Positions 1 to 64,000 of a stretch of 64,000 nt of DNA are shown one piece after another (the first letter of the stretch is position 1; each line of letters starts with the position of its first letter). Position numbers and translations under genes: made by a program. The notes under the pieces were generated by a model, which ran no database searches, had not been told where the DNA came from, and worked only from the letters and a program-made list of their open reading frames with translations. Origin of the DNA: Romanomermis culicivorax (taxonomy: Eukaryota; Nematoda; Enoplea; Mermithida; Mermithidae); assembly GCA_963922205.1 (NCBI GenBank), contig CAWUHX010000506.1, forward strand, positions 1-64,000. Reading direction: 5' to 3'.

Positions 1-185
1 GGCCTTGTACCCAAAATCATCCAACCTCCCCCAATCCCCCCCCCCCCTCTAGTTTGGAAAAAATTAAAAAAATTTGCGAAAAAAGTGTATGTTTTTTGGC
101 CTTTTTTGGGAAAAATTTCGACTTTTTCCGACCCCCTCCCCCCAAATTTCGGATTTACTCCCCTCCAACTGGTCGGACCTTTTGC
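1..185. repeat. C-run repeat, partial copy A
   Basis: Direct repeat of about 185 bp matching positions 1,974-2,150. Both share TGTACCCAAAATCAT, a T-run with the core AAAATTTCGACTTTTTCC, poly-C tracts, then AACTGGTCGGA and CAGGTATG. Copy A is at the window edge and may continue upstream. No coding signal is visible. Confidence 0.8.
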
Positions 186-773
186 AGGTATGATTATACC
201 TATATCACGTCGATCTAGGTGATGTTGGATAGTTGGTATTCCGGAACAGATAGCTCTAAAAATACTACATACAGCAAAAAAACAAAGTTAGATTTAGAAT
301 CAGCATTCTTTTTTCGACCAGAAAATCAAAGTTTCGGTGCGGTAGAGTTCAGTAGGACATAAAATAATTCACGTCAAATGAGAAAACCCGCCCTTAAAAG
401 TTTCGTAACTATCATAGACAAATTTGAAATTTTCGGCTACAGTAAACCATGATACCGAAATGAAAAAACGCAAGTGATATTCAAATATCGTAATGCTATG
501 TTGAAGACAATAAATAATTATGCAAAATTCACTATTGTGCGCTGAAATTGGGGGTAATATGGCAAATATATCCGTAGAGCAAAATTTTACAAACAACATA
601 TTTTCTGATAGAGTTCATCATGCTTAATCTAACGAAACAAAAATAAACTTGCGGTCTCTAATATTTCGCGATTTATATTTTTGAATTTTCAGACAAAATA
701 GTTCTAAATTTAATCAGGATTTATATTATTACAAAAGATGACGATGAGTTCATTCGAATGTTACGTGTGTGAA
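186..773. other. Gene-free AT-rich stretch
   Basis: No exon, RNA gene or repeat recognised. Short ORFs here have the composition of chance AT-rich frames. Confidence 0.5.
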
Positions 774-847
774 GCTTAGGCTTAGGGCTTAGGCTTATGC
801 TTAGGCTAAGGCTTAGGCTTATGATCTACTACTTAGGCTTAGGCTTT
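774..847 (+). repeat. Interstitial telomere-like TTAGGC tract
   Basis: About nine degenerate TTAGGC units, some changed to TTAGGGC, TTATGC or TAAGGC, followed at once by a short (TA)n run at 850-861. TTAGGC is the nematode telomere repeat. The divergence says this is an old internal tract, not a live telomere. Confidence 0.8.
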
Positions 848-1691
848 TATATATATATATATGTTTTTGCGAATAAAATAATGACAATTTTTAAGTTGTT
901 TTGTCTATATCTTTTGAACTACTTGTGATCGCAAGCTAGTTTTTATTTCGTTGGATGCAGAATGAAAATTTGTTCTAGAAAACATAGTTTTTAAAAATTT
1001 TGGCTCTAGGGACATATTCGCCAAAAATTCCGAAATTGGTTCCTTCTTCGTTGAGAATTGAGATATATGTAATTATCCGAAATATTTTTCATTTCGTTAT
1101 TACTGTAGCAAACGCTGTGACGAATTTTAATTTTTCTGCTGATGAATTTACGTGATATATATTATTCATATTGGTAGTCAAAAATTGAATCAATTTGGAA
1201 TTTCCTGAACAATTCTAGAGTTATTTAAATTTTCTCAGCATTCCATTTCTTTTTGAGTCGTCGTGAACTATTTTCTTACACAGTTTTTTCTTATCCCACT
1301 GAAATGATTAGCTGAAAAAATAGGTAGGGCACGATTTTTACAGAAAATTAATGCGTTAAACGTTAACTTTTTATCAAGCTTCTGGCCTAAAACTTTTCTG
1401 CAGTTTTCAGCAATGTTTCTAGTAGAAAAAAATTTTTTGTGCCATTGGCACAAATTTTTTTGGCCTCTTGTGCCAATTGGCACAAATGTCCGTGCACAAA
1501 AAATAAACGCTGCCTAAAAGTCAAAGAAATTTAGTTTTTGATTTTGACCAGTCAACAAGTTTGTGCCAATTAGCAAAAACAATCAAAATTTTTTGTGATA
1601 TCACAAATTTTTAGCGCCAAAAACTATGTTAATGGCACAAAAAAAATATGGAAATAGCAAATTGTGGGGAAAAACCCGAAGGAGTGGAACA

Positions 1692-2254
1692 CTAAGCATT
1701 AGGGAATGAGACGTACCCCTCTTTTGATTGGCCGGAATTACCGCCCCCCAGACGGTTTTTTCGCCTAATATGTATTTTTCATCAATTTTTCCTTTAGAAT
1801 TTTCATTAGGCTTAGGCTTAGAGTAAGTACAGCTCTTCCAACCTCCTCTTCCAAATGAAGTTGTTAGTTTAAAACCATTTAAAACGCATAACCTGTACTT
1901 GGTGGGGGGGGTTGGGGGGGACCATACCTGTACTTGGGGCGGGGGGGTTGGGGGGGGGGACCCCCCCCCCAACTTGGCCAACCCTGTACCCAAAATCATT
2001 TCCCCCCCAGCTTAAAAAAAATTTTCAAAAAAGTGTATGTTTTTTGGCATTTTTTTGGGAAAAATTTCGACTTTTTCCTACCCCCCCCCCCCCCCCAAAA
2101 TTTCGGATTTACCCCCCCCCCCCCCAACTGGTCGGAGGTCTTACAGGTATGTTAAAACGCATATCATCGACATCTCAAAAATTTTGACCAATCAGCAAGG
2201 GGGCGGTAATTCGGCCAATCAAAAGAGGGGTACGTCTTCCCTAATGCTTAGCGA
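1692..2254. mobile_element. 563-bp inverted-repeat element with G/C-run core
   Basis: Ends are an imperfect inverted repeat of about 55 bp. The left end (1,692-1,750) begins CTAAGCATTAGGGAA and includes CCCCTCTTTTGATTGGCC. The right end (2,198-2,250) is its complement. Inside are two TTAGGC units (1,805-1,820), then a G-run block (1,903-1,958) directly followed by a C-run block (1,959-2,126) that contains repeat copy B. It carries no transposase and looks like a non-autonomous element of unassigned superfamily. It abuts the foldback element on its right. Confidence 0.65.
1974..2150. repeat. C-run repeat, copy B
   Basis: Second copy of the repeat at 1-185, same orientation, with longer poly-C runs (2,083-2,096 and 2,111-2,125). 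Proline-rich reading frames across it come only from the C runs. Confidence 0.8.
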
Positions 2255-2460
2255 GTATTACTGCAGCTGTTGCACACTGCACACTACCCTATAGCGTTAT
2301 ATAATGATGAGTGTATATACAGTATGTTTGTCAGATTATCGATTACTGTAGCAAACAGATCAACTTGCTCGTCAAATTCCAAAATAGCTACAAGGAGCTA
2401 AAAATGCGTCAAACGTCAGCGACACCAGCTTGGGAGGCTTGGGCACGATCACACGACCCG

Positions 2461-2780
2461 CGGGAGGTCAAGGGGTAAGGCGCCGCACATTTCTTGCAAA
2501 TTGCTCTGTTTCTTGGAATCTTTTCAACAATTTGATTAAAATATTGACTACTAAAATGAGCGTTAAGTGCGGCACATTGTGACGGGCCAGGCCACATGCC
2601 CTGCGGGAGGTCAAGGGGAAAGGCGCCGCACATATTCTTGCAAATTGCACTGTTTATTGGAATCTTTTCAACAATTTTATTATAATATTGACTACTAAAA
2701 TGAGCGTTAATGGCGGCACATTGTGAGGGGCCAGGCCACATGCCCCGCGGGAGGTCAAGGGATAAGGCGCTGCGCATATT
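2461..2780 (-). repeat. 144-bp tandem units, left arm of foldback 1
   Basis: Two full units and a partial one. Unit landmarks are GGGAGGTCAAGGGG, TGCAAATTGC, TTTTCAACAATTT and ATTGACTACTAAAATGAGCG. They are in opposite orientation to the units at 4,740-5,200. Confidence 0.85.
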
Positions 2781-3880
2781 CTTGTCAAAATTTTTTATTT
2801 TTTTTATGTTTTTCTCGTATAATTTCTTGTTTTTTTTGGTTTTCTATATTTTTTTTCTTCTTATTTTTCGTGTTTTTTTAGTTAATTTTTTGGTTATCGT
2901 ATTTTTTTCGGTTTTATGTGTTTCCTTCCAAATTCTTCTGTTCTTTTGCTAGCTGTCTGTTTTTACTCATTTTTTTCTTTTTCTTTTAATTTTTTTGTTT
3001 TTTTTCCTTCATTTGTGTTTTATTTTTTCAACTGTTTTCGTTTTTTCAATAAAAAATGATAGTCCATGCTGACATTTTTGTTTTTTGTGCTTCACTTGCT
3101 TTCTGTTTTTTTGTTTTAATTGCTTTCTGTTTTTTGTTTCCTATGTTTTTTTCTTGAAAAAATTGCAGATTTTATTTTTCGTTCTTTTTGTTTGCTTTTC
3201 TTCCGTTTTTCTAGTTTGTTTTTTGTTGACTTCTATCATGTTTTGTGTGAAAATTATAGTTTATGATCATTTTTTGTTTCTTTTGTTTTTATTTTTTCAA
3301 AGTATTTTTGTTTTTTCAATAAAAAATTTTAGTTTATGCCGACATTTCTGGTGTGTTACCTGCTTTTCGCTTTTTTAAATTTTTTCTTATTTATTCTTTT
3401 TTGTGTTTTTTATTGTTCTTTTGTCAAGTTTTTTAGTGTTTTGGCTTGAAATTATAGTTTATGATTAAATTTTTTCTGTTTTTTGTGTTCTATTTTTTGT
3501 TCTCTTTTTTGTTGATTTTTTGTTTTTTTGATTGCAAAAATAGAATTTTTGGTTTTTTGTATTTTGTTTGTTTTTATGGCTTATTTTACGTCAAAAAAAT
3601 GTTTTTTTCGTAATTTTTTTTATCTGTTTTTTCGCTTTTTTGTAGTTTATTTCTACGTTTTTTAGTTTTCTGAAATTTTTTTCGGAAAAATTGCGCATTG
3701 TTATGAATTTTATGGTTTTTGTGCTGCACTTTCTTTTCGTTTGTATTTGTTTTCTGTTTTTATTTTCTTGAATTAAAAAAAATTTTTTTGTTGAAAGTTT
3801 TTTTTTATTTTTTTTATTTTTAATTTTTTTTAATTTCAATTTTTTTTCTTCTAGTGGTCGAATAAATTTCAATTTTCAGA
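2781..3880. repeat. T-rich inner left arm of foldback 1
   Basis: About 1.1 kb, strongly T-biased on the plus strand, with scattered ATGs giving low-complexity Phe-rich frames. The outer part pairs with the A-rich block on the right. Lysine/phenylalanine frames on both strands here are not genes. Confidence 0.8.
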
Positions 3881-3989
3881 TTTAATTTTGGATCAACGTC
3901 GAATTTTACGTTCAAAAATTGTGGAAAAATGTTCAATTGGTCAGCTTGCCGTGTGTTTTCCCAAAAATTACATAATTGTGTGACATCTT

Positions 3990-4735
3990 GAACTATGATT
4001 TTTCAATAAAAAAAAACAAAAAAACTTGACAACAAAAACCATATTTAAACCGACAGAAAAGACAAAAGCAAAAAAATAAATCAAAAAATGAAAAAACTTG
4101 ACAAAAAACAAAGTCAATAAAAGACAACAACAGAGAAACGCAATTTTCAATTAAAACCAATAAACTGAAAAAAACAAAAAAAAAATTTTAAAAAAATTAA
4201 TAAAAACAGACAGCAAGCAAAAGACAAAAATTTGAAAGAAAATATTTAAAAACTGAAAAAATAAATACATACGAGAAAGTAAAAAAAGTAATCAAAAAAA
4301 CATTAACTCAACAAAAATTCATAAACTGAAAAAAGATAAATTAAAATGAATAAACAAAAAATAACTAAACATTCAATAAAAAAACTGGAGAAAAAGCAGA
4401 TAAAAAAAGAAAAAAAATAAAAAATAAGTAAAAATGAAGAAAACAACAAAAAGGAAAAAATATATAAGAAATAAAAAACACAGGAATCGCGATTATTAAA
4501 ACTAAAAACCTAAGCTCAACAAAAAACAAAAAAAGAAAAAGAAAAAAATGAGTATAAAAACAGACAGCTAGCAAAAAAATAGAAGAATTTGGAAGAAAAC
4601 ACATAAACCGAGAAAAAACAAAAAATACAATTAAATAAGAAAAGCACGAGAAAATAAGAAGAAAAAACAAATATAAAAAACCAAAAAAACAAGAAATTAT
4701 AAGAAAAAAACATAAAAAATAAAAATTTTGCAAGA
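3990..4735. repeat. A-rich inner right arm of foldback 1
   Basis: A-biased on the plus strand and a diverged complement of the T-rich block. The match is clearest for 4,540-4,735 against about 2,785-2,990. Confidence 0.8.
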
Positions 4736-4739
4736 ATAT

Positions 4740-5200
4740 GTGTGGCGCCTTACCCCTTGACCTCCCACGGGGCATGTGGCCTAGTCCTTCACAATGTGTC
4801 GCCATTAACGCTCATTTTAGTAGTCAATATTTTAATCAAATTGTTGAAAAGATTCTAAGAAACAGCGCAATTTGCAAGAATATGTGCGGTGCCTTACCCC
4901 TTGACCTCCCGCAGGGCATGTGGCCTGGCCCGTCACAATGTGCCGCACTTAACACTCATTTTAGTAGTCAATATTTTAAACAAATTGTTGAAAAGATTCC
5001 AAGAAACAGAGCAATTTGCAAGAATATGTGCGGTGCCTTACCCCTTGACCTCCCGCGGGGCATGTGGCCTGGCCCGTCAGAATGTGCCGCACTTAACGCT
5101 CATTTTAGTAGTCAATATTTTAATCAAATTGTTGAAAAGATTCCAAGAAACAGAGCAATTTGCAAGAAATTGTGCGGCGCCTTACCCGTTGACCTCCTGC
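4740..5200 (+). repeat. 144-bp tandem units, right arm of foldback 1
   Basis: Unit starts (GCCTTACC) fall at 4,747, 4,891, 5,035 and 5,179, exactly 144 bp apart. Because 144 is a multiple of three, one frame stays open for 168 codons and repeats every 48 residues. I read this as a by-product of the unit length, not as a gene. Confidence 0.9.
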
Positions 5201-5545
5201 GGGTCGTGTGGTCGTGCCCAAGCCTCCCAAGCTGGTGTCCCTGACGTTTGACGCATTTTTAGCTCCTTGTAGCTATTTTGGAATTTGACGAGCAAGTTGA
5301 TCTTTTTGCTACAGTAATCGATAATCTGACAAACATACTGTATATACACTTATCATTATATAACGCTATAGAATAGTGTGCACCAGCTGCAGTAATACCG
5401 CTTAGTGAGTGGAACAACCAGACCCGACAAAATTTGATCATACAGTAACTCTCTAGCGCAAACGCGATAAACTTTTTAAAGTTACGACTAGCGGCTAATA
5501 TCACAATAAAATCACATAATTTCATGTTAGGAAAAATTGGGAATT

Positions 5546-6446
5546 TTATGCTCCATTCAATTTGAAAAGATCGATGCAGTGGTCGAAGTTTTACAAACGC
5601 AGCCTTTCTATCGGCAAATCAATTTATAATCACCGATGAGAAGAGTGATCATCAAAAGCCTCTCATAATTTTAAATAAAAGTTTAGCTGCGACCTCGCTG
5701 CATCGATCCTTCGAAAATGAATATAGTTTAGATCTGTTTTTATTGGAGCGCTTGATAATGAAAATTTAAAGAACGTAGTCTTTAAGTTTTATCATACGAT
5801 GATGAGCGATATGATGATCATACCGAAATAACCCTTCACCATTTTTAGAGTGAAAAATCTTACTCTATGAGATCTATGTGAACGATTTTGACAACAGTAA
5901 GGATTTTTGTCAGTTTCCAATATAGAAGCATTTTATAAAAAACAGGCAAGAGTTATATATCAATCGCCGATAGTTCAACATGGATCACCTCGATAAGAAG
6001 GAATACACAGTCAAAAAATAATTGTTTCGGTAGAAATTAGCAGAAAACACTCGTCAATTTTCAAGCACCTAAATTTAATGTTGTCGCAATTTTATTTATC
6101 ATACAATATTTAAAATTCACAGCCATAAAGTGAAACATTTCTAAAGTAATTATCAAAACTAAAAAAATTGAGCATTTGCATCACCAGCGAAAAAATTCAC
6201 TTAAGAACACTATATTCCATTAATTTTGAAATTATCGATGCAGCGAGATCGCTCTTCTATTCAAAATTATGGAAGGCTCGTTGAATTTATTCAATAAATT
6301 TTTCTTTCACGATACAGACTTCTTGGTAATCACTCTTTTCAATAATGCCTAGTTTATAGAAATTTATTTCCTGATGTATAGAAAGGCTGTGTTTGCCAAA
6401 ACTCCAACCGCTGCATCGATCATTTCAAATTGGATGGAGTATAGTC
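5546..6446. mobile_element. 900-bp element with about 200-bp inverted ends
   Basis: The left end (TGCTCCATTCAATTTGAAAA, then ATCGATGCAG) is the reverse complement of the right end (TTTCAAATTGGATGGAGTAT at 6,424-6,443). Similarity runs inward about 200 bp on each side, through GCATCGATC at about 5,700 and CGATGCAGCGAGATCG at about 6,236. No coding content. Related ends lie at 13,818-13,862, 28,684-28,875 and 53,438-53,778. Its right end is about 60 bp beyond the stop codon of the GT14 gene, so it may supply part of that gene's 3' UTR. Confidence 0.75.
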
Positions 6447-6503
6447 ACTCGTAAAAATCCGGTCACAATAAATATACCGGAAAATTTTGCAACAACTATT
6501 TTA

Positions 6504-9500
6504 TCAACATGTAAAATTCGATTTATCTTCCATACGATGATATCTAACCGATGGCAAATTGGAGTAAAATTCTTCGTCGAAATTATTCGACAACCAGCTA
6601 TCGTTTCTACCGACCCCTAAGTTGTTGCTGTTCAACGTCCTATCGAAATATAATTTCGACATACAGTAATAAGCGGCCGGCTGGAACTTCATATACAGTT
6701 TATGAGCAAAAAGTTCTTTTTTGCTAATAAGAGCGGGTAAGTCCCCGACCCCGAAAACGCAAGAACCACTGGTCAATTTACCTTTGCAACCTGGAAAAAG
6801 GCAAGCAAATAGCATGTAAATGATAAAATCTAGTTACAAAGATGATCCAAATGCTCAAAAATTCTATTCCATATCTTGCTAACTCGCCCTTATGATTTTT
6901 GTGAGGCACTTTCGGTGGAAAAAATTTCGAATCAGACCAAAACCAAGTGAAGAAATCGGTCGAGATTCTCTTTAGCTCAGGAATAACCACTTCTGGTGTC
7001 ATAAATGAATGCAACAGAATACCGAGTGTTGGAATTTTCTGTTATCAATGAATGAAGTACAGTATGCCGAAGGCCGCGATGATAAAGATCTACGGATTAT
7101 ATTTTGAATACATTCAATAGGGAATGCAAAAAATCCTAAAGGTAACCATTTTGGTACGCGATTTTGACGACGGTGTTAATTTTTTCAATTGTTCAATTGT
7201 TCGATGTTAATTTCTTCATGGAAAATAGACTGTGTTCATTCTCGAACGTTGTGAACATTTTCATGAGTCCCTGATTGAATGAGCTACAGTACGACAATGT
7301 CATTCTATTAGAAGCAGCACTTCTCTCACTTTTTGTGACTGTAGCAGTATCAAGGGTGTGGCACAGTCGCGTAAGTTGAAACTTCATTTTCCTTCGTGGT
7401 GAGTTATGACTGCACTTCATACAAAATCTCTAACGGTCAAAAATTGAGATACACCATTTCAACTCATGGTTTTGAACAGATCTTAAAAAGGTTTATTGAC
7501 TGATGACATATTTGTTGCATTTTTTGGAGTAAAAAATTTTTTGTTCACCTTGAAAATTCACAATTTGGGTGGGGTCAAACACTGCAAGATAAACCCAAGA
7601 CTGAACTTGAGTGCTTCAGAATTTATTCTTAAAAACTTGACGTTTTTTGAAAGAAAAAAAAACCTTTCGCTCACCGTGGTACCAAACCTGATGCCGCGAT
7701 ATGAACGGTTTGGCCTTCTTTTTGAATTCGTAATAAGGCAAACAAGAGGACGGGAAGGGGCCGGGCGCGTTGGCGTGCCTATTGTGGATCAACGTGGACC
7801 AATAGTGCTCCTCCGGGGCGTAGGTCGACTTGCACCAGTCGAAAAATCGCCTGGCCGTTTTGTCGGCGAAAACGTAGTGCACAAATTCCCGACTCAACGT
7901 TGCCGCCATGCTGCCTTTGTAGACCACTAGGTCGCCGGGCGGTACCGGTTTAGCCACGTTTTTGCGCTTTTCATCGATGTCGGCGTCCTGGTGAAATTTT
8001 TCGTACCTATGCAGAGTATGAAGACTTTTTATAGAAGTTAATCCCAGACTGTAGACTGTAGAAAAATGAAGATATGACGTCAGCAAAGTGAAGATGAATT
8101 TCTCAACAAAACCTGGATATCAGCCCAAAAGGCGTCGAAGTTCTTGTGTAACGGATTTGCGCGTCAAGTTGCCACGACGAATGGACAGCAAGAAAAATCT
8201 TGCGTTAGTAAACCAGATTTTAACAAAAATATACTTTTTTATTTTTGTGAAAATGAATTATGACAAAAAAATTGAATCATGACGAAAATTGGATCTATGA
8301 CAAAAATTGGATTACTATAATCTATTTTTTATGAAATACTTCTAATTTATAAAAGTGATAAGCAGCAAGCACGTATTATTTCATACTTTTTCGGTTTTCC
8401 GCTAAAGCATACGCAAGTAAGACTAAAAATTGGTGACAAACAAAATTACAAATTTTTCGAATGAAAAAACTCACTAGAAAAGCTATATGTAAACGATTTT
8501 GATGATATAATTGATTTTTGTCATCTTTCAATTCAGAAGCATTTCATAAAGAAACAAACTTTGAATTAAACATCCAGACAGAAAAAAAACATTATGGATT
8601 TTACAGCGCATAAATAACAATGCGGCCATTGACTACCCGTTGATTGAGTTAGAAATAATATTAAAGGTGATCTCTACAGAAGAATATCCACACATTTGAG
8701 AAAAAAACAGTGCATCGATGCAGTGAATAAATAACAGCATGGCAGCTCGACTGACAATTTCAAAACTCGCGAATTTGTTCCCTACATTACATATTAATCC
8801 TGACAAAAAATTCTGAAGTATGACCATATAGTAAGTGAATCATGGTACAGCAATTGTTAACTTTTTCGCTAATTGCCAGCCTAACTCATGAGTTTGATCG
8901 CTACATAAGAAACCTCAAAATTCGCAGAAAAAATTCCAGTAGTGATCAATACATGTAAAAAAGTATGATAACCAAATTGTTTTTTCGCTGAGTTGATGAA
9001 ACGCGAAATTTGTGCTTTATGAAAACGAAGAAATAATCCTGACAGCTTACAGAAAAAACTTTAGTGAAAAATAAGTAGATAACCTTCCTCTGACTTGCGC
9101 ATCAGGGCGATAACTCGTGTGTCTGATCTGATAGATCATAGGAAAGGGTATGGTCGGCAAAGAAGACATATTAAAGTATGATAATTGACAAACGATTACT
9201 TATTAACTGAGTTGGAACTCTTTCTTGGTTATTAAATATGAAAAGTACCGGGTAAGATAAAATACTGTATGATCGGTACAGTAATTACATTACAACACAA
9301 CAACTTTCCTGCATTTTCTACAGGTTTTGCAGAACCAAACTTCCTGGATATAATAATTAAGCAAGAATTCTAACAATTAAAAAAAATACAGTATGATCAT
9401 TTAATAGACACTTTGCAATATGATAACTGAGTGCGTGTAACTCGAGAATCTGGGGCTGATCTCATCAAAGAGATTTAAGCTCCAGCCGAGCTGCAGCTAA

Positions 9501-12500
9501 AGTGTCATACCATTGCCGTCAAGGAGCAGCTCAGCTGTAACTCAGTAACTCAACTCTGAAGCTCCAGCTCAGTTGGACCTCAAGTCTCTTTGATGGAACC
9601 GTCCCTTGGTCGCCTCATGGGAATACTGAAGTAATCTAAAAATCTAATGTATTTTAGTGCACTTGATGAAATACAGCATGAAAAAAGCTGGTGAATTTGA
9701 TCGTTACGTACAAATCTTGACTGCACGAAGGCAATACTACAGAATTAACAGTACATCAACTAAATTACAGTAAGACATTTGATTGCATTTTCTCAGAATA
9801 TGGTCACTTCAAAGGGATTCTGATAGAAAGCTACAGTATGACTCATAAAAAACGATTCACTTTGTGTGAACATCGAAAAATTATCAGTGGTCAGAAAATG
9901 ATAGTGAAAAATTAATTAAAAATTGAACCTTTCGATCTGACCCCGAGTCAGCTCCGAATCCTGTGACCCGTTCAAAATCTTAACGATCCGCACCATTTCG
10001 TTCATCGTCCTTAGCGGGAAATCGTTCCACGAAACGAACTGGACGTATCGCCACGGTAAAGCGCTATCGTAATCGTTCAAAAGCTGCAAACAATCCATGG
10101 TCGATTCTAGGATGGTCGACGAAGCCCATTTTATGTTCAAAAATTTTTTGGGCATAATAATATTGGCGAAACATTTATCCAAATTTTTCATAGCCCGTTT
10201 AAAATCCGCCGATCCGTCGTCGTCCAAATTGATACAGTAAGCATTCCAGGGTCGGTAAATTTGGCTCATCAACCTATAAACTTGATGAGCGTACTTTTCT
10301 CCCGCCAAAATTACGAAAGCCAATGGGTATACGGTAAAATTGGCGGCTTTCATTTCCAGAGTATAAACTTGCGGATCGAAATGAAAAATATCGTACATTG
10401 ATCGACAATCGTCCGACAAATTGGCCACTTGTTCGTTGGTCAATTCGCACGGACTGGACCATTGGGAGGAAAATTTGATCTCCTCCCGATCGTTGTCGAA
10501 TATTTTTCCGCAATCGGGCCATATGGTGGCGTTTTCGGGGAAGTCGACCGATAAGTAAGTGAAATCGTCGGTTTTAGGGCACCAATTGAAAGTCGGTTGG
10601 TTGGCGAACGGGCCGTTGGTGGCTGAAGAAGCGATGCTGTCGACGTCCGAAACGCCATTGTTTAGAATGTCGAGAAGTAGATCACCTGAAAGGCGGAAAG
10701 GGATATGAAGACAGAGGTTCAAAAAAAGTTCAACGATGTGTGAAAATGTGGAGAGTTCAATCAACACAGATTGACGCTGGTATTGCGGGCATCCAACATG
10801 TTCTGAGTAGCTTTTTTCATAATAATATTCTGAAACTATTGATTCCAAAACTTGTAAACAAATTAAATGATGTATTCTTCAGCCATTTTAGCCTTACATC
10901 GCTTCAGAATTCTCAATTCTAACTAAAATCGCTCGTGAAAAATTGATTCGGACCAGCTTGTAGTTGAAATCGTGAAATGGTGTCAATGCTTTGCTCCGTA
11001 GTTTCAATACATTTCTTGAAAATCACATCTACAAAATATTTCAGATCACTTTTGAAGTAAAGGTTCAAGTTCTTGAGTCAGAAAGTGTCTCTACTTCATA
11101 CTTATGTCTTCCTTGTGTTAGTTTGCAAAGACTTCTTGTAGCTCAATTGTGGTAATTCGCTATTTATCGTTAGTTTTTACCGGAAATTTACAATCCTTGA
11201 ATTACGCTATGAATTCTTGTATTTGCTATTCTTCTCGTAAATAAATTTTGAAATGCTTTTGCTTAGTTTAAGTTGGAGATTGAAGATTTGACATAATATT
11301 TGTGACACAGTTCAACGCCAACAAGCTTTTTGATGAAAAAATACCAAAAACCAACAATGGCTCACTCTTGATTACAGCACTACATAGGTAGGTATGTCAA
11401 AAGTTTAGTCGTACAATTTCAATTAAAAAATAACAGGGGCTTGAAAACATGTTTAAATTATATCAGATCATGTTTCATTTGTTCTTTGATCTTACTGACG
11501 TCAATTAAGTTGGATAAGAGATTTTTCGCCAGCTAATCCTCAATTTTCGTTAAACTTCTTCCCGACGTTACCGAATGCAAAATTCGAAAACGTCGTGTTT
11601 TTTCATAATTTTAGTTCTTATAGTCTGATTAGCTGACTTCAGTGAAAAGTCAGACACGCAAATACCCGCTACTTTAAAATTGAAAAAACAGTATTTTTGC
11701 CAAATACAACTAATCATTTTGATTAGTAGTCAACTCAAACCACATTTGAAATATCGGCTAAATAATTAGTTTAGTTCATCGCGATTTTTCACGCTAATGT
11801 CATGAAATTACTAAATTTTGCGGACGTCAACTTAACTCAGATGTTGTCAACTAATAAACGAATTTTACTCCTAGTTTCATAAAATATTAAATTCAAAATA
11901 TTGACCGAAAGGACTTCAATACCTAATCAATCACATTGATATTCATACTTCAATTTTTCTGATCATGACTCGAATCAGATAGAAAATTTTCGTCAGCCAA
12001 TCAATTTAGTTTGCGGTGATTTGTAGTCCTATTTTTATTGAATGCTAAATTCAGGAAACAATTTTTCGAATTGGTAATTGGGCGAAAAAAAGCAATGGTT
12101 GGTCAAAGCTTTTTGATGTTCAATTTTTGATCTTTCTGACATTAGCTTACGTCAGATCAGAAAGTTTTTGCCAACTACCGAGAAATATCATCTAAATGTC
12201 ACAAAAAGATGAATTCAAAAAACAGGGACCTTACATTGCAGCACCTAATCAATCATCTTGATCATCATATTTTAATCTTGCTGACGTCAATTCAAATCAG
12301 GTCAGAATCTGCCAAGTACTTAGCTCAATTCACGGAGAATTTCATTCTAATGTCAAATTAATTTCTTTGATGTTCAAGGTTTGATCATGCTGACGTCAAC
12401 TCAAACCAGATCACAAAATTTTCGCCATATAGTTAGTCCAGTTCACCGTGGACTTTTAGCAAGGCGCCGGGATTTCCGTCGCCAACGAAATACAATCGTC

Positions 12501-12717
12501 GTTGATGCCAAACGTAAGTGGAAAATTGATCCGAAACCGAAAACGTAAAATCGTACGTGTGGTAGATCAATCCGGCGCAAGTCAAAATGATTAATAAAAT
12601 GTACAATTTCCAAATCAAAATTCGTCGCTCGCAAAATATACGGCCGATCAAACGGTCGATTTTCATTTTTCCACTATTTTGACTATCATAATGAATATGC
12701 AAATTTTGAATATACAC
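6504..12717 (-). CDS. GT14 family core-2/I-branching-type glycosyltransferase (4 exons)
   Basis: Predicted Golgi type II membrane glycosyltransferase of the Branch family (GT14, beta-1,6-N-acetylglucosaminyltransferase-like), which would add branching sugars to glycans. Exons (minus strand): 12,447-12,717; 9,929-10,685; 7,675-8,006; 6,504-6,790. Donors are G|GTGAAC, AG|GTTCAA and G|GTGAGC; acceptors are TTTCAG, GCATAG and TTCCAG. Phases match (1, 2, 1), giving 1,647 nt or 548 residues. The short cytoplasmic tail is followed by a signal anchor at residues 38-53; a second Met at residue 18 (12,666) could be the true start. The Branch domain begins near residue 210 (YPLAFVILAGEK) and continues with SWNDFPLRT (about 309-317). 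Exon 3 has YKGSMAATLSREF and APEEHYW, the position of the family's acidic catalytic motif. Exon 4 has CVFGVGDLPAL. Nematodes carry many GT14 paralogues, so the acceptor sugar cannot be named. The exact C-terminus after exon 4 is the least certain part. Confidence 0.88.
8007..9928 (-). other. Intron 2 of the GT14 gene
   Basis: 1.9 kb without coding signal. It contains the small inverted-repeat element at about 9,455-9,602 and several CTACAGTA-type octamers. Confidence 0.7.
9455..9602. mobile_element. Small palindromic element (CTGCAGC family)
   Basis: Ends ATCAAAGAGA and TCTCTTTGAT are inverted. Inside, CCGAGCTGCAGCT and ACCATTGCCGT match the larger palindromic element at 47,950-48,215. About 150 bp, non-coding and MITE-like. 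Confidence 0.6.
11490..12440. repeat. Degenerate TGACGTCA-containing repeat in GT14 intron 1
   Basis: Several diverged copies of a unit with TGACGTCAAYTYAA, then a GATCAGAAAATTTTCGCCA-like segment. Copies are near 11,497, 11,825, 11,965, 12,130, 12,278 and 12,388. The last copy runs up to the first splice donor (12,446): AGTTCACCGTGG at the exon edge resembles AATTCACGGAG inside the array (about 12,332). Confidence 0.55.
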
Positions 12718-14588
12718 AATAGTAAAAATTTTGCTGAAACAATAAACAAAATATATCGAAATGTAACAAATTTAAACTTGAATGCTAAGACATCGAGGAT
12801 AGAATATAAGAAAATTTAAACTCCCTTAATGTCAATTGTAAATAGGAAGGACTACGATTTTCACGACTTTTATCAGAACCATAATGATTATACTCTTCTG
12901 ATTGTTGTTGAGAATTATGTTCATGATTCTGACGAATCATGGTTTCAGCTCGACATTGATAGAAAGAAATTTCAAATTTTCGGCTTCACATGTGCAATGA
13001 AATTTCTCTATAAGAATAAGAAAAGACTTCATGAATGGTTATGGAAACGAATCTGCTATTTCTGTAAACAATGCTCGTGAATTTACAGCCCAATGAGCCG
13101 GTCATGCTTGGCTTATCTAGAAAAAAATACCTGCGACCTGTGTGGAATACTAATTAGAAACATTTACATGGCAATAGCAACAGAATGCCAATGTTAAGAT
13201 TTATGATTCACAAACGTCGGTTGTGAATAAATTTGCATTATAAAAGAATCGTTGATATGTATGTATAAAACTAGAATCCGTAAAAATTTTCCCTCGAAAT
13301 ATCAAGTCGCAGTCTCATTGTCGTATTGACATTACTTCTCTGGTTTCAAATTTTCATGAGCGCAGACATGAATACAGAAAAAATTTTCGATAGAATTCGT
13401 AATTCAGTGATAAAAAATCCATAACAACAGTCTCATAATAAAAAAATCCGAATTTTATTCAAAAAATCGAAAAAAGTATTCACAGAAAGCTGTGCTATTC
13501 AATTGTAGGCTTCTGCTTCATTTTAAAGGTGTGTTTATTCTTCATAATTTGAACATTCTAGGTGCACTCAACACATACTTGCAAAGAATGAAGAGTACGC
13601 GTAAAACTTGTTCGGTTACAAATAGCAGCAAAATAATACGATTCAGGATTTTCACGAAGATAAGGGAGTTGATATTACCTTGGAAGTGAACCAATTTTCC
13701 TACCGTATTGCTTATCCTTTCATCTCTAAACTCGGATAACAGTGCAGAAATTAGAATACTTTTTGCTTTCTATTACTGCTAATCTTACATTAGTAGCGAA
13801 CCAACTTTTCTTATCGTAACTATACTCCATGTATTTTGAAATGATCGATGCACCGATCCCACAAAAAATAAGTTCAACAGAAAAAAATTTGTTAAGCATA
13901 TTATTGCAGTGAATGAAGAAAATTTTTCGTATACGAGCAATGAATGGAACAACTTAAGATTTTCTCCCATAATCTTGATAAATAGTCGAAATTTCTCGCT
14001 TAACACTCAAGTTTCAAACACGGTCCTATCCAAATCAAAAGTAGATAAACACATCGGTTTTTTTTATAATTCAAGTCTTCCCGTTGTACTACGAATGTTT
14101 TTCTACAGTATCTAGTGTTCAACTTCGTCAAAGGTGCGTTTAAATTCTACCTACTATTTTATTTGCCGCTGAGCTTGTCATTTCAAAGTAAATGAGGTAT
14201 AACTTAGGCTAATTTGCAAAATATTTAACCTCATGGACGACAATATTAGTTTCCAAAATTAAACTGTGACAGCGGCAAATTTAATGAGACTATCATTACA
14301 CTTCATTATTGTACGATAGCACAATCGCTACACATACTTCAAGCTCAGTAGTTAAGCAATACGGCGGGACAGTCGATATGGGTTCATTTCCCGGGTTAGG
14401 GAGATATCCTGACACCTGAACTTAAATATCAGAATCGCATGGAATATTAAACATCGCTTGAATTTTCAAAATTGGGATTAAACATCGTTCAAGCATAGTA
14501 GTGAGTGACACGAACTCATTAAACCACAAGTTCAGAAATAAAACAATTATCAACATCTGTGAGATAAACTCGCGTTGTGACAGTATTC
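12718..14588. other. Intergenic stretch, no recognised gene
   Basis: Contains one end of the inverted-repeat family of 5,546-6,446 (TAACTATACTCCATG and TGAAATGATCGATGCA at about 13,818-13,862). An 83-codon plus-strand frame at 12,829-13,080 has no recognisable features and was not called. Confidence 0.5.
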
Positions 14589-14665
14589 AGCACAGAAAAC
14601 GTTGGTACATCATTATCAATGTTACGGATGCAATTTCGCCGGGTCGATCGAGCATGTCACAGGTT
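14589..14665 (+). CDS. Possible Ly-6/three-finger-type exon
   Basis: Between an acceptor (TATTCAG ending at 14,588) and a donor (ACAG|GTTGTA) there is a short open segment containing YQCYGCNFAGSIEHVT. The CYxC start and phase-1 boundaries on both sides resemble the first extracellular exon of small nematode Ly-6-like proteins and match the splice phase of the two Ly-6 genes in this window. I could not find a partner exon, so this may be a relic or chance. Function unknown. Confidence 0.28.
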
Positions 14666-17600
14666 GTATAGAAATTTTTTCAATTAATTGCTATCTTTTT
14701 ACTCGTTTCGATAGTCGAAGTTTGTCGAAACAGAACGATGGGGCAAAAAAATTAATTATTGATGCGAAAGCCGAAAATTACAACAACAAGTAGTTACGCT
14801 ATAGTTACAGTAACAAAAATGATCACGTGATTAGACGGTTTCCAGGTGATACGAAGTGTATTATGTACACATTCAAGCTGTATGTCATTTTCAACTATGA
14901 AAAAATCAGGGCCGAAGCAACAGCAATGTGCTCGCTTGTACCCCGTCTGCGACTAAACCATAAAATCAGATCAAGGGGTTCTAGAATTAGTTTTATGTAT
15001 TAGTTGTCTTAGGAAATGACAAATAGCTACTAATTTAGTCAAAACTTCCATTCACATCACTTCAAAAAAACTTTCACACTATAGAAAATGAACATGGCAT
15101 CAGATTAGCTATTCTAAACATTCCCAAATCACCAGTCTGCCTATCATTAACGTAACGATTAATATTGTTAAGGAATTTTAAATCCGGAAAATATACACTT
15201 GAACTTTCCCCATTTTCGACGTAAAATAGAGAAAAAACGTTCCGTAGTGGAAATCCGGTCTTTTATTTTTTGGAAGCCGGACGCGAACAAAGTTGATGGG
15301 TGAAATCTGATAGGACGAGAAACAGCCAGAAAAAAAAAGTTTATATCAACAAAAAATTGTTTTATTAATGGAAAAGAATGATTAAGCAAGATCCAGGCAA
15401 ATGTATCATGGAAAATAAAAAAAACGAAGAATGAAAAAACTCACATCAATTTACAATCGGTCGAGTGTGTCACATATTTTTTTGAAAGAATAAATCATGA
15501 CTGACCTACGAATTATAAATTTTGATTACCCAATTTATGAAAAATGTATGTTATATTTTTAGTTGAGTGAAGATATCCCTAAATCTTTAGCACAATCACA
15601 AAAGGAAACTGCTAAATCGCCTAAAAAAATCACACCATGTTCCGTTATTAATTAATTATTAATGTGCAGTGATTAATGCAAAACGAAGCATGAACATAAT
15701 CAGACTGACGGACTTTTCACTTCAAAATGATCAAAAACGATTTTTCAAAATTTGTAACGAGAAGTATGTGAAAATGAAGTAAGGCAATACAAGCATAAAG
15801 CACGGACACCTTTGACTAAAAGACTTTGAACTCAAACCAGGACTGATTATTAAAAAAACTAAATCGAGTTACTGGAAGAACAGGGAAGTTGTACAGGAAA
15901 ATATAAAAGTACAGACCTAACGTTGCTCAAGAAAAGAAGTGATCAGTAGAAACGTCTCAATATCAATCACACAAGAAGTGTGCAGCAAAAAAACAAAAAA
16001 AAACAGAAAAGTAAAAATTCAGCAAAGTCTCAAAATTGAATTACGAGAATTCCGGAAAATTTCGTGTAAAGAATAGACACTGTAGCCACAGAACTGTAAT
16101 TTTAGATGCAAAACTGATTCGTATCAAGTTTTCCTAACTGATCACAGTTGAGATCTGTGGAGGTCACGATGTAGTATCAAAAATATTTGATTGGTGATAA
16201 TTGTTGTGGTATTCTTGTTCAGACTGATAGTTATCTGAAGTGATGCAATGATGAAATCGATTAAAAATACAGTATTCGGTTTGTTTACGAAGTTTTAATC
16301 ATTAATTATAGAATGTCATTATTGAAAACTAATTATTCATTAAACTTTAAAGTCGGACAATCACATGTTCGCATGGCAGAAATTAATCAAAATGGTGTCG
16401 CTAAAGTAGTGGAGCTTCATATCAGCAGAATGACCATCAAATGCATTTTTCTGACGTCAAAGGAACCAGGAATAGTCGGGCATATTACAAATCAAGGAAT
16501 ATTGTAAAACGTCGCATCACCAAATTTTTCCGCAAAAGTCGAGTGACGTGATCTGACAACGAACAGTGACATCACGTAATTATCTTAATGATTGAATTTT
16601 TAATTATCACAACAATAAATGCTCGTTTTTACATAATTTTTCGTGCTAAAACTTGCAGGCACGCAGAAAATTACGAAACAAACATTACAAGCGTAACAAA
16701 AAAGAAGCAGACTTCAGAAAAAAAAAACAAAGTACGGCGAAAACAAAAAGTAATTTTTCATTGAAGTTAGGGGTGCTTTCAAGTTTGCTCAACAAGAAAC
16801 TGGTTCATTTGGATGTTTATTATAGAAAACAACGGATCAATTTTCGTATATTAGTACGGCGAAAACGTAACGTAAAAGATGGTTTCGTAAAAATTTCATA
16901 AACGCAAGCAATTTTTTCAGAGTCATATTTTCTCCGTCATGACCCAAAAAGGTTGTCAAACCACCAACATGTAACTGCGCGCATTAAGAAGACCCTGAGC
17001 AGCACAGCACACATGCACAAAATGCAGTCCAGACCCAACTTACTACGAAACAAAACATTGTGACATTGCACGTTTCTTCAGTTTCCCGAACGGCCTTTCT
17101 AACTGTCCAATATCTGATGCGGTGGCGACCAAAGAAAAAAGAAACCCGCAACTTTTTGAACGATTTTCACAGGAGCGAAAACCTGGAAAAATTATTTTAT
17201 GGGCAATATTTCGTGGAGATAATTGGCACTGCGAGTGTGGAGAAGAGATTGATTGAGGAAAAATGCGTCAGTAATTTTCGCATATTTTTCGATAGACTTA
17301 TTCCTGCGAAAAACACATCGAAAGTTATGTGGTATAACATCTATCGAGGCACTATTCAAAATTCGCTGAACCATTTAAATTTATACTGTAAAAGACACAA
17401 ATCGCATGTTTCACTGGACACATGTCGATTTTTCCACCGTGCGCATATCGATTGTTCCATTGTATCTATAGTCCCACCAAATGTTCCGACTAATATAGTT
17501 CTCGAATGTACTTGACCTTTTGGAAACTATACAATTATCGTCCAATAAGCTGAACAATTTGAAAATTAGACGGATTTTTTTTGATAAAAAAACTCAGAAA

Positions 17601-18772
17601 TCGAAATAACTGCAATATTACTAAATCACAGTGTAGTTATGAAATCATGTAAATCAGCAATAGTCGAGGGAGAAAAAATCGTCAATTTATATGCATCGAA
17701 ATTCCGTTGTCGGACTTCAGATATGAAACACGAGGATCGGCTTGCCTGTTAAGTTGAACTTTGTCGAACTTGACAAATTGATCAGAGCTGAGTCAAAATG
17801 ACTGCAATAAAAGATTAATCGTTTGGATGATCGGGCTCCTGCTAATTAAATTGAATCCCTTTGTTTCTCCCTGGTGATGTTCTGACTTATGTTGGCGCTC
17901 CAAAAAAGGATAGAAAAAACCATGTAGTGATGCAAAGATAGTTATCAAATTTCTAGTAAGACGCTGTACTCGAAAATTTTCTGTATCAACTTAGCACTAC
18001 TCTCGAGTTTGCTTGACCACGATATTATGTATGTTTTGTGCAGTAGAAATTGGGTCTTCTTTTAGCGAAGAATTATCTAGATTATCATGAGAATAATGTC
18101 GATAACGTCACTCTTTGAAAAACGTCAGAGGAGTACTTACACATATATTGATCATTTCAGAAAACACTGCGCTTTAATGCAATTATAGTGATAGGAAAAA
18201 ATACAGTATACAGTTTCAAGTTTTCCAATAACACCTCCTTTCTTTGGGTATAATTCCAGAAAGTTTCAATTATTCCTGAGCTCTTGATGAATTCTTCATA
18301 AAAGTAGATTAATGGAATGTCTTGTTTCTTGATTTCGCAAGAATGTTTATTGCAGTTGACGTTTTTCAAAATTTTTAATTTTTTAATAAGCTTTGTCGAT
18401 GCAATAATCGTTCAAATATAAGAATGAGACACACAATTGTTGTTTCATCGCATAGCACAGTTTGAAATTGTTTCTAATCCGCAACAGTAGTAATATTATG
18501 TGAAAACGAGATGTCGCTGACACTGCAGGTTTTTTAGTTGCATAATCATTTTTTCGGGCATCGACGAAGCTCGTCTCGAAAAACGAACTATTCTTCAAGC
18601 GTAACTTACTAAAATTAGACTATGAATGCTGACCACGTGACATCTGAGCGCTTTTGGGCCCTGCTTTTTTACCTGAAGTTATAGACATCACTTTCTAAAT
18701 GAAAGTACTAATGATTTTATTATTTACATATGACGGTGGAAAACCGACCACTGACCAAACTTTTGATTTTAA
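14666..18772. other. Gene-poor stretch
   Basis: No confident exon. A 151-codon plus-strand frame at 17,060-17,515 is long for AT-rich noise but shows no motif, signal peptide or splice support. A 64-codon frame at 16,313-16,507 is similar. Neither is called. Confidence 0.4.
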
Positions 18773-19877
18773 AGGCCCTGTCATACTTTACCGCGCGGTA
18801 CTGCGCGGTGCCGCTTTCAAATTTCAACTCAAACGAAGTTTTCGAACCAGCCATGCGTTATAAAGTCATAATATATTGTTGTAACATATTGTTGCATGCT
18901 ATGACATCCGTATAAATAGTTCAATCATATTTTTTACATGAATTGTGACTTGTGACACTTTTCAGATAATTTCGTTCGTTATAACGAATAGACAAGTATT
19001 CTAACATCCAAGTAGCATATTTTCTATAACCTATATTAGTCAAATATGAAATTATTTACTTGAACAGTATTTTTTAAAGTTTTAATGTTACTTCTTTGAA
19101 TCAAGTATGCGTCGTTTAGAGAGATCCTTTAAACACGGTATCATTTTCATTATCATGATGACTTTCTCATCTCTTTTGATCATTTTTTGGTTCTTCATCT
19201 TCTCAATTATTGCTGGGGGGTCAAATCTGCTGTGGGGATCAGCAGGAATCTGCTGGGGGTCAATACCTCCAACCCTCCCCCACGTACATGTATGCTGTTG
19301 ATGACGAATTCATTCTACATTCTGAAAAAATCCATGATTAACAAGTTTTGGCAATGCGCTTTTCCAATGAAGTTTTTTCTGTAATTTTATCCCAAAGGTA
19401 TTATTAATGACCTTTTCGGAAACAGATTTTCAGGAGGACGGAAAATATTTATAGTTCGTTTTTTATAAAATGTTTGTAAATTGAAAAATGGACAAAAAAT
19501 GTCAAAGTCGTTTACACAAAACGTTTACTGTAGGATTTTTGGCGGAAAAAAATTGTTGTGGATTAGTCGTGCAGGCTCAGAAAATTATAGAAATATAAAA
19601 TAATACTTGCCTTCCATTTTTCATTCACAAGCATTTCCAGAAAAAGAAACTATAGGTTGTGTTGTGATAACATAATTTACAATCGAGATATGAATGTGGA
19701 AAAATTATTAATATGCAAAGTAGGTGTAAACACGTTTCCACGGAAGTGCAATTAGCAGCTCCAAAAACGATAAAAAACAAGAGTACTTGCAGATTTTTCG
19801 AGAACATTTTATTCTAAATTTGAGCTATTATTCGAAGGTAAAAAAGCGGTGCCGCGCGGCGAAGTATGATAGGGCCT
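18773..19877. mobile_element. Harbinger-like non-autonomous element, copy 1
   Basis: 1,105 bp. Terminal inverted repeats start AGGCCCTGTCATACTT (left) and AGGCCCTATCATACTTC (right, complement), each followed by a CGCG-rich block. It is flanked by TAA on both sides (18,770-18,772 and 19,878-19,880). A 3-bp TWA duplication with GGCCC-type ends is the signature of the PIF/Harbinger superfamily. No transposase inside. Most of the body matches copy 2 at 35,196-36,512. Confidence 0.8.
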
Positions 19878-19880
19878 TAA

Positions 19881-22800
19881 CCGTTTTCCTTACACGTGGC
19901 GAGTATGGATGGCAGCTGGAACTTGTTTAGTTGTTTTTGATCCATAACCACCTTTCGAGGTTATATTACCATAGACATAATCTGCCGTCCTTTCTGAACT
20001 AGGCATAAAAAATTCCTTTGTATTAATTGAAACCTGCTTAATGAGCGGAGGACATAATTGAGTCACATATTCCTGCTGCTAATAAGCTTAATTGAAAATT
20101 TATTCATCAGCTGACATTCCACCCCGGACGGCGTTTCCACTATTCATTTTTTGGTGGAATATTGATCAGAGAATGCCGAAAGGACACATTTTCTACACTA
20201 TATCCTCCGGCCTGTTTTAGGAATAGATTGCAACTCCATGATTCTTCGGACCTCAATATATTGGGGATCGAAATCTTTGCAATAACATTTACTGTTATAG
20301 ACGGAGTATTTATCCCAATTTACACTTTTTGTATTTTTTAAATTGGTTAAATAATTTTTAATTTCTGATACATTACTGGACTTCATCTGACATATATCTC
20401 ATGTATTTGTGTATATACTCGTATCATATTCACTGATGACTTAATGGTTTGGAACGCCCCACTTTGATTGCAGATTATTAGTAGTATATTCATTGAATTG
20501 TATGGAAATCCAGTCAAATGTGAGTAAATCTACTTCGTCATGGAAATTTTGCTTGGAAAAGACTACTTACTTTGATTATCATATGCTTAATTGTAACATG
20601 AGTTCTAATCATAGATCAGCGTGAAGAAGGTTAAAAGAGGTATGACGACAACAGATAGGTGTTTGATCCGACACTAATAAGGAATTCTGTGAGCGAACAT
20701 GAGTTTTTGTTCCAAAACGCAGCAAAGTAGGCATCTTGTCGAGATTTATACAAGAAAGATGATTTATAAATGTTTTATCTCAATTTTTGATGGACTTAAG
20801 GGTTATAGGTAAAGTCTGGTTAAAATTTGGGTGACAAAACCGGATTTTTCTTGTTGCTGATCAATGGCTCTAGTGTTCAAACATTTAATTGTTGCGACTT
20901 GATTTCTGATTGAAGAATACTCCGGAATATTCGGAAAACACAACAACATAAATGTATTCGGAATATTCGGAAAACACAACAACATAAATTGAAAATTAAA
21001 CAGAAAATAACACGAGTTAATGTGGTTTTGCATATAATCTCGACAAATGTTTCGGACTGCAATAGTATATTCAAGTTCAGACGCGGGTATCTTTGAAAAC
21101 ATCCTTGTGAAATATTTTTGAACTGGATAATTTGTTACTTTCCTTTATCATAATGCCAATACACATGGACAGTTTAGAAGCTGGACTTAAAACTCTGATA
21201 TATGCATAAACGCATATTATGTTGAGCAACTAGCACTGCTGATTCTCCGCAGATTGGTCATTTTTTATTCAATAGTTCATGCACAAGTCAAATTCAATAA
21301 GATTAAATTTATTTCAATGCCATATTTTTCTGAATGTCAGTTATAAAAATCTCCATACTCGAAACATCTTTTGCTTTGAATCTGCGCATTCTTCTGAAGG
21401 AAAGACTTGCTGATGTTGTCTTTGAGGGATAGTTGATGATCACTTCATCAACAGTACCTCCAAAAATCATACAGTAATTATACTTGCATAAACTCCAAGA
21501 ATTTACCTGACCAGTAACTGACATACTGAGGAGTGTGCTGAAAAAATTTTCTAATCAATTTTTTACAAGGGTATATTTTTGAACAGAATATGTCGAAAAA
21601 ATGAAAATTTTTGTGATGCAGAATCCAACCAGTGTCATGGCTGCTGATTTTGTAATAGCAGTCATAATGGCAGCAGGTTTATGGTTTATCAAATACAGAC
21701 TTATTGGTGATTGGAATTGAGAAGAAATAGATTTTTACCAAACGCTGCGATTCAACAATCGCCATTAATAGATAGAAATCTTTTGAATAGTGTAAAAAGC
21801 ACTATAAGTTTTAAGCCTGACTTTCTAAGTGAAATGGTCCAGTAAATCACACTTAGCAATTTACTTTTTTCACAGAAAGCTTCAGGCTAGTTTATTATAA
21901 AACAGCATGTCTCGTGCCCTATACGGTATTTTCCAAGAGTTGATTATAAAACTTGAAATGTATCAGAGATCAGGGTTCGCTCCTCTGAATTTTTCGCACT
22001 TTAGAGTGGTTTGCGTCTACTTTTAGTTAATTATTTGCATAGCCAGAATCAATTTGTGTCCATCCTGTCCATCGCCAGGTGAGGTAGCAACTGTCCATGC
22101 AAATGATTAATTCGCAGTTTGCCTTGAGCATTCTTGCATACTCAAAAATTTGTGTCGTTTGGAAATATTGAACTCGAAATGGAAATTAATTTAAGCTAAT
22201 ATGTGTGTCACTGTCACACTCACCCTAGCGGTTATTCATGCATGTAACTCATACTATGTAAATGTATGCTTCTCCTTGTCTCATTATGTTAAAGATTTTT
22301 TCCCGATGCGATGCGTGTTCTCTCTCGCTCTCCCTTAAAGCACACGTAGAGCATGAAAAAGTTATCAAGCAGATTTCCTATGTTCTTGATGAAAGCTAGC
22401 CATAGCGTTTAGGTTCTAATTTTTCTGGAGACCTTATGAGAAGCACTTGAGGGCAGATTTTGTGCGTGTGCGTGTGTGCAATGTGCAACAATGAAAAAAG
22501 AGTCATCATCAAGGATCACCTGTTGAGTAAATTAGACTTTGTTTGATTATTGTTTCTCTCTCTCCATCTCGCCGTACAAAAGTCGATAGATTCATTCTCC
22601 TACTCTCATTAGGATAGCCACCACTGCGCCTTTGCACATAATATTAAGCTAATACCTGCAACAGCGAAGAAGGAGTCAACACGAAAAACTTTATTACGTT
22701 CATCATTTAGGATGCCTAAAACCCTTTGTAAGCATTTGTATGTATTATCCTTTCTCTTTTTTGTTATGCGTGTCCAAAAAGTAAATGCATTTTTGATTGA

Positions 22801-24859
22801 GAGGCAGATTTTTTTTTCTTCTCCTCCTCTTTCTAAAAACCATAATAATAACAATAAATATCCTTAGAAAGATTGAGTAGTAGAAAGCCGGGCCTTTTTC
22901 AGGCTGCTTTGATATGAGCGACATTGGTCGCTCAAAAGTGAAAGTGGTCATTTTGGTCGGGAATGGTTTAGGTGTATAATTGACCAGTTTTTGATTTCTT
23001 AGTAATTTGAATTCGGCATAATTACACGTTTAGTGGTGAGAAAGGTGCTTTATTAAAATTGACTGTATTCTTTGATTAAAATTGGTTGTATTCTTTCATG
23101 CCATTTTTCGGATGTCCATTACAGTAGGAAAAATTTTTGGAGCGTGATTTTCATTCTATTTTCTTTTTTGGAATATTGATTCATAATCACTGGTGCACAT
23201 AAAACTCAAACATTTATCGCCACAGCTGATTTACTTCCGAAAGTCTTTACTGCATAAATGCAAAATGTAATAGAAGTTTGCACGATTTTCTGCACAAAGC
23301 AAGATTCTAGAAAAATCTGCCTCTGAGCTTGCAGAATTTTTCAAACTTTAATATGACAGTATGAAACAGTCGACCCTTTTCTTCAAGGAAGGTTCATAGT
23401 ATAATCTATACCCTTCTTAATAAAGATCATATGACAAAATTAGGTATGCTTCAAAGCTTAAATGATTTTCTTATTCGAAGGCTATCACGGATCATTGCGT
23501 TTTTTCACAATCCAGAGCATTGACACTGTGAAAGAACGAGCGTTGACACCACACATGCATGGCGAGAATTTTCCAGGGGGAGGGTTCCCCGACTTTTCAT
23601 CAGGGAGGGCTGGGGATGGGTGAGTAAAAAACGAAAAAAGTTCCATAAGCATGTTTTTCATACAAAATATGCATGAAAAATATCAAAAAAACTTTCTTCG
23701 AAAAAGTTCAGGGAGGGGTGTTTGACGATTTTTTCAGTTCAGTGAGGGGTGTTCAGGGCCTCAGGTAGGAGGGTTTACCTCCTTGTGACCCCCCCCCCAT
23801 GTGCATGTATGATTGACAATGTGGATTCGAATTTCAGCTGTCAAAATGCTTTTAGATCAATTATTGTTTGATCTTCTATATGGACTACTGTTATTCTCCG
23901 CCAATGTAAAAGGTGTGGATGAGCGCTATTGTACATTGATTCACTGTTTGACCACTGAATAAATCAAAAAGTGTTATACTCAAACATTCCGTTTTTCATT
24001 ATTGGCACATTTGTCATTAATTTGTAGAGTTTCAATGATTAAGCGCTTTTCAGTGATGGGTCTTTATCAATCAATTCTATTTTCGTTTTAACGCCAGAAA
24101 ATCAGATGAAATGTATCGTCCGGATCAATTAAAATTAAAAAAGAGAACTTCGTTAGTAGACTAGAATTTTTACAGTAGTTGCAGATCGATCAGTTTTTTA
24201 AAACGAGCCGAAAAATACTATACACTTGTTGTTTCATCTAAATCAAAAAGCTTTCAACTATTCACTTCGAAAGACTCAATCACTGCAATAACAGGGTGTC
24301 CAGAAGCTTCGGTGCAGGCGAAAAGAGAAAAGCTGTTTACCGATATTATATTATCCAACGTGTACATAATTCGGAAGATAATTCAATTCTGTGCAAAAAA
24401 TAAACAACAAATTTCTTTGGCCACTATTGGCTCCACGAACAGAATCAACCTTTGAGAAAGCTCAAGTGATCAACTACCACTATATCTGTCGGTCAAATAT
24501 TTAACATCTGAATTCCTAATGGTAATTCAATTCCGTGGGTCGACGGTTTCATGGATTTGGTAGTCCAGGACTTATTGGCAATTTTTGCACCAATCGCTAT
24601 TCATTCACCGAGGAACAATAATAATTTCACGAATTTTTCAAATCACAGTCGTATAACGTTGGTTACGGCGACTAAAGTTATATTAATCCCGATTTTTCTG
24701 TTTAAAAACAGATTATATATAAAATTCCAATTTTTCTATATAAAAAATGTCTTTCAATGTGTGAGCTGATTAATTTTATCATTTTGCACCTGCTAATGTA
24801 ACCCATGTACCCCAATTTCTGAACAAAATATTACTTTGTAATTCATATGAAAAACGTTT
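19881..24859. other. Gene-free stretch
   Basis: No exon recognised. Contents: a 30-bp tandem duplication at 20,924-20,989, a GT-rich run near 22,462-22,480, and a G-rich block at 23,573-23,805 with GGGGAGGG/GAGGGGTGTT repeats ending in a C run. TACAGGGTGTCC at about 24,292 resembles the end of a Tc/mariner-type element. Confidence 0.45.
20924..20989 (+). repeat. 30-bp tandem duplication
   Basis: Two identical 30-bp copies at 20,924-20,953 and 20,960-20,989, both containing GGAATATTCGGAAAACACAA. A recent local duplication. Confidence 0.9.
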
Positions 24860-25560
24860 ATTTCAGATCCAGATTCAGAATCATTAGAAGGTACAACTTA
24901 TTATAGGTCTAATCTAACCTTGACCATGAACAACTCAAAATTTTTTGCACGATCTCAAATCTGATGTAAAAAATGTAAATTCCATATCTGGGTTCAAATC
25001 TTATCCGAATTTGACATAAATTTGGTATTAAGTTATAAGTCCCACTATCTAGCATTACAGTCGTTAAATTTTTTCTTTATAACATTCATCCTGATATGAG
25101 CCTGGAACTCTTCTAAATCCTGCATGAGGAATATGACGCCACACATGAAAACTTGAATCTGAGATATTATTCCGATTTTGACATTCGTGGGCTGGATCTA
25201 ACCTTGAATTATACAATGCACGCTTCTATGATATTATGAATCCATATCTCATGAGATTTTGACGTTAGGGGAATACTGTATCCTTTATCTGACTCTGAAC
25301 CTGACACTCAAGTGATTGAACTGTTCAATTAAATCCGAATCTAAGATATGGATTCAGATGTTTTCGATAGATATAAAGATCTGGACCCCGATTTGAACCT
25401 GATTCAGATGTTATTGAACTTCGACATTGTTTGTGTATAATATTCTGCATCTGTCAGTGAACTATATAAAACGAGGTCACCGACATGGATCTAGATCTCA
25501 TTAAGGTTTCATCCAAATTAAAATTTTAGGGATCTGACTTCTTGAAATTGCAACATTGGA
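24860..25560. repeat. Degenerate GATCTGAAT/TTTGACATT repeat
   Basis: About 700 bp in which words such as CAGATCCAGATTCAGAATC, GAATTTGACAT and GGATCTAACCTTGA recur every few dozen bases with many changes. It looks like an old minisatellite. No open frame spans it. Confidence 0.4.
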
Positions 25561-26515
25561 GTTACCTGTTTAACATTCATTCAAAACTCATATGACTAAT
25601 GTTTCTGAATTTGCACAATTTTTATTGGTTACTATACCTTCTTTTGTCTTTTTTCTATGCTGACTGGTTAGCTCGGTAATCTAAAATTGAATAATTTTCT
25701 ATATTTTTAGACGATAATTTGATGATCAGACGCCGTCGTCGGATATACGAATAATTCGATTTTCTCGATAGAACAAAAGAATAGAGAAAATGATTAGCTC
25801 GGCTCCTTGATTATTAACCATAAACTATTTTTGTTCATTTTCCTCTATTTTGTTTTTCGCCGTACAATTATTATGGTGCCATATTTCTACATTTTGATTT
25901 TTATCGTCAATTTGTATCAGAATAGTTTCAACTATTTTTGGGCCGTCGGATGTCTTAGCAAAAGGGAAATATACGTCGATTCTAGAGGAGGTAAAATTTG
26001 GACCTTTTACCTATACAGTTGTGTAGTTCAGTATGTACATGAACAGGAAAGAAAAATTTGACTCTTTGACATTTTGAAGCAGAAATATATATAATATATA
26101 TGCCAGAAGCGATAGGGTAATGTAATGACCTAATTTGCGTTGTTGGAACATTCTCGATCTTTAACTTATACATCGTACAGTAGGTTCATCGGAATCTCTT
26201 TTTTTGAATGGTTTTTACAAAATTAGAAAGCTTACTTGTATCGTGTTGAAAATTGGCTGTTCGTTAGCATCTTGGAAGTTTTGATGCGAATCAGTTGTTA
26301 AAATGATGCTAAAAAAAAGTACCTTTGAGATTGATCGATTGATGTTGACGAATATATACGTACTTTTATAATTTGGATTCTAGAATATGATCGAAGTGCC
26401 GATATATGCCACAGCTTGAGTCTCCTACTGTCATGTTCTCAAAAGTATTCATTCCTTCGAAGAAATTATCTTCTTATGACGTGGTGTTCTTGTTCCTAGT
26501 GCCGGTTGCAATATT

Positions 26516-26634
26516 CGGGTTTAGGTCCGAGCTCGCGATAATCTCAAGCAAAATCGATTCCAATGACCTCTGGATGATCCTGACGTCGCGATTATTTCGA
26601 ACTCGAGATAATTGCGAGCTCGGACTTAAACCCG
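26516..26634. repeat. 119-bp hairpin palindrome
   Basis: The 30-bp left arm (26,516-26,545, starting CGGGTTTAGGTCCGAGCTCG) is the complement of 26,605-26,634 with about three mismatches. The spacer is 59 bp. CpG-rich compared with its surroundings. Confidence 0.85.
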
Positions 26635-26675
26635 AACTCGAGCGTCCGCGGTCGCAACAAAATTTTTAGTCCAAA

Positions 26676-26907
26676 AGGTCATTTATACTTGCCATTTTCG
26701 ACGGAACGGAATGGATCGCCAACAGCTTGAAACGTTCAGCCTGAAAATCCACTTTCGATCCGAAAGGATAACTGCAATTTTTTAGAAAATGACCGACGGT
26801 AACCCCCAATCCAAACCGAACAGAATGAAAATTTCCCTTTCGTTCGGTAACGTTGTGTCGATTGCATTCCGTTCCGCCGAGAAAGGCAAGTATAAAGGTT
26901 CATTTAT
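26676..26907 (+). mobile_element. MITE family M, copy 1
   Basis: About 232 bp. Ends GGTCATTTATACTTGCC...TTCGACGGAACGGAA are inverted at the right (complement of CCGTTCCGCCGAGAAAGGCA). Internal landmark AAAATCCACTTTCG. Non-coding. Copies 2 and 3 are at 27,127 and 56,125. Confidence 0.8.
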
Positions 26908-27126
26908 ATTTAAGGGTCAAAATAAATGACCCTTAAATGACCTGTAATTACGTCAGTTTCAGTTGTGCACAAAAGTTAATCGCCATGGGTAGCAAGTTTA
27001 AGCCCGAGAAAAATGTAGTTTTTTACACATTTTGGAATGAATTTGTGTTTTCGACTAATTTTCAAATAAGAGTCATGAGGTACTCGCCATTGTGTTCGTG
27101 AAATAGAAGTCTCTGCAGTAATAAGA

Positions 27127-27352
27127 GTCATTCATACTAGTCTTTTTCGACGGAACGGAACGGAATGCAATCGATACGTAAGCTAACGAAAGATAAATTT
27201 TCGTTCCGTTCGGTTCGGTTAGAGGTTATCGTCGGTCGTTTTCCACAAAATTGCAGCTATCCTTTCCGACCGAAAGTGGATTTTCAGGCTGAACCTTTCA
27301 AGCTGTTGGCGATCCGTTCCGTTCCATCGAAAAAGACAAATATAAATGACCT
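27127..27352 (-). mobile_element. MITE family M, copy 2
   Basis: About 226 bp, in opposite internal orientation to copy 1 (GAAAGTGGATTTTCAGGCTG at about 27,272). The two lie about 220 bp apart, so together they form a larger inverted pair. Confidence 0.8.
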
Positions 27353-28112
27353 TTTAGTCTTCCTAGCTGACCTGCCATATCGGGCTTTCTCTTAATTCTG
27401 AGTTTCCAAAAGTGTAATTATTCAGGATGATTCTAAATCCCGATTACAGACAAGCTAAATCAAGCTCTCGTAAATATGAATCTCTAGTGCGTTTTTTATA
27501 TAATGCTTCTAAATCGACGAATCACTCACACAAACTTTTTGCGAAACCTTTTCGCAAAAAAATTGTCAAAGCTAGTTAAGTTGGCTAAAAAATTTGCAGC
27601 TCTATGACGTGTTTTTTAGTAGAAAATTACAAAAATATAAAGTAGTTTATTTACTCTAGATTCATTTCCATGAAGCATTATAAGAAAAATGAGAAGCAGA
27701 AAATTAGAGTACAGTTATGGTAAATATGAATCTATAGATTCATCTTTATTACAAATTGGCTCTACAAATTTATCTCGCAATTTCATGACTTCTTGGAAAC
27801 CAGTGAAAAAAAACTAGTCTAACGCATGATTTATTCTAATTATTTCTCATTTTTTTCATTTCATTATTTCATTTCTAAATCAAATTTACATTTCTTTATT
27901 TTCTAACTACAAATTTCATTTTTCTAATAATCTTAATTTTCACTTCTTATTCAAATTTATGCCTAACTTCTTTCATTTTTTTGTTAATTTGTTTTGATCT
28001 CTTCCGCAAAACATGTTGCATCCCTCACATTGAATCGCAATGTTTTCTCGCGAAGGTCGAGATAATCGAGAGTTCGAGTTGAGCTCTTTGAGCCTATCTA
28101 TAGCTGATAGTT
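27353..28112. other. Gene-free AT-rich stretch
   Basis: No gene, repeat or RNA recognised. Confidence 0.5.
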
Positions 28113-28262
28113 TTAGGCCCTATTCAGAATTGAAAAATCCTAGGATTTTTTTCGACGACGATCGGCGACAGTGAGCGACAATGGGTGACAACCGGAGACT
28201 GTTGCCGATTCCTAGGATTCAATCGGCGACAGTCGTCGACTGCACTTCTGAATGAGCCCGTA
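28113..28262. mobile_element. 150-bp MITE with GGCCCTATTCAGAA ends
   Basis: Left GGCCCTATTCAGAA answers right GGGCTCATTCAGAA (complement). The inner arms also pair through CCTAGGATT and CGGCGACAG. The flanks TTA (left) and GTA (right) are one base from a 3-bp duplication, so a Harbinger-type origin is plausible. Confidence 0.65.
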
Positions 28263-28683
28263 TTCTTAATTATAGTACTATAACAGGATACATCCGCCGG
28301 CATAGAATTTCACATGCACGGATGGGATTTGTTCACAAAAGTTGATGCTTCAGCAGGATCTGGAAAATCTTGTAAATTTTTTTGAATAATCGACGTTTTC
28401 ACTCCTATGTCATGGAACTACGAATTACAATGTATAGTATCAAAAAGTGCGTAATATAAGAATATCATTACATTCAGGCCGTGAGAAAATACATGTGATG
28501 CTTGATTGAGCACGATAACTCAGTGTACTATTGTTTATGCGTGGCTTACTGCAGTTCTTCACGGAAATTACTTTTAATTACTTCTTGTCACACGAAAATT
28601 TTCCTACTTTTTAAATATCAGAATCATGATAGTTTTCAACAGATATGTTCATCGGAAACCTGTACGATCCAGTAGGCGATAAC

Positions 28684-28875
28684 ACTATACTCCATTCATT
28701 GTGAAATGATCGATGCACCGGGGTCGCAGCCAAATTTTTATTCAAAATTATGGAAGGCTCGTTGACTCTATCCAATGAATTTTTACTTTATGATACAGAC
28801 TCCTCGATGATCACTCTTTTTGACCATTTTAATACTATATAAATTGGTTTCCTGATGGGGGCTGCGTTTGTTAGG
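28684..28875. mobile_element. Solo end of the 5,546-type element
   Basis: ACTATACTCCATTCATTGTG, GATCGATGCACCGG, then TTCAAAATTATGGAAGGCTC and GATACAGACTCCT match the right arm of the element at 5,546-6,446 over about 190 bp. The partner end was not found nearby. Confidence 0.65.
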
Positions 28876-31536
28876 CTGAGTGCATTTGCGGATTAACAGA
28901 AACATCAGCCGTACTAGTGAAATGTGTAGACGACCATACAACAGAACTTTCTGGCATCGAACTCATTCTTATGGACTTCATAATCCGAGAAGTTTGAGTA
29001 ATTTAAAGAACTTAGATACGAGGCATTTGATCCTCAAAATCGACAAAAGTTCTTTTCCTCATTACTATTGCGATGCAGGAGTTTAATTAATACTACAGTA
29101 ACTTGGAAAACTTGATTCGGTCTTATTGATCATATTACCGATATGATTCACATGCGTATAGTATTTTATATTTTCTTTATACAATCTCTGTATGTTAGAT
29201 CTTTATGTATCAAACTCTTCATTATCGAAATTGATGTTGGTTCTCTCTTTTCACTGATCCTCATAATATATTTCATAGTATATAATGAAAACGTTGCCAG
29301 GATCGATCTAATCCTTCGAAATTAATGTCCACCTTTCTTACATCGATTCTGTTCGAGGAAATTGTTGCTGAAGAAAGAAGCACGTATAGATCCTTGTCTC
29401 AACAGATTATGCCCTTTGTATACATGAAAAACATCCACATGAAAAAGGGATTAGTTAAGTATTCATTTGTTTTAATTAGACTTTCGCAGGAAGGCTTGCT
29501 CTACTGTAAGTTAATATTAACTGAAATCATTGATTTGTGGAAAAGTCGATTAATAGGTCTGTAACTTTTGTCCAATGTAATTACTGTGTGATTCGATAGT
29601 AATCTTGTTGGCGATACGCTTAATCTGATTTTATAATTTAATCGCGAATGCATGACGAGGATTTATGAAATGCTATTTGTGACGTTGCAATTGTAATACA
29701 AAAATTATGCAAAAAATATCCTCAGGCTTTTTGCCCAATAATTTCCATTCTACTAAATGAAAGCTTTCGCACGTTACCAATTTTCTATCGAGTGAAAATT
29801 TTCTAGAATAATTTTATTGTATTTGCTTAAAAATGATTACTTTCAAGTTTCTCATCTGGTCGTTCAGCATTGAATTTTATGGCTTCTGTCAGTATATTTT
29901 ACATTGACTTGATGCGCTTTTTGTCAAATTTCACGCAAAAAATTTCATATTGACAGGCACAGGGAAACGAAAATCACTGGCGATAACCTAGAGGTTGCTT
30001 TTTCATCCAAATATTTTACGACCGTTGCAAAAGCAGACCCATTTAAACAAAAAAGCTGAGTCCGTATATTACGAGGATTAAGAAGATATTCTTGGTAAAC
30101 TTTCATAGTATCCGAAAATCACTGCAGGTTCATGTAAGTAATTAAATTGACAATTTCTTTTTTTATTTGAAACTACAGAGCTGATATCAATGAGTGCATA
30201 ATGAAGCTTAACCTGCAGAAATTTGGCTTAACTGATTTTGAGTACGATTAATAATATTACAGGCTTAAAAAGCTACTCAAATTCATGACATTTTTATTTT
30301 TCCTAGCCGACTTCAAAAGAAAGAGAAAAAGAATAAACGGATAATCTCAGTATGTTAGCAAAAGCAACGCACCAGAACAATAATAAAAACCAAAAAAAAA
30401 ATTCTGAATTCTTGCAGAAAAACAAAGAATAACTCCTATGAAAAACGAGTTTGATTTTCTTCCAGATGACCCAAATGCATGATACTCAAAACAACAGCAT
30501 GGTATATTATGAATACTCAAGCTAGAGAGTTCAACTTTTGGTTCCTAATGTGCCAGGTTTACATTTAAATTTAATACGTGCCCTTCAATGCAATATGTGC
30601 TTCAATTTCACAGCGTGTCCACTTCTATGTTGCATTTGGTTTAGCGGAAAGTCGCGGAAATTTGAATTGCCTTCCACTTTCATATTTTAGAGGCATCTCA
30701 AGAAAAACATATTATAGTGTAAAAGTGTTTTATCACTGAATAACATCGAACGAGGTACACCGCAAAATTGCGCTTTTTGAGTTGCAGCCGTTTATTTCGA
30801 CAATCAAAACTGTTTTTGCTAAAACTTGTAGTTTTCTGAAGCTATATCTTTTTTTCTGCAGATATTCTTGTCATAAGCTAATCAAAATCTAAAGTCTATA
30901 GATGATCATGTTTTTCGGCAATTTTCGTTCATTTATCAACAGTATGTTTGGTCAAATGTTTTGACTCTTCTAAATAGTCTGTCAAAAAATAATGCATGAA
31001 AAATACAAAAAAACAAAATTAGCAGTTCTACGTTAAGCCATCTCGATTTTCTGTAGATGGTCTGGAAGACTGATAGAATTTTTATAATTGATGGATTTCC
31101 CTCAAACTCGTTAATAAGGAACCTAATTTTTAATAGTATTTTTCCCCAACTTGATCTTCGTCTTGAGTGCACATTTCGAATTTCAGAAAATGGTCTCAGT
31201 AGTTTTTTTATTAAGACATTTACCTGCATCATGACTGCAGATTCCATATCATAACGATGAGTATCAAATCTTCAATCAGTTTGAGAAAATAAGTTTGAGC
31301 TTTTCTGATTGATGCTTCTGCCGCAGACTTGATCCGATCTGACTTACACAAACTTAATACTCATGCTTGAGATTTACAAAAGCTGCAAAATCCGAAATTC
31401 GTTTTTGAACACTGTCTTACAGCTATGTCCTAAGACTTGCCTTCCTCACTGAAAAAATTATATGTTCTATGGGTGTTAATGAATCTTGTAACGTCATTAT
31501 CTGTTAGCATTTAGACATCAGCTCCAGTGGGCTCTT

Positions 31537-31576
31537 GCCTAGGCCTAAACCCTAAGCCTTAGCCTAAGTCTAAGCC
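31537..31576 (-). repeat. Interstitial GCCTAA tract
   Basis: GCCTAGGCCTAAACCCTAAG and further GCCTAA units, i.e. TTAGGC on the minus strand, degenerate. Confidence 0.7.
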
Positions 31577-31820
31577 AGAAAGACATCTAAAGCATGTTTT
31601 TCTTGAAATACTGGGAAACTGGAAAGTAAGTACTATTTCATATCTTTACAATTTTCTGTAGACCATTTCAAGTAGGAATGAATTTTTTGAACGCATATAA
31701 GTAACCTTCAACAATCTTTCGAGTAATTTTTTTTTGAAAATGCGCTATGTAGGAGATTTTAACAACTCCGCTGATTGTTGTCATTTTTAATAAGCAAGCA
31801 TTTTATAATATAAGTCATTA

Positions 31821-31915
31821 AGCATTAGGTCTAGGTTTAAGTCGTGGTCTAGACGTTGGCTTATTAGGCTTAGAGTTGGCTTAGGCATATACTTAAAAGT
31901 TGTTTTCTTAGGCTA
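31821..31915 (+). repeat. Interstitial TTAGGC tract
   Basis: Scattered TTAGGC/TTAGGT units on the plus strand, facing the GCCTAA tract 245 bp upstream, so the two are inverted. Strongly diverged. Confidence 0.55.
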
Positions 31916-33075
31916 ACGCATTTTCATGCGGGCGCAGCTAATGATCGTATGGATGAACAACTAGCACGTCTCCAACATATATAAAAATATGTCTTAAAGT
32001 AGAAAAATGTCTTAACACGGTGTTCAGGATCTGAAACTCTTTTCTGAACAATGCCTTAATATATGGCTTGCCTTCAACGTTCAAAAAGATATGTCCTAAA
32101 AAATACGGAGGCTCATTTCTGAGCAATGTCTTGGGACATAGCTTTGTCTTAAAACATGCTATCAGTATTGAAAAACAAGCTACCATTATTGAAAAGCACG
32201 GTAACTGTGTCATAAGATATGGTTCAGAAATGAGTCTTTTATGCTTCGTGTTTGAAAAGCATCTTATTTACTGTAGAATCAAAATGTCACTTCATAATTT
32301 GATTTTTAATTGATTCAAGGACTTCTTTTTGAATCTTGATCTTTCCGACTCGAAAGTTTTATCAATTTACTTTATTTAGTACCGAAAAAATCCTCCTCTA
32401 CTTTGTCATGCAATCCTGGATTTTATGCGCCACCAGAGCTTCGATCTTTTTATTTCATTTTCGAGCCACGAAAATGTTTTCCAAATTAGAACAGTGTCCA
32501 ACCCAAAAGTATCGCATTATAAAATGCGTATACTGTAGGAAAACTAACAAGTTTCGAGGCGACGACACACAAAAGCAGGAAGTCTGATGCTTTTGTGCCA
32601 CAGATATGATACTCGGGACGCACCTTTTTTCTAATCAAATCTAATGCGCCTTGAAATGGGGTGTTAGCTTTTCGATAATGGCGACAAAGTCTGCACAGTC
32701 TACCGTGCACATGATGACGATCATGCTCCCAAGTTGATCATCTCATGGAGAGAGATACGCCGTTGTTGTATTAGATTTTGATCTCTTTCTGATAACGAAG
32801 TTCAGATTGTTTTAGCCGTAATTTATCCTATTTGCGAAAACCCAACTGGTTGAAAAATTTTTAGTACAGATCCATGCGAGCTTGCTTTGAATCATGTTTA
32901 TTTACTATATTTTGCGTTCAAAAATTTCGTGATCTGTGCTTAATTACAATGAACCACTGCTTATTGTTGTCAATTTTCCTGTAAACATTTCCAAATCAAC
33001 CACGAAACTCAAAAAAGTCCAAAGGAATCCGTGAACAAATGGTGACCGTGCATCTTATGCCAAAATTTTTTTTTG

Positions 33076-34757
33076 AGCCCGGGACAATAGAGCACGGACA
33101 TTAGATCGCGGACATTAGAGCGCAGAGACATTAGAGCGCAGGACAATAGAGCTCGGGACAATAGAGCGCAAGGATAATAGAGCGCAAGGACAATAGAGCG
33201 CAGGACAATAGAGCGCGGACCTTAGAGCGTGGACATTATAGCGCGGACATTAGAGCGCAGGGACAATAGAGCGCAGGCACAATAGAGCACGGACATTAGA
33301 GCGCAGGACCATGCAGTGGCGGATGCAGGGAGTAGGGGCGACTGCGCCTGGTATCTCATGTTCCAAAAATAAAACGTTTCAAAATAATTTTTAAACACAA
33401 ATTATTAGAAATCTGCAAAACTTAATCAAATACTGCAGCCAAAATTTACTTTTTTCCAATTTTTTCTTTTTTCTTCTTCAATCTATTATCTATTTTCTCG
33501 CTAGTTGCCCCATTGTTTCGTTTTTTGAAAAGATTTAAAGAAAAAATAAGAAAAAAAGAAAAAATATATCAATGCAATTAATCTAACAAAAATATGAAAA
33601 TTGCAAAAAAAATTTCCGCGTCTCCCACGAAACAAATTTTTGCGTCGGTCACTGGGACAATAGAGCGCAGGACAACAACCCATAGGCGCAATAGAGCGCA
33701 GGATGATAGAGCATAGAAAAATCAGATCAGAGCAAAATAAAAAAACTGAAAATGAAATATTTTGAGAAGTAACTACATTTCAGCTCAAAAATGCTTTCTT
33801 CAAATTTTTTCGTGTCTCTAAAGAAGTTCAGGTCAAAGCACTTTTCTACTATGCAGTATTTTTCCCCATTTTTTGTTCTTTTTTTTCTTTTTCTTCTTTC
33901 ACTTTTACTTATTTTTTTCTTTTTTTATTTACCTTTTTTTCTCTTCGTATTCATTTTCTCGTGTTTTTCTCTTTCCTTTTTTATATCTCATTGTTCGTCT
34001 ACTTTCTCATTACTCATACTTTTTTGCGTTTTTTTGTTCAGCCGCTCACATGGAATTTACCTTTAATCCATAATCGCACACATATTTTTATTGATTTATT
34101 GCTTGCCAACCTTTGAACCTTTGAATAAAATGGTGTCATTTTGCTATTTTCGAATTCATCGTGAATTTATAATTTGCATTCAGAATCACACGGAGTTTTT
34201 TGTCAGCTTTTGAAAACTTTGTTCACTTCTGAAATAAAGCTGCTTGCACAGTACTCTTTTTTCATGTCCAAAAACAATTTTGAAATTCGCGTTCATTCAG
34301 ACCACGGAACGTTGGTTAATTTTTTTCGAACCAACAGATGCGCTCTAATGTCCCCGTGCTCTATTGTCTGTCCCTATTGTCCTGGGCTCTAATGTCCCTG
34401 CGCTCTACTGTCCTGCGCTCTAATGTCCCTGCGCTCTATTGTCCTGCGCTCTATTGTCCCTGCGCTCTATTGTCCGAGCTCTATTGTCCGCGCTCTATTG
34501 TCCTGCGCTATAATGTCCCTTCGCTCTATTGTCCTGCGCTCTAATGTACCTGCGCTCTATTGTCCTGCGCTCTACTGTCCTGCGCTCTAATGTCCGCGGC
34601 GCTCTATTGTCCTGCGCTATAATGTCCCTTCGCTCTATTGTCCTGCGCTCTAATGTACCTGCGCTCTATTGTCCTGTGCTCTAATGTCCGCGCTCTAATG
34701 TCCGCGCTCTAATGTCCGCGCTCTAATGTCCGCGCTCTATTGTCCCGCGCTCTAATG
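33076..34757. mobile_element. Foldback element 2 with 14-17 bp subrepeats
   Basis: The left arm (33,076-33,313 and 33,655-33,713) is a tandem array of GGACAWTAGAGCGC(A). The right arm (34,337-34,757) is the same unit in reverse orientation, about 26 copies (GCGCTCTATTGTCC and GCGCTCTAATGTCC variants). Between them lie A-rich (33,538-33,605) and T-rich (33,868-34,040) blocks that could pair. The architecture is that of foldback 1 with a different unit. No transposase seen. The left array is split by a 341-bp insertion. Confidence 0.8.
33314..33654. mobile_element. hAT-like MITE inserted in the foldback 2 array
   Basis: Begins CAGTGGCGGATGCA and ends with the complement of CAGTGACCGACGCA. The flanks GGACCATG (33,306-33,313) and GGACAATA (33,655-33,662) match at six of eight bases, fitting an 8-bp target duplication. 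CAGTG ends and 8-bp duplications are typical of hAT elements. The array unit resumes right after it, which proves an insertion. Confidence 0.65.
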
Positions 34758-34764
34758 TCCGGTC

Positions 34765-34882
34765 ACGCGTCAAAATAGGACGAGCTCCAAAGTGAGACGG
34801 GCGCCAAAGTGAGACGGACGCCAAAGTGAGATGGGCGCTAAAGTGGGACGGGCACCAAAGTGAGACGGACGCCAAGGTGAGA
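34765..34882 (+). repeat. 17-bp GGGCGCC array
   Basis: About six tandem copies of GGGCGCCAAAGTGAGAC and close variants, starting eight bases after foldback 2. The same unit builds the arms of foldback 3 at 50,861-52,168, and both arrays end in GACTGYACC. Confidence 0.85.
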
Positions 34883-35195
34883 CTGTACCCTATGGATACC
34901 TTACAATACGAATACTTTGCATGTGATTGATCATTTAAGATTATATTTAATCGAACTTGTGAAAGCATATAGTTGAGATCTGCAGATGTTTAGATATGCT
35001 AATTTAATTGTTTGATTTGAATGCCGACCTTCGGCAGCATCAATTTCTAAATGATATATTCTGGTCGAGATTTTTTACAAAATCAAACTTGACATGCAAA
35101 AAGAGAGAAAAATTCTATATACAGGGTCTCCGGTAAAAGTACGAAGTGCTAGCGCACTACTTCAACGATTTTTCGATATTCTATTTAAAATCTGA

Positions 35196-36512
35196 AGGCC
35201 CTGTCATACTTCACAGCGCGGCGGCGCTTGTCCCATTCATACTAAAAAGCGGCGCCGCGCGGTACCGCAGGGTGCCGCCTGGGAAGTATGAATAGATTTT
35301 TCTAATTTTTGCTCAAAATTCTACTCAAACGATATTTTCGAACAACTCATGTGTTATAAAGCTGTAATATATTGTTGCTATAACATATTGATGCATACTA
35401 TAACATCTGTGCATGCAGTTCAATCATTTTCTACATGAATTATGAATTATGAGACTTTTCAGATATCATTTCATCATGGCTCTTAATCATACATGCACAG
35501 GATAGAAATTCTGTGGGGATTCAGCCGATGGAAATTTTTTTTCGTTCGTTATAACGAAAAGAAAAGTCTTCTAACATCCAAGCAGCATGTTTTTCAACCT
35601 ATATTAGTCAAATATGTGAAATTATTTGCTTGAATAGCATTTTTAAAGTTTTAACGCTACTTCTTTGAATCAAGTGTGCTTCGTTAAGAGAGATCGTTTA
35701 ACTACTGTATCATTTTCATTCTTATGATGGCTTTCTCTTCTATTGATCATTTTTTTAGTTCGCCATCTTCTCAATTATTGCAGGGGGTCAGATATGCTGG
35801 AGGGTCAATACCCCCAAACCCGCTCCACGTGTATGTATGCTACATTCTGAAAAAATTCATCTTACATTTTGGAAAATCGATGATTGACAAATTTTGGCCA
35901 TGCACACAGAAATTTTCCAAGTGAAGTTTTTCCAGCAATTTTATCTCAGAGGTATTATTAATGAAGTTTTCAGAAACAGATTTTCAGAAGGATTGGAAAT
36001 ATGTATAGTTCGTTTTTATAAAATGTTTGTAAAGTGATAAATGGACAAAAAATGGGACACCCTCAAAGTCGTTTACACAAACCGTTTACTATAGGATTTT
36101 TGGCGTAAAAAATTCGGGAGGATTAGTTGAGCAGACTCAGGAAATTATAGAAATATAAAATGAAACTTGCTTTCCACTTTTTTATTTACAAGCATTTTCA
36201 GAAAGGAGACTATAGGTTGTGTTGTGATTATATAATTTACAATCGAGATATGAATGTGGAAAAATTATTAATATGCTAAGTAGGTGTAAACACGTTTCCA
36301 CGGCCTGATGTTGTCTTAGCAATAAGCCCAGTGCAATTAGCAGCTCCAAAAACGATAAAAAACAAGAATGCTAGCAAATTTTGCGAGAAAGTTTTTATTC
36401 AGAGAGCAAAATCCGAAAGTAAAAAAGCGTCGCCGTGCGGTAGCGTATGACAAGTATGACAAGGCCCCGCGCGGCACCGCGCGGCGCCTCGCGGTGAAGT
36501 ATGACAGGGTCT
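35196..36512. mobile_element. Harbinger-like non-autonomous element, copy 2
   Basis: 1,317 bp. Left end AGGCCCTGTCATACTTC, right end complement AGACCCTGTCATACTTC, flanked by TGA (left) and TAA (right), one base from a TAA duplication. The inner CGCG blocks are longer than in copy 1. The bodies align in order, for example CGTTATAACGAA, TCAAATATG, GTTTACACAAA and TTACAATCGAGATATGAATG. Confidence 0.8.
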
Positions 36513-38036
36513 TAACTATTCCATCTTTATTTTCATGTTGAAGTAATTTTTTTTCATATATCCAGTGAGAACTTTTGTTAGAAATAACCCTTATTATAAC
36601 ATCATGTGACGTAAGATTGAAACATGCTCGCCAGAAACCCAGTCATTAAGGTTCCTACTGAAATGTTACAAATCATTCAAAAACTGTAAGCTATCCGTGT
36701 ACATTACTGAAATCGACGATGACATTTCTGCTGTCAAGTGCGTCTTAAGCAAATCGAATTGAAGTTATTCCATATCTGTTTTTATTGGTTAGTAACTCGT
36801 TTGTAAACTATTGTTGTTTCTACCAAATGTTATATTTCTGTATGTAACGTTACTGAAAAAGATGGCGGTTAAAATATTCAAATTTTGAATATATGATGTT
36901 TCTCGATTTTCGTCATTAAACTTCGAAATACTTCTGGTTTATCTTTTCTTGTTTTTTAGCGTTAGAATTTATTGTCTTTATTGTTAATACTGTTTTCTTC
37001 TTTTGAAAAATCCTGTATTTTTCAATTATTCTTTTTTCCAGTTTTTTACTCATAGACTCACAGCTTTTCATTCTTGTTTTTATTTTTTCGTTCAATTTTC
37101 CTTTTACACTCAATAATTTTTTGCTCGTTGACATGACTTTTCTTTTGTTGTTCCCATTCAATTTTTCATCGATCTATTTTTCTTTATTTCTTCTTCTTTT
37201 CATCCATCACATTTTTTGGTCCTTAATAGGCTTTGCTTTTTGCAACAATTTCTTGCGCTCTTTTTTCTTCGTTTCTTCATTGTCTTGTGTTGTTATCGAT
37301 TTACTTCTGCACACGTTTTTTATTCGTTTTTATTTGTTGATACTACACCTGATCTCTAATAGTGAGTACGCAGGCGGATTAAGCAATATATAATTTACTG
37401 AGAATATATATTTTCAACGTGAATGTATTCCAACATGCAGCCAATTGCACATCGATCGATTGGTCTAATCTATATCTACTCACAAATGTATCGATTTTTT
37501 GTCAAGTGATGGACGAACGTTTGCTAGAGACCTGCTCTTCCACATATTTTTCTTGTTGCCGATTTTATACTTCCGAACAAACTTACTTCTAATTGTTTCT
37601 TGAAGATCAGCCCTATAACACATTTCGACCCGAAATTTTCTACCTCGAAAAACACTGCTCATCATTCTCTAACGATTACAGTATATGTTTTCCGCGTATT
37701 TACGCTTACATGGTTATTACTAAGCAACAATGCGTTCGGGGAACTTTCCCCGGGCGTCCAAACGTCCCACGTTCCTATCCGATCCCGAAAAACCTTCTAC
37801 TTAATTACACGTGTTCATTTTTTGCTTGTTTATTTTCGCCGCTTTCACATTGATTTTTGGACAATCAAATTTTCGAGCAACATTACTGACCCTCGATTCT
37901 TCTTCTATTTTCCCTTTTCTATGCTTGATTAGCTTAGCTCTAAGCTAATATTCGTCTAATTACAATCTCTCTTCGTTCCTTATTTTTTTTAAATCAAGAA
38001 GATTTTCCGTCTTATAGAATCTAAAGAATTTTCCAG
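36513..38036. other. Intergenic stretch upstream of Ly-6 gene A
   Basis: No confident coding exon. A near-perfect palindrome CGGGGAACTTTCCCCG lies at about 37,737-37,752 in a GC-richer patch. A 110-codon frame over 37,600-37,932 contains a hydrophobic run but no supported splice join, so it is left uncalled. Confidence 0.4.
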
Positions 38037-38042
38037 AAGCTG

Positions 38043-41000
38043 ATGATAGCCGGCGCGTCCTACTGTAACATTTTCTTTTCAATTTTAACTATTAATAATA
38101 TTATTAGCGAATCGATTATGGCGTTGAGCAGCCATTTGACCAAGTTCATATCGTTCATTGTGGCTAATGTGACCGATTACGGGGACCACAAGGCTATGAT
38201 TCCGTTGCCAAACAGGGATCCGCCAGGTGTTGTGAATCTCCCTTGCATCAACGTTATGTATATATGAAAGTCAGTCGAACGTCTACAACGTTTGGAGAGT
38301 GAAAAATCTATCTTACTGACGTCTGAGTCCTGAAATTTGTGGGATGTCGGCAGACTTGCAAGATCAGGTCGACTACATATCATTATTCTCAAAACGAAGA
38401 TTTGTTTTTTCATATCAAAGTCCTCTTAACGTGATCTTCATATGAATGTAGCTCCGACGACTGCAAGATACGTTCGTACCGTGAAAAACGTGTTATTTTG
38501 ACCTCTGACATATCCAGGACTAACCAAAAAACCCTTTCATCGTAGTCCAGAGTTTATGGAGTGTCGAAAATGAGTCACAAGATCAATTTTCATCCTCACT
38601 CATATATCAGAAAGGAAAAATCACATTTTTATGTCGCGTCAGGGTGCTTTTCATATAAAAACAGGTCCAAAGCCTGTCAGATATGTTTGGAAAGTTGGAA
38701 GTATCTTGCTGACGTCAGTCATATCCTGGTCAACCGCAAGGCACATTTACCATATTCCAAAAGTTTGTAAAACGTTGGAAAGGACTTCCAAGATCAATTT
38801 CTTGCACGTGTCATTAATTTTAAAAAATGCCTTGTCATTCGTTAAGGTTATCTTTATGTGGAGACGGGTTCAACGTCTGAAAAATATTTTTGGGCAGTGA
38901 AAAATGTATATCTTTCTGACATCAAGCGTATCCAAGGCCAGCCAACATGATGAAATTCGGGACTGCCAGAGAAGGGCCGCAGTAGGCTTGTGTCATCCTC
39001 ATGTCATTATTCCCAAAAATGAAAATCGTATGGCTTTCACATGCTTTTTCATACGAAAGCAGGCCAAAAGTCTGTATGGTATGTTTGAACAGGGGAAAAC
39101 GTATTTTGCTGACGTCAGGCCAACCATAAGACACATATACCGGTCCGAGAGTTTGTGGAATATCAGAAAAGAATCGCAAGATAATGTGTCATCCTGCACT
39201 CTCTATGGTCAAAAAATAAAATTTTCGTTTTCATGTCGAAATATGAACAGAAAAACTCCATTCATTGCGAAATGCACTAAAATCTCCTGTGAATTCGAAT
39301 CTCTGTATTCAAGCTTTGTGGTCAGTGTATTTACGTTTACGTCACATTCTGCGTTCTGTGGAGCTCTGTTAAGCTCTGTGAAACGCTGTAGTTTCTTCCT
39401 CATCGTTTACGTAACATACGTTGCGCGAAATCGAGAGTGGGTGTCGAAATTCTTGAATCAAGAGCTATTTTTCTAGAATTATTGCGCAGTCTAACTGACA
39501 CTTCAGACTCGAAGTGGAGAAAGTCAGCCATGTTTTAGATGACACGGTCTCCTGTAGCATTTGGTTCGCAGAAGTCTGGTACATTTATTTGAAAATGAGA
39601 CTCGGAATATAGAAAAATGCCTTCCCATATGAACAACTTTTGGTGCACATGGACATTTCTCTCGCACAGTTCATTTGCGAAAAAAACTTTTTGTGAGCGC
39701 AGGTTGCTTTTTCTCTGTTGGAACATAATTCTGCGTTGGAAGTCTCACTTGGAAAACGCGTTTCTAAACCTACACTCTCCAACGTCACGAAAGGAGAAAA
39801 AGATTCGAGAAGGGTTGCCTCGAAAAAGAATAAAATTTTCCTGGTTCTGTCATCCGTTTTGTAGCTCAAGGTGTATTATGCGGATTTTTCACAAGTTTTC
39901 TCCTTCCGGCATCGTGTAATGAGCTTTTTTCATCCTTCATACGCCGGATATCTGACCTTCCCTGTTGCATCAGTGCTTTAAAAGGTGTTTCGAGAACTTT
40001 CGAGTCCGATGGGGTGGTAAATATTAAGCTTTTATCTTGACAACAGCCGCATGTTCCTGGAAAAACCATGCAGAAAGATTACAAGCTAGATCACTTTTAC
40101 AGAAGTTCTGTGGAGCGTCCTTGAACTGATCGAAAAGAGTCTAGATTATGCATAACATGATCAAAAAAGGTTAAATCACTTACTGAGGTTTCTAAACTTT
40201 TAATTGGAAAGAATTTTAACATGGTTAGATCGATTCTTTGAGCTACATGCTCACAAAGGTGTTGTTAAGTCTCCAATACGATGAGAAGACCACTTGGATG
40301 TGAATATTGATCATTTGGAAGGTCAACATGTCCCTTCTCGTAGTCAAAGTTCCATTTGGAATCTTTGGCCATTCACATTCTATAATTCGGTATTCAGACG
40401 TTGTACTTTGTGTACTGTAGGTGACAGTAAGAAAAACTTTGAATGAATTGAACATACTTCATGGGGTTAACATTTCGTCCACTTTTTCAAGAATATACTC
40501 AATGAAAAAAAATCAGAAATTTTGAAAACGATTATAGTTAGCACTTTGATAGTATGTTGGCATCGAAATTCATGTTAAATTCATTCGCGACATCCTATTG
40601 TAAACATTCTTTTTTCCGCAGGCAAAAACGTCCAATGCTACAGTTGCATGTCGCCCCTATTCCAAGCTCGGGTCCGCGTTTCCTTAACGTCCGACGAATC
40701 GGAATCCGGTTCGTCGGATTACGGCGGTGGTGGCGGCGACGGCAGTGGTCGTCGGAAAGGCGAGACGGAAAACGCCGGAGCCGGTGGCGCCGCCCATTTC
40801 AACGTTTGGGATACGAACGGACGCCATTTTTTTCTAAAGCCTGAAAATTTCACCAAATTTTGCAATACGGATCGGTTCCATCCGTTATACGTTCAAAGCC
40901 GTTTTTGCCGAGATACGTGCGTGTGGTTGACTACAGAAGCGGGGATCATGGGTGAGGAGGTTGTAGCATCCGTGACGGTTTGAGTTATAGTAACTATTCT

Positions 41001-44000
41001 TCTGAGCCCAGTTGATAGGTCACTATCATTTGATTCCTCAGCCGCTGATTCATAACCACTACTACATGGATAAGCCGATGTTTATTTTTCTTATGCCTAT
41101 TTATAGAAAACACAAGGGCCGTTTCATTCTTTTTTCCTCCTACCGTAGGCCAGTTTAATGGTGGTTTTTCTGCCTCATCGCTAGCAGCCCGATCTTTAAA
41201 CTTCCATGGTTTGACCCTACCTCGAAGGAAAATATTCATTTTTAATCCATAGTCTCAAAAAACCATACCCTTGACCACTGCAAACCACGAATCCACAGGT
41301 CACTACTCAAACTTAAATTTGAAAAACTGTGATCACTGCTTATAGTTCATATTATGACCGAACGTTTTTTATGTGCTATGACATAGTTTATATCGGAGTT
41401 TCCGCCGTGGAACGTATTTTCTCCAGATCAAAACATAACCGCACTATTGTACTGAATTCGGCAATTCAGTTTTATGAGTGAGTGCAAGTTAATCTGATTG
41501 TGTTGTGTTTGTGGTTCTGAATGAGTTGAAACTGTTGATTATTTTGAAACAATTGACAACGAAGAAGACCCTTTCTACACACTTGCCATTGAGAGAATGC
41601 CTACAGATATCACACACTGAAGTGCAGCTATGTGATGAAATATGATGAAGTGATGTTCTTTAATGAAGTAAGCTATGTGAAGCTGTTGAATTAGAATTGC
41701 TCTTTTGAGTGTTGCACAGGCCTCTGCTAATCTTAATTATTGATTGTTACTGTAGCAGATGCATTATACAGGGTGGGCAAAAAAAGGCGATCGGTACTGA
41801 CTTTCATAGCTTTCAATTGAGTGAAGCTTTTTTATTAGGTCCGTATGTCAGAAGGTGGAGTAGCCTACTCCATGGAGTAAACGGTGGATTATTTCCTGGA
41901 TTATCTCCAGTTGGCATTCCAGAAAGAGGAGTAAAGAGAAGACTAGAATAGATTAAATCGGTATGCCAGAAAGCGGGGTAGGCTAATTCATGGATTAAAC
42001 GGCGGAGTAATCAGTGGATTATCTTTTTTCGGTATGCCAGAAAAAAGAGTAGAGAAAACATCGGAGTAAAAAAAACGTATTTTCTTGTCTTTTTCTAAAC
42101 CTGCATCGGGCAGGTGTATTCAGTGGAGTAAGACTGATTTATAGCTCTATAACTATGGAAGTTGTTGATTTCATCGAGTTTTTGGGAGATTTGGACGAAG
42201 AAAACAAGCTTGCGAACAAAATTCCACGAGTTCTTTTTCGAAGATCAGATCCATTCGAAATGCATAGTGATTTTGACTTCCAACTGCGATATCGATTTAA
42301 TAAAGCAGCAGTGCGTGAATTGATAAGAATTTTTCATAATGAATTAGAAAATTCAACAAATTCAAATTGAACAATTCAAAATTCTGAATTTTCTCAGAAG
42401 TCTTTCTCAATGCTGACCCATACCAATTTTTTTGTCCTATTAACTGAACTGTCCGTCTTTTTATTTTTGGTAACATTCTTTCGACTTTTGACATATTTGA
42501 TTAGAAAATTAATTTGAAGCTGCGAAAAATTATCACCTCGTTTTTTATCGCTCATTTCACAAGTCTCAAATTATGTAGATTAGCAAAAAAGCAATGCAAT
42601 GAATGCAGAAAACCCCGATAAAGTTGACAAAGGGTGGCCTTGCAGAGAAAAGTAATAAAATCTATAAACCCACGATGAACAGCAAAATTCCATTGTGAAA
42701 AATGTGACGATTTTTTTCTTGTCTTTTTGCCACTTCTCCACTGTCTAATCAATGGATTACGAATTCGGCCACTACTCCATTTTTTGGAATGCCGAAAAAG
42801 AAAATCCGTGGAGTAGAATAATCCGGGGAGTAGCTAGTCGGTGGATCAGCATGGAGTGGCTACTCCTCGGATTAGCCTACTTCGTGGATTATTCTACTCA
42901 ACCTTCTGGCATACGGGCCAATGCGGTTCGCTGCCGTCGATAAATAAAACATATGGCATAAAAATTGCAAAGTTTCAGCCAGATCGCTCCAATATTGACT
43001 GACTAGAATCAAAAATACTAAACGCCAATTTTTTACAAATAAGCAAAAATTGATAAAAATCAACATGTTTAACAACATAAAAATTAAAATACATACAATC
43101 ATAAGCACCATAACAGCTGGAAAAAGTCATTTTAGTGTGTCCCACTTTCTGTTTCACCAATAATTTTGATCGTTTTTCGAACTTGTCAATGACAGAATTG
43201 ATTTTGTTTTGAACTCGCTTTTTTCCAGTTTCAAAAAAATGCTCTTGATTTTAGCGAAATTTTCCCCTTATTGAAACAAGAAACTGATGAATTTAAAGTA
43301 CGAGTAAATTTCAAATATGGATGATTTTTAGAGTATACTTTGTGTAAACAACTTCACAAAACTCTTTTTTCACATAGGACAACTTTTACTTTGCTTTCAT
43401 AACTTTTACTTTTCGAAAAATGACCTTTTTTACAAAATTTCTGTTTGTACAGAAACTATAAATGCTGGGAGCATAAAGTTTGGCCTATAAATCAATTCTG
43501 TCATTGACCAGATCAAAAAAAAGATTGAAATTATTGGTGAAACAGAAAATAGAACACATTAAAACCGCTCTCTTGTAGTTTCTAGCTGTTATATGGTTAT
43601 GATTGGATGTATTGTACTTTTCTCTTGTAAAACATGTTGATTTTGTCAATTTTTCAAAATTTATTTGCAAAAAATCGTTTAGTATTTTTATTTCTAGTCA
43701 ATCAATATTTGAGTAATCTAACTGAAACTTTGCCGTTTTGATGCCAGATGTTTTATCTATCGACTGCAGAGAACCGCATTAAAAAAGCTTCACCCGTTTG
43801 AAAGCTATGGAAGCCAGTACCGGTCGTCTTTTTTTACTCACCCTGTATAAAAAAGGCAAGCAAAGGATTCTGATGCAGCAATCCGCATTAAAAAAGCTTC
43901 CATTCGAAGGTTATGAAAGTCAGCACCGGTCGCCTTTTTTGGCTCATCCTGTATTATAATCTTAAGCATGTGTTTGCAGACGTCATCTGTGTGTTCTAAG

Positions 44001-45133
44001 CAATCCGAATTCACAGTTTTGTGTTACAGTTGCAATGATAAATATGGAAAGACTGACATGTACATTACATATTTCAACAATTCTGCAATGTAGGTTTATA
44101 TCTCCTTTGACCGAGATGGTCAGTTTCTGGGGAAAATGTTGAGTTTTCCTGATATTATCATGTTGAATCTTCCCGATATTATCGTGTTGGCTCCATCAGC
44201 TAAGCGGAACAAAAGTTTACCTAAATGTAATGACTTACACTGATTTGAGGTCATAGTAAACTATACTGTAAAATAAAATTTCAGATTGTCAGGATATTAT
44301 CGACTACCAGATTCTTAAGGTTTGGAACTTCTGAATTGAAACTCAAATGGGATAACAAGGGCACGCGCATTTCTCAAAATTATGTAGAAGTGATAATTTT
44401 TAATCATTCATTGGACGATTTACTTGATCTCCAAAAGGCTGTAGTGATGAGCGCGTTCCAAATTGGATCCTGGCTTATCAAAAACATTCTAACAATCAGA
44501 AACTATAGTCTGTTTTTTATAAAATGCTTCCAAATAGAAAAGTGATACAAATCAGTAGTGTCGTCAAATCGTTTACATAGGGCTATTCTTCTTGTAAAAT
44601 TTTTCACTCAAAAAATTGTTAAAGGTTAGGTCAGTATGATCACAAATTTCCAATCATAAATGGTATATGTTTTATCAGAAAATCGTGAAAATCTGAAATA
44701 CTACTTGCTTTCCACGTTAGTTAATTAGAAGCATTTCAAGAAAAACAGACTATATCTACCTACTTCATTCTACCATTTTTTCGGCGAGATCTAACGCACA
44801 CATTAAATGATATTTCTAGGATCATCATTGAGCAAAGTTCACATGCGGGGTTGCTTGGAAGATTTGATCGACACGAATCAAAACGTTACCAAATATCTCA
44901 AATATAGGACATTTTGCGCCACCATATTCTACAAGGACTTGTTTTTGTGGAATCCGTCGCGCCAACACCATTTCAAAGATAACGATCAGTTGCCCAACCA
45001 GAGGATTCAAATTTGCTCTTGCCACAAGAAAATGTGCAACGCGGCTCACGAATCAGGTACGGCGATCAGGAGAACGTGGTCGGCGATTTTAGCGACAGTT
45101 TGGTGTTTATATTTCGTGGCTAAAGCTATGTGA
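38043..45133 (+). CDS. Ly-6/uPAR-type GPI-anchored protein, ODR-2/HOT-like (gene A, 3 exons)
   Basis: Predicted secreted, GPI-anchored three-finger (Ly-6) protein of the kind that in C. elegans includes ODR-2 and HOT proteins, which act in neurons. The assignment is from remembered family features. Exons: 38,043-38,226 (acceptor TTTTCCAG ends at 38,036, six bases before the ATG, as for a trans-splice site); 40,622-40,951; 44,820-45,133. Donors are G|GTGTTG and G|GTGAGG; acceptors are CCGCAG and TTCTAG. Every junction is phase 1, giving 828 nt or 275 residues. CYSCMSP begins at residue 67. Later come KPENFTKFC, FCRDTCVWL, VHMRGCLEDL and the terminal ICSCHKKMCNA, where CN is the Ly-6 hallmark. 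A hydrophobic tail (WSAILATVWCLYF) closes the protein as a GPI signal. A Gly/Ser-rich insert occupies about residues 80-118. The N-terminal exon is the weakest part: its hydrophobic stretch is short for a signal peptide. Confidence 0.75.
38268..39250. repeat. Degenerate TGACGTCA repeat in Ly-6 A intron 1
   Basis: Four or so diverged units of about 200-260 bp, each with GTGAAAAAT or similar, CTTRCTGACGTCWG, GTTTGTGGARTRTC, GCAAGATCA and TCATATSAAAG landmarks (near 38,310, 38,490, 38,700, 38,920 and 39,105). It begins about 40 bp after the first donor. Related in style to the GT14 intron 1 array. Confidence 0.55.
41838..42919. mobile_element. Nested PIF/Harbinger-like element
   Basis: 1,082 bp, ends GGTCCGTATGTCAGAAGG and (complement) GGCCCGTATGCCAGAAGG. 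The arms carry GGAGTAG/GGATTA-rich repeats. It interrupts the left arm of the outer element: AAGCTTTTTT before it and TGCGGTTC after it are adjacent in the intact right arm (complement of GAACCGCATTAAAAAAGCTT at about 43,774). It contains a truncated transposase-like frame. Confidence 0.8.
42155..42370 (+). pseudogene. Truncated Harbinger transposase N-terminal fragment
   Basis: 71 codons. The segment IPRVLFRRSDPFEMHSDFDF followed by QLRYRFNKAAVREL resembles the start of PIF/Harbinger (HARBI1-type) transposases, where an Arg-rich segment and a 'd.eF..RFR.sk' helix precede the catalytic domain. The frame ends after about 70 residues with no DDE residues, so it cannot be active. It sits inside the nested element with Harbinger-type ends, which supports the call. 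Confidence 0.6.
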
Positions 45134-46579
45134 TACCCTGTTGCCGTTGGTATTTTGTGGAGGAGCTCAATCCGTCACGTTAAATTTTTTGGTAAAGAGA
45201 TCAGATCTGGCGGCCTGATGATTTTTTCTTGGCCATGTGATACCCTGCTGACGCTTGTGTTTGGAGCAGGAACTCAGTCAGCCACATATTGAATATCGTG
45301 CTAAAATGGAGTGAATCTGGTTCGGCTACTCTCCAATAACCCTGGTGAACGTGGACTCATCAGATTTGACAGCTTTTTCTTCATTGCTTGAGCTAGATGA
45401 CTTCCTAGTCATGTGAAAAAATAGATGACAAGACAAATATTTTATGTATTGCCGTTAAGCTTAGATTTGACCTGCAGCTCCATTCTCTCGATATGTTTCG
45501 TGTATAAATTAAGTTGCATCTGAGATCCACTGTGACAACAATGGTATATCATATACAGTTAAGCTACAGCAGGCTGGATGCTTCTCTTCCATGAAACTGG
45601 TTTCTTGTCATCTTTTAGACCATGTGACATACTGCAACCATTGGTGCTTTGAGGAAGAAGTGAACCTCGTTTGGCTAATCTCCAAGATCTTCTGAAAATG
45701 AAAGTAGATCAGATTTGACAGAGTGGTTTATTTTCCTTTTGACGAAAACCATCTGGCAGCCTCTTGTCGTTAGTGTTTTCTAGAATGAGTTCTATCAGCT
45801 TGTTAAAATCGAATGGAACTGGTCTGTCAACTTTCTAAGATTCTGTGAAAGTGAAAGCAGAACATATTTTGGTCGCTATAATATATTCTCAAGAAGTTGG
45901 AAACATGAAAAAAATATTTGAATATGACGTTGACATCCAATGCCGTAAAGAAACCTCAACTCCCGATCTCCAAAGAAATTTTTTACGCCATCTTTAATTA
46001 CTGTAGCGTGTATTTTTGTAAAGTATGTGACTATGTGATAAACGAATGAAAATCACAATAAATCTATTTCGCACGGTTCGCTGTAGATATTACGAGTTTT
46101 TTGTCGTTGAACAGAATGGATTTTCTAGGCTTCATATCTTCATTTGCATGAACTAAGTATACACACACCTAAACTGCAACAGATGGGGTCTCTTTGCATA
46201 GTCCTTTTAATAATGATGAAAAAAGTACCAACATTCTGGAACAGGTTTTAATTGAAAAGAGATCCCTAAATTATATGGGAGGGGAATGTTTCGGAAAAAG
46301 TGTATAGCGCAGCATAAGAAAATATTGTAGCTATGTCTTCAAAAGTTGCGAGCGAATTTGACGTCAGCAAGATGTAAATTTATCACTATTTAATCTTTTG
46401 AAGTCAGGAATGATCACTGAAAAAGAACTGTACTTGATGATTGCAAGACGAGTTTCAAGAAATTAATTTATGCATGACTAGTAAGTATACTGCGCTAAAC
46501 CGTAGTCCTACCACATTTTTCTAACGAATGTTTCTGACATCTTACAAGCGTCAGATTCGATTCATTTACAACACATCTT
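45134..46579. other. Intergenic region between convergent Ly-6 genes
   Basis: No gene. From about 45,120 to 45,870 there are diverged repeats with CATGTGATACCCTG, CAGATTTGACAG and CTCCAAKAWYYT words, about 100-250 bp apart. The rest shows nothing recognisable apart from single copies of TGACGTCAGCAAGATG (46,361) and an octamer TACTGTAG (46,001). Confidence 0.45.
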
Positions 46580-47534
46580 TCAGAATGTAAAATACAAGAC
46601 ATAAAAAACAAGACATGTGCACACTAGTTTCGGAAATTTAAATGAAGAAGATTGATTGTTACAGTGAGATAACCTGCATACACAAAAACGCGCAATTTGA
46701 TCGATAGGATGGATTTTTTCAAAATTATCCATTCTGAAATTATGATTATTGATTAATTCGAAAAATTCGTCCACTTTATCGCCCGAATGTCGATCTTTCG
46801 ACCGAATAATTGGATAGTTATTTTTCTTCTTTTTCTTATCAAAAGTCGGGCTGGACATGAAAAGGTCCAATAAACGAATGGTTGAACAAATTTTCGTGCC
46901 ATCATCAGTTATCGGATCAACAAAATAGTTCAACAACTCGAAATTCGGCATCAAAAGATCTTCTGTACATCCGCGAATTTCCATTTTATAAGGCTGGCCT
47001 TGAAAAATACAAAGTCATAAAATCTGGTTCGACGTTAGCAACCTCAGTTCACCAACTCTTTGCTAATACTTTGTATAAGCAATATACACTATATCTTTAT
47101 GAGTCGTAAATGTGAGTCGTATTTCAAATAGTACAGTATCTCCGTATATACTACAGTACTACAGTATCTTTGTACAAGTATATACTTTGCATGACTACAG
47201 TATCTTGCTGGCGTAATGCCTAAATTTAAATTTCCTGAAGCTCCAAGTATTTCCAAGAACCTATATTTTACTCTACCTAGAACTACGGCCTCCGTTTGCA
47301 TAGAAAAGCATCTCTGATGGCACGGTAAAGCCGGTACTTTGGCCCCGCTGCCGAATTCCAGTCGTCGACAGTGCTTGGTCAATTGATAAGTTTTACTGTA
47401 GAAATACCGAAACTTTTTTGACCATAATTTCAAAAAGTGCTGGTCGAAATGGTTCGTACCTAAAATATCGAATGGGGCACTTTGAGGCTGATGAAGTTTG
47501 ACGAATGAAATGCAGCTGTAGCAAACGGGCGAAT
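46580..47534 (-). CDS. Ly-6/uPAR-type GPI-anchored protein, ODR-2/HOT-like (gene B, first exon not found)
   Basis: Paralogue of gene A on the opposite strand. Supported exons: 47,277-47,534 (acceptor TTTTTCCAG, donor CTAG|GTAGAG) and 46,580-46,998 (acceptor TTTTTCAAG). The junction is phase 1, and the upstream boundary is also phase 1, so a signal-peptide exon must lie further upstream but was not recognised. Landmarks: CYSCIS just after the first boundary, LPCHQRCFSM, MEIRGCTEDLL (aligned with HMRGCLEDL of gene A), ICSTIR, FCVCRLSHCNNQ and a hydrophobic tail (VCTCLVFYVLYFTF) fitting a GPI signal. A lysine run (DKKKKKNN) and about 50 extra residues separate the last cysteines. Visible length is 224 residues. 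Expected location is the outer face of the plasma membrane. Confidence 0.72.
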
Positions 47535-49511
47535 CTGGAAAAAGAGGAAAAATAATTTTAGAGTAGAACACGACGTCAGCAAGCAAGTTTTTTGTAATTT
47601 TCGTTGGAGTCTTTCTTCATTTTTATCTTCAGTTTGTATTTCGTATACTTTCATTGTTTTCTCATATACTTTCCTGTGTCTGTTCTTTGTATGTTTTTTA
47701 TTTTTGTTTTTGTTTTACTTGTTTTTGGACATTATTTTTTTCTTCTTCATTTTTCTTCTTGTTTGCATATTGTTTTGTCGGAGCTCCGTGTATTGTTTTC
47801 TTGCGTGTGTAGTGTTTTACCATTTTTCATAGTTTCCCACTTTACTTTGCTTTTTCGTTCTAGTATTTTTGTGTGTAGAAGTCAATAGCCTGGACTACTG
47901 TTAAGAAAGTATGTAATCAATACATCTGTAACGTATTACCAAGTGCGCACCAGCCGAGCTGCAGCTTAAGCTGTAGCGTAACTCTATATGTTATGCCACT
48001 GCCATTAAGCTGCAGCTCAAGTCTAGCTTAATCATGCACAAAAAACATATCAAGAAAGTTAAGCTGCAGCTGAGCAGTAGCTTAACTCTATATGTTATAA
48101 TATTGTCGTTAAGGTGAAGCTCAACTACAGTTTAACTTTCCCGATCTGCAGCTTAACGGCAATGGTATAACATATAGAGTTAAGCTACAGCTTAAGCTGC
48201 TCTTTGATGACACAGGCCCCAGGATTTTTATATCTTAGTGCTGATCGAAAAAATTTCATTGGCGTTGTAGATTCCAATTCAAACTAATTTCATAGATAAG
48301 GTTCAACATTCTGCAGAAATTTAAAAGATAGATATGGAATGTGATGACCTATTTGGAATTTTTGACAGTAGTAATACTGCAGATGAATGAAAGATCAGAA
48401 AAGCTTGATATTGATCAACATATATTTACCTCGGATTTGTGCACCGTTTTCCTGTTTAGGTCGTGTATCTTTCGTAACGTCGAATGTCATGTTGGCCAAC
48501 ATCAACGATACAAATTTCGTCAGGTGTATTTGCATAATGATTAAATGGCGTCGATCTCGTTCACATAAAAATTAAGCGCATCAATAGCCAAGCCGGGGCT
48601 CATGATTTTCTATAGCCTATTGTGTAGATAAAAATTATCATCAATTCTTGAAAATTGCCGCACTAAAAGATGCGGGTTGCTAGGGGTTTTGGAATTTTCA
48701 AACAGCTTGTCTCAATTTTTCTGCATCCATTTTAGTACCGTGTCAAAATGTGAGGCTCGAGGGAAAATGGCGACTATAAATGTACATAAATTACTTACAG
48801 TTTAGTATTTCCGGCCCTTAACTCTTCTTTTGTCAGAGTTTGGAGAGAGGCGAAAAGAAAAGAAAAGTTTGAACAGTTGAAGAAAAAGAGAGCAGAGGGA
48901 AGTTCTGCTGTGAAGAATAGTGGAAAAATGTACTACTTGAAAATCGTTATATTACAGTAACCGAAACCGTCGTGGGATGCTGCCGCAAAAACACTAGGCA
49001 CCTCAAGAAACATGGTCCCCCAGTGTTAATTTCTAAATCATAACGTTGTATTCTATAACTCGAAGTAATCTGAGGCCTTTTTTACACTGAAATTTCTACG
49101 AGATGATTGTTTTTCAAATAAATAATAGTATATCGAACTTGGTTCTGACAACTTGTCTGCCGCACTGGCTGCGGAAATTTTCATTTTTCACTGCAGATAT
49201 TCCAATTACGATGTAAACGTAATTAGCATAAAATGAAACAGATTTTCAAATGTACTATAAAATGTATGTTTTCAAAATTTACTCCTGGAGACTGGTCTCG
49301 AGGAATTGTTGAATGGAGATCTTTGAATTTAATACTGAAGCATATTGGTAGTTAGCGTCACTCAAAGCGATGATTCAGTACAAAGTCAATCAACAGTAAG
49401 TGACATGTCTGAAATTTTACTCAGATTCTGGAGATGAGATCAAATCTACCAAAATCAAGATGATCGAATAACATTGCATTCATCAGTATTTTCAATTCCT
49501 ACTGTATCTAA
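47535..49511. other. Stretch between gene B exon and the receptor gene
   Basis: Should contain the missing first exon of gene B (minus strand); none could be supported. It holds a T-rich run (47,590-47,870) whose 94-codon frame is low-complexity, and the palindromic element at 47,950-48,215. Confidence 0.4.
47950..48215. mobile_element. Palindromic CTGCAGCTTAA element
   Basis: Three copies of a roughly 60-bp segment with CAGCTTAAGCTGTAGC and AACTCTATATGTTAT: near 47,962 and 48,070 in one orientation and near 48,150-48,210 inverted. The outer pair form about 65-bp inverted ends. Related to 9,455-9,602 and a fragment at about 45,540-45,575. Confidence 0.7.
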
Positions 49512-52500
49512 TCAAGTTACTGCTAAATTGCTAGGTGAAGAAGATATAACTTGAATGACGCGATTACGACACAGTACAGCGTTTAGCAAAGTGCGCCTAA
49601 ATTGATCGATATAAAAGACATATATCACAAAATTGATAAAAGCGTCGATCATCATCAAATTGACGAAATAGGGCATAATTTTGACGTCGCGATTTTCTTG
49701 AAAGAGGCCGTTGATCAATTTCGAATAAGCGACAAGAAAAGTGATCGATTGGGCTATGGTATTGACCATGAGAGCTTTCAAAATTTTGCGATTCATTTGT
49801 TGTCTAGTTTCGCTTAGATTGTTTTGCGCTCTCGGTTTTTGTGGATTCTAGAGATGAAAAACATGTTTTCTGATACACAGGATACAAAATACATACAATG
49901 AGATCAGATAACGATTTTTAAATCCTTGTTTGTTCATGATTGCTTAGTTATAAATAGAATAAATAGACTATAGTAGTAGTAGTAGTAATAGCAACTTCGG
50001 CGCATTTGGTTTTTGTCTTTTTAAAAAAAACAATAATGGAACAATGCTCTGGGTTCAAAAAAAAGGTTCTTCTACTGAGGAAGTTTTTATTGAAAAAATC
50101 CAGTTAGGCCTATTATTTACATTCATTTTGAGAAAAACAGAGTATGTAGAAATTATTGTATCAAAAGCAGTTATTGTATCAGAAGTGGCAGTGTTAGAGT
50201 CATCAAAAGATCCGTTTCATGCACATCAACTTACTTGATAGTTAACTTTATCCGCCATTGTACTTATAGTCGAGATTTGAATCTGACGAACTGTCTTAAT
50301 CTGTTGAACTGCCGTCGCGGCAACCTTATGCGCTCTATAAATCAACTTAATCGCCACCATCAAATATAAAACGATCGAAATCAAACTGAACGCCATCAAT
50401 TTGCAAACCATAAAATAGAAGAAGAAATCCCCTTCGACCAATACGAAAACGCAAACGGGCAATCTGGAGCCGGTCGTATCAAAATAACTCGAGCCGAAAA
50501 TCACCAATTCGACGACCCATACTAAGCCGACCAACCGTCGTTTATACGATTTGGAACGATTTTTATAGGCGATCGGGAATACTGTAGCTACGAAACGATC
50601 GATCGTAATAACTAAAGTGAAAGAATTGGCGGTGCTGAGGAATAGACTTTGATGGCCAATGTATAAGAAACATCTAAAGAAATAGTGTTGGTCACCATTC
50701 TGCCAAAGTAGAATGGATATGCAAATGAGGCTCATGGAAGTGTTTTGATAAGAGCTGACTTGAGCATGTACCAGTGAAGTTGCTCCGGCCAGAAAAAAGT
50801 ACCGGGTAGTTTGGAGGAAGAATAAATTTCCAGCAGAAAAGCGGATTGTGTCGCAACTTGGCGCCCGTCTCACTTTGGCGCCCGTCCTACTTTGGCGCCT
50901 TGTCTCACTTTCGCGCCCGTCTTACTTTGGCGCCTAGTATGTGTGATTTTACCTATGCCAAGTTTACGAGCGGTTCTAAATTTTACATTTTGCATTATGG
51001 GATAAAAAATCCACTATACTTTCCTTTACGAAAATTATGTACTCGTACCTTATAGTAAACTGGTGTTTCTTTGTGCTAATGATCTTTATGTTAATTTAAA
51101 TCATAAAGTCAACAGTACGCAGTGTGACAACAGTATGAAAATTTTACATTAGAGAGACGACGTGGATAGTAAAAAGTCATTTTGTTAATCCTTTTTCTTT
51201 ATTTTCTGTATAATATTTCTTCGCTCTGTTTCCCTTTTATTTTCTCCCCTGCTTCAGTTTCTACCTTTTTAGTCTCATCATTTCGAGTCACACAATTCTA
51301 TGTCCAACTGCTTTTCTGTTTCATTTTCATATTGTGTTGTTTCTGTTAGTTTTCCTACTTTTATTTCCATACGTTTCTTTTCCGTTTCACTTTATCCACC
51401 GTTTGCCTTATTATCTTATACTCGTATTCAGTTCTCATTTTTTTCCCAGTTGCCTGTTTTTATATTCTTTTTTTCCCGTTCTCTATTCTTTTCTTCTACT
51501 TTTGCTTATCTTTTGATTTTCTTTTACTCGCTCATTTTCCGCTCTACTCCAACTTTTCAAAATATTTGTTTCATGTTTCCGCTGCTTGTTAACACTTTTT
51601 CCGTACGTTTCAATTTTCAGTTTTCGTTTTTCTTTTTTTGCATTTCAGTTTCTGTTTTGTACTTTTTTCTTTCTATATAGTTTCTTTTCCCTCTCTGTTT
51701 TCCTTCATCTTCTCCTTTTTTCAAGAACTAGCACGTTTGGGGCCTGGTCGTTCGCGTTACTGTAATGTTTATCTCATGGTCTGCTAATTTCTGAGCCATT
51801 TTCAATTTGTTCCGAATCTTTATGTTGCATTACGATCTATAGCAGAGACACATGATATTTCAGGGCCACTGCAATGCCATTCCGACCGATCAATGATCTT
51901 GAAAATTTGGTAATCGCTTCTTACTTGAATAAATGATCAACATGAATGCTGGAAAGCAGACTAAAACGGGGCGCCAAATTGAGACGAGCGCCAAAGTAAG
52001 ATGGGCACCAAGTTAAGACATCCAAGAAAAGTCATTACTAAGCAATGGGCGCCAAAGTAAGACGGGCGCCAAGTTAAGACAACAGTCTCATTTTGGAGCC
52101 CACATTGGGCGCCAAAGTGAGACGGGCGCCGAAGTGAGATGGGCGCCAAAGTTAGACTGCACCGAAAAGCGTGGCTGACATTAGACTGCAGAATATGTTC
52201 TTCCAGGTTATTCTAGAAAAATTCACATTGACGTTTTCACTGCGACTATGCATTTGAGATGATTTCACCAGAGTCCAGTTTCGACTCATCGGAAGACAGG
52301 AAGTTCAGCCTGAAAGTGCTACCCTAGAATAACCAGAGTAGATCTGAGATTTCATTCTTTTGAGTTGGACAGGAAAATAGCTTTTTCTATCATATTTCGC
52401 TATTTCATCCATGTTCGAAATCACAGACTGGTGGTAGATCTTAAGCAAAGGCCAGTGATTTTTATGATTTTTCATGAATGATTTTCGAACGGATTGCTGA

Positions 52501-53300
52501 AAAATCAAGAATTTAAACAAAGGATGCTGCTAGAGAGTCCACTAAAGACGTTGAATAAGAAAGATGCTTAAAAATGAAAATTTAATTTCAATTTTTCATG
52601 GATAATTTAAGTCAAAGAAATATTGAAAATTTTAGATTTTCCTGGAAATAAAATTGATTATAGTAAATTATAAATGATTATAATGTGATTATAATTATAA
52701 TTGTATATTATGATAATAAAAACTCAATTAATATATTATGGGCAATACCCGAACACCATAGTTTGACTGGCTGAGGTACAGCAAGTTTTTAGGTGGTCAG
52801 TTTTCTTGCACCACCCTGTATTTATTCGGAGATCTCTTTCCTACTACATGCACATTACGAGTCGCGTTTTATGGATACTTGGGCGAATGAACAGTGCCTA
52901 TCAAGTCTTACACTTCTAAGTGGGATCAAGCTTTGGTAACGAAACATCGATTCCGATTCCACTTCTTCGATATATCTTACCTGTAACGATCTATTGTCTC
53001 CGGCCTACAATTATACACGTTAAACAAATGTACGACGGCACATGCAGCGAAACTGAAACTGGCCACGAAAACGGCGCCGTTCGCATGTTGCAAAAACGTG
53101 TGCGTGTCGGTCTGCAACGCCTTATTGAGCCGAATGACCAAAAAAGTGAACGAACCACCGACCAGGTTCAGAACGGCGCAGAAGATCCATACCATAAAAG
53201 CGTACACTTGGAAACGCATCGTTGTTAATGAGACGACGTCTTCGGCCGAGAAGCGGTTGAAGTTACAGACATTTTGGTTTTGGGAATAATTTACGACCAT
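49512..53300 (-). CDS. Rhodopsin-like 7TM receptor, nematode-divergent (3 exons)
   Basis: Predicted plasma-membrane G-protein-coupled receptor. Exons: 52,981-53,300 (donor AG|GTAAGA); 50,235-50,673 (acceptor TTCTTTAG, donor CAA|GTAAGT); 49,512-49,847 (acceptor ATCTCTAG). Phases 2 and 0 agree, giving 1,095 nt or 364 residues. TTTTAG lies 12 bases before the ATG, as for a spliced-leader acceptor. Hydrophobic segments: TM1 32-56, TM2 72-95, TM3 109-131, TM4 about 153-172, TM5 about 190-217, TM6 about 277-296, TM7 311-333. TM3 ends in DRF (132-134) where class A receptors have DRY. TM7 has NFVIY (325-329) for NPxxY, followed by a basic helix-8-like QFRR. NYS near the start is a glycosylation site. 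The usual TM2 aspartate is not visible. The family could be a peptide-type (FMRFamide/SRW-like) or chemosensory receptor; the ligand is unknown. A foldback element occupies intron 1. Confidence 0.82.
49978..49995 (+). repeat. (GTA)n microsatellite in receptor intron 2
   Basis: Five to six TAG/GTA triplets in a row. Short, likely length-variable. Confidence 0.8.
50861..52168. mobile_element. Foldback element 3 (17-bp GGGCGCC units) in receptor intron 1
   Basis: Left arm (50,861-50,936): five units in the GGCGCCCGTCTCACTTT orientation. Right arm (51,963-52,168): about nine units in the opposite orientation (GGGCGCCAAAGTGAGAC), with two spacers. The core (51,180-51,720) is pyrimidine-rich, as in foldbacks 1 and 2. 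The left array begins about 190 bp upstream of the exon 2 acceptor. The terminal GACTGCACC on the right matches the end of the 34,765 array. Confidence 0.75.
51180..51720 (+). repeat. Polypyrimidine core of foldback 3
   Basis: C/T-rich on the plus strand. A 126-codon Phe/Ser frame across it is compositional. On the transcribed (minus) strand of the receptor gene it would be purine-rich. Confidence 0.75.
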
Positions 53301-56124
53301 CGTAATGAGTTCCTAAAATGCGGGATATGACAAGTAGGTGGTGTCAATCCTATATTTTTCTTATAGTAATACAGTAAAAAATGCATACAGTTACACACCT
53401 CATTTTCGATTAGGATTATTACAGTTGACTAAAAAAGCGAAAACTATAGTCCAATTAATTTAAAATGATAGACGCAGCGAAAACCAGGTAAGTAGGTGTA
53501 GAAACGCGCTCAAGGTGTTCGAGGGAATGGAAAAGGCCAAAATCATTGAAAAACATCATGGCTGTCCACCGTCAATTTGTACAGAAATGCGTCGATACCT
53601 GAGTACTGGTCAAGAAATTTCGACCACTCAACCATTTTATTGAAGGAAATGTTCAGCTGCTCACTGATGAAACAACTTTTTATTAATTACAGTTATAAGC
53701 TTATTAGTTTTTTCCATACTGAACTTACTTTCATTGGATAGCTGCATCGATCATTTCAAAATGAATAGAGTATAGTTATCTTTACCATTCGAAATTCTCA
53801 ATGTTTTTGTTAATCATTTCGAAAAGTTGTGGGTCTGAAAAGATTTTTGTGTTCTAGCGATGGCCAATTAGTGTTCCAATGAAAAATCGGCATAAAGTTT
53901 GCCAAGTACCAGCCAAAAGCATGCATCTCTGTGGGAGTTTAGACCTCAGTTAGATAGGTGTTTGGCTAGTAACCTTTCCAGGTGAACAAAGAATTTTTCG
54001 TTTTAAAGCGTTAACATTTGCATTAACAGATTTCATCTGTTAATTGATATATCAACCTTGGTATCAATTCGCAGATTTCACTGAGATCTATCCAGAAACA
54101 TTAAAATTGTACATCTTCATTTTTGACGCGGTTAGAGTTAGTTGAAGTTTGGTAGATTTCATGTGGATTTTCCCCTGTGTTGATTTACGGTCATAAGTAA
54201 ACATTTCTAGAAGTCATTACTCAGTTCGATGATCTTTTGCATTTTCTCGACTACGTTAAACGCAACATGTTTTCGAAATCTTGTCAGAATTGAGCCCTTT
54301 TTTAGATTTGAATTCAACTCAATCCTGGACTCTCATCTAGAATCAATGAATCAGGTAGAAAAATTTGAAAAAATGACGGTTTTCTGAGCATGCTATTTTT
54401 CGTGAATTTGGATGAAGGGAAAATAAGAAAAAATATTCAACTTATTTATTCTTATGAGCACTCAATCTGGATGGAGTAAAAAATGAAAAGTGAAGAAACC
54501 AGTCTTAGTCTAGGAGTTTATCTGTAATAAGATTTAGGAGAGGAGTATTTTTCACTCATTGCTACCTGCAACAAGGCTCTGGTATCGGAGCTTCAACTGG
54601 GTTTTGTGGCTTAATTGGAAAATAATTCCCGATGTTCATGAATTTCAAATGTTGTGATCTCTGAAAAGCACAATTATATGCCTGAAAATGTCATGGCAAC
54701 TGATACGAAAAAACCAGACGATGATCCTCACGTGCAATTTGTAAGTTCGAATAGCGGGGAAAGCAAATCGGACCATTGTACTACCGAAATAGAAAAACAA
54801 GAACATTTAGCTAAGGTTGTGGGTCGTGAAAAAGTTTCGCAATATAGTGACCATATTGCTCAATTAGAGTATTTGTCGAAATATCGTATACAAAACTCGT
54901 AAAGAATATCTGAAGGTAACATCACACGTTTGCAAATTGGTTTTGAACCTGATATCTAGCCATATTTTATAAGCATAGTAGTCAAATGACAAACGAAGGT
55001 TACTAATGACCAATTTCTTTCCATAGCGGGTTTCCGCTTTCAGGAAGTCTGCTAAATTTTACCAGCATAATATCAAACTTATAAAATCAAGTCGATTTTT
55101 CGAGATTTAGTTATGAGAAAGAAGGAAATTACATCCGCAACTGTGGAAGAATCATACACAATTGAACGGTGCTGCAATGGATGTTACGGGACGACAGTAA
55201 ATGAAATCTGCTTTGATACTAATTTTGATCATTCTGATACAACTGATAAATACCGAGTGAGACGATTGCATGCATATAAATCCGCTCGAATGATGCCGGA
55301 CAAATAAATTTTGAGATTTTGAATGTGAAAAATTCAAATTGATCAATTTCTCCTAATCAAAATAAATTCTTCCCGTATAGGCTTTTCCACCTTTGAAAAT
55401 ATAAGAAAATCAGCATGACTATCATACTGACGATGTCATGAGACATTTCAGAGTAAATTTTGCCTTTTGTCCGCGGAGCCATACAACAACCAGCAATCCT
55501 ATAATGTATTTACACGAGAAAAACCTCCGTAAAGAGTATGTCTGGGTGTGCTTTAGTCAAAAAATTCCCCCTTGAGTAACTCAGCACATAGTCGTTATCA
55601 TGAACTCTGAATTTACTTCCAACCAACAGACGTAGCTGAATATGAGATCTCTTCTTGAGTGGTAATACGATTCTATTTCGTTTTATTCAAAAAAATATTT
55701 TCTGCTGACTTATAACTCACTGCAATCTACATGTGATGCCTTATCATAAGTGTCATGGTTATGATCTGCAAACAGAGCACTAATGAATAGAAAAATCAAT
55801 TACTCAATTGGTGGACTAAATAAATCAATGAAGAAATAAAAATTCCAAACAATCTATGCACCGATGAAACAGCCAACCCCACAACCGACCGACGAGGGAT
55901 AAATTATGCACGAAGAACAACCACTGAGTTTCAAGACATCAAAAAATAAAAGGAGACTAACTAAACAGTCCACCATAACGAGAAAACAACCGACCAAGTA
56001 ATCTTGAAGCCAATCAAATAAACCTTTTGGCTGTTGATTCTAAAGGATAAAGCTGGAAAGCAAGTGCCTCATATTTTTACAATTTTCTGTTAAACCATAA
56101 CAACCGTGCGCATGAAAGGTATAG
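53301..56124. other. Gene-poor stretch
   Basis: Includes a 340-bp inverted-end element (53,438-53,778). Two plus-strand frames, 54,654-54,902 (82 codons, hydrophilic) and 55,113-55,307 (64 codons, with CCNGCYGTT), are less AT-biased in codon choice than the surroundings but have no recognisable domain. I note them without calling genes. Confidence 0.4.
53438..53778. mobile_element. Short copy of the 5,546-type element
   Basis: Left AAACTATAGTCCAATTAATT with GATAGACGCAGCG answers right GCTGCATCGATCATTTC with AATAGAGTATAGTT. About 340 bp, inverted ends only, internally deleted compared with the 900-bp copy. Confidence 0.65.
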
Positions 56125-56358
56125 GGTCATTTATACCTGCCTTTTTCGACGGATCGCCACGGAACGGATTACCAAAAGCTTGAAACGCTCAGCCAGAAAA
56201 TCCACTCTCGGTCGAAAAGGTTAACTGCAATTTTGTGGAGAACGACCGACGTAACCTGCAACCGAGCCGAACGGAACGGAACGAAAATTTCCCTTCCGTT
56301 CGGTTTCATTGTGTCGATTGCATTCCGTTCCGTTGCATCGGAAAAGGCAAGTATAAAT
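56125..56358 (+). mobile_element. MITE family M, copy 3
   Basis: About 234 bp, same orientation as copy 1: GGGTCATTTATACCTGCC, TTTTTCGACGGATCG, AAAATCCACTC and the right end CATCGGAAAAGGCAAGTATA. Confidence 0.8.
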
Positions 56359-57004
56359 ATAGTGCTAACCTTAAGTTCAAGTGTCCCTTTAATCAGTTAA
56401 TTACAAACCGTATACACGAAAAAGCTAATTAAGTATGCTAGAATATACAAAAACGAATGTTTTTTTCTGCTGGTTGAGATAAAAGTTCCTTCGACCAATA
56501 CGATGGAATTGATATTGTTGCTCTGATAATCGTTTATCTGAATTAATCAAATCATTAGTTTTCATCTACCTTGTTGGAAATATAAAAAATGTTTGGAACT
56601 CTGAAAAACCAGTTTTTCTTCTCATCGATGTCCTCTAAATTATTCATCAGAAACAGCTCACCTCTCCGGTTGAGCGATAATCTTAATTAATCTCAAAAGC
56701 AGCACAACATAGAGGAATCTTCGCATCAGAGAACTCTTTCTAATCATTTCACGCTAACCTTTGGAGTTCTGATCATTAGTGTCAACTTTCACCTCTGAAA
56801 TAACTTGTGCCATTGGGACTTGTTCACTTACTCGTGTTTAAAAATTGACAGCAAGAACGTGCAATTGGGTGCTTTGCGGTTACTGGAGACATGTACTTTG
56901 CACTACTTTGGTCTGTTCCTCTTGAAACGCATCTGAACTATAAAAGTGCATCAATACATGATAATATTTTGGTCATGGATTAGTCAGGATTTTTTTAAAT
57001 CCCA

Positions 57005-57118
57005 AAACAGTAAATTCAAGCGTCACAGCACACAGCGATGCGTGGCACCGTGCGCTGGGCATGGATAGAATTTTATGGCGCCACGCGGCACCAAGCATTC
57101 GAAGTACGACAGGCCCTT
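57005..57118. repeat. Fragment of a Harbinger-like terminus
   Basis: GCGCCACGCGGCACC followed by GAAGTACGACAGGCCCTTTA resembles the right ends of the elements at 19,877 and 36,512. The left part is too diverged to place a second end, so this is probably an eroded relic. Confidence 0.45.
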
Positions 57119-57222
57119 TATCCATATTTTATTTGCCTAGAACTGTGTTCGAACGTGAGTGTTACTCGGAAAATTTTGATGATTTAACAAGGTAACGGGA
57201 GGAAATTTTAATTTGTTTTGGT

Positions 57223-57845
57223 TGTCGGGGATGGACATAGTCTATCTCCAGGTTGCGAAGAAATAGCCAAAGTCGATGCAAATCGCGTCGACGCCGATTT
57301 GCATAGACACCGCGCATAAAAGCGTTGGTCGTCTATGTTTTTGGTCATTCTATGATTGATTGTTTATTTTTAATAAAGACAAATCGGCGGGCCAGTAGGC
57401 CAATTTTTATATTTATTGTTTATATTATTTTGGTGGAGAATTTCCACCCGAAATACAACGACCCCCGGCCAGACATTCTTTGGATTACTCGCAGCGGAGG
57501 GAACGCAGGTTAGACCCCGGATTTCTGGAGTGTCACCCAGCGTGCAAGTCTACATTTACAACTCAGTTCTCGGCCTGACTTCTAGGTTTGCCGTTGGTTT
57601 GAAGTTACTTGAGCTCAGAGAGTTATTTTATCTTCTGCAGTTCTTTGGAACGAAAGCAGGAGATCTTTGTTGACTTTGAGACTGACCGAACTGTTGCAAA
57701 CTTATTCTACCTAAGGTATCAGCCTGATTAGGTGAATTAGTGGGTGACTGATTTTTTTGGCCTGATTAGGTGAATTAGTGGTCTATTTTTGATACCAATT
57801 CATTTATTTATATTTCTTAACCACAACCAAAGTCTCATTTCAACA
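57223..57845 (+). repeat. Probable 5' LTR of the Ty3/gypsy element
   Basis: Proposed from position alone: it begins TGTCGGGGATGG, ends CA at 57,844-57,845, and lies just upstream of a possible primer-binding site and gag. It contains CATAAAAG (57,316, a TATA-like box), AATAAAG (57,371, a poly-A signal candidate) and a dyad around CGCGTCGACG (57,287). The 3' LTR is outside the window, so the boundaries cannot be checked by comparison. Confidence 0.4.
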
Positions 57846-57847
57846 AG

Positions 57848-57865
57848 TGGTGGCTTCTGACTCTC
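57848..57865 (+). promoter_or_regulatory. Candidate tRNA primer-binding site
   Basis: TGGTGGCTTCTGACTCTC begins with TGG, complementary to a tRNA CCA end, two bases after the proposed LTR. I cannot name the tRNA. Confidence 0.35.
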
Positions 57866-57943
57866 AAAGTAACAGAAAATCAGAGGCAAACTCGAGGAGT
57901 CAAAAAACCTATTGGTTTTTATAGAGAACTGGGAGGTTACAAA

Positions 57944-59419
57944 ATGAGCAAAGACAACCTAGGTGGCCTCAAGAGTTCGGGTTTGCCCAGAACACCACCG
58001 GGAAAAAAGGCCCGTGATACAGAAAAGCTAATTGTCCTAACTTCAGCTGAAACTTCGGCTGAAGAGGACAATTGCTCAGATCATAGGCCTTTATCAGTGG
58101 AAAATGAAGGCAATCAACCTACGACCTCGACAGCTGTCGAGAGGGAGGATGACGACACGATATTATTGGCCAATGAAGATCAAATTTTTAAAATTCCGTC
58201 GTCAATGAACCTCCCGAAGAGAGGCGAATATTTACAACCGCCTATGACGGGATTGGCGCATCCATTACCGAAGATGAACATTCCAGTTTTGGATCAACAG
58301 CAGCACTGGCCGATTAATAAACCCGCCCAATTATTGGATACTTACCATCAATTATATTGGGACAATGAGCGGGAAGAACACCACGAAAATCCTCGAAAGA
58401 GCTCATTGGAGGATAAGCTGGACCAGATCATGAACAGGTTAGATGTTTATGATAGCATATTCGCCAACATTGCTAATACAGGTTCACAGAAAGCCAGTAA
58501 GGCAAATGAACCGAAGCAAAGCAATGCTGGCTGTTTGGAACAAGGTGGTGCTTTGAAGTTTGAGCAGGGCCAGGAAGAGTTAGTGTGGCAAAATGATGGT
58601 ATCACTCTTCAGCAAGACTGTAGAGGGAAAGACCAAAAGTCAAGTCTCGGTCCTAAAGAGCAGTATATGCCTCATTTGCCCACTACCTCAAAAGTGGAGC
58701 AGAGGGTGAGTAGTTGTGGTTTTGACGAAGGCATAAAAAAACCCGAGTCTGATATATCCAACTATCTCACAACAGAGCAGTTGTATTAAGGGAGAGACCC
58801 CAAGTGTCAGGCAGCAGGTTATGCCTACAATGATTCTGATTGATCCAGGTTTATGGGTCAATCCGGCTCAGGTAGGCCCAACTGTCTATGACATTGAAAG
58901 GGCAATCAAACCGAAATTACTGCAATCTGATATGCCAATAAACAGGTTCTTGCTTTTCTAGTGGAGCTAGAAGGTGAGTTTCGAAAGAATACTCCGGATG
59001 AGGTGAAACTAGAAGCATTAACCCGCTTGTCAAGGGACTTGCCGAAAGAATTGGCCGAAGAGTCAACGACATATAGGGAGGCCCGAGACAAGATTTTGAA
59101 CTATTGTGCTCCAGATTGTAACCTGGACATGCTCAAACCGGATTTATTGGATATTAAACAGGAACCCAATGAAGCAGCAACCAAATTTCTAAAAAGGGTT
59201 TGAGCACATGTGAATCGTTTTCAGAGTGAAACAAAGGAGTTTAAAAATAAAGTAATCATTGAAACCTTTTTCTATAGAAGTTCTTTAACTTATCAATTAG
59301 AACTGCAGAAAGACATAGCAAAATTCAAAAATTGGTATGATCTTTCCCAGGCAGTCTATGAGATAGAGTTAAAGTACCGGAATGCGATTAGAACATTTGG
59401 GCCAAGAGAGAGCCCATGA
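57944..59419 (+). pseudogene. gag: Retrotransposon gag, broken
   Basis: The N-terminal frame runs 57,944-58,789 (281 residues, hydrophilic, Glu/Gln-rich) and stops with TAA. Gag-like sequence continues in another frame over 58,806-58,960 (YDIERAIKPKLL), shifts back at about 58,961 (VELEGEFRKN) and meets a TGA at 59,201-59,203. It then stays open to 59,419 (FQSETKEFKNK and onwards). The central part has the helical, Leu/charged character of a Ty3/gypsy capsid. Whether the 58,789 stop is a natural ORF boundary or damage cannot be told from one copy. Confidence 0.75.
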
Positions 59420-62400
59420 TGATAAATACGGCACAAACGGAAATTGCTGAGGAGCAGCAAGTGGATGTGAATGTAATCCAAAGGCCTAATGAGAGCACCC
59501 AAAAGCGCAATAGGGACTTTAGAAGACCAAACACAGAAAGGCAAACTCCAATGCAATCTTCACAAAATCAATTGATAGATATAGCAGATGATGAAGTACT
59601 TGAAGTACCTCTGCAACAGGCCATAATGCCTCGGCAACAGCCTGTTGAGGAGCCAAAAAAGGACTCCCTCATGGTGGCTTTATCTAAAGAATTTATCAAA
59701 ATGGCACAATGTTATGAAGAGATTAGCAACTCGACCAAAGCTCAAGAGGAAGCCATAACTGCTTTAACTCAGAAAGTTGATAAAGCGAAAGCGAAAAGTC
59801 AACAAGAGGTTCAGCAGCGAAAATGGTGTACTTACCACAAAAATAACACTCACAACACGATTGATTGTAGAACCTTGAATTTTTATAAAGGTCTGCAAAA
59901 TCGTGGAAGGGGTGGAAATAGTGGAAGAGGCTTTGGAAGAGGAAATCCTAGAGGAAGTTTTGGAAATTTCAGAGGTAGAGGAAATTTCAGAGGTAATTTC
60001 AGAGGTAATTTCAGAGGAAATTACGGAGGAAGTAGAGAAGGTTTTGGTAACGAAGGCGAAAGGGGAGCTTATCAAGTTTCGTTTCCTGATGACGAGGCGG
60101 AAAATTTGCAAGAATATGCCGAGTTCCAGGAATACGTAAAGTTGAAAAAGCTCAGGGAGCAGATGAGATTGTTACAGGCTACCACCCAGCTGATGTTACC
60201 AGGACCAAATCTAATGGACCAACAACCAGTAATCGCAAATCAGAGTTCAAATACCCTGTTGGTTCCACAAAAAGTAGTTAGTCCGTCGCAAGCCTCCGGG
60301 CAGACAGACCAACCGCCGACTAGTGTTGTCAATAGTGTACAGCAAGAACCAATGATGGAGATGAAGTTGTGTGGCCTGCATAATTGTGCCATGGAGAAAG
60401 AGGAAAATGTGCCAGAAATGGAATGCAGTGCCGAGTATGGTAGGAAGGCAACTGCAGAGGAACTGGATATGTTAGCAAGATACCCTAGAACACAGCCATT
60501 TCCCATCAAAGTAACTGTGTGTTCTACTATTGCAAAGGCACTGATTGACACGGGAGCTCAGTGTTGGGTGATGTCAGGTTATTTCTTGAAAAAATCACTT
60601 GGACTGGAGTATACAGTGTACCCTAAGATCCTAAAAGTCACTGTCGCCAATGGTAAAGTAGTTAGTGCACATGGTTACATTCAATTTCAAATGCAATGTG
60701 ATTATGGCCATTTTCCAGTTAAAGTTATCATAATACCAGGGTCCGCAGAAGATTTAATATTGGGAATAGACTTCCTAGCGCATCCAGAAGTCAATATGGT
60801 AATAGATTTTGGAAAAGGTTCAATGACTATGATGGGTGTAAAGAAAAGTATTGATTTGTTAACATCTGATAAGAAAGCAATTCCAATAGTTGGGATGCAT
60901 AATCCGATGATAGCAGAATCAATACAAGAAGATTCTATTGAAGAAGATCAATGTTCGACAATTGAGCAACTGGAAGATCTAGTTCCAGTAGTGGCCTGTA
61001 ATAGAATTTACATTCCACATGGAACAGATCAGCTAGTGAAAGCTAAATTGTGGAATAAATCCTCGGCAAATAGAATAAATGGAATCATCATAGAAGGAGA
61101 TGATTCAGAAACGAGATTCAGAATAGATGATACTATAGTTGACGGTTCAAAGGAAGACTTTGTATTGATGATCTCCAATAAGACGGGTTCCGGTTGCCTG
61201 ATAGAATCTAATCAAGTTCTTGGCTACTGTAACTCTGTATTTCGGGGAGAATCAAGTGTATCAATTTTGCAAGCAAGAAATAGTGGAGAAAGTAGCCTAG
61301 AGGGCATTTTCGATGCCAAGGAATCAAAATTCGATGGAGTTGTGTTTCTGGAGGCATTGTACAAAATGACCTCTAAAGCTACAGTGTCGGAGGAGCAGAA
61401 AGAGATGGCGATACAGCAACTCATGAAATACTGGGATGTATTTAGCCTACCTCATGATCCTCTGACAACTACTCCCCATCTTACTTGTAAAATTAATACA
61501 GGTGATGCTAGCCCTGTGGCAAAACATTACTACAGAGCTGCCATTGAACGGCGACCATATATCAGACAACATGTGCAAGAAATGCTAGACAAAGGAGTCA
61601 TAGAGCCATCAAGATCGCCCTGGGTGGCCCCATTATTCCTACTAGGGAAGAAAGATGGGTCGCTCACGCCGGTTGTTGATTTCAGAGGCTTGAACGAGGT
61701 CACGAAGGATGATCGATATCCAATATCAAGAATGGATGATTATCTGGACTGCCTCGGGAGAGCAAAATTTTATACGACTCTTGACCTTAAGTCTGGTTAT
61801 TGGCAAGTACCAATGGAAGAAGGCAGTAAAGAAAAGACTGCTTTCCTGTGTCAAGAAGGGTTGTTTCAGTTCAAAGTAATGCCCTTTGGACTGAAAAATG
61901 CACCAGCCGAGTTCCAGAGGATGATGGAAAGAATTCTTCATCCTCATGTTTGGAAGATATGTCTAGTTTATATAGACGATATCATAGTGTTCTCCAATAC
62001 GTTTGAGGAACACATAGAAAATTTGAAATTGGTCCTGGATGCTCTGAGACGAGCCCAGCTTACACTTAAACCAGAAAAATGTGAATTCCTACCAAAGAAG
62101 GTACATTTTCTTGGTCATATTTTGGATTCTAATGGAATTTCGCCCGATCCGAAAAAAGTGCAAGCTATTAAGGAGTTTGGATTCCCGGACTCCGTCAAGC
62201 ATATGCAAAGGTTTCACGGAATGCTCCAGTCATGTAAAAAATTTATTCCACATTTGGCAAAGCACGCAGAACCTTTGTATAAGCTGACGGCCAAGAAAAG
62301 GAATAAATGGCTCGTCACAGAGGATCATTACAAAGCATTTAATTCTTTGAAAGAAGCACTGGTATCGGTTCCATTTCTTAGGTACCCAGTAATGGATGGC

Positions 62401-62619
62401 TCAGCCCAGTTCATTCTGCAAACCAATGCCAGTGGAACAGCATTAGGGGCTGTTCTGTATCAAGAGTCTGGAGACGACAAGTGGGTCATAGCATACAATA
62501 GCCATGTGCTAAAAGAGGACGAGAAAAAGTGGTGCACAACCAAGAGGGAGTGCCTCACGATTATCCACGGCCTCAAAATCTACCGGCACTATTTTTTTGG
62601 GGCAGAAAGTATTGATTAA
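59416..62619 (+). CDS. pol: Nucleocapsid-protease-reverse transcriptase-RNase H polyprotein
   Basis: 1,067-codon open frame overlapping the end of the previous one. Residues 138-151 form a variant zinc knuckle (CTYHKNNTHNTIDC, spacing C-x2-H-x4-H-x4-C). A Gly/Arg-rich RGG/FRG stretch follows (about 160-205). The aspartic protease motif LIDTGA is at about 376, with LILGIDFLA near 447. Reverse transcriptase motifs are VVDFRGLNEVT, LDLKSGYWQVP, MPFGLKNAPAEFQ and YIDDIIVF (852). FLGHILDSNGI marks the RT-RNase H link. RNase H begins FILQTNASG; the Asn at 1,004 replaces the catalytic Asp expected there, although the Glu of KRECLT is present. The frame ends at 62,619 after a shift in a T7G4 run, and RNase H continues in another frame. 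Confidence 0.9.
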   Translation: MMINTAQTEIAEEQQVDVNVIQRPNESTQKRNRDFRRPNTERQTPMQSSQNQLIDIADDEVLEVPLQQAIMPRQQPVEEPKKDSLMVALSKEFIKMAQCYEEISNSTKAQEEAITALTQKVDKAKAKSQQEVQQRKWCTYHKNNTHNTIDCRTLNFYKGLQNRGRGGNSGRGFGRGNPRGSFGNFRGRGNFRGNFRGNFRGNYGGSREGFGNEGERGAYQVSFPDDEAENLQEYAEFQEYVKLKKLREQMRLLQATTQLMLPGPNLMDQQPVIANQSSNTLLVPQKVVSPSQASGQTDQPPTSVVNSVQQEPMMEMKLCGLHNCAMEKEENVPEMECSAEYGRKATAEELDMLARYPRTQPFPIKVTVCSTIAKALIDTGAQCWVMSGYFLKKSLGLEYTVYPKILKVTVANGKVVSAHGYIQFQMQCDYGHFPVKVIIIPGSAEDLILGIDFLAHPEVNMVIDFGKGSMTMMGVKKSIDLLTSDKKAIPIVGMHNPMIAESIQEDSIEEDQCSTIEQLEDLVPVVACNRIYIPHGTDQLVKAKLWNKSSANRINGIIIEGDDSETRFRIDDTIVDGSKEDFVLMISNKTGSGCLIESNQVLGYCNSVFRGESSVSILQARNSGESSLEGIFDAKESKFDGVVFLEALYKMTSKATVSEEQKEMAIQQLMKYWDVFSLPHDPLTTTPHLTCKINTGDASPVAKHYYRAAIERRPYIRQHVQEMLDKGVIEPSRSPWVAPLFLLGKKDGSLTPVVDFRGLNEVTKDDRYPISRMDDYLDCLGRAKFYTTLDLKSGYWQVPMEEGSKEKTAFLCQEGLFQFKVMPFGLKNAPAEFQRMMERILHPHVWKICLVYIDDIIVFSNTFEEHIENLKLVLDALRRAQLTLKPEKCEFLPKKVHFLGHILDSNGISPDPKKVQAIKEFGFPDSVKHMQRFHGMLQSCKKFIPHLAKHAEPLYKLTAKKRNKWLVTEDHYKAFNSLKEALVSVPFLRYPVMDGSAQFILQTNASGTALGAVLYQESGDDKWVIAYNSHVLKEDEKKWCTTKRECLTIIHGLKIYRHYFFGAESID

Positions 62620-63304
62620 GACAGATCACAGACCACTGTTATCAATGAAAGTCAATACTACAACAAATGACAAATTGAAATGGTGGTATGCGATCATAAA
62701 TCAATACAACCACAAGTTAGAATACGTGTCTGGTAGACAAAATGCTATGGCTGACTTTCTCTCCAGAAAGGATGAGCCAGAGGATGTGGTGAAATCACCA
62801 CCAAAGTGGGAAAGCATGCTCAAATCAGATGTTGTTTCCTCTGATGTCAAAGGAATAAAAGAACAAGAACAGCAACAAATTTCCTTGGTGGTCGAGAGGA
62901 ACAACATCTCCGAGGAGAATAAATCCCACAAGGATAAACAGGAAGGAGAGGATGCTCGAATTAGTCCTGAGGACGAAAGAGAGCATTCAAAAGGAGTAGA
63001 AGCGGTTGTAACCCGAAGCAAAGCTCGTGTTTCGGAAAAGGTGCAGAAAGAAAATCAGGGAACTGATAAATCTGCGATACCTAAGAAACAAGACAATGTG
63101 CAGTGGTTATACCCAAGAAAGGGGGAGGAATTTGATAAACTGGGAACATCAGGAGAAAAAGAGATATCTATTGGCCTGATCCCAGATGACTTGATGAGCA
63201 AACTGCAAAAAGCAGACGAAAGCTTAAAGCCAATCTGGGACAAACTAGGTGCAAATAGCACAACGAAGTATCACACTGGGTTCTACGAAGAAAATGGTGT
63301 ATAG
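62600..63304 (+). pseudogene. pol: RNase H end and linker, separated by frameshift
   Basis: Continues pol in a second frame after the T7G4 run. IKTDHRPLL carries the third RNase H acidic residue, and VSGRQNAMADFLSR closes the domain. About 170 Lys/Glu/Ser-rich residues follow with no recognised fold, ending at TAG (63,302). The usual Ty3/gypsy RNase H to integrase linker is shorter. Confidence 0.8.
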
Positions 63305-64000
63305 TATAGGGAAACTGAGGCAGAAAGCGAAGACCAATTGGTCATACCCGCAAACCTCAGGGACTCTGTACTGCATCAGCATCATGGTGCTGTAATAATG
63401 ACACACTAGGGTTTCAAAAGAACTCTGAGTGTCATGAAAAGGCATTATTGGTGGCCTGGCATGGAAAAAGATGTCAGGGAATGGATAAAATACTGCGTTG
63501 TCTGTCAAATGGCAACTGCAGGAAAGCCATCCATTCCTCCATTGATACCCATTGTGCCACAAGGTCCATTCGACATCGTATCCGTGGATATAGTAGGAAT
63601 TTCACCTTTGGGAGAAAGAATGCCCTATGTTATAGTTTTTCAGGACTATTTCACAAAATGGGTTGAAGCTGAAATGATCCCAGATCAATCAGCAAATTCA
63701 GTTGTGAATGCATTCTTAGAAGCTATAATATTTAGGCATGGAACACCAACAAAACTCCTAAGTGACAATGGATCTTGTTTTACTTTGGATTTAATGAAAT
63801 CAGTTTGTGATTTATTAGAGTGTAAGAAGATCTTCACCACTGCTTACCACCCTCAGGGTAATGGTATGGTAGAGAGGTTCAACCAAACTCTAATAAAACA
63901 ACTGAGAAAAGTAGCTATCGGCGAACCCGATAGCTGGCCAAGATATCTCAAATCAGTGGTCTTTGCCTATAATGCTACCCCACACGCAGTGATGAAGGCC
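63305..64000 (+). pseudogene. pol: Integrase, partial
   Basis: Same frame as the preceding segment. An HHCC zinc-binding region (HQHHG ... CVVCQ) is interrupted by a TAG near 63,407. The catalytic core shows its three acidic residues in order: SVDIVG, LLSDNGSCF, and the Glu of GMVERFNQ about 35 residues after the second. The frame is open to the window edge, so the C-terminal domain lies outside. Its product would insert element cDNA into the genome; the internal stops make this copy inactive. Confidence 0.88.

Follow-up and report, generated by a model that had tools for sequence, protein, structure and literature searches.

Tm1, a Mutator/Foldback transposon of the Phantom subclass from root-knot nematodes, is built from units of ~14 bp in variable number and has unequal 7-bp end motifs, most copies carrying a different one at each end. 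Its target-site duplications (TSDs) are 8–10 bp long, mostly 9 bp, and its transposase combines FLYWCH and MULE (Mutator) domains. The report describes 61 elements in two species, with many short non-autonomous copies, and its discussion holds that foldback families are not necessarily related and favors several origins of the layout (PMC3169594). In Tetris, a foldback element of Drosophila virilis, an outer flanking domain is followed by tandem units of ~220 bp in the terminal inverted repeat (TIR); the TSDs are 8–10 bp, and no autonomous copy was reported (PMC4079207). Galileo, a P-superfamily element of Drosophila, has long, internally repeated TIRs, and the DNA-binding domain of its transposase binds sites in the tandem repeats; the same 2013 paper states that a role of the repeats of Foldback and Phantom elements as transposase binding sites was still to be tested (PMC3688188). 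FB of Drosophila, FARE of Arabidopsis, and Tnr8 of rice are also foldback elements and entered the present comparison by name only (PMC3169594).

The window, the whole stretch of 64,000 nucleotides analyzed here, is located on contig C506 of a 359-Mb assembly of the nematode Romanomermis culicivorax. The window contained three elements composed of facing arrays around a core, at 2254–5399 (Foldback 1, F1), 33076–34767 (Foldback 2, F2), and 50844–52163 (Foldback 3, F3). Tandem Repeats Finder confirmed the arrays, those of F2 and F3 were also checked by a repeat search of window positions 32000–53500, and the outcome agreed with the initial annotation on the places of the facing tandem arrays and on unit lengths of 144, ~15, and 17 bp. 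Long TIRs containing tandem subrepeats of variable number were present in all three elements (Table 1). Eight open frames of the window were also scanned; they included two Core-2/I-Branching matches, a 7TM Srsx chemoreceptor, a retroelement polyprotein, a Ly-6-related match below its cut-off, and three frames with no match.

Table 1. Positions of the foldback elements and their parts in the window.
Feature	Position	Strand	Description
F1 left TSD GCTTAGCG	2246..2253	+	7/8 positions same as right copy
Foldback 1	2254..5399	.	~190-bp terminal inverted part outermost, 144-bp units inside it, T-rich/A-rich core in the middle
F1 right TSD GCTTAGTG	5400..5407	+	7/8 positions same as left copy
F2 left arm	33076..33309	+	14–15-bp units GGACA(T/A)TAGAGCGC(A); outer A-type terminal motif missing in window copy
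F2 core	33310..34338	.	short unit stretch at ~33655–33716
F2 right arm	34339..34767	-	B-type terminus GTCCGGTCACG at its end
Single arm of F3 family element	34768..34889	.	17-bp units; directly abuts F2 B end
F3 left TSD GAAAAGCG	50836..50843	+	same as right copy
F3 left arm	50844..50936	+	alpha terminus GATTGTGTCGCAACTT, then 17-bp units
F3 T-rich core	50937..51968	.	T 0.45
F3 right arm	51969..52163	-	ends in beta terminus GGTGCAGTC, inverted
F3 right TSD GAAAAGCG	52164..52171	+	exact

The 144-bp units of F1 were located at 2450–2789 and, inverted, at 4727–5211, and the element extended beyond these arrays to ends at 2254 and 5399. The termini of the window copy were AGTATTAC...GTAATACC, with GGTATTAC in most copies, and both ends matched each other. 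The F1 arms were 90–93% complementary across ~540 bp, and the array lengths were unequal between the arms. By eye, part of the F1 core also paired. The 14–15-bp units of F2 occupied 33082–33309 and, in inverted orientation, 34339–34760, and complementarity between the arms reached 93% in ungapped pieces. The window copy of F2 had no TSD because its A terminal motif was missing. The adjoining 17-bp array at 34779–34883 belonged to the F3 family and carried a GGTACAG-type motif, inverted, at its end at position 34889. In F3, the 17-bp units were located at 50858–50935 and were inverted in three stretches within 51969–52157.

The initial annotation had described the three units as dissimilar, and this was supported at the shuffle level for two of the three pairs. 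The F2 unit was aligned with the F3 unit in two versions, whose scores were matched by 183/200 and 176/200 shuffles, and the score of the alignment between the F2 and F1 units was matched by 150/300 shuffles, as expected by chance. The similarity of the F3 and F1 units was marginal, with 19/300 shuffles matching the score. A common origin of the short units was rejected for F2 and F3, which were alike no more than shuffles. The pyrimidine/purine-rich cores described in the initial annotation were recovered in F1 and F3 and not in F2. The T or A bias of both halves of the F1 core was above that of all background window stretches (0/1061 and 0/1099), and none of the 1075 background stretches was as biased as the F3 core, while the composition of the F2 core was unremarkable, with its bias equaled by 56/1075 background stretches.

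A DNA search of the assembly placed F2 at ≥40, F1 at ≥39, and F3 at at least about 40 distinct places, with the window included in each count. F2 and F3 each had two different terminal motifs. Across the whole assembly, with ≤2 mismatches, the B and A motifs of F2 were found 462 and 451 times (reversed-pattern controls 0 and 2), and the alpha and beta motifs of F3 were found 295 and 317 times (controls 0 and 0). A near-identical F3 copy on contig C330 had the same beta end as the window copy and a flank common to both; this and some other F3 places looked like copies of one duplicated region. Two F3 places on C387 and one on C204 gave similar scores and likewise looked like copies of a duplicated region.

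The flanks of F1 copies with both ends (n = 16) showed a peak of identity only at 8 bp, where the mean identity was 0.70 and 6/16 duplications were exact, compared with 0.29 and 0/240 in mismatched pairs; a second right end at the F1 place L011 was left out of this count. For F2 (n = 8), the only peak was at 9 bp, with a mean identity of 0.74 and 3/8 exact, compared with 0.26 and 0/56 in mismatched pairs. These eight copies included L001, the F2 copy of the window, in which the A end is missing, and L008; both were placed by the script at inner positions, where no duplication was present. The ends of L008 as read by eye agreed at 6/9 positions. For F3, a TSD of 8 bp gave a mean identity of 0.69 with 2/13 exact (mismatched pairs, 0.27 and 0/156), and a TSD of 7 bp with the beta end moved by one base fitted about equally (0.73 with four exact; mismatched pairs, 0.28 and 0/156). 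Copy by copy, 8 bp fitted nine of the 13 copies, 9 bp fitted two, 7 bp fitted one, and no length fitted the remaining copy. The F3 count used 13 of 19 end pairs, the other six having an end below 16/20 or both ends of one type, and a looser selection of F3 end pairs retained 8/10. One omitted pair, L045/L046, showed a 9-base repeat by eye. F1, F2, and F3 are dispersed transposon copies with TSDs in the sampled copies of this one assembly, and the mobilization raised as one option in the initial annotation is therefore probable for all three families.

The pairing of ends was analyzed among the ends listed by the motif searches. For F2, these were 100 B ends (of 462) and 100 A ends (of 451), each identical to its motif; for F3, they were 100 alpha ends (of 295) and 100 beta ends (of 317), with no more than one mismatch. 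Among 27 pairs of neighboring listed F2 ends ≤10 kb apart, 25 pointed inward, one outward, and one the same way, and all 25 inward pairs joined A with B; at ≤3 kb, 23/24 pairs were inward, all 23 with A and B. Among 15 neighboring pairs of listed F3 ends ≤10 kb apart, 13 were inward (12 alpha-beta and one beta-beta) and two were outward; at ≤3 kb, 11/12 were inward, all 11 alpha-beta. The lone inward beta-beta pair, with its ends 9.4 kb apart, may represent two elements. Thus, among the listed ends, inverted pairs far outnumbered same-way pairs, and nearly all had one of each end. Of the two refuting conditions set by the initial annotation, the one on orientation came out in its favor, and the one on core composition was split, with F1 and F3 in its favor and F2 against it.

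The pairing also bore on the proposal that tandem arrays are turned into inverted ones where they stand, through template switching or fork reversal. The 90–93% complementarity of the F1 arms, the pairing of part of the F1 core, and the different array lengths of the arms would suit such a process. However, fold-back copying would yield identical ends, and template switching is disfavored because the two ends of F2 and of F3 differ, the listed inward pairs carrying one of each end in 25/25 and 12/13 cases within 10 kb and in 23/23 and 11/11 within 3 kb. The copies were, moreover, dispersed and accompanied by TSDs. This origin was considered the least probable of the explanations and extremely unlikely.

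A MULE profile search of the assembly gave 122 matches, of which 35 were looked at: six with 8 kb of sequence, eight with 1.5 kb to the left and right, 20 in a one-sided window of 501 bp, and the match on C78. A MULE gene was located between facing short-unit arrays at four of the 15 loci read on both sides, with units of 14 bp on C60, 15 bp on C52, 18 bp on C102, and 17 bp on C78. Repeats of 14–21-bp units were found on one side only at C56, C98, C26:1226506, C473, and C378; those at C473 and C378 may be something other than transposon arms. The MULE genes at C447, C26:1039140, and C34:1090213 had plain long TIRs in which no unit arrays were seen, and neither long TIRs nor unit arrays were seen at C43, C221, and C129. 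Among the one-sided 501-bp windows, 5/20 contained a short-unit array (C16, C90, C117, C24, and C217), and four of these arrays shared the unit of C56 and C52. The other 15 contained no such array, which is a weak absence with the other side outside the view. As a rough yardstick, 14/200 random 501-bp pieces of the window held a short-unit array, 10 of them from F2 or F3.

The gene on C60 contained FLYWCH and MULE domains. A FLYWCH match above the cut-off was located upstream at C52, C98, and C26, while C102 and C78 had only RYYR-CCHC matches below the cut-off (24.6 and 16.1 vs 27 bits), and the frame on C56 contained MULE alone. Direct repeats of 12 and 10 bases were present at the outer ends of the C60 and C102 elements, respectively, and no flanking direct repeat of ≥7 bases was found at C52 in the stretch compared. 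The MULE gene on C78 lay between F3 ends 7.8 kb apart and was considered as an autonomous F3; this was rejected, as the gene was bounded by facing arrays that belonged to it and were made of a different 17-bp unit, and it was read as a nested insertion inside an F3 copy. Across seven units, ACAAT recurred in four, which 24/2000 shuffles reached; a 6-mer was found in three units (56/2000 shuffles), and the recurrence at k = 4 was reached by 876/2000. The seven units had been chosen after inspection, and no weight was placed on the ACAAT recurrence.

These loci speak against a single transposase that moves all three families by recognizing the foldback structure rather than the sequence, one of the two options raised in the initial annotation. 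The layout common to F1–F3 and the F2 and F3 units, which had no similarity above that of shuffles, would agree with such an enzyme, as would the outcome of the search for family-specific transposases: no transposase was found inside F1, F2, or F3 in the parts of copies read, and a 6.06-kb interval between the A and B ends of F2 on C151 gave no transposase-like frame by eye in the 3 kb read. However, the families differed in TSD length (8 bp for F1, 9 bp for F2, and mostly 8 bp for F3), each had its own conserved end motifs, different units accompanied the MULE genes of the genome, and three sampled MULEs had plain long TIRs and no unit arrays. A structure-reading enzyme of this kind was judged very improbable. 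The different units in one layout would instead reflect several transposon lineages.

F1, F2, and F3 are very probably non-autonomous foldback DNA transposons, with F2 and F3 most likely mobilized by Phantom-type MULEs and the superfamily of F1 left unsettled. F2 and F3 are probably derivatives of Phantom-type MULEs, by analogy, because some MULE genes of this genome sit between facing arrays of other 14–18-bp units. The TSD lengths of F2 and of most F3 copies were within the range of Mutator/Phantom elements (~9 bp, 8–10 bp), a length common to other superfamilies. F1–F3 might also be foldbacks of which F2 and F3 belong to a non-Mutator superfamily, with a convergent layout, since the 8-bp TSDs of F3 and F1 suit several superfamilies, hAT, P, and Merlin included. 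The units of F1, F2, or F3 formed the gene's own ends at 0/35 MULE loci, 20 of them viewed in one 501-bp window, with stray single motif matches only, and the transposase search of the genome covered a single family, MULE. Galileo, furthermore, is a foldback owned by a P-type transposase (PMC3688188). Against this stand the 9-bp TSDs and unequal end motifs of F2, which resemble those of Tm1, and the facing short-unit arrays at four MULE loci of the same genome; a non-Mutator origin of F2 and F3 was regarded as unlikely, at about one chance in several.

Under the preferred reading, F2 and F3 would be moved in trans by Phantom-type MULEs. A transposase encoded elsewhere in the genome would bind the unit of its own family at many sites per end and cut at the end motif, and slippage or unequal exchange would shift the number of units and yield arms of variable length. 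A more tentative proposal, held with somewhat less than even confidence, is that several Phantom-like MULE lineages radiated in one genome, each with its own 14–18-bp unit in facing arrays and its own FLYWCH or FLYWCH-like domain. The units would be putative multi-site binding targets evolving in step with the domain, and two such lineages would have given rise to F2 and F3 as non-autonomous products. Lineage-specific units, if true, would account for foldbacks of the same layout that share no sequence. The four MULE loci with four different facing units provide natural domain-unit pairs for testing repeat binding.

The initial annotation had regarded the facing arrays as a candidate for an undescribed system. 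However, Tm1 has already been described with this layout, including ~14-bp units, unequal 7-bp ends, and TSDs of 9 bp (PMC3169594). F2 and F3 share with Tm1 the nematode host, the TIRs of short units, the two terminal motifs, the TSD range, and the many short copies, and the C60 element shares the FLYWCH and MULE transposase. In contrast, the unit sequences differ, F2 ends numbered ~450 per type compared with 61 Tm1 elements, and several units occurred side by side in one genome. By eye, the Tm1 unit CGATTCAGTATCGC and the ends CGGTTAA and CCTACCC were not those of F2 or F3. F2 and F3 thus resemble Tm1 in their workings and are not Tm1 by sequence. F1 was nearest in layout to Tetris (PMC4079207), and the two differ in unit length (144 vs ~220 bp) and host. 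The model of unit binding proposed here matches Galileo, whose transposase is of the P type with a THAP domain (PMC3688188). In a comparison with the literature that did not use the unit sequences, F1, F2, and F3 appear to be new families within an already known type of transposon.

The Mutator-type transposase (MULE) element of contig C78 appeared to be nested inside a copy of F3, the foldback family with 17-bp units, since the ends of the surrounding F3 copy were 7.8 kb apart and the element had facing 17-bp arrays of its own. In the ~15-bp-unit family, F2, the end motifs A and B faced inward over long intervals in contigs C151 and C191. A frame within the C151 interval contained the stretch WSSWSDC, a thrombospondin-like motif. 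With such a frame inside, the interval represents either a captured gene or two broken F2 copies.

Features of the window and of other contigs of assembly GCA_963922205.1
Feature	Location	Description
Additional inverted-repeat pair	window 41763-43957	outer arms start ATTATACAGG(G/A)TG, finish in inverse of same
Related 32-bp stretch	window 45539	
Inverted repeat	window 47961-48200	58-bp arms, spacing 124 bp
LTR-type retroelement	window 59416-62619	long open frame; aspartyl protease, reverse transcriptase, RNase H domains
F2 A and B ends	C151:284000-290060	spacing 6.1 kb
F2 A and B ends	C191:260079-269407	spacing 9.3 kb
MULE element	L101 (stretch of C78) 209-4801	
MULE element, right end	L074 (stretch of C102) about 1245-1270	CCTACCC

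The additional inverted-repeat pair of the window enclosed a 118-bp tandem repeat, and its outer-arm ends resemble those of a mariner-type MITE. The inverted repeat with 58-bp arms was related to the 32-bp stretch, and the long open frame is an LTR-type retroelement, as identified by its domains.

In the MULE element of C102, the seven letters that adjoin the flank repeat on the right were identical to motif A2 of Tm1, a Mutator/Foldback family of root-knot nematodes (PMC3169594), a post hoc match that may be due to chance.
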